From: a virus
Length of the DNA stretch: 23,599 bases
IMG/VR virus record: IMGVR_UViG_3300025407_000131
Span: 1 to 23,599 of that record
Strand: one strand, 5' to 3'
Shown: positions 1 through 23,599 of the stretch, piece after piece
Position numbering within the stretch: position 1 is the first letter of the stretch
Layout of the letters: each line of letters starts with the position of its first letter
Notes under the pieces: model-generated
Told to the model about the DNA's origin: nothing
Databases searched by the model: none
Seen by the model: the letters and a program-made list of their open reading frames with translations, nothing else
Made by a program: the position numbers and the translations under genes

Positions 1-1
1 A

Positions 2-1921
2 CTCATTCAGGGTCTGTCCTATGCATTGTTTGGTAACCCGATCAATAGCATTCGCAAAGACAATCTAATCAATCGTACCAATGCTAAGGGCATGATGGTC
101 ACTCTTGAGTTTAGTGCAAATGGCATTGAATACAAGATTGAGCGCGGTCGTCGTCCCAATGTATTAAAGTTCTATATCAATAGCGACTTGCAAGAAGCTA
201 AGGACGATGCTCAGGGTGAGAATAAAGAAACGCAGGCTTACATTGAAAAAGCTATTGCGATGTCCCCTGACATGTTCAAGCACATTGTTGCGTTGAATAC
301 ATATAGCGAACCGTTCTTGTCAATGAAGGCAAATGATCAGCGCAACGTCATTGAACAGTTGCTAGGCATCACGTTATTGTCTGAGAAGGCTGATCTTATT
401 AAAGAGAAGACTCGCCAGAATAAGGATGCTATCCAGCAAGAAGAATTTCGTGTCAAGGCTGTTGAAGAAGCCAACAAGCGAGTACAAGAACAAATTGAAG
501 CACTACGCCGCAGACAAGTTCTTTGGCAGCGCACACATAGCGATGCGTTATCTAAGTTGTTAGCTGACTACGATGAACTGTGTAAGATTGATATTGATCT
601 TGAATTACAGGCTCATAAGGACCTAGCAACATACAACGAAAAGAAAAAGCAGCAGGATGCATGTAATGCTCTCGTTGCAAGACAGACTGCATGGTTACAG
701 AAGCGCGACAATGATGTTAAGGTTCTACAGACCAGCTACAATACAAAGAGCAACATTGACATCACTAGTGAATTGCAGGCTCACTATGATCTTAAGGTAT
801 ATGAAGCTAACAAGATTGAACTTGCTAATATCAACAAGACGATCACTGCACTAGAAGCTGCCTTAAAGAAAGACGAAGCACTAGTTGTTAAGTTGCAGGG
901 TGAGATTAAGACTCTTGAAGAAAACAAGTGCTATGCTTGCGGTCAAGACCTTCATGATGAGAATCATGCTAATGTTCTTGATAGCAAGAAGAACTTGTTG
1001 GATAGTGCAATATCAGAGCTTGCCCAAACCCAAAACGAACTAGAAAAAAATAAAAATTCTATCTTTGTTTTGGGCGACATGCCTACTACATATTACAAGA
1101 CTGAGGCAGAAGCAATCAAGCATAGCTCCGAGCTTGAAAACATTCAAAATCAGATTACAGCTAAATTAGCTGAAACTGATCCTTATGCCGAACAGATTGC
1201 AGAACAATGCACGTTTGAAGACATTGGTTCTCCTCCAGTTACTCATTATGATACTGAGGCAGAAGCTGTTGAACATAAGGCTATTGTTGCAAATCTAGAA
1301 AAGTCAATTGAAAGTAAGGCTGCTGAGTCTGACCCATATCTTGAACAAATTGAAGATATGGAGAACAAAGCACTGCAAGAAATTAGCTTTGACAAGATCA
1401 ATGAACTTACTCGCTATGGTGATCACTTGAAGTTCCTTCAAGACTTGCTTACTAGCAAGGATAGCTTTGTGCGTAAGCGTATCATTGACCAGAACTTGTC
1501 ATACTTGAATGCAAGATTGACTCACTATCTTGATAAGATTGGTTTGCCACATACTGTTGTATTCAAAAATGATCTAAGCGTTGAAATTACAGAGCTTGGT
1601 CGTGAACTTGACTTCCACAATCTTAGCCGAGGTGAGATGAATAGGTTAATTCTGGCTCTTTCTTTTGCGTTCCGTGATGTTTGGGAAAACTTGTATTCCC
1701 CTATTAACGCCCTATTCATTGACGAGTTGATTGATTCCGGTATGGATAGTATTGGATTGGAAAATTCACTTGCAATTCTAAAAACCATGTCACGAAATCG
1801 TAATAAGTCTATATGGTTAGTGAGTCATAAGGAAGAGTTAACGAGCAGGGTTGATAGGGTGTTGAAGGTCGTCAAAGAAGCGGGATTTACGTCATACAGC
1901 ACTGATTTTGAAGAAGAATGA
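2..1921 (+). CDS. 46: gp46-like recombination endonuclease subunit (SbcC/Rad50 family), 5' truncated
   Basis: This is the large ATPase subunit of the T4 gp46/gp47 complex (SbcCD, Mre11-Rad50 type), which resects DNA ends for recombination-dependent replication. The frame is open from base 2 and continues upstream, so the Walker A end lies outside the window; the codon reading L-F-G near 26 is internal, not a start. Counting from base 2, a long coiled-coil region is split by a zinc-hook CYACG at residues 310-314 (Rad50 C-x2-C). The ABC signature LSRGE is at about 541-545, Walker B ending in D574-E575, the D-loop SGMDS just after, and the switch histidine in SHKEE at about 609. These are all the C-terminal elements expected of the family. 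The stop TGA overlaps the GATAAATA box that precedes the homing endonuclease gene. The gp47 partner is not in the window. Confidence 0.95.
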   Translation, partial: LIQGLSYALFGNPINSIRKDNLINRTNAKGMMVTLEFSANGIEYKIERGRRPNVLKFYINSDLQEAKDDAQGENKETQAYIEKAIAMSPDMFKHIVALNTYSEPFLSMKANDQRNVIEQLLGITLLSEKADLIKEKTRQNKDAIQQEEFRVKAVEEANKRVQEQIEALRRRQVLWQRTHSDALSKLLADYDELCKIDIDLELQAHKDLATYNEKKKQQDACNALVARQTAWLQKRDNDVKVLQTSYNTKSNIDITSELQAHYDLKVYEANKIELANINKTITALEAALKKDEALVVKLQGEIKTLEENKCYACGQDLHDENHANVLDSKKNLLDSAISELAQTQNELEKNKNSIFVLGDMPTTYYKTEAEAIKHSSELENIQNQITAKLAETDPYAEQIAEQCTFEDIGSPPVTHYDTEAEAVEHKAIVANLEKSIESKAAESDPYLEQIEDMENKALQEISFDKINELTRYGDHLKFLQDLLTSKDSFVRKRIIDQNLSYLNARLTHYLDKIGLPHTVVFKNDLSVEITELGRELDFHNLSRGEMNRLILALSFAFRDVWENLYSPINALFIDELIDSGMDSIGLENSLAILKTMSRNRNKSIWLVSHKEELTSRVDRVLKVVKEAGFTSYSTDFEEE

Positions 1922-1927
1922 TAAATA
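1920..1927 (+). promoter_or_regulatory. T4-type late promoter box (GATAAATA)
   Basis: GATAAATA differs by one base from the T4 late consensus TATAAATA, which acts alone without a -35 element. It overlaps the stop codon of gp46 and would start an RNA near 1933, placing the 1931-1961 hairpin at or near the 5' end of the leader of the GIY-YIG gene. The motif recurs ahead of many genes in this window, which supports the call. Confidence 0.55.
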
Positions 1928-1930
1928 AAT

Positions 1931-1961
1931 GTGAGTCGCGGGAGTACGAATCCCCACTCAC
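1931..1961 (+). promoter_or_regulatory. Leader hairpin resembling a tRNA acceptor/T-arm minihelix
   Basis: GTGAGT (1931-1936) pairs with ACTCAC (1956-1961). Inside it, GGGA (1940-1943) pairs with TCCC (1951-1954) around the 7-nt loop GTACGAA. The outline of a 6-bp outer stem, short internal bulge, 4-bp inner stem and 7-nt loop is like an acceptor stem stacked on a T-arm. It sits between a late box and the ribosome-binding site of the homing endonuclease gene. It could be a regulatory hairpin or a relic of a tRNA 3' end; no matching 5' tRNA half is visible. Confidence 0.45.
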
Positions 1962-1986
1962 TCTAATGCTTGAAGGAGCAATCAGC

Positions 1987-2736
1987 ATGTCTATTTATCA
2001 CCCTACCATACCGTATATCTATAAATGGATTCACCTTCCCACGGGCAAATGGTACATAGGTTCAAAAGTTAAAAAGGGGTGGAATCCCGGCCGACACGAA
2101 GAATATATCAGTTCAAGCAAAGAAGTTAAACCGCTCGTACTGGAAAACAGAGAAGAATGGACATATGAAATATTACATACCGGTGAGCCTGACTACATAG
2201 TGTCTTTGGAAACTGCGATACTGACAGAACTAGATGCGAGAAATGATCCCATGAGCTTTAACCAGCACAACGGAGACGGGTTATATAATAGATTTGGTGT
2301 CAAGGAAAATAAAGAAACACGAATGAAGAAGCGAGAAGCAAGATTAGGTGAAAAGAATCCTATGTTCGGTAAGAAGGGGATGTTATCACCTCACTACGGA
2401 AAAACTTATTCCGATGAACATCGTAAGAAACAAAGTATCGGAGTAAAAAAATATAGCGAGTGTCGTCCAGTTGAGCATAACCAAACTATTTCTAAGTCAT
2501 TATTAGGAAACCCTAAACTATCGGATAGAATGAAGGGAGAGAACAATCCTATGTACGGGTTTCCAGCGTCGGATTACAACAAGAAGATGACCACATTAAA
2601 AAATTCCGGTGATAAGAACCCCATGAAGAAGCCAGAGCACCAGCGCACATGTGACCGCTGTGGTAAAACTGTTGCTAAAAACCATTTTACGATGTATCAC
2701 GGTGATAGATGTAAAAGTAACCCGAACGCTCCGTGA
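1987..2736 (+). CDS. GIY-YIG homing endonuclease with NUMOD3 repeats and C-terminal zinc finger
   Basis: The protein (249 aa) begins with a GIY-YIG nuclease domain: YIY at residues 10-12, WYIGS at 22-26, a following conserved Arg (R36) and the Glu of LETAIL (E75), the usual catalytic set. The middle holds NUMOD3-type DNA-binding repeats (GEKNPMFGKKG, GENNPMYG, GDKNPMKK), and the end carries CDRCGKT...H...H...C, a small zinc finger often found in T4-like homing enzymes. The start at 1987 is chosen over the upstream in-frame ATG at 1918 because GAAGGAG lies 9-15 nt ahead of it and the GIY motif then falls near the N-terminus, as usual. Such genes cut intron- or insert-free alleles and spread by repair. 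It splits gp46 from the next nuclease gene, a typical free-standing (SegA-like) position. Confidence 0.93.
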   Translation: MSIYHPTIPYIYKWIHLPTGKWYIGSKVKKGWNPGRHEEYISSSKEVKPLVLENREEWTYEILHTGEPDYIVSLETAILTELDARNDPMSFNQHNGDGLYNRFGVKENKETRMKKREARLGEKNPMFGKKGMLSPHYGKTYSDEHRKKQSIGVKKYSECRPVEHNQTISKSLLGNPKLSDRMKGENNPMYGFPASDYNKKMTTLKNSGDKNPMKKPEHQRTCDRCGKTVAKNHFTMYHGDRCKSNPNAP

Positions 2737-2761
2737 AAATTGTTTAGACCCACGAGAAAGC

Positions 2762-2769
2762 GATAAATT
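2762..2769 (+). promoter_or_regulatory. Weak late-promoter-like box (GATAAATT)
   Basis: GATAAATT lies 5 nt before the ATG at 2775. It has one extra mismatch relative to the other boxes (final T instead of A), but its distance to the ATG is the same as for three better boxes at 10313, 14623 and 16775. Confidence 0.35.
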
Positions 2770-2774
2770 ATAGT

Positions 2775-3332
2775 ATGCCATCACCAAGTAAGAACAAAGG
2801 ATCAGGATTCGAGCGCGAAGTTGCTAAGTTCCTTAGCGACCTCTATCAAGAGAGTTTTATTCGTGCTCCTGGATCCGGTGCTTACGTTGGTGGCAAGAAT
2901 CAAGCTCGTACACAGTTTCTTCATGAAGGGCAGATTCGCTCATTTAAGGGCGATATTGTTCCTGGTCAGAGTTTCACAAAGTTCAACGCAGAATGTAAGT
3001 TCTATGGTGACTTCCCCTTTCACTTGTTATTCACAGGTGACTGCAAGGTTCTTGAAACTTGGATCGAACAAATGATGGATGTCGCTGAACCAGATGACAT
3101 GAACATTCTCTTTATGAAGTTTAATCGCAAGGGCAGATTTGTCGTTGTACCAACAGACAAGACCTGGGTTACTGACCAGTTCTTTCACTATACATCCAAT
3201 AACCACGGTGATTGGATTATCATCAACTTTGAACACTTCTTTAAGCACAACAAAGACCTTCTTAAGATATACTCAGGCTCAAATAGCTCATCAGACACCA
3301 TGTCAACTAATATCTTAACCATCAACACCTAA
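2775..3332 (+). CDS. PD-(D/E)XK nuclease, Holliday-junction-resolvase-like
   Basis: This 185-aa protein has the sequence layout of small archaeal/phage Hjc-type resolvases: GFERE with Glu at 13/15 near the N-terminus, then KGD with D60, then AECK with E73 and K75, giving the D...ExK metal-binding core of the PD-(D/E)XK fold. That fold cleaves DNA using divalent metal; the exact substrate here (branched DNA versus other) is an inference from the resemblance and from the neighbour gp46. No Shine-Dalgarno sequence is seen; the ATG is 6 nt after a weak late-type box. The last ~20 residues are Ser/Thr/Asn-rich and look like a disordered tail. It is followed by a gene-free structured region. Confidence 0.72.
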   Translation: MPSPSKNKGSGFEREVAKFLSDLYQESFIRAPGSGAYVGGKNQARTQFLHEGQIRSFKGDIVPGQSFTKFNAECKFYGDFPFHLLFTGDCKVLETWIEQMMDVAEPDDMNILFMKFNRKGRFVVVPTDKTWVTDQFFHYTSNNHGDWIIINFEHFFKHNKDLLKIYSGSNSSSDTMSTNILTINT

Positions 3333-3337
3333 AGCTC

Positions 3338-3700
3338 AACACAGAACCCTGACAGTAATGTGATCGTATTTTCGATCCTCCTTGAGGCTGCACCACCGAT
3401 GAATGCGGCTAGATTCTGGAGTATGCCTGATCGTGAGGTCAGGGAACACCGACAGGGCTCTCGTTAGGTAGGCGAACCCTGAATGAGTCTGTGATATACT
3501 CTGTCTTGAAGTCACAGAACATGCGTTGCAGTGATCACGTATCACACTACAGTCCCAGAAAACTTTACAGGGCAACCGGTAGCGTTCAGCAGCAGTACAC
3601 GCTAGTTGAACGGGGAAAAGACAGCAAAGGATGACGGGCCATGGCAATGTCCAAGTCTAGGTAGTGCCTCTCAGGGGCACTACCATGGCTTCTGAACCGG
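3338..3700 (+). ncRNA. Candidate structured non-coding RNA (no known family recognised)
   Basis: No credible gene lies in this block, which is visibly richer in G+C than its surroundings and full of complementary segments. They include CCCTGAC (3347-3353) with GTCAGGG (3438-3444), enclosing GATCG/CGATC (3362-3366/3373-3377) and GCTGC/GCGGC (3387-3391/3405-3409). Further stems are CAGGG/CCCTG (3453-3457/3477-3481), TCTGTGA/TCACAGA (3488-3494/3512-3518), GTGAT/ATCAC (3531-3535/3541-3545) and CGTTCA/TGAACG (3583-3588/3607-3612). The last is GGTAGTGCC/GGCACTACC (3660-3668/3676-3684), framed by GCCATGG and CCATGGC. The plus strand is preferred because it would be co-transcribed with the gene ending at 3332. 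I see no tRNA, tmRNA, RNase P or group I intron core signatures. It might instead be a replication or recombination site acting as DNA. Confidence 0.35.
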
Positions 3701-3746
3701 CAATGTATATTCCTTATAAGATAAAGTTTTAAACGATTAAAAAGGA

Positions 3747-3796
3747 TATACCGAAACGAACGAAGTGAGTAAAGGTATAAGTTGTCGAAGACAACT
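3747..3796. repeat. Two stacked small hairpins
   Basis: TATACC (3747-3752) pairs with GGTATA (3774-3779), and directly abutting it AGTTGTC (3780-3786) pairs with GACAACT (3790-3796) around a 3-nt loop. Together with the 3818-3865 stem they form a run of hairpins between the convergent ends of the 2775 gene and the minus-strand gp26 unit. A role in ending or stabilising transcripts is plausible but not shown. The remaining bases 3701-3746 are AT-rich with no feature seen. Confidence 0.45.
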
Positions 3797-3817
3797 CTGA
3801 TTGTTTCTGATATGGAA

Positions 3818-3865
3818 ATAGATAGAGTAAACCGAAAAAGAAATGTTAAGGTCTACTCTATCTAT
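3818..3865 (-). terminator. 16-bp hairpin at the 3' end of the gp26 transcript
   Basis: The arms 3818-3833 and 3850-3865 are complementary over 16 positions with a 16-nt loop. Fifteen pairs are Watson-Crick; the odd one is an A-C mismatch if read as plus-strand RNA but a G-U pair as minus-strand RNA, so the structure favours transcription from the minus strand. It begins 7 nt after the stop of the frameshift reading frame at 3873. The loop, not the 3' flank, is T-rich, so it is not a textbook intrinsic terminator and might be a processing or stability element. Confidence 0.5.
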
Positions 3866-3872
3866 GGGTGGA

Positions 3873-4103
3873 TTAGAAGTATGGTAGTTGGGATTTCTTT
3901 GTAACTTCCATGTGTTCTTCAATGATCTTGTTTATCTGCTCTCGCTCAATAGTGGACATATTCAATATATCTTCATATGTCGCGCCACCTCGCATATTCC
4001 ATGCCATGTTTAATGCGGCACTTTTGATAGCAGTAACTTCTTCTTCATAAGATTCAAACAGCTTCTTAATTCTTTCGGGCTTGCCATTAAGAAGCGTTAC
4101 CCG
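3873..4103 (-). CDS. Frameshift extension of gp26-like protein (gp51-position reading frame)
   Basis: This frame encodes 76 residues after the slip site, including a helical stretch with MAWNMRGGATYEDIL and ending TKKSQLPYF. Similar endings are familiar from small proteins next to gp26 in T4-like phages, where T4 itself has gene 51 beside gene 26. Between the last upstream in-frame stop (just before 4130) and the first ATG, deep in the conserved part, there is no ATG, GTG or TTG, so independent initiation is unlikely. The frame is -1 relative to gp26 and is entered exactly at the T_TTT_TTC heptamer (4109-4103). A frameshift would make a 349-residue gp26 fusion as a minority product. The alternative is an unusual start codon or a short 44-aa product from the internal ATG. 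Confidence 0.75.
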   Translation of the reverse strand, partial: RVTLLNGKPERIKKLFESYEEEVTAIKSAALNMAWNMRGGATYEDILNMSTIEREQINKIIEEHMEVTKKSQLPYF

Positions 4104-4109
4104 AAAAAA
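4061..4109 (-). promoter_or_regulatory. Programmed -1 ribosomal frameshift signal
   Basis: Read on the minus strand, the last gp26 codons are GAT TTT TTC GGG TAA. T_TTT_TTC (4109-4103) is a canonical X_XXY_YYZ slippery heptamer in the gp26 frame. After a 7-nt spacer (4102-4096), GCTTCTTAAT (4095-4086) pairs perfectly with ATTAAGAAGC (4070-4061), a 10-bp stem with a 15-nt loop. In addition CGGG (4103-4100) can pair with CCCG (4079-4076) in the loop, allowing a pseudoknot. The gp26 stop (4099-4097) lies in the spacer. All the standard parts (site, spacing, stem, start-less downstream frame) are present. Confidence 0.82.
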
Positions 4110-4921
4110 TCCGCAGGGTTCATAGTGAATGCTTGTTCATACTCGTGTCCGCAGCTAGGGCAAGTTACTTGCAGTGGTTTAATATCTGTTGCACTCTTTA
4201 GTTTTGCGTTGTGGTCTCTGATAGCACCATAGATATTTCTGTCACAGTTCTTTAGGAAGTCTAGAATGAATTCCTGTTCTTGCACTATTAGATTTTCAGT
4301 TTTGATGTATTCAATAGACGCTGCAATCAACTCCATTGTAACCATAGTTACCTTTTCGAGAGTTTGGAAACCCAACTTTTCGCGTTCTTCCGCATCTTCA
4401 ACTGTTTCAATAGATGAAATAAGTTTCTGCAATTCAAACTGCTTCAAGCTAACATCATTCAATTCCTTAAAGGTTAATGGTCTAAACTTAACTTGGAAAT
4501 CTCTCACGCTAAACTCAGTTGCATAGTCTCCTGACTTTAATGTAGACAAGATAGCTACTAAGTTCACGCCATATGAGCTTATATCTTCACATGATGGGCA
4601 CATTGAATCAATATCAAGCGTATCGTTTCCTGAGGCTGCTTTGATGCCGATTAAGATTGCATCCATGTCATTGCTTGTCACAACCCATGGATTCTTGATG
4701 TTAGGAATACAACTCTTGATCAACTCAGCAACCGCAGTGCCGTTAAATAATGCGTCAGGAGTTCTAACTGTAATTTCATCAATTGCAGTCATTGGATATA
4801 CTGGCAATTCACCCGACTCGGGGATAACCAAATCATCAGGGCTATAACCAACGCCCGCACTAGGTAATTTAATGTAAACTGATGGTCTTCTGAAATATTG
4901 TCTTAATGGATTGTTGTCCAT
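4097..4921 (-). CDS. 26: gp26-family T4-like baseplate hub/assembly protein
   Basis: This 274-aa protein starts MDNNPLRQYFRRPSVYIKLP and contains ELPVYPMTAIDEIT and TPDALFNGTAVAELIKSC, the hallmark blocks of the T4-like baseplate protein family that includes gp26. Two Cys pairs, C108-x2-C111 and C254-x2-C257 (CPSCGH), suggest a split zinc ribbon. T4 gp26 is needed to assemble the baseplate hub; whether this protein is structural or a chaperone is not decided by sequence. The start at 4921 is preferred over the longer open frame (to 5119) because AAAAGGA precedes it and the family begins here. It ends in a frameshift signal, and it lies divergent to the tape-measure gene, the position relationship seen for tail assembly chaperones in other phages. 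Confidence 0.88.
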   Translation of the reverse strand: MDNNPLRQYFRRPSVYIKLPSAGVGYSPDDLVIPESGELPVYPMTAIDEITVRTPDALFNGTAVAELIKSCIPNIKNPWVVTSNDMDAILIGIKAASGNDTLDIDSMCPSCEDISSYGVNLVAILSTLKSGDYATEFSVRDFQVKFRPLTFKELNDVSLKQFELQKLISSIETVEDAEEREKLGFQTLEKVTMVTMELIAASIEYIKTENLIVQEQEFILDFLKNCDRNIYGAIRDHNAKLKSATDIKPLQVTCPSCGHEYEQAFTMNPADFFG

Positions 4922-4954
4922 ATATGTTTCCTTTTTAGCTGGGTTTTTGTAAAC

Positions 4955-4962
4955 AATAAATA
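4955..4962 (+). promoter_or_regulatory. Late promoter box for the tape-measure gene (AATAAATA)
   Basis: AATAAATA on the plus strand, 57 nt ahead of the ATG at 5019, would start RNA near 4968. The GGTAGGA ribosome-binding site at 5007-5013 is then within a normal leader. It faces the minus-strand copy at 4972-4979. Confidence 0.55.
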
Positions 4963-4971
4963 GTCTTAGAG

Positions 4972-4979
4972 TATTTATT
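4972..4979 (-). promoter_or_regulatory. Late promoter box for gp26 (AATAAATA, minus strand)
   Basis: TATTTATT on the plus strand is AATAAATA on the minus strand, about 50 nt ahead of the gp26 start codon at 4921. With the plus-strand box at 4955-4962 it forms an 8-bp inverted repeat, so the two promoters point toward each other and their transcripts overlap by a few bases. Confidence 0.55.
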
Positions 4980-5018
4980 TGGTAAAAGTTTTGGCAAATA
5001 AAACCGGTAGGACATATC

Positions 5019-8000
5019 ATGGCAGACAACACCGACGCAATCAATGATCTAAACCAAAGTATCGCATCGTTGAACGATACGATTAGTAGCTTTAGCTCAA
5101 GTATGCAAACCCAGATCAAGGCAATGGCTAGTTATAACCAGGCCCTTGGGCAAAACACTACAACTGTCAATCAAAATAACGTTGCAAACTCAGGCGCCAA
5201 TAGAATGGCTGCTGCTAAAAAAGCAGCAGAGGAGCAACTAGCAGTAGCACAAGCAAACTTCAATAAAGCAATTGACTCGTCTGCCGGCTCTATTAGAAGT
5301 TTTGCAATCGCAATGGTTAGTGCTGAGCAAGGGTTCAAGAAGTATGGCCAAAGCATCACGCAAGCAGGTGATGCAGTATATAATGTAGGTAAAAGTTTCG
5401 GTTTCTTAGGCGGCATATTAGGCGGCGCAATCAAGGTAATAACTTCATTTGCAACAGCGGCCTTAGGTTCAATCGACATTCTTTCGGACTTTAGAGATGA
5501 AGTATCTAAAACCTCAGGGGCTATTCCTTCTTCACTAGAACATATTCAAGAACTAGGGATGCAAGCTGGATATTCCGGCGAACGTTTAGCTGTATTACAG
5601 AAGATTACAGCTGGCCTTGGTACTAGTCTTCAAGGATTGGGAGGCGTAGCGGGTACAGGTGTACTTAAGTTCATGCAACTTGCCGATGTAACTGCATCAG
5701 TGCGCGACAAGTTCGGTAAGATGGGTGTCAATCAAGAACAGTTGACTGATTTGCAAGGCAAGTATGTTCAAATACAAGCTGCGTCAGGTATGCAATATCA
5801 ACTGCAAACCAAGAGCATGGCACAACTTCGCAAGGAGTCACTTGAATACGCAGATAACATGACCAGACTTTCTGCTTTAACAGGTAAGTCGGCTGATCAG
5901 CTACAAAAAGAAAAAGAACAGGTTGAGCAAGAGTTTGAAGAACAAGCAGCTACACTTGCGGACGAGGCAAAAATACGCGAATTACGCAAAGCCGGCGCAA
6001 ACGAAGAAGCAGATCAACTAGAAAAATCAATGAAGGCTCGTAAGGGCGTCATGGATAATATTACTACTCTACTAGGTCCTGAACTAAGTTCACAGATGCA
6101 AAGAGTATTGAGAACTGGATTCTTTGATGCCAAGTCAGGTCCTTTAGCACGAATAATGCCAGAGTTAATAACTTATGCAGACCGATTAAAGAACCTTAAA
6201 CCAGGTGATAGTGCAGACAAAGTTACTAGAGACATCTTCAACACTGTTAAGAAAAAATATGAAGAAGGTGCAGTTGACTTTAGAACTGTTATGCAAGTCC
6301 TCGGTGAAGACGGTGCCAAGAGATTAGGTTATTCTGCGGAAACATTTAAACGACTAGCTTCATACGGTGATAAAAACTATGATCAACTAGTAGCACAAAC
6401 TGAAACTAATAAAGATGTAGCAGAAAAACAAAAAGGCTATGCAGACCAGATTCAGAAATTAAGAGAAAGCGAGATTGAGATACAAGGTCAGTATAATCTT
6501 GCAATGACTAAGCTCGGTGGCGAACTAATGCCCTTAGTTACTAATACCATGAATTGGTTGATTACTAATTGGGATAGTACCATTAAACCGGCTCTTGAAA
6601 AACTAGGAGATTGGTTGAAGACGGGACTGAGTTGGCTTACTGAAGTAGATCCTAAAACACATAAAACTGGTTTTCAAAAATTGCAAACGGCAATGAGCGA
6701 TTTGACAGATGTAGTAAAATGGCTTTACCATCATGGCAAACTGTTAGCCGAAGTAGTAGGCGGGGCGTATTTGGCCTTTAAAGGGTATCAGGTTGTTAAT
6801 TTGACTTGGCAGGCTATGAAGGGACTATGGTCATTGATGACCGGATTTGCGGGCTGGATAGGTAAAATAATAGGAGCCGGCGGCGCAGCCGGCGGAGCCG
6901 GCGCGGCGGCTGCGGGAGGCGCAGGTGAAGCAGCCGGAGGTTTAGCAGCAGGTGAGGCCGCCGGCGGCCTAGCAGCAGCCGGCGAAACGGTAGGTGCAGT
7001 AGCAGGACTCGAAGCGGCCGGCGTCGCGGCAGATGCAACTGGTATTGGACTACCAATAGGCATTGCATTGGGTCTGGCTGGTTTAGGAGTAGCTGGGTAT
7101 CAATACTTTAAAGGCTCGGGTGATAAAAAATCCGGAGACCAACAACTAGATCAAGAAACTAAGAGAACCAAAGAAACAGTAGTCAAGACAGCAGAAACCA
7201 ATTCAAAGGCATCTGTGACATATGAAAAAAATACTAAGATCCAAGGTGACAATACCACTTATTTTGGTAAGATCGTAGCGGCATTCGGAACAATTGTAGC
7301 GTCAGAAGGTAAGATCATAGCCGCATTCAGCGATATGATCAAATCTTTTTCAGATTCGGTATCAACTTTTTCTGACACTATTACTACATTTACTGATACT
7401 TTCGGTACATCAGGAAGCACAGTGGGCGCAACAACAGGTGGAATAGACCCCAAAACTATACAGCGAGCTACTAGCTTTTTAACTGGCAAAGGATGGACTC
7501 CGACCCAAGCTGCTGGTATTGTCGGTAATCTAGTAACCGAAAGTAGACTAAAAACTGATGCATTAGGTGATAACGGTAAAGCATATGGTATAGGACAGTG
7601 GCATCCCGATAGACAAGCCAAGTTTAAAGAGGTAATGCACAAGGATATTCATGGATCAACTCTCGAAGATCAATTAGCTTTCCTGGATTGGGAACTTAGA
7701 CACACTGAAGCAAAAGCAGGTGCTTCTCTGGCTCGAACTACTACGGCCGCTGCTGCCGCCTCAATTTTTGATCGCAAATATGAACGTTCATCAGGTGCTG
7801 CAATTCAAGAAAGAATGGCAAATGCTAATGCGATTGCTTCTGGAAATCTATCAGGCATTACTGGGATAGCGGATCAACGCATAGTTGCTCTGGGTAACCT
7901 ACTTATTAGTCAGGGGTTTAAAGTTACTGAAAATCCTAGTTTCGGTGGAGTAACGCCTGGTGTACATAAAGGTAAAGGACACGAAGAAGGTAGAGCTATA

Positions 8001-8474
8001 GATATTAACTTAATTGCAGGTGATGATTCTTCTGATCCGATAGCAGGCCCGAAGATGGATGCATTAGCTGAACAATTATCTAAAAATCCTAACTTTAAGG
8101 TGCTTTGGAGAAAACTAGGTCATTTCAATCACATGCATGTTGAAACAATGCAAAAGGCAGCTAGGGGAGGCGTGTTCTCTGGTCCTACTGGTGGTTATCC
8201 AATTGAAATGCACGGTACTGAAATGGTTGCGCCATTGAATGTAGATTCTATTTTGATGAAGTTGGCAAAAACACCAGTTGGAACAACTGAAACTGACTCT
8301 GTACTTAATTCTATTATACAACCAAGTGGCAAATCGTCAACTGACATAGAAAAGGTAGTAGCAGTGCAGTCCAGAATGATTGATATACTGGGTAATAAAC
8401 TTGATACTGTAATTAATGTACTTGAAACTGGAAACTATACTCAGAATAAGATATTGAGACATTCACTGGCTTAA
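5019..8474 (+). CDS. Tape-measure-like tail protein with lysozyme-like and M15 peptidase-like domains
   Basis: This 1151-aa protein starts after GGTAGGA. Residues 1-60 have coiled-coil character, and 100-560 are largely helical with charged heptad stretches, consistent with a tail tape measure. A hydrophobic/Ala-Gly region spans about 575-700. From about 810 to 945 a phage tail lysozyme-like domain is seen, with a likely catalytic Glu at 841 in LVTESR and YGIGQW later. From about 955 to 1050 there is an M15-type zinc peptidase pattern: H988-x6-D995 in GHEEGRAIDIN, and H1038/H1040 in HFNHMHVE. It would set tail length and open peptidoglycan during DNA entry. T4 gp29 (tape measure) is about half this size and T4 carries its lysozyme on gp5 instead. 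Identification as tape measure rests on size, composition and position next to gp26. Confidence 0.8.
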   Translation: MADNTDAINDLNQSIASLNDTISSFSSSMQTQIKAMASYNQALGQNTTTVNQNNVANSGANRMAAAKKAAEEQLAVAQANFNKAIDSSAGSIRSFAIAMVSAEQGFKKYGQSITQAGDAVYNVGKSFGFLGGILGGAIKVITSFATAALGSIDILSDFRDEVSKTSGAIPSSLEHIQELGMQAGYSGERLAVLQKITAGLGTSLQGLGGVAGTGVLKFMQLADVTASVRDKFGKMGVNQEQLTDLQGKYVQIQAASGMQYQLQTKSMAQLRKESLEYADNMTRLSALTGKSADQLQKEKEQVEQEFEEQAATLADEAKIRELRKAGANEEADQLEKSMKARKGVMDNITTLLGPELSSQMQRVLRTGFFDAKSGPLARIMPELITYADRLKNLKPGDSADKVTRDIFNTVKKKYEEGAVDFRTVMQVLGEDGAKRLGYSAETFKRLASYGDKNYDQLVAQTETNKDVAEKQKGYADQIQKLRESEIEIQGQYNLAMTKLGGELMPLVTNTMNWLITNWDSTIKPALEKLGDWLKTGLSWLTEVDPKTHKTGFQKLQTAMSDLTDVVKWLYHHGKLLAEVVGGAYLAFKGYQVVNLTWQAMKGLWSLMTGFAGWIGKIIGAGGAAGGAGAAAAGGAGEAAGGLAAGEAAGGLAAAGETVGAVAGLEAAGVAADATGIGLPIGIALGLAGLGVAGYQYFKGSGDKKSGDQQLDQETKRTKETVVKTAETNSKASVTYEKNTKIQGDNTTYFGKIVAAFGTIVASEGKIIAAFSDMIKSFSDSVSTFSDTITTFTDTFGTSGSTVGATTGGIDPKTIQRATSFLTGKGWTPTQAAGIVGNLVTESRLKTDALGDNGKAYGIGQWHPDRQAKFKEVMHKDIHGSTLEDQLAFLDWELRHTEAKAGASLARTTTAAAAASIFDRKYERSSGAAIQERMANANAIASGNLSGITGIADQRIVALGNLLISQGFKVTENPSFGGVTPGVHKGKGHEEGRAIDINLIAGDDSSDPIAGPKMDALAEQLSKNPNFKVLWRKLGHFNHMHVETMQKAARGGVFSGPTGGYPIEMHGTEMVAPLNVDSILMKLAKTPVGTTETDSVLNSIIQPSGKSSTDIEKVVAVQSRMIDILGNKLDTVINVLETGNYTQNKILRHSLA
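6873..7035 (+). repeat. G+C-rich Ala/Gly low-complexity segment in the tape-measure gene
   Basis: This stretch codes for about 55 residues that are nearly all Ala, Gly and Glu (residues about 618-672). It contains at least six GCCGGC palindromes in about 150 bp, while the rest of the gene is AT-rich. It follows a Trp-rich hydrophobic segment and may be a flexible or membrane-active linker. The open antisense frames here are by-products of composition. Confidence 0.75.
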
Positions 8475-8475
8475 C

Positions 8476-8483
8476 GCTAAATA
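8476..8483 (+). promoter_or_regulatory. Late promoter box for gp20 (GCTAAATA)
   Basis: GCTAAATA begins just after the tape-measure stop and is followed by an AGAGAA ribosome-binding site 8-13 nt ahead of the portal ATG at 8508. Confidence 0.5.
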
Positions 8484-8507
8484 CACTGTAAAAAGAGAAT
8501 TGCAAAC

Positions 8508-10310
8508 ATGGCATATAAGAAGAAGTTTCTAAACAAGAGCGGCGTTTCAAGTCCTATTTCCGGCATGAACAGCAATACTGGGGCTTGGAATGGTTCTCCT
8601 GGTCAGAACGGTTCACCAACTGGTGGATACGCTAACACTGACTTCGGCTACAAGAATTACATGTCCAGACTTCCAGAAGTTTATACTGGACACCCTAACA
8701 GAATTGAGCGTTATAATCAATATGAAATGATGGATGTTGATGCTGAAATCAACGCTTGTTTAGACATTCTTGCTGAATTCTCTACACAAAGAAACGAACA
8801 CAACAAAACTCCATTCAGCTTTGAATTCAAGGATGAGCCTACTCCCCATGAAGTAGAACTACTTAGTAAGCAGCTACAGCAGTGGTGTAAGCTCAATGAG
8901 TTTGACGTTCGTATGTTCAAGATTTTCCGTAACGTTGTAAAGTACGGAGACCAAGTATTCGTGCGCGACCCAGAAAACTTCAAGTTATACTGGGTTGACA
9001 TGGTTAAGGTCATCAAAGTAATCGTGAACGAGAGTGAAGGCAAAAAGCCGGAACAGTATGTCATCAAAGACATCAATATCAACCTACAGAACTTATCAGT
9101 AGCACAGAAAACCAATACTGACTTTGCTGCTAACCCAGCAACTGGCTTAGGTGGTAGCGGTGGTGGAACTAACACGCCCTACACTGTTCCTGCAATGCCC
9201 TATAACACAACTGGTTCACGATTCACATTGGGACAGAGTGAGTCTGCGGTAGACAGTAAACATGTTGTACACTTATCATTGACTGAGGGACTAGATCGCT
9301 TCTGGCCGTTTGGTCAATCAATTCTTGAGAACATCTTTAAGGTCTATAAGCAGAAAGAACTATTAGAAGACGCTGTTCTAATCTATCGTGTACAACGTGC
9401 CCCTGAACGTAGAATGTTCAAGATTGACGTTGGTAACATGCCGAGCCACTTAGCTATGGCATTCGTTGAACGTGTTAAGAACGAAATTCACCAGCGCAGA
9501 ATCCCTTCATTGTATGGTGGTCAATCAATCGTTGACGCTTCATACAATCCATTGTCAATGAACGAAGACTATTTCTTCCCTGTCACTGCTGAAGGCCGTG
9601 GATCAAGCGTTGAAGTTCTTCCAGGTGGACAGAATCTCGGTGAGATTGATGACTTGAAATACTTCAACAACCGTCTTGCTCGTGGTCTTCGTGTCCCAAG
9701 CTCATATCTACCCACTGGCCCTGATGACAACACTACGCCAATGAATGATGGTCGTGTTGGTACTGCCATGATTCAGGAATTCAGATTCAATCAATATTGC
9801 GAACGTCTACAAAACTATATTTGCTTGAAGTTGGACGAAGAGTTCAAACTATTCTTGCGTTGGAGAGGCTTCAATATTGATACTGGTTTGTTCCAGCTCA
9901 AGTTCAATCCTCCTCAGAACTTTGCTGCATATCGCCAAAGCGAACTTGATACCGCTCGTGTGTCTACGTTTGCTTCAATGGAAGCGTTCCCTTATATCTC
10001 AAAGCGTTTTGCACTTGAAAGATTCTTAGGTCTATCTGAAGAAGAAATCAAGAAGAACGAAAAGATGTGGGAAGAAGAAAACGCAGAAGATGTTGATCAG
10101 GAAACTAAGGGTTCCGATCTTCGTAACATCGGCGTTTCAACTGGCGACTTCAGTGCGGATCAAGAAACAGCCGATCAGATTGAAGCTGGCAATGAACTAG
10201 AAGCTGAAGGCCCAGAAGTTGCAGGTCCAGTTGGCAATCAAGGCGGAGAAGCAGTACCAGGCGGAGCAGCAGGTCCACTAGGTGGCGGCGGTAGCCCAAT
10301 GCAAATCTAA
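8508..10310 (+). CDS. 20: gp20 portal vertex protein
   Basis: This 600-aa protein is clearly the T4-like portal. The N-terminal third has NRIERYNQYEMMDVDAEINA, a family block, followed by LDILAEFSTQ. The middle holds FWPFGQSILENIFKVYKQKE, VYRVQRAPERRMFKIDVGNM and LPGGQNLGEIDDLKYFNNRL, all strongly conserved in gp20. Twelve copies form the channel for DNA entry, on which the terminase and then the neck dock. It is somewhat longer than T4 gp20 (524 aa), mostly because of an acidic, Gly/Pro/Glu-rich tail after about residue 520. It opens the head module and is followed after 15 nt by a small gene. Confidence 0.97.
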   Translation: MAYKKKFLNKSGVSSPISGMNSNTGAWNGSPGQNGSPTGGYANTDFGYKNYMSRLPEVYTGHPNRIERYNQYEMMDVDAEINACLDILAEFSTQRNEHNKTPFSFEFKDEPTPHEVELLSKQLQQWCKLNEFDVRMFKIFRNVVKYGDQVFVRDPENFKLYWVDMVKVIKVIVNESEGKKPEQYVIKDININLQNLSVAQKTNTDFAANPATGLGGSGGGTNTPYTVPAMPYNTTGSRFTLGQSESAVDSKHVVHLSLTEGLDRFWPFGQSILENIFKVYKQKELLEDAVLIYRVQRAPERRMFKIDVGNMPSHLAMAFVERVKNEIHQRRIPSLYGGQSIVDASYNPLSMNEDYFFPVTAEGRGSSVEVLPGGQNLGEIDDLKYFNNRLARGLRVPSSYLPTGPDDNTTPMNDGRVGTAMIQEFRFNQYCERLQNYICLKLDEEFKLFLRWRGFNIDTGLFQLKFNPPQNFAAYRQSELDTARVSTFASMEAFPYISKRFALERFLGLSEEEIKKNEKMWEEENAEDVDQETKGSDLRNIGVSTGDFSADQETADQIEAGNELEAEGPEVAGPVGNQGGEAVPGGAAGPLGGGGSPMQI

Positions 10311-10312
10311 AA

Positions 10313-10320
10313 GATAAATA
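10313..10320 (+). promoter_or_regulatory. Late promoter box (GATAAATA) 5 nt before an ATG
   Basis: GATAAATA sits between the gp20 stop and the ATG at 10326. In T4 the RNA start lies about 6 nt beyond the box, that is, at the ATG, so this gene's own mRNA could be leaderless. No Shine-Dalgarno sequence is present. Confidence 0.5.
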
Positions 10321-10325
10321 ATTAT

Positions 10326-10556
10326 ATGAAGCTAATGGAAATGTTTGACGCCCCTATTGCAGGGATGCAAGATTTGAATTCGGACAACAGCCAACCTGTT
10401 TACCGAACATCCCGCAAAACCAAACTGACTCTTAAGCAGATTCGTAAACTTCGCCGTATGATGGATGTTCGTCGCTACGAAAAGAAATTATATCTAGGTA
10501 AAATTAAAAAACAATATGGTGCGAAGCCTGAAGAAGCTGGCGCAGCATCGGTATAA
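10326..10556 (+). CDS. Small basic head-module protein between gp20 and gp67-like
   Basis: A 76-aa protein with a central strongly basic stretch (about residues 28-62: RTSRKTKLTLKQIRKLRRMM, then RRYEKKLYLGKIKKQYG) and an Ala-rich end. A small protein of this type commonly lies between gp20 and gp21 in T4-like cyanophages; its role is not established. By position it could take part in the prohead core, where T4 has gp67 and gp68. The basic charge would suit binding to the highly acidic protein encoded next. It has no SD sequence and starts 6 nt after a late box. Confidence 0.75.
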   Translation: MKLMEMFDAPIAGMQDLNSDNSQPVYRTSRKTKLTLKQIRKLRRMMDVRRYEKKLYLGKIKKQYGAKPEEAGAASV

Positions 10557-10585
10557 TTTACCAATTTAGTATATTCTAATAAAAA

Positions 10586-10617
10586 ACTCAAAAACTGAGT
10601 ACTTATTGAGTACTTTT
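10586..10617. terminator. Weak hairpins between the small protein and gp67-like genes
   Basis: ACTCA (10586-10590) pairs with TGAGT (10596-10600). A second small stem is AGTACT (10598-10603) with AGTACT (10609-10614), followed by TTTT on the plus strand. The 9-mer TGAGTACTT occurs twice, at 10596 and 10607. On the minus strand the first stem is followed by a T run. Either could weakly attenuate transcription; both stems are short, so confidence is low. Confidence 0.3.
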
Positions 10618-10671
10618 CCTGCATAGTGCATAAGTAATTCTACAAAGCCATTACTATCAGGAGAATATTCA

Positions 10672-11496
10672 ATGGACATTAATAAGTTTAAGCAACTCAT
10701 GGATCTCGTTATCAACGAAGATCACGAACAAGCCCGCGAGCTATTCCACGAAATCACAGTTGAGAAGTCACGCGAAATCTTCGAATCACAGATGTTTGAA
10801 GCTGACGAAGAAGATGATCTAGAAGAAGGTATGGGCGGTCAGACCGGCGATCTTCTTGACGAAATCAACGCTGAAGAAGCCGACGAAGGCATGTACGAAG
10901 AAGACGAATCAGATATCGACTTTGATGACGAAGACGAAGACTTCGGTGGCGAAGAACATGAAGAACATGAAGAAATTGAAGATGCCGTAATCCGCATCGA
11001 AGACAAGCTCGACCAGTTGATGGCTGAGTTTGAAGAAATCATGGGCGGCGGCGAAGAAGACTTCGGTGACGAAGGCAACGAAGACATGGACGGTGAAGAA
11101 GATTTCGGTGACGAAGAAGATTTCGGTGACGAAGACGAAGAAGCAATGATGGAAGCTATTCAGCTTAAGAAGGTTTCTGTAACTCATGGCGACAACGGTC
11201 AGAATGCAAAGTCAACAGTAGCATTCAACTCAGGCGCATCAGGAATGGACAGCAAGCCGGTTAAGTTCAGCGGCGATGCAGAAGCAGTTCCAACTAGCCC
11301 TAAGGGCCCAAGCAACTTCTACTCAAAGGGTGAAACCTCAGTAAAGGGTGCAGGCAGCTTCAAGAACAGCCCAGGTAAGGACAACTTCAGCGACAAGGGT
11401 GAGTCAACACCAAAGCCTGTCTCAAAGGACGGTGCTGCTAATGACAAGAGCCCAGTAGCTGAATCACGCCGTTCAGCACGTAGACCAATCCGCTAA
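10672..11496 (+). CDS. 67: gp67-like acidic prohead core protein
   Basis: This 274-aa protein begins with a helix like that of T4 gp67 (FKQLMDLVINEDHEQARELF, then HEITVEKSREIFES). A very acidic region follows (about 45-160, rich in EED, DED and FGDE). The C-terminal 110 residues differ: Ser/Gly/Lys-rich with recurring NAKSTVAF, NDKSPVAE and SPKGPSNF motifs, ending in SRRSARRPIR. T4 gp67 is a small acidic component of the prohead core cut up by the gp21 protease; this version is much longer, as in cyanophage relatives. AGGAGAA precedes the ATG. It lies 18 nt before gp21. Confidence 0.82.
   Translation: MDINKFKQLMDLVINEDHEQARELFHEITVEKSREIFESQMFEADEEDDLEEGMGGQTGDLLDEINAEEADEGMYEEDESDIDFDDEDEDFGGEEHEEHEEIEDAVIRIEDKLDQLMAEFEEIMGGGEEDFGDEGNEDMDGEEDFGDEEDFGDEDEEAMMEAIQLKKVSVTHGDNGQNAKSTVAFNSGASGMDSKPVKFSGDAEAVPTSPKGPSNFYSKGETSVKGAGSFKNSPGKDNFSDKGESTPKPVSKDGAANDKSPVAESRRSARRPIR
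11095..11130 (+). repeat. 18-bp tandem duplication in the gp67-like gene
   Basis: GAAGAAGATTTCGGTGAC occurs twice in perfect tandem (11095-11112 and 11113-11130), each coding EEDFGD. A third copy with a synonymous change lies at about 11053. It suggests recent slippage in the acidic region. Confidence 0.85.
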
Positions 11497-11513
11497 TAAG
11501 GAAAACTGAGAAA

Positions 11514-12161
11514 ATGGCTTTGTATCTCAGAGAGAATCTAACCTTCGATAGAGCCGAGATGGTTGTCGAGTCCGTAACAGAAGGCAACGACAGTCTAAAA
11601 TCGCTCTATATGAAGGGGATTTTCATTCAGGGCGGGGTTAAAAACGCAAATGAGCGTATTTACCCCGTCTCTGAAATTGAAAATGCTGTAGACACTCTCA
11701 ATAAGCAGATCAAAGAAGGCTACTCCGTTCTCGGAGAAGTCGATCACCCAGATGACCTTAAGATCAATTTAGACCGTGTATCTCACATGATTACTAGCAT
11801 GTGGATGGACGGTGCTAATGGATTTGGTAAACTAAAGATTCTTCCGACTCCAATGGGTCAACTTGTAAAGACTATGTTGGAATCAGGAGTTAAGCTAGGT
11901 GTATCCAGTAGAGGAAGCGGAAACGTTAACGATATGGATGGCCGTGTCAGTGATTTTGAAATTATCACTGTCGATATTGTTGCTCAGCCAAGTGCACCTA
12001 ATGCATATCCCAAAGCGATTTATGAAAGTCTCATGAATATGAAGCACGGACATAAGGTGATGGAAATCGCAAAAGACGTACAATTGTCTGGCAACAAGCA
12101 AGTACAGAAGTTCTTAGGTGAGGAAGTAATGCGCCTCATCAACGAACTCAAATTACGATAA
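11514..12161 (+). CDS. 21: gp21 prohead core protease
   Basis: A 215-aa serine protease of the T4 gp21 family (herpesvirus-protease-like fold). It matures the prohead by cutting gp22, gp67 and the N-terminus of gp23. His78 in GEVDHPDDLKINLDRVSHMI and Ser131/132 in KLGVSSRGSG correspond to the catalytic His and Ser of the family. The length agrees with T4 gp21 (212 aa). It is preceded by AAGGAAAA and is separated from gp22 by only 11 nt with AGGGGA between, so the two are co-transcribed. Confidence 0.96.
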   Translation: MALYLRENLTFDRAEMVVESVTEGNDSLKSLYMKGIFIQGGVKNANERIYPVSEIENAVDTLNKQIKEGYSVLGEVDHPDDLKINLDRVSHMITSMWMDGANGFGKLKILPTPMGQLVKTMLESGVKLGVSSRGSGNVNDMDGRVSDFEIITVDIVAQPSAPNAYPKAIYESLMNMKHGHKVMEIAKDVQLSGNKQVQKFLGEEVMRLINELKLR

Positions 12162-12172
12162 GGGGAATAAGC

Positions 12173-13279
12173 ATGTTAGATGCTATTAAGCCATTACTTG
12201 AAAGCGGCCTTATCAACGAAGATATCGGGAATCAGTTAAATGAAGCCTGGGAAGCTAAGTTGGTAGAAGCTCGTCAACAAGCTCGTGCAGAACTTCATGA
12301 AGAATTTGCACAACGTTACGAACATGATCGTGGCGTAATGGTAGAAGCCCTAGATAAGATGATGACTGAAACTCTTTCAGAAGAAATTGCAGAATTTGCT
12401 GCTGAAAGAAAGGCAATGAACGAAGATCGTGCAAGAAACGAAATGAAGATTCGTGAAAACATGACTAAGTTTAATGACTTTATGGTTACTAAGTTAGCCG
12501 AAGAAATCCGTGAACTCCGTACTGACCGTCAGGCACAGATGGAAAACATGCAGAAGCTAGAACAATTCGTTGTTCACGCTCTTGCAGGTGAAATCAAGGA
12601 ATTTGCAATTGACCGTAAGGCAGTTGTAGAAGCTAAGGTTAAGTTGGTAGCTGAAGGCCGTAAGCAACTTGAAGCTCTTAAGGAAAGATTCATTTCTGAA
12701 AGTGCTAAGAAGGTTAACAGCGCAGTCACAACCTATCTCAAGGGTGAACTATCACAACTCAAAGAAGATATCAAGCTCGCTAGAGAAAACAACTTTGGTC
12801 GCAAGCTATATGAAGCCTTCGCAAGTGAATTCAGTGTAACTTATCTCAACGATAAGGCTGAAACTCGCAAGGTTCTCACGGCACTTGCACAAAAAGACCA
12901 AGAACTTGCAGAAGCTACTGCTAAGCTGAATAACGCAGCAAAGCTAGTAGAAAGCAAAGATCGTGAAGTCCGTATTATCAAAGAATCTGCTCAACGTGAA
13001 AAGGTCATGAACTCGCTTCTTGCACCATTAAACGAAGAAAAGAAGGAAGTTATGAAGACTTTGCTAGAAAGCGTACAAACCGTAAAGTTGGAAAACGCTT
13101 TCAACAAATATTTACCTGCTGTTCTTAATAACGGCCCAACCAATGCTGCTCCTGCAAAGAGAGCATTGAATGAATCTGTTATTGTAGAAGCAACTGGTAA
13201 TAAAACTGCCAAGAAAATCGTAGAAGTCGATTCAACAGAAGACAACGTAATCGACATTAAGCGCCTGGCAGGGCTTTAA
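12173..13279 (+). CDS. 22: gp22 prohead scaffold (core) protein
   Basis: The 368-aa protein is nearly all helical and highly charged, with long coiled-coil segments (about residues 20-310) and a C-terminal part with NALFNKYLPAVL-like sequence, the gp22 scaffold layout. It forms the internal core on which the gp23 shell assembles and is then degraded by gp21. It is longer than T4 gp22 (269 aa). Position between gp21 and gp23 confirms the call. AGGGGAATAAGC precedes the ATG. Confidence 0.92.
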   Translation: MLDAIKPLLESGLINEDIGNQLNEAWEAKLVEARQQARAELHEEFAQRYEHDRGVMVEALDKMMTETLSEEIAEFAAERKAMNEDRARNEMKIRENMTKFNDFMVTKLAEEIRELRTDRQAQMENMQKLEQFVVHALAGEIKEFAIDRKAVVEAKVKLVAEGRKQLEALKERFISESAKKVNSAVTTYLKGELSQLKEDIKLARENNFGRKLYEAFASEFSVTYLNDKAETRKVLTALAQKDQELAEATAKLNNAAKLVESKDREVRIIKESAQREKVMNSLLAPLNEEKKEVMKTLLESVQTVKLENAFNKYLPAVLNNGPTNAAPAKRALNESVIVEATGNKTAKKIVEVDSTEDNVIDIKRLAGL

Positions 13280-13306
13280 TAAGACATAGTTTAGGAGAAT
13301 ATACAA

Positions 13307-14503
13307 ATGTCAAACGTACTTTTAGAAAGCCGTTGGGGAGAAACTAAGGACGCCCTGCTAGAAGGCTTAAAGGGCACACGTAAGTCAACAATGAACGTGT
13401 TGCTTGAAAATACCAAGAAGCAGCTTCTTGCTGAATCTTCAGCTGGTACTACTACTGCTGGTAACATTGCTACACTCAATCGCGTTATCCTTCCGGTAAT
13501 TCGTCGTGTTATGCCAACTGTTATTGCAAACGAACTCGTCGGCGTTCAGCCAATGACTGGCCCAGTTGGTCAGATTCACACTCTACGTGTTCGCTATGCT
13601 AACTCATTGACTGACAACTCAGCAGCACAGACTTCGGTCAACGCTGGTGAAGAAGCTCTATCACCATTCAAGATCGCACAGGCATACTCACGTACTGCCC
13701 TTGCAGATACTTCAACTAACTACTACACTGGTGCAGATACTGCTGCTCTAGAAGGTAACGGTGGTAAGCAGATTTCTGTTCAGATCCTTCGTCAGGCTGT
13801 TGAAGCCAAGTCACGTAAGCTACAAGCTCGCTGGACTTTCGAAGCTGCTCAGGACGCTCAGTCACAGCATGGTATTGACGTTGAAGCAGAAATCATGGCT
13901 GCTCTAGCACAAGAAATTACTGCTGAAATTGATCAGGAAATCTTGCTTTCACTAGCAACTCTTGCATCAACTGAATACACTTACAACCAGGCAACTGTAT
14001 CAGGTACTGCTACTTACGTTGGTGACGAACACGCTGCTCTTGCTGTTCTTATCAACCGCGTTGCAAACTTGATTGCACAGCGCACTCGTCGTGGTGCAGG
14101 TAACTGGGCTGTTGTTTCACCAGCTTCACTTACTGTTCTTCAGTCAGCAACTACTTCAGCATTCGCACGTACCACTGAAGGCACTTTTGAAGCTCCAACT
14201 AACACTAAGTTCGTTGGTACTTTGAACGGTGCAATGCGCGTATTCGTAAACAGCTACGCTCCAGACACTCAGCCAGTTCTAGTTGGCTATAAGGGTTCAT
14301 CTGAAACTGACGCTGCTGCGTTCTATTGCCCATACATTCCGTTGATGTCTTCAGGCGTTGTCCTTGATCCGACTACTTTCGAGCCAGTCGTATCATTCAT
14401 GACTCGTTATGGTTACATCGAACTAACTAACACCGCATCCTCATTCGGGAATGCCGCCGATTACGTTGGCGAAATTGCGGTCCAAAATTTGACGTTTCAG
14501 TGA
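13307..14503 (+). CDS. 23: gp23 major capsid protein precursor
   Basis: A 398-aa T4-like major capsid protein. The N-terminal ~43 residues form the removable delta domain. The sequence LLAE-SS with the cut after E43 matches the gp21 rule (Leu/Ile-x-Glu), predicting a mature protein of about 355 residues (inference). Then come the conserved VILPVIRRVMPTVIANELVG, QPMTGPVGQIHTLRVRY and a typical C-terminus. It is clearly shorter than T4 gp23 (521 aa) and than most cyanophage versions, suggesting a reduced or missing insertion domain. TTAGGAGAA precedes the ATG. A strong terminator follows. Confidence 0.97.
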   Translation: MSNVLLESRWGETKDALLEGLKGTRKSTMNVLLENTKKQLLAESSAGTTTAGNIATLNRVILPVIRRVMPTVIANELVGVQPMTGPVGQIHTLRVRYANSLTDNSAAQTSVNAGEEALSPFKIAQAYSRTALADTSTNYYTGADTAALEGNGGKQISVQILRQAVEAKSRKLQARWTFEAAQDAQSQHGIDVEAEIMAALAQEITAEIDQEILLSLATLASTEYTYNQATVSGTATYVGDEHAALAVLINRVANLIAQRTRRGAGNWAVVSPASLTVLQSATTSAFARTTEGTFEAPTNTKFVGTLNGAMRVFVNSYAPDTQPVLVGYKGSSETDAAAFYCPYIPLMSSGVVLDPTTFEPVVSFMTRYGYIELTNTASSFGNAADYVGEIAVQNLTFQ

Positions 14504-14544
14504 AATATCAAATACTTACGCAATCAACGCAGTAAGAAAAATGG

Positions 14545-14568
14545 AAAAGGGGCTTTCGGGCCCCTTTT
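14545..14568 (+). terminator. Intrinsic terminator after gp23
   Basis: AAAAGGGGC (14545-14553) pairs with GCCCCTTTT (14560-14568) around a 6-nt loop, giving a G+C-rich stem followed by TTTTCT. It closes the head operon 42 nt after the gp23 stop. The A run on the 5' side makes it partly bidirectional. Confidence 0.9.
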
Positions 14569-14590
14569 CTATTGCGAAAATCCCCAAACT

Positions 14591-14637
14591 ATAGTATTAT
14601 TTATTGAAAAGAGAGGTCTTGGAATAAATAATACTAT
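14591..14637. repeat. Perfect 15-bp inverted repeat spanning late promoter and start of HNH gene
   Basis: ATAGTATTATTTATT (14591-14605) is the exact reverse complement of AATAAATAATACTAT (14623-14637), with a 17-nt spacer. The right arm contains the AATAAATA box and the first two bases of the ATG of the HNH gene; the left arm contains an AATAAATA box on the minus strand. RNA reading through from upstream would bury the start codon in a hairpin, while RNA starting at the internal late box would not. Confidence 0.85.
14623..14630 (+). promoter_or_regulatory. Late promoter box of the HNH gene (AATAAATA)
   Basis: AATAAATA ends 5 nt before the ATG at 14636, within the right arm of the inverted repeat. 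Expected RNA start is at or beside the ATG. The only purine-rich SD-like sequence (GAGAGG) is about 20 nt upstream, too far to serve. Confidence 0.55.
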
Positions 14638-15391
14638 GTTCAAAGAAAACAAATATACTAGGTTATACAACAGTCTCATTGAGAGAGCAACTACTCGCAA
14701 TTGGAATAAAGCCTCTGGCCGTGAAAGGCATCACATTGTTCCTCAGTCATTGGGAGGTAGCAATGATAAATCCAATCTAACTTATCTTTCAGCCCGAGAA
14801 CATTTTATTTGCCATTGGCTCCTAGTTAAGATGACAGAAGGTGAAGCACGAGGAAAAATGCTGTACGCTCTTATGGGAATGAGAGCAATAGGAGACACAC
14901 ACCAAAGATACTCATCATCTATTACGGCTAGAGTATATGAGCGTTATAGGATTGAACACGCTAATAATCATTCCGAAAGAATGAAGGGTAAACCTGCATG
15001 GAATAAAGGACGAAAGTTAGAAGGTGAAGAGCTAGAACAGCACCGAGAACGAACCCGCAACCGAACGATAGATCCTGTTAGACAAGCCGAAGGCCAATCA
15101 AAACGAATAGCAAAAGTAACTGGTACAAAACAAAGTGAGGAAACCAAACTTAAAAAAAGTTTAGCATTGAAGGGTCGTCCCAAAGGCCCAATGAGTGAAG
15201 AACAAAAGTTAAAACGTTCTATGACTATGACAGGGCAGAAGAAGAAACCCGGTCACGCTGACAATGTAAGAAACGCTGTCCTAGGTAATGTATCCATCAA
15301 CAAAGATGGTATTGAGAAGAAAGTCAAACGTGATACACTTGATCAATGGTTGAGTGAAGGATGGGCATTAGGTGGAAGGAAAAGAAAATGA
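14636..15391 (+). CDS. HNH homing endonuclease with NUMOD3-like repeats
   Basis: A 251-aa protein with an intact HNH core: RHHIVP with H32-H33, Asn47 in SNL, and H56/H60 in REHFICH. DNA-binding NUMOD3-like motifs follow (MKGKPAWNKGRKL, KQSEETKLKKSLALKGR, MSEEQKLKRSMTMTG), all Lys/Arg-rich. The C-terminal 45 residues (KKVKRDTLDQWLSEGWALGG) resemble a short module often ending such phage enzymes. It is a free-standing homing gene inserted after the gp23 terminator. Its TGA overlaps the next ATG (ATGA), so it may drive translation of the following genes. Confidence 0.9.
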   Translation: MFKENKYTRLYNSLIERATTRNWNKASGRERHHIVPQSLGGSNDKSNLTYLSAREHFICHWLLVKMTEGEARGKMLYALMGMRAIGDTHQRYSSSITARVYERYRIEHANNHSERMKGKPAWNKGRKLEGEELEQHRERTRNRTIDPVRQAEGQSKRIAKVTGTKQSEETKLKKSLALKGRPKGPMSEEQKLKRSMTMTGQKKKPGHADNVRNAVLGNVSINKDGIEKKVKRDTLDQWLSEGWALGGRKRK

Positions 15392-15573
15392 ATAGTAGAC
15401 AATATGAAAAGATGATGACTGAGATTTATAAGGCAACTCTCACGAATGCAGGAATCAACGAAGGTGAATATACTAGTGTGTGCTTAAGTGCAGATAGAAC
15501 AGAATATGAAGTAACACTTATTGACGGTAGTATAGTTGTTGTTCCTAGCGGATTTGAGTATACGGAGGATTAA
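15388..15573 (+). CDS. Small hypothetical protein, 61 aa
   Basis: The start at 15388 forms an ATGA overlap with the HNH gene and has GGAAGGAAAAG just ahead; the earlier in-frame ATG (15361) lies inside the HNH gene and is less likely. The protein (MNSRQYEKMMTEIYKATLTN...) has an N-terminal amphipathic helix and then beta-rich sequence (YTSVCLSADRTEYEVTLIDG). No family recognised. Its TAA overlaps the next ATG by one base. Confidence 0.72.
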   Translation: MNSRQYEKMMTEIYKATLTNAGINEGEYTSVCLSADRTEYEVTLIDGSIVVVPSGFEYTED

Positions 15574-16091
15574 TGGTTAAAGAGACCTCACATGAAAAAC
15601 TAATACGATATCTCAAACGAGATTCGTTAGCCGTAGTAAGGGATCATTACTTCAATACGAGATGGACATCGTACAAAGAGCTAATGTCATATTTCAAGTC
15701 AGCTGGATGGACCAGAGGAGAGTTAGTTAAAGCAGACCGCCCTCGTGGACGTGGTGAAGAGCGATGGGAGAAGCAAAGTTTATACTGGTATCTAGTGGGC
15801 CGCCCGGACTATTATGACCCTATTCCCGACGACGAGATAGAAGCATTTGAAAAGGCTATATGCAACAACTTACCAACAATTGTGACTACATATCATGGTC
15901 CATATGAATCGGAAATTATATATAATCCTACGTTCAAGCGTCTATTGCGCTGTGTTCGGGAATCAATATATGTAAATAAGGACCCTGACCACTGCGGTAT
16001 AGGTAGGCTTCCTCATGTTGAAATATTTGACGATGGTGGAGTAAACCAAGATATCAGATATCAAGTCATAACTTTTTCAATGGATAGCTAA
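15573..16091 (+). CDS. Hypothetical protein, 172 aa
   Basis: GGAGG stands 5 nt ahead of the ATG, which overlaps the previous stop (TAATG). Residues 1-60 are helical and basic, a middle segment is Arg/Gly-rich (ADRPRGRGEERWEKQSLYWY), and 95-172 look beta-rich. No catalytic motif is recognised. The basic middle would allow nucleic-acid or acidic-partner binding but that is a guess. Confidence 0.75.
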   Translation: MVKETSHEKLIRYLKRDSLAVVRDHYFNTRWTSYKELMSYFKSAGWTRGELVKADRPRGRGEERWEKQSLYWYLVGRPDYYDPIPDDEIEAFEKAICNNLPTIVTTYHGPYESEIIYNPTFKRLLRCVRESIYVNKDPDHCGIGRLPHVEIFDDGGVNQDIRYQVITFSMDS

Positions 16092-16093
16092 AA

Positions 16094-16228
16094 ATGAACA
16101 AAAAACTACCATTGTGGAAAAATAGAGTTATTAATGAAACAGCTACTACACAAGAACTAACAGATAGGATAAGGCAACACCAGGCTAACTGTTTAGAAAT
16201 AATGAAAAATCAAGAGTTTCAATTATGA
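16094..16228 (+). CDS. Possible 44-aa protein translationally coupled to the GNAT-like gene
   Basis: A short frame (MNKKLPLWKNRVINETATTQ...) starts 2 nt after the previous stop and its TGA overlaps the ATG of the next gene (ATGA). It fills the otherwise empty gap of 133 bases and is Lys/Gln/Glu-rich. No SD sequence is seen, so translation would rely on coupling. Homology is unknown. Confidence 0.5.
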   Translation: MNKKLPLWKNRVINETATTQELTDRIRQHQANCLEIMKNQEFQL

Positions 16229-16779
16229 AGATCAGTGAAATGACAATGAGAGGACCAGACCTCTCAAAACAAGCAGAACTATTTGCAAATAAGAATAAAC
16301 ACACCTGGTATAAAAATGGTAAACATGTAGCAGATATAGAAGACTATAAAGTTATCCAACTTGGTAACTATTATTCATTGTGGGATGATACAGCTTTTGT
16401 GGCATGTTGCTCATTAACAAACGATAACATTGTAGATAACGTTTATGTTAGTCCGGACTATAGAGGCAAGAAGATTTTGTCAATGTTATTGTGGTTTTTT
16501 AAGACTAGACTAAATCGTTCTCCCTTAGTATTAGGAAAGGTTCATTCTAAAGATATGCAGGAAGTTGTAAAGGGTCTATCACGATTCAACAAGCACTGGT
16601 ATAACGTGAACACTGGAGAGAAGGAGCCATTTGCATTAGATACGCTGGATAATTACTATAGTCACATAGAGGTTACCCCATGGCGCCTCGTATTGGAAAA
16701 TGCCGGAAACTTCTCGGAGTGGCCATTGTACAATGGTGGCGGATTTGTTATGGAAGCGTATGAACCGTACCTAGACTAA
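16225..16779 (+). CDS. GNAT-like acetyltransferase domain protein
   Basis: In this 184-aa protein the stretch VDNVYVSPDYRGKKILSMLL (residues 70-89) matches GNAT motif A, where beta4 is followed by R-x-x-G/K-x loops that hold acetyl-CoA pyrophosphate. The preceding beta-rich part (YYSLWDDTAFVACCSL) fits strands 2-3. The Q/R-x-x-G-x-G/A loop is imperfect (YRGKKI). Substrate is unknown. The C-terminal ~80 residues are not typical of short GNATs. It overlaps the upstream small frame by ATGA, and a late box for the next gene overlaps its stop. Confidence 0.55.
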   Translation: MKISEMTMRGPDLSKQAELFANKNKHTWYKNGKHVADIEDYKVIQLGNYYSLWDDTAFVACCSLTNDNIVDNVYVSPDYRGKKILSMLLWFFKTRLNRSPLVLGKVHSKDMQEVVKGLSRFNKHWYNVNTGEKEPFALDTLDNYYSHIEVTPWRLVLENAGNFSEWPLYNGGGFVMEAYEPYLD

Positions 16780-16782
16780 ATA
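16775..16782 (+). promoter_or_regulatory. Late promoter box (ACTAAATA) 5 nt before an ATG
   Basis: ACTAAATA overlaps the stop codon of the GNAT-like gene and ends 5 nt before the ATG at 16788. There is no SD sequence between. It belongs to the same spacing class as the boxes at 10313 and 14623. Confidence 0.5.
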
Positions 16783-16787
16783 CTACT

Positions 16788-17192
16788 ATGGATATGCGTA
16801 CTCTCATTGAAGCAGCAAGTACAATCACCGCTTACCACGGTGGCGACCACCCTGAACCACATAATGGCATGTATTTCTCATCGGACCCTGGCTTCGCAGA
16901 AGATTACGGAGAAGTGTACCAATACAGTATTCATTTAGGTAAGATGTTTGACTCTCTTGATCCTAAGCTAATAGAACCTATGCTTCCAATGTATGATCCA
17001 TATCACGAAACTGATATTGAAACTATAGAAGATTACTTAGACAGTTCAAGTGATACTTGGGAAATCCTTGAACAGCACTTGCGATATGTTAAAGGTATGG
17101 GATACGATTCACTGAGAATTTTCGAAGGTGGTGTTGAAAACTACTATATCTTTGATAAGAATAACATACGAATGATAGGAAAATTATCCTAA
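16788..17192 (+). CDS. Possible ADP-ribosyltransferase-fold protein (ART-PolyVal-like)
   Basis: The 134-aa protein has YHGG (residues 16-19), then GMYFSSDPGFAEDYG (27-41) followed by a YQYSIHLGKMFDSLDP strand/turn, and near the end GYDSLRIFEGGVENYYIFD and NNIRMI. This order (Y-H-G, S-x-x-P-x-x-A-x-x-Y-G, V-Y-x-L-N/D-P, Y-D-S/G, Y-x-x-F-D-x-x-x-I) is that of small ART-like domains carried by phage polyvalent proteins. T4 makes other ADP-ribosyltransferases (Alt, ModA, ModB) that modify host RNA polymerase; this one is not clearly of those families. Catalytic residues are uncertain and the target unknown. It ends 4 nt inside the convergent HNH-like gene. Confidence 0.5.
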   Translation: MDMRTLIEAASTITAYHGGDHPEPHNGMYFSSDPGFAEDYGEVYQYSIHLGKMFDSLDPKLIEPMLPMYDPYHETDIETIEDYLDSSSDTWEILEQHLRYVKGMGYDSLRIFEGGVENYYIFDKNNIRMIGKLS

Positions 17193-17557
17193 GCGATTCT
17201 AGTATCACCATCTACAGTGGCGTTAAGAATTGACTTCTTGCCAGTACGAACTTTCTTATTATGTAACCTAGCACAGTTGGCACAGAGTGTCAATAGATTA
17301 TTTTTAGATTTGTTCTTTTTGTTCCCATCTTTATAAACTAGATCAAGCTGTACACGATCTTCTGGAACGAATCCACATTCCTCACAATCAATGCCTTTAT
17401 GTTGTAGATGTTTAAATCTACCTGAATACATTGACTTAGCACAGTCTTCGCAGTAGCGATGCCATTTCTGAAAACCATGCTTACTCTTGCCATTTGGCTT
17501 TGCGAGCGCAAACTTACAGTGCGAGCATATGGGTCTTGGGGGTTGATTTAAAAGCAT
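17189..17557 (-). CDS. HNH-like zinc protein with substituted catalytic histidines
   Basis: Minus-strand gene of 122 aa. Four Cys pairs are visible: CSHC (11-14), CEDC (36-39), CEEC (58-61) and CANC (92-95). The C-terminal half reads like a His-Me-finger nuclease of the type QLDVDHIDG...NL-TLCANCHRL. Here the first catalytic His is Tyr75 (LDLVYKDG) and the His after the last Cys is Ala96 (CANCARL). Family fold is thus recognised but nuclease activity is doubtful. The ATG at 17557 is chosen; a TTG-started version 15 codons longer would overlap the TATAAATA box. It is convergent with the ART-like gene and divergent from the tail genes. Confidence 0.72.
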   Translation of the reverse strand: MLLNQPPRPICSHCKFALAKPNGKSKHGFQKWHRYCEDCAKSMYSGRFKHLQHKGIDCEECGFVPEDRVQLDLVYKDGNKKNKSKNNLLTLCANCARLHNKKVRTGKKSILNATVDGDTRIA

Positions 17558-17561
17558 ATTG

Positions 17562-17569
17562 TATTTATA
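17562..17569 (-). promoter_or_regulatory. Perfect T4 late promoter box TATAAATA (minus strand)
   Basis: The minus-strand sequence TATAAATA matches the T4 late consensus exactly and is followed after only 4 nt by the ATG at 17557. No ribosome-binding site intervenes, so a leaderless message is implied if this promoter is used. Confidence 0.65.
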
Positions 17570-17615
17570 AAGCGAACCTAAAAACTTTTTTCCACTGCCC
17601 AAAATGTAATATTTT

Positions 17616-17623
17616 GATAAATA
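17616..17623 (+). promoter_or_regulatory. Late promoter box of first tail-fibre gene (GATAAATA)
   Basis: GATAAATA lies 27 nt before the ATG at 17651; CAGGAA at 17638-17643 serves as ribosome-binding site. It forms a divergent pair with the minus-strand box at 17562-17569. Confidence 0.55.
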
Positions 17624-17650
17624 TTAGATTAGAACAGCAGGAACAACTGG

Positions 17651-19141
17651 ATGTCAGTAGAATATTTTAACTCATATGGTGGTTACTCAGCAGGCATTCC
17701 GCCTGTACCTGTCATTGATGGCAATGGCAATGTAGTATCAAACTTCAACAATCTGTCTGGTAATGTATCTGCTAATAAGGTATATGCTAACGCATTCTTT
17801 TATGCAAATGGCCAACCCTTCCAAGCTAATCCAGGTGGTAGCAACACTCAGCTACAGTTTAACAACAATGGCGCATTAGCAGGAATTCCCAACGTAACAT
17901 TTAATGGTAGCAATCTATCATTAGGTAATGTTAGTAATGTTAAGATTGGCGGCGGTGTCAATGGCTATGTATTGCAAACTGACGGCGCTGGCAATTTAAG
18001 TTGGGCAGCAAGTGGTGGTGGCGGAGGCAATGGCTCCCCTGGTGGTTCTAACTCACAGATTCAATATAATAGTTCAGGTACATTTGCAGGATCAGGTGGC
18101 TTCACATACAATGATGTATCAAATACTGTTAGCTTAGTAAACTTAACTGCTAATGGAAATGTTAATCTAGGTTCAGTTTCTAATCTCACTATCACAGGTG
18201 GTACTTCTGGCTACTTCTTAAGAACAGATGGTCTAGGCAATCTAAGTTGGGCAGTAGGCGGAGGAGGAGGTAATGGCACTCCTGGTGGATCAAACACTTA
18301 TGTACAGTTCAATGATGACGAAACCTTTGGTGGTGTGTCAACATTCACTTTTGACAAAGACACTGGCATTCTGTCTATCCCAATTCTATCAGCAACTACT
18401 AATATCATTGCTGGTGGATTACAGACAACTGGTAATATCACATCAGGTAATCTCAAAGTCACCGGTCTTGCTAACCTAGTAGGAAACGTAAGAGCAAGTG
18501 GTAATGTCAACTTTACTGGCGCAGCTAACGTAACACTTGGATCAGTAAGCAATCTTCATATCTCAGGTGGTTCAGATGGCTATGTATTACAGACTGATGG
18601 ATTAGGTAATCTATCATGGTCTGCAAGTGGTGGCGGAGGTAATGGTTCTCCGGGCGGCTCAAACACTCAAGTACAGTTCAATGATAATGGAAACTTTGGT
18701 GGCAGTCCATTCTTCACTTATAACAACTATACACATGAAGTTCAAGTAGGTGGTAATCTCATTGCTAACTCATTCCAAATGGGTTCAGGTGTATATGAAT
18801 GGTCTACTTCACAAGTCTACTTTGCGACTACAGCAAGTACAGCACTGCAATCATTGTATAGTGTACCGGTAGCTAATATTTCGGGTGCAGAGTTTCAAAT
18901 AATTGCAACTAATGCTACAGTAGGTAAAAGACAATCCACTAAGATTTCATCAGTAGTATATCAAGGCAATGTTCAGTTCACTGAATATGCAGGATTATAC
19001 ATCAATGGCGGTGTAGGGACTTTCCAAGTTGACTATGACGCAGGAGATATTATTACGCCCCCTTCACTACAACTTAAGGTAACTCCTGACGTAAGTAGTC
19101 AAACAGTTTACAAGATGCTCATAACCCTATTTGCTGGGTAA
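17651..19141 (+). CDS. Repetitive tail-fibre/adhesin-type structural protein A
   Basis: A 496-aa Gly/Asn/Ser/Thr-rich beta-structural protein. The N-terminus (FNSYGGYSAG...VIDGNGNV) is shared with the two following genes and probably anchors to the virion. The body has four PGGSNTQ(L/V)QFN-type units starting near residues 61, 130, 211 and 334, separated by GGG linkers. It also has three copies of GYVLQTDGxGNLSW. The last ~110 residues (from QVYFATTAS) form a non-repetitive domain that resembles the end of the next gene's product. No enzyme motif, signal peptide or membrane segment. Role as fibre or whisker is inferred from composition and position. Confidence 0.75.
   Translation: MSVEYFNSYGGYSAGIPPVPVIDGNGNVVSNFNNLSGNVSANKVYANAFFYANGQPFQANPGGSNTQLQFNNNGALAGIPNVTFNGSNLSLGNVSNVKIGGGVNGYVLQTDGAGNLSWAASGGGGGNGSPGGSNSQIQYNSSGTFAGSGGFTYNDVSNTVSLVNLTANGNVNLGSVSNLTITGGTSGYFLRTDGLGNLSWAVGGGGGNGTPGGSNTYVQFNDDETFGGVSTFTFDKDTGILSIPILSATTNIIAGGLQTTGNITSGNLKVTGLANLVGNVRASGNVNFTGAANVTLGSVSNLHISGGSDGYVLQTDGLGNLSWSASGGGGNGSPGGSNTQVQFNDNGNFGGSPFFTYNNYTHEVQVGGNLIANSFQMGSGVYEWSTSQVYFATTASTALQSLYSVPVANISGAEFQIIATNATVGKRQSTKISSVVYQGNVQFTEYAGLYINGGVGTFQVDYDAGDIITPPSLQLKVTPDVSSQTVYKMLITLFAG
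17831..18700 (+). repeat. Four imperfect repeat units in tail protein A
   Basis: Units begin at 17831, 18038, 18281 and 18650, each coding PGG(S)NxxxQ(F/Y)N followed by a variable strand segment, and the first three lead into a GYxLQ/RTDGxGNLSW block and a Gly linker. DNA copies differ mostly at third positions. Confidence 0.8.
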
Positions 19142-19142
19142 T

Positions 19143-19150
19143 GATAAATA
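19143..19150 (+). promoter_or_regulatory. Late promoter box of second tail-fibre gene (GATAAATA)
   Basis: GATAAATA begins 2 nt after the stop of tail protein A; GGGAAGAA follows as ribosome-binding site for the ATG at 19175. Confidence 0.55.
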
Positions 19151-19174
19151 TAGATATAAAACGGGAAGAATACA

Positions 19175-22100
19175 ATGGCTATTAGACCACTAAACTCAAT
19201 TGCAGGCTACTCAATCGGTGAGTATCCATCCACAGTAATCATTGATGGTAACGGTAATGTTACAACTGGTAATCTGTCAGTAACTAGCTATGCTAATCTT
19301 GGTAATGTAGGTAATGTTTACATTGGTGGCGGCTCAAGTGGTTACGTACTTCAAACAGACGGTAATGGCAATCTATCATGGTCAGCAACTGCTAGTACAT
19401 CATCTATCAATAATGGTAACAGCAATGTTAGTATTCCTACTACTGACGGTAATGTTTACATCAATGCAAACAGTGGCACAGATTATCAATGGACATTTGA
19501 TACTACTGGCCAAGTAACAATTCCTGGATATATCACTGCACCAATTGGTCAAACGATTGATATTTATACTGGTAACAACTCATCATACAGCGAAATCTAT
19601 CTAACAGATAATGGCAATGTAACGATTGCAACTCAAGCTGAAACATACAACTGGAACTTTGACACGACTGGACTATTTTCTGCTCCGGGTAGTATTGCTC
19701 TCAATGATTTTGTTGTTGTTAACGCGGATGGTTCATCTGAAGGTGGTCAACTAGTATTAGGTTATGCAGGTGTAAGTGGTTTAACTGGGCAAGGCAACTC
19801 AACTTGGAACGTAGATGTTGATTCATCTAACAACTTCCGTATCTTTACTCAGTATGCTAATAGCGCAACCGCAACTGCAATGACAGTTTACACTGCAAAT
19901 ACAGATGTTGAACTGTCTGCTAACTTGATTGTTGATGGCAACATTGCAAATGCTAACAACATCACCGTGACAAATAATATTACTGCTGCTACTGCAAACA
20001 TAACAGGCAACTTGTCTGCTGGTAATGTTGATGGTGGCAATCTAGTAAAAGCTAACAACTTTAGCACAAATGGTTCAGGTGGAGACATCACATTAACTGG
20101 TGGTAATGTACTTGGCGCCAACATAATCTTCTCAAACTCGTTCACTTCAAACGGTGGCCTTGTAGACTTCAGCACAAACAATCCAAATGTTCAGCTAGGT
20201 TCAAACGCTAATGTTCACATCTATGGTGGTAACTCAGGGCAGATTCTATCAACTGATGGGTCAGGCAATCTAAGCTGGGTATCAACTGGTACACAAAGCG
20301 AAATCTATAACGGCAACAGCAATGTCACTATTCCTACTATGGATGGCAACGTCTATATTAATGCAAATGGTGGTACTAATGAGCATTGGGTGTTCAGTAC
20401 TGACGGGATCTTAACATTAGCAACTCCTACTAGCGGTTATTCACAAATAACATCAAATTCAGGGTCTAATATTGACATCTATACCGGCGGCACAAATTAC
20501 TCTGAAATCTATTTGATAGATGGTGGTAATGTAACAATTGCTACAAATGGCGAAGTATCAAACTGGGTATTTGATAATACTGGTAATTTAACTTTACCTG
20601 GAAGTAGTTATATTAAACCAGTTACCGGTAGTCTAAACTTAACTGACAGTACCGGTAATAGTTATATTGACCTTGATACAAACAACATCTATCTATATAC
20701 CGATTATGCAGGTAGTGAGTATGAATGGAATCTTGACAATACCGGTAATACTACTTTCCCTGCTGTTGGTACTGCAAATCTTGGTAACTTAGTAACAGCT
20801 AACTACGCTAACTTTGCAAATGATGTGGTTGTTCAAGGCAACATTGCTAACGCAAATAACATCACTGTTACTAATAATGTAACGGCTGCTACTGCAAATA
20901 TTACAGGCAATTTATCAGCAGGTAATGCAAATCTAGGCAACCTAGCTTCTGCTAACATTTTTTCTGCTAATTATGCTCAAGTAAACAATATCTCTAACAC
21001 TCAAATTGCATACGGTAACGCATCTAATTATCTAGTAGGTAACTCAGCATTCACGTTTGATGATGTTGCTGGCAATCTAAGTGTTCCTGGCAACATCATC
21101 ACTGGTGGTGGTTCAGGTGGCAACATCAGTGGCGTTGACTATTTGTTTGCAGATTACGCAAATCTTACATACGACCTTTTCGTTGGTGGTAATGCAAATA
21201 TTATCGGTAACATTGCTAATGCAAACAATATCACTGCAACTAACAATATTATTGCTGGTGGATATGCCAACATCAATGGAAATGTGATCGCTGCTAATGT
21301 TAACACAGCAGCGGTATATTCTTCTGGTTCATTGGCTCTTAATGCAGTAAGTGGTAACATTGATCTTTATGTAACTGGTGGCAACATCAATGCACACGGT
21401 GTGCAGCTTAAGGAACTTGCTAACCCAACTACTGCACAAGATGCTGCTACTAAGTATTATGTAGATAACGCTGTTTCAGCCGCTCTCACTATTCACGATG
21501 CGGTAATGGTAAACACAGTTGATCCATTAGCAGCAACGTATACACCAGGTGGTACAAGCATCACTTGGACTACTATTACACTCACTACTGATATTGCTAC
21601 TGGCTCAGCACACGGGCTTTCAGACGGTGATGTGATTGTATTTAATACGACTTCTAATGGGCTTACAGCAGGCACACCATACTTTGTAATCGTAGTTAAC
21701 TCTACTACTATTCAAGTTTCACTTTCAGAGCATGGTGATCCAATTGTAACATTGACTAATGGTACAGGACTATCACTTGGATCAACTGCTAACTCGGGTG
21801 TAGGCGCATATCTAACTTCTAATACAAATGGACCATTAACTAGTAACTCATACACTTGTGTATTGAATGATCGTGTTATCGTTCTAGGACAAACTGATCA
21901 AACTCAAAACGGTGTGTACTATATCACTCAAGTTGGTGTTGCTGGAGGTGCCGGCACCCCATGGATCCTAACTCGTACTACTGACGCTGACAAGTATATT
22001 CCAATCAGCACTAATGGGCTTGCACAAGGTTCATACTTCCTAGTCAACATGGGAAGCGAAGCAGGTTATTCATATGTTTGCAGTACTTCTGGAACAATCG

Positions 22101-23197
22101 TATTTGGTACAACTGATATCACATTTGCTCAGTTCTCTCAAACTCAAGTATACACTGCTGGTACTGGATTAGGTCTCTATCCTAACAATCAGTTCTATAT
22201 CTCTAATACTTCTGTAACAGCAGGTTCATATGGTGATGGTGATAATGTATCAACATTCACTGTAAATGGACAAGGACAGCTAACTGCTGCTGGTACGACT
22301 CCAGTTACTGCAAATGCAGCAAACTTGACTGGCACAACTCTTGCTTCTGGTGTTGTTAACTCATCATTAACAAGCGTTGGTACATTAACAAGTCTTGCAG
22401 TTTCAGGTGATGCTAACATTGCAGGTAATGTAAAGGTTGGCACTGGTTCAGGAAGCAACATCAGTGGTGCTAACGTAATCTTTGCTAACTCGTTTATATC
22501 AAATGGTGGTCTAGTAGACTTCAATACTAATAATGCAAACGTTCAACTAGGCAACGTTGCTAATGTTCATATCTATGGTGGCAACTCAGGTCAAGTACTA
22601 CAGACTGATGGCACTGGTAATCTAACTTGGTACTCAATCAGCGCAACAAGCATTACTAATGGTACTTCAAACGTAAGCATTCCAGTTGCAGATGGCAATA
22701 TTAATCTAGTATCCGGTGGCAACACTACAATGGTTGTTACTGGCACTGGTGCAAACATCACTGGTTATGCTAACATCTCTGGTAATCTATCAGCAGGAAA
22801 CATTAGCACAACTAACGCTAATGTAACTACTGCTAATGTTTCTGGCAACGTTATTCTTGGTAATAGCTCAGTAACAACTGCAATCTCTTGGGGTTCAGTA
22901 ACTACTGTTTCTATCAGTGCTAACCAGACTATTGCATCATTTGCAGTAGCAGGCGTAACCGGTGTAGAATTCCTAGTTAAGGGTGTAGATAGTGCTGGTT
23001 CAGGTAAGTACAGCGTAGCAACAGTCACAGCAGTAACAGACGGTGCAAACGTAGATTATTCAACATATGGAACAGTCAACTTAGGAGGATATACGGGTAC
23101 TCTTGCTGTTAATGTAAGCGGTAGCGTTATGTACTTGCAAGTAACACCTGCAAGCAGTAACTCAACTGTTTGGACCACTCAGTATAGATTTATATGA
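19175..23197 (+). CDS. Giant repetitive tail-fibre/adhesin protein B (1340 aa)
   Basis: The N-terminus (LNSIAGYSIGEY...IIDGNGNV) matches genes A and C. The body is built of several repeat classes: three GGxSGxxLxTDGxGNLSW blocks (near residues 57, 355 and 1140), two long SNV(S/T)IPTxDGNVYINA...EIYLxDxGNVTIAT...WxFDxTG modules, and three NIANANNITVTNNI-type blocks. At about 745-770 PTTAQDAATKYYVDNAVSAA is a well-known phage fibre motif, followed by a domain starting IHDAVMVNTVDPLAATY and ending TDITFAQFSQ. Into this a second small module (SAHGLSDGDVIVFNTTSNGL) appears inserted. The final ~100 residues resemble the end of protein A. A host-recognition fibre or adhesin is likely; its receptor is unknown. 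Confidence 0.8.
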   Translation: MAIRPLNSIAGYSIGEYPSTVIIDGNGNVTTGNLSVTSYANLGNVGNVYIGGGSSGYVLQTDGNGNLSWSATASTSSINNGNSNVSIPTTDGNVYINANSGTDYQWTFDTTGQVTIPGYITAPIGQTIDIYTGNNSSYSEIYLTDNGNVTIATQAETYNWNFDTTGLFSAPGSIALNDFVVVNADGSSEGGQLVLGYAGVSGLTGQGNSTWNVDVDSSNNFRIFTQYANSATATAMTVYTANTDVELSANLIVDGNIANANNITVTNNITAATANITGNLSAGNVDGGNLVKANNFSTNGSGGDITLTGGNVLGANIIFSNSFTSNGGLVDFSTNNPNVQLGSNANVHIYGGNSGQILSTDGSGNLSWVSTGTQSEIYNGNSNVTIPTMDGNVYINANGGTNEHWVFSTDGILTLATPTSGYSQITSNSGSNIDIYTGGTNYSEIYLIDGGNVTIATNGEVSNWVFDNTGNLTLPGSSYIKPVTGSLNLTDSTGNSYIDLDTNNIYLYTDYAGSEYEWNLDNTGNTTFPAVGTANLGNLVTANYANFANDVVVQGNIANANNITVTNNVTAATANITGNLSAGNANLGNLASANIFSANYAQVNNISNTQIAYGNASNYLVGNSAFTFDDVAGNLSVPGNIITGGGSGGNISGVDYLFADYANLTYDLFVGGNANIIGNIANANNITATNNIIAGGYANINGNVIAANVNTAAVYSSGSLALNAVSGNIDLYVTGGNINAHGVQLKELANPTTAQDAATKYYVDNAVSAALTIHDAVMVNTVDPLAATYTPGGTSITWTTITLTTDIATGSAHGLSDGDVIVFNTTSNGLTAGTPYFVIVVNSTTIQVSLSEHGDPIVTLTNGTGLSLGSTANSGVGAYLTSNTNGPLTSNSYTCVLNDRVIVLGQTDQTQNGVYYITQVGVAGGAGTPWILTRTTDADKYIPISTNGLAQGSYFLVNMGSEAGYSYVCSTSGTIVFGTTDITFAQFSQTQVYTAGTGLGLYPNNQFYISNTSVTAGSYGDGDNVSTFTVNGQGQLTAAGTTPVTANAANLTGTTLASGVVNSSLTSVGTLTSLAVSGDANIAGNVKVGTGSGSNISGANVIFANSFISNGGLVDFNTNNANVQLGNVANVHIYGGNSGQVLQTDGTGNLTWYSISATSITNGTSNVSIPVADGNINLVSGGNTTMVVTGTGANITGYANISGNLSAGNISTTNANVTTANVSGNVILGNSSVTTAISWGSVTTVSISANQTIASFAVAGVTGVEFLVKGVDSAGSGKYSVATVTAVTDGANVDYSTYGTVNLGGYTGTLAVNVSGSVMYLQVTPASSNSTVWTTQYRFI

Positions 23198-23210
23198 TAA
23201 AATCTAGCTG

Positions 23211-23218
23211 AATAAATA
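23211..23218 (+). promoter_or_regulatory. Late promoter box of third tail-fibre gene (AATAAATA)
   Basis: AATAAATA lies 24 nt before the ATG at 23243; GGTAGGA is 4-10 nt upstream of the ATG as ribosome-binding site, the same sequence as ahead of the tape-measure gene. Confidence 0.55.
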
Positions 23219-23242
23219 GTTAGGATAAAGTAAGGTAGGATA

Positions 23243-23599
23243 ATGGCGATTAACCCGTTCAATTCAATAGATGGTTTCAGCGTCGGGGGTGAGAGTATCG
23301 TCCCCGTCATTGATGCCAAGGGTAATCTATTAAATGCTCCTGCTAACACACTATACGTAGCAAAGAATGGTAACGACAGTAATGATGGTACTATCAATCA
23401 ACCATTTCTAACTATTAAAGCAGCATTAACTGCTGCCTCAGCCGGTAATTATTCAGTTCATGTGGCTCCTGGAACTTATACTGAAGCAAACCCTATTACC
23501 ATTCCAGCAAACGTAGCATTGATGGGTGACAACTTACGAAGTGTAACCGTAATACCACAGACGCCTGCAAGTGACTTGTTCTATGTCTCAAGTGGGTCT
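23243..23599 (+). CDS. Tail-fibre/adhesin-type protein C, pectate-lyase-like beta-helix start, 3' truncated
   Basis: The open frame runs off the window after 119 codons. The N-terminus (FNSIDGFSVGGES...VIDAKGN) is the same anchor as in proteins A and B. From residue ~33 it reads NTLYVAKNGNDSNDGTINQP and FLTIKAAL, then HVAPGTYTEANPITIPANVA and LMGDNLRSVTVIP. This is the start of a right-handed parallel beta-helix (DUF1565/pectate-lyase-like) as in many phage fibres and depolymerases. Whether it has enzyme activity cannot be seen from this fragment. Confidence 0.82.
   Translation, partial: MAINPFNSIDGFSVGGESIVPVIDAKGNLLNAPANTLYVAKNGNDSNDGTINQPFLTIKAALTAASAGNYSVHVAPGTYTEANPITIPANVALMGDNLRSVTVIPQTPASDLFYVSSGS

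Follow-up and report, generated by a model that had tools for sequence, protein, structure and literature searches.

A Probable Programmed -1 Frameshift in the gp26-Family Tail Assembly Chaperone Gene of T4-Like Jumbo Phages

The window that we analyzed is an entire 23.6-kb virus record from IMG/VR (23,599 nt) carrying T4-like genes (Table 1). The gene of interest belongs to the gp26 family. In profile searches its product matched PF12322 (E 3.1e-16; 60.2 bits, passing the curated cutoff of 24.5) and phrog_150 (E 5.9e-18; 66.3 bits), and the AlphaFold2 model of this protein had a pLDDT of 88. The gene adjoins a tape-measure-like gene, whose product we presume, by inference, to be the client of the chaperone. 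An earlier note on this DNA had described gp26 as a neighbor of the tape measure gene; this holds for the position and for the tape measure PHROG match, but the two genes are divergent and do not share an operon. The closest isolates are the jumbo phages Agrobacterium Atu_ph07 (33%) and Sinorhizobium Phosso (32%), followed in similarity by PA5oct, BF, GAP32, CBB, 121Q, RaK2, and others; no near-identical isolate phage was found. Elsewhere in the window, the two homing-endonuclease-like genes comprise one of the NUMOD3 type and one of the HNH type, and two large genes (17651-19141 and 19175-23197, encoding 496 and 1340 aa) had no Pfam or PHROG match at an E value of 0.01.

Table 1. Features of the window, with positions numbered from its first nucleotide
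Feature	Position	Strand	Remarks
gp46/SbcC-like gene	26-1921		
Homing-endonuclease-like gene	1918-2736		NUMOD3 or HNH type (one of each with 14636-15391)
Holliday-junction-resolvase-like gene	2775-3332
-1 frame, TAC-C domain of TAC-NC	3873-4103	minus	76 codons (4103-3876) plus stop (3875-3873)
Hairpin, presumed frameshift stimulator	4061-4095	minus	Perfect 10-bp stem, 7 nt after heptamer
gp26-family gene for the predicted short tail assembly chaperone (TAC-N)	4097-4921	minus	274 aa; PF12322, phrog_150
Slippery heptamer T_TTT_TTC	4109-4103	minus	F272 and F273, the Phe codons ahead of the final sense codon of gp26
Tape-measure-like gene with tail lysozyme domain	5019-8474	plus	phrog_9570 (E 2.2e-36), PF18013 (E 2.2e-29)
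Portal gp20	8508-10310
Prohead protease	11514-12161
Major capsid gp23	13307-14503
Second homing-endonuclease-like gene	14636-15391		Directly after major capsid gene

The 3' end of the gp26-family gene reads GAT TTT TTC GGG TAA on the minus strand, and the heptamer within it fits X_XXY_YYZ in the zero frame. It is followed by a 7-nt spacer, GGGTAAC (4102-4096), which contains the gp26 stop codon TAA (4099-4097), and then by the stem; all three elements lie where the earlier note had put them. The junctions compared with this one came from 17 isolates, from the loci of three IMG/VR scans, and from S-PM2, phiM12, and phiW-14. The scans, whose search patterns did not include the heptamer, gave 37, 80, and 80 loci that overlap, and one locus in a set of 80 ends before the junction. 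Retention of the heptamer in relatives had been proposed as a check, and it was confirmed: T_TTT_TTC or T_TTT_TTT is kept in phase in 217 of the 217 usable loci fetched (164 distinct), with exactly TTTTTTC in 214, and a 0-frame stop follows 1 to 11 codons past it. At every locus the codon before Phe-Phe ends in T even though the amino acid varies, nine such codons being seen (GAT, AGT, AAT, CGT, CAT, ACT, GCT, TAT, and TCT). As background in the same genes, a final T is found in 58% of such codons, TTT accounts for 55% of Phe codons, and the heptamer occurs at one of eight other Phe-Phe sites. The F272 and F273 columns are invariant, and the 0-frame sequence after them is unconserved. Because related sequences are not independent, this conservation does not translate into an exact probability; it is more than chance would give.

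An upstream stop closes the -1 frame 9 codons before the heptamer. The earlier description of this frame as open for 76 codons and start-less ahead of its conserved part was accurate for the window, where the first ATG, GTG, or TTG does not occur before residue 33. Among 45 diverged sequences of equal length, the positional entropies of the frame are 0.95/0.61/1.47, and its consensus, R.rLL...WyMRGG.sYed.lNms..ER, starts right at the slip. Judged from these alignments, the -1 frame is evolving as a protein, and its conservation sets in with the codon that immediately follows the slip. Structure prediction suggested a helical domain (TAC-C; model pLDDT 89). A search with this model gave viral matches that were all nonsignificant, including annotated tail or tape measure chaperones of Moogle and BonaeVitae. 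The window's downstream frame alone had no significant family match in Pfam or PHROG, and the downstream frames of relatives matched phrog_18291 and phrog_634. PHROGs splits the postframeshift domain between these two families, the former of unknown function and the latter named "baseplate hub assembly catalyst," and most isolate records annotate the C-terminal domain as a separate hypothetical CDS.

Downstream of the heptamer, GCTTCTTAAT at 4095-4086 can pair with ATTAAGAAGC at 4070-4061, enclosing a 15-nt loop. The stem of the window is ordinary relative to dinucleotide shuffles (z -0.65) and marked relative to synonymous shuffles (z -3.9). Synonymous shuffling was our main structure test: for each of 82 representatives less than 80% identical to one another, the fold of nt 6 to 52 after the heptamer was set against those of 200 versions in which the -1 frame had been recoded synonymously. 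Mean z values were -2.71 for the 66 jumbo-type and -2.35 for the 16 cyanophage-type sequences. Five control windows within gp26 gave z values of 0.04 to 0.14, and the signal weakens along the extension. Excess structure was not found in the jumbo isolates BF, XbC2, Hallingskeid, Munch, and XacN1. The first helix begins 5 to 8 nt after the heptamer in 42 of 45 sequences; conservation of the spacer was among the checks that the earlier note had proposed. In 20 relatives the outer stem is paired in 95% of cells, compared with 36 to 63% when it is slid by 1 to 3 columns; covariation is weak, with no double-sided pair changes in the hairpin in this 20-sequence set. RNAalifold with default scoring returned no consensus for the 45-sequence hairpin set, seemingly because the register of the inner stem varies among relatives, and with RIBOSUM scoring it recovered the outer stem. 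We presume that the excess RNA structure 5 to 8 nt downstream serves as a frameshift stimulator. Pairing of the slip region with the hairpin loop was set aside as incompatible with a ribosome on the heptamer.

T4 offered a comparison with a different gene arrangement. Both T4 gp26 and T4 gp51 match PF12322 (E 8.8e-64 and 3.9e-52, respectively) and are therefore paralogues, with gp51 consisting of the PF12322 domain plus an extra C-terminal tail. The separate T4 genes 26 and 51 named in the earlier note are both present, but gene 51 lies on the opposite strand, divergent from gene 26. PF12322 occurs in two copies in T4 and in one copy in 16 of 17 jumbo isolates; in the 17th, SCTP-2, the gp26-family gene was found with phrog_150. 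In one comparison, the predicted window fusion aligned with gp51 through the C-terminal tail (P 4.5e-5, probability 69%), and the C-terminal domain alone gave a weak alignment (P 0.0028). The earlier note had placed the downstream frame in the gp51 position; this frame is not an entire gp51, and it is the whole fusion that corresponds to gp51. The proposal that gp26 and gp51 are the T4-lineage counterpart of lambda G/GT is essentially right by comparison, with the correction that the downstream frame supplies only the C-terminal domain.

T4 shares the PF12322 family with the window but has two divergent genes and no slippery heptamer. In T4 and its close relatives the two Phe codons persist in gp26 as TTC TTT. 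S-PM2, HTVC008M, phiM12, KVP40, and phiW-14 have one gp26 gene that ends with T_TTT_TT[C/T] and is followed by a -1 frame; phrog_634 is matched both by these -1 frames and by the C-terminal part of T4 gp51. In other T4-like phages, the name gp51 is given to the small ORF that immediately follows gp26; DLP6 lists adjacent gp51 and gp26 (PMC5349666). Databases hold this ORF either as a hypothetical protein of its own (phrog_18291) or as gp51 (phrog_634), but it is very probably the C-terminal domain of a frameshift product. In Salmonella phage Vi01 (L078, ~2268-2310), a -1 frame with a weak phrog_634 match follows gp26, and the junction, GAA ATT TTC ATT TAA, has no perfect slippery heptamer. Vi01 has either a different slip site or another route to the long form.

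The conserved heptamer, the conserved -1 frame, the excess downstream structure, the copy number of PF12322, and the alignment with gp51 make it very probable that the locus encodes a programmed -1 frameshift producing short and long tail assembly chaperones, and the claim of the earlier note on this point stands. We consider the explanation as a whole, in which a jumbo T4-like phage produces TAC-N and a frameshifted TAC-NC from one tail assembly chaperone gene, to be highly likely. We infer that frameshifting occurs here with an efficiency at which most ribosomes would end at the TAA just past the heptamer, giving TAC-N. A minority, stalled by the hairpin, would slip one base back on T_TTT_TTC and read the 76 additional codons, giving TAC-NC, a predicted 349-aa fusion that shares its N-terminal part with TAC-N. 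By analogy with lambda gpG and gpGT, many copies of TAC-N would coat the tape measure protein, and few copies of TAC-NC would recruit tail tube subunits via the C-terminal domain. The comparative evidence favors this parallel, which the earlier note had drawn. As in lambda, the gene lies beside the tape measure gene; unlike in lambda, where the heptamer is G_GGA_AAG, the gp26 protein is 274 aa long and contains Cys motifs, and the tape-measure-like gene is divergent. We obtained no sequence match or direct fold match to lambda gpG. Solved tail chaperones such as HK97 gp13 were not among the fold matches listed, which tells nothing either way.

An alternative that we consider unlikely accepts the frameshift but takes both products as structural baseplate hub proteins rather than tail assembly chaperones. 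Databases name the family "baseplate hub," a CBB entry is annotated "structural protein," and older genetics put gp26 in the T4 hub (PMC3004832). However, the hub assembly chaperones listed in PMC3004832 include T4 gp26 and gp51, and the latter is required for assembly yet absent from the particle. Two products, one short and one long, from a single gene that neighbors a tape measure gene are the pattern of a tail chaperone, and a published study has reportedly identified the tail chaperones of T4-like phages (Vladimirov et al., 2022).

It is less likely still that a separate small gene with its own start occupies the downstream frame, the start being used by internal initiation or by coupling to the gp26 stop. 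Annotators call a separate CDS for the -1 frame in some relatives. An ATG lies near the gp26 stop in the -1 frame of Atu_ph07, Phosso, 121Q, and L047 and further in elsewhere, and an M codon occupies residue 19 in half of the jumbo-type set. The lack of a start codon, whose conservation the earlier note had proposed to test, holds for some relatives and fails for others: in 36 of the 105 jumbo-type sequences, the first 25 codons are free of ATG, GTG, and TTG. The start codons that do occur are at varying places. The arrangement that the earlier note had set against its own claim, an ATG with a Shine-Dalgarno sequence and no slippery site in front of the downstream frame, was not what we found; a Shine-Dalgarno-like 4-mer is present at one start candidate in all. 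On these three grounds independent initiation is improbable. In addition, the R.RLL residues right after the slip are conserved, and a separate gene would need no in-phase heptamer at all of the loci compared. Least probable of all is transcriptional slippage on the six-T run, a simple repeat in which one inserted base would give the same frame and fusion protein, since six T residues are on the short side for slippage by a polymerase, relatives show no lengthening of the run, and slippage of this kind would require neither the fixed phase of T_TTT_TTC nor a hairpin at a set distance downstream.

Returning to the programmed frameshift, its use is reportedly conserved in several T4-like groups, and T4 is said to use its separate genes 26 and 51 for TAC-N and TAC-NC. 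In our comparison, jumbo phages, cyanophages, and others have one gene with a heptamer and T4 has two genes without one, so that the frameshift characterizes most lineages examined and two genes characterize the T-even group. A broader reading, which we offer tentatively and would rate slightly short of an even chance, is that a frameshifted gp26 with a dedicated hairpin is ancestral in nearly all T4-like phages, jumbo phages, cyanophages, and KVP40 included, and that only the T-even group duplicated it to 26 and 51. If so, the T4 "baseplate hub assembly catalyst" gp51 would be a hard-wired former frameshift product. One gene with a frameshift and two genes without one also provide a natural comparison for what sets the ratio of short to long chaperone.

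The tail assembly chaperones of T4-like phages were identified by Vladimirov, Gautam, and Davidson (Virology 2022, 566:9-15), whose study is cited in both PMC10885494 and PMC12846349. Their title and the citing text indicate the same gene family, and PMC12846349 cites them for poly-T -1 signals in T4-like TAC-N genes. For this reason the central idea of the earlier note was, as far as these sources convey, already published, and the frameshift is a further case of a mechanism described for tail chaperones, those of T4-like phages included. A similar case is the tail chaperone of phage Adele (Vandenendeviridae), in which a -1 frameshift at a poly-T motif was likewise inferred from conservation and the downstream ORF was likewise misannotated as a gene, but the slip motif is GTTTTT and the phage family is different (PMC12846349). 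A literature search combining jumbo phage, ribosomal frameshift, and tail assembly chaperone found no paper. The elements of our broader reading that may add to the 2022 paper are the jumbo clade, the hairpin, and where inside Straboviridae the switch to two genes took place. The published frameshift would extend to a large jumbo-phage clade whose members are mostly uncultivated.

We also observed a conserved noncoding element of ~350 to 380 nt at 3344-3723, between convergent genes; it separates the resolvase-like gene from the end of the -1 frame. The element contains no gene and has no Rfam match, and no isolate phage matched it. Copies occur in 48 related loci, with pairwise identities of 55% or higher, and in 25 of 29 comparisons their similarity exceeds that of the gp26 gene (means, 67% versus 61%). 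Folding 34 diverged copies to a consensus gave 81 pairs, of which 45 are changed on both sides, compared with an average of 8 double-sided pairs in column-shuffled controls (energy, -134 versus -34). G-U pairs favor the plus strand (83 versus 38 cells). The element is probably a structured RNA, so far undescribed, that belongs to this jumbo-phage clade, and it may be a more novel item than the frameshift.

Follow-up and report, generated by a model that had tools for sequence, protein, structure and literature searches.

The window analysed here is a 23.6 kb virus fragment of the T4-related jumbo-phage type. It carries on its plus strand a gene 23 homologue encoding the major head protein (13307..14503; Pfam Gp23, E 4e-98), and the nearest named gene 23 proteins (67–63%) come from jumbo phages related to T4, among them Vibrio phage 2.275.O, PA5oct, 121Q and GAP32. 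Gene 23 is followed by a terminator-like hairpin (14540..14573; 14 nt arms, 93% complementary), which is present in phages with and without a downstream HNH gene, and then by a gene on the same strand for a free-standing HNH homing endonuclease of 251 residues (14636..15391, ATG at 14636-14638). No nucleotide match to the control region between the two genes was found in named phages. Relatives were taken from IMG/VR, where the best 80 of 462 encoded ones were retained, and the HNH gene lies directly after gene 23 in all 80 of these. Elsewhere in the window, a stretch of ~750 nt at 3336-4096 has little coding potential and contains strong inverted repeats at 3653-3691 and 3818-3865, and a homing gene of the GIY-YIG/NUMOD3 type (1918-2736) follows a gp46-like gene.

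The identification of the gene downstream of gene 23 as an HNH homing gene, made in a preliminary description of this DNA, is upheld by a match to phrog_655 (E 1e-37) and by residues H32/H33, N47, H56 and H60, which are invariant in nine relatives. The Pfam HNH match falls just under the cut-off (19.6 vs 21.4), and no solved structure was matched by sequence. Like the T4 mob genes and the phrog_655 homing endonucleases, the protein has an N-terminal HNH region and a NUMOD3-like tail (29% identity to T4 mobE); unlike them, it appears to target the end of gene 23 and has promoters of its own. Its position recalls T4 segD, another free-standing homing gene, which sits immediately behind gene 23 in the gene 23/24 interval; segD is of the GIY-YIG type, lies antisense and has no promoter of its own that could be found (PMC2988022). 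GIY-YIG homing genes are also present at the same place after gene 23 in ten of the compared loci (L088, L094, L095, L121, L127, L133, L134, L137, L141 and L149).

The HNH gene behaves as a mobile gene, in that empty sites exist and the gene 23 ends at occupied sites are altered. In phages without a homing gene there, gene 23 has the stop codon TAA, mostly within TTCCAATAA, whereas at occupied loci it mostly ends in TGA, most often as TTTCAGTGA. A TAA end was found at 12/12 HNH-free vs 10/41 occupied loci (Fisher 2e-6). On the gene 23 tree the presence of the HNH gene changes ~15 times through gains or losses, and an occupied-type end, whether TGA or a CAGTGA in second copy, accompanies the HNH gene in eight of nine independent pairs, with none reversed (P = 0.008). 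At six loci a native TAA end is followed at once by an occupied-type second end, for example AACCTTACGTTCCAATAA-AATTTCACTTTTCAGTGA; in L068, L075-L078 and L046 the tandem gene 23 3′ end lies just behind the stop, with TTCCAATAA followed by CACTTTTCAGTGA. This arrangement would be expected if a cassette with its own gene 23 end had been joined behind the native one, and the tandem second end is likely to be a scar of cassette arrival. A further six occupied loci keep the TAA end without a second copy, so that immunity there would need other changes. In 21/50 free loci gene 23 is followed by the motif GGGATGGGAAG and a second terminator. At occupied loci this old 3′ UTR motif of gene 23 and its terminator stand after the HNH gene in 14/49, and in these never after gene 23. 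The L092 locus, from 4195 onward, has only the tail of an HNH gene, between two terminators behind gene 23, and is a relic of the HNH gene; among the loci that lack a complete homing gene, at a gene 23 identity of at least 90%, it alone has a TGA end. The insertion is thus placed at the gene 23 stop codon, which makes the gene 23 end the likely homing site. In the window the presumed target is formed by the last codons of gene 23, N-L-T-F-Q-stop, at 14481-14503 on the plus strand.

A second sequence of this kind lies upstream of the HNH gene. Read on the minus strand, the block at 14601-14623 is similar to the codons that close gene 23 (AAY-YTN-ACN-TTY-CAR-TRA), and it is flanked by the two promoters described below. 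A scoring matrix was built solely from the gene 23 ends of HNH-free phages. When both strands of the window (~47,000 positions) were scanned with it, the block was the top site (14.5), the end of gene 23 was second (14.1) and the best unrelated site scored 9.6. Upstream of the HNH genes, the best site in 45/45 distinct regions was the minus-strand block beside the promoters, with a mean of 15.5 compared with −1.4 (sd 4.9) for shuffled sequence; these matches were scored at loci chosen by HNH similarity, and relatedness inflates the counts. A stricter matrix, restricted to gene 23 sequences at least 90% identical, placed 37/38 sites on the minus strand, and the same matrix gave a mean of 0.2 and a maximum of 7.6 on regions upstream of gene 23. 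The block is absent at the GIY-YIG genes that occupy the same site (best matrix score 5.9). Among the copies found, that of the window is one of the weaker, matching ~16/18 positions of the degenerate codon consensus and 10/18 of its own gene 23 end.

The block is itself non-coding, yet it is conserved with a three-base periodicity: the equivalents of the first and second codon positions are almost fixed and the third varies. This pattern is the trace expected in an operator for an enzyme that would tolerate synonymous change in its target. The HNH proteins that bear the block share as little as 49% identity. In L036, L046 and L054 the block instead follows the late box and covers the start and the Shine–Dalgarno (SD) sequence, and hence in all arrangements it overlaps the promoter region. 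No likeness to an operator of this kind was found upstream of the HNH genes at this site that are most divergent (L120, L131, L136 and L142-L144). These retain the promoter layout but have a TTGAACTAACTAAC-like conserved block instead, between a TTGACT-type promoter and a late box, and the phages concerned have a differing gene 23 end. The possibility that the block plus late box is a general promoter was rejected: when a degenerate block-plus-box pattern was run over all viral contigs, 49/67 hits fell elsewhere than upstream of this HNH family, mostly in coding DNA.

The block is preceded by a σ70-like promoter on the plus strand (14572..14600), comprising TTGCGA (14572-14577), a 17 bp spacer and TATTAT (14595-14600), with a predicted start at ~14606-14609. 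The consensus match is only 9/12 in the window; closer versions are present in relatives, with TTGACA-N17-TATTAT in L010 and TTGACA-N17-TATAAT in L015 and in L059, a less close relative. In most relatives a good −35 element is absent and the terminator occupies that place. A second, overlapping σ70-like match, TTGAAA-N17-AATAAT at 14604-14632, complicates the promoter reading. Alignment of 32 distinct regions on the ATG places a −10-like hexamer at −39..−34, the block at about −34..−14 and the late box at −13..−6, where the late-box columns are fixed by the selection of rows and the spacing is not so fixed. An A at −27, 7 nt past the consensus −10, is invariant in 32/32 regions. Near-perfect TTGAC(A/T)-N17-TATACT promoters stand before several of the GIY-YIG genes found at this site, which also have CTAAATA at a distance of 13 nt from the ATG and lack the block.

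On the other side of the block lies a T4-type late promoter box, AATAAATA (14623..14630, plus strand), where the preliminary description had located a late promoter. In most of the retained relatives (best 80 of 462) the ATG lies exactly 13 nt from the first base of a TAAATA-type box. In T4 the first base of the 8 bp late box is named −13, and A(−13) is a common variant, found at 9/50 T4 sites (PMC2988020). Because the first base of the box is −13 and the spacing is 13 nt, +1 is predicted to be the A of the HNH ATG, at 14636 in the window, and the late mRNA of this gene should be leaderless. The likeness to T4 late promoters (gp55/gp33/gp45) extends to the TATAAATA-type box at −13..−6, the A(−13) variant and a homologue (41%) of the late sigma factor gp55, which was sought in the genomes of relatives, the window being a 23.6 kb fragment only, and was found in those of L010 and L082. 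It does not extend to the distance from the start codon: here the box lies 12-13 nt from the ATG, whereas in the T4 stretch compared the nearest boxes lie at 20-43 nt, with an SD sequence. Two further late-type boxes, on opposite strands and 9 nt apart, lie at 4955-4979, between a baseplate-hub-like gene (minus strand) and a tape-measure-like gene (plus strand), as in T4 genes 26/51.

The short spacing is shared by other genes. Over the compared loci the distance from box to ATG is bimodal, at either 12-13 nt or ~20-45 nt with few values between. The short-spacing class takes in 54/74 members of the HNH family (at 13 nt), 29/34 of the gp67 family and 10/10 of a 233-aa family, and it also includes a second HNH family and others, unrelated to one another. 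An SD core is present in 4% of short-class genes compared with 67% of the long-spacing class, and the mean anti-SD energy is −0.2 compared with −4.9 kcal/mol. One relative of 360 kb has 13 boxes at precisely this short distance, where permuted hexamers give 0-2; in stretches of T4, PA5oct and GAP32 (~49 kb each) no late box was found at 12-13 nt. Within the window, three other genes have the same layout and lack an SD sequence, with late-type box and ATG at 10313 and 10326 for gp67 (plus strand), at 16775 and 16788 for a 134-aa ART-like gene (plus strand) and at 17569 and 17557 for a second HNH gene (minus strand). It is probable that these three genes are also expressed from leaderless late mRNAs.

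The 66 bp at 14572-14637 probably constitute the control region of a mobile HNH gene whose homing site is the 3′ end of gene 23, and whose enzyme would repress its own expression through a near-copy of that end. This reading draws on the block, the promoter boxes, their spacing, the place of insertion and the link with altered gene 23 ends, all of which are seen in the sequences. In the model that follows from it, binding, repression, cleavage and the transcription starts are predictions. The enzyme would nick or cut the gene 23 end of phages without the HNH gene, and recombination would then copy the cassette in, swapping the gene 23 end for a resistant version. Once expressed, the enzyme would bind the gene 23 target and also the near-copy that lies, on the minus strand, between the σ70-like early/middle promoter and the gp55-type late promoter, and would thereby repress early-type and late transcription of its own gene. 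The self-repression step is modelled on I-TevI of the T4 td intron, whose operator matches the homing site at 15/20 positions and overlaps the enzyme's late promoter (PMC2988022). In both systems a sequence resembling the homing site, itself predicted here, overlaps the enzyme's own promoter. Unlike the present case, I-TevI is a GIY-YIG enzyme of the td intron; here a free-standing HNH enzyme would use an inverted copy of a capsid gene end, placed between early-type and late promoters.

The same stretch had been interpreted in the preliminary description as an RNA switch built on an inverted repeat. The repeat itself is real. Its arms on the plus strand, ATAGTATTATTTATT (14591-14605) and AATAAATAATACTAT (14623-14637), are 100% complementary over 15 bp with a 17 nt loop, and form the longest perfect inverted repeat at such spacing in the window. 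The left arm combines the −10 box with the final 5 nt of the gene-23-like block; the right arm contains the late box and, as had been claimed, overlaps the ATG, reaching its first two bases. Among dinucleotide-shuffled versions of the intergenic region (157 nt), 0/1500 contained a perfect repeat of at least 15 bp, and RNA spanning the repeat gives a fold of −17.8 kcal/mol (z −4.3) in which the AUG is paired. Chance is excluded for random sequence, yet arms that are AT-rich promoter cores have raised odds of being complementary to one another. The proposal that late RNA would lack the left arm fits the predicted +1. Hairpin switches have been described for I-TevI, segB and Aeh1 mobE (PMC2988022, PMC3014915), and the combination of hairpin and late promoter on an HNH homing gene is already known from Aeh1 mobE and I-TevIII (PMC2988022).

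A switch in which the hairpin hides the start codon in upstream RNA, and late RNA from the right arm escapes it, is nevertheless unlikely to be what the region is for. The left arm is found in few of the retained relatives (best 80 of 462) and the right-arm box in nearly all, and the hairpin is neither conserved nor maintained by compensatory changes: left arms are nearly fixed, right arms vary uncompensated (L272, L025), and left arms pair equally well or better with the right arms of other phages. Over 32 distinct regions, own arms paired barely better than swapped ones (P = 0.049), and when the six closest were left out the 26 more distant regions gave no signal (P = 0.86). AUG-covering hairpins can be drawn in L010, L003, L025 and L015, L003 carries one T-A to G-C double change, and swap tests gave 8/120 in the close clade and 14/40320 in a wider set of eight, the rows in both being related; some pairing may thus have been retained in the window's own lineage. 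The system resembles I-TevI, I-TevIII, segB and Aeh1 mobE in that the late promoter lies in the 3′ arm, late RNA would lack the 5′ arm and the stem would cover the initiation region. The resemblance ends there: those hairpins hide an SD sequence in RNA from upstream early or middle promoters. Here GAGAGG ends 19 nt before the AUG, within the loop, and no SD sequence was found ~8 nt before the AUG under cover of the hairpin. The read-through RNA that had been invoked is also difficult to provide: gene 23 is a late gene with a terminator behind it, which sets it apart from td upstream of I-TevI, no upstream early or middle RNA carrying the hairpin is apparent as judged from the sequence only, and early RNA would escape the hairpin because the σ70-like promoter is predicted to start after the left arm. 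A hairpin could form only in RNA that reads through the gene 23 terminator. The differences from the four known systems include the late, terminated upstream gene as well as the lack of conservation. The repeat is best explained as mainly a by-product of two facing AT-rich promoter cores. A decoy start codon upstream, at −16/−17, was considered and dropped, the position of the NTG shifting among relatives.

Other readings accept the block and give it a different role. It is quite unlikely that it binds a transcription factor of the phage or the host, or forms part of an extended late promoter, with a coincidental likeness to the gene 23 end; the fixed distance from block to late box in most relatives and the overlap with the early start would suit such a site, but an independently built matrix ranks the block above ~47,000 window positions, the wobble is codon-like, the likeness is missing both at the GIY-YIG genes and upstream of gene 23, and the position of the cassette together with the changed gene 23 ends points to a gene 23 target. 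That the block is a functionless scar of insertion, as the duplicated gene 23 ends left in some phages might suggest, is very unlikely, given that it is kept beside the promoters in one orientation in all of the distinct relatives, down to the lowest HNH identity seen, the first two codon positions bearing most of the constraint. Pairing at the RNA level, with the block acting as antisense to the gene 23 mRNA end and controlling that mRNA or lengthening the terminator stem, is highly improbable. The block is indeed the reverse complement of the gene 23 end, with a 15-bp perfect match across the terminator in L075-L078; however, the match of a block to the gene 23 end of its own locus (7.9) is poorer than that to the gene 23 ends of other loci (9.0), which is the opposite of co-variation, the occupied gene 23 ends have drifted from the block and no compensatory pairs were seen.

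Self-repression through the near-copy of the gene 23 end thus remains the preferred reading of the control region. The chances are about even for the broader proposal, in which a free-standing endonuclease is self-controlled by a wobble-tolerant, inverted near-copy of a capsid gene end, in phages with two classes of late mRNA, one leaderless and one with an SD-containing leader. A search of largely non-subscription literature found no description of a free-standing homing endonuclease with an operator copy, or of leaderless late mRNAs in T4-related phages. If the proposal is correct, the dual role of I-TevI, cutting a target and repressing its own gene through a near-copy of it, would be extended to free-standing HNH enzymes, and sequence alone would yield both the target and the operator of an uncharacterised enzyme. 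The operator, being non-coding, would show which target positions the enzyme tolerates, information that is normally hard to part from coding constraint. The leaderless late class would in turn be a testable prediction on translation in uncultured jumbo phages and perhaps in their hosts.
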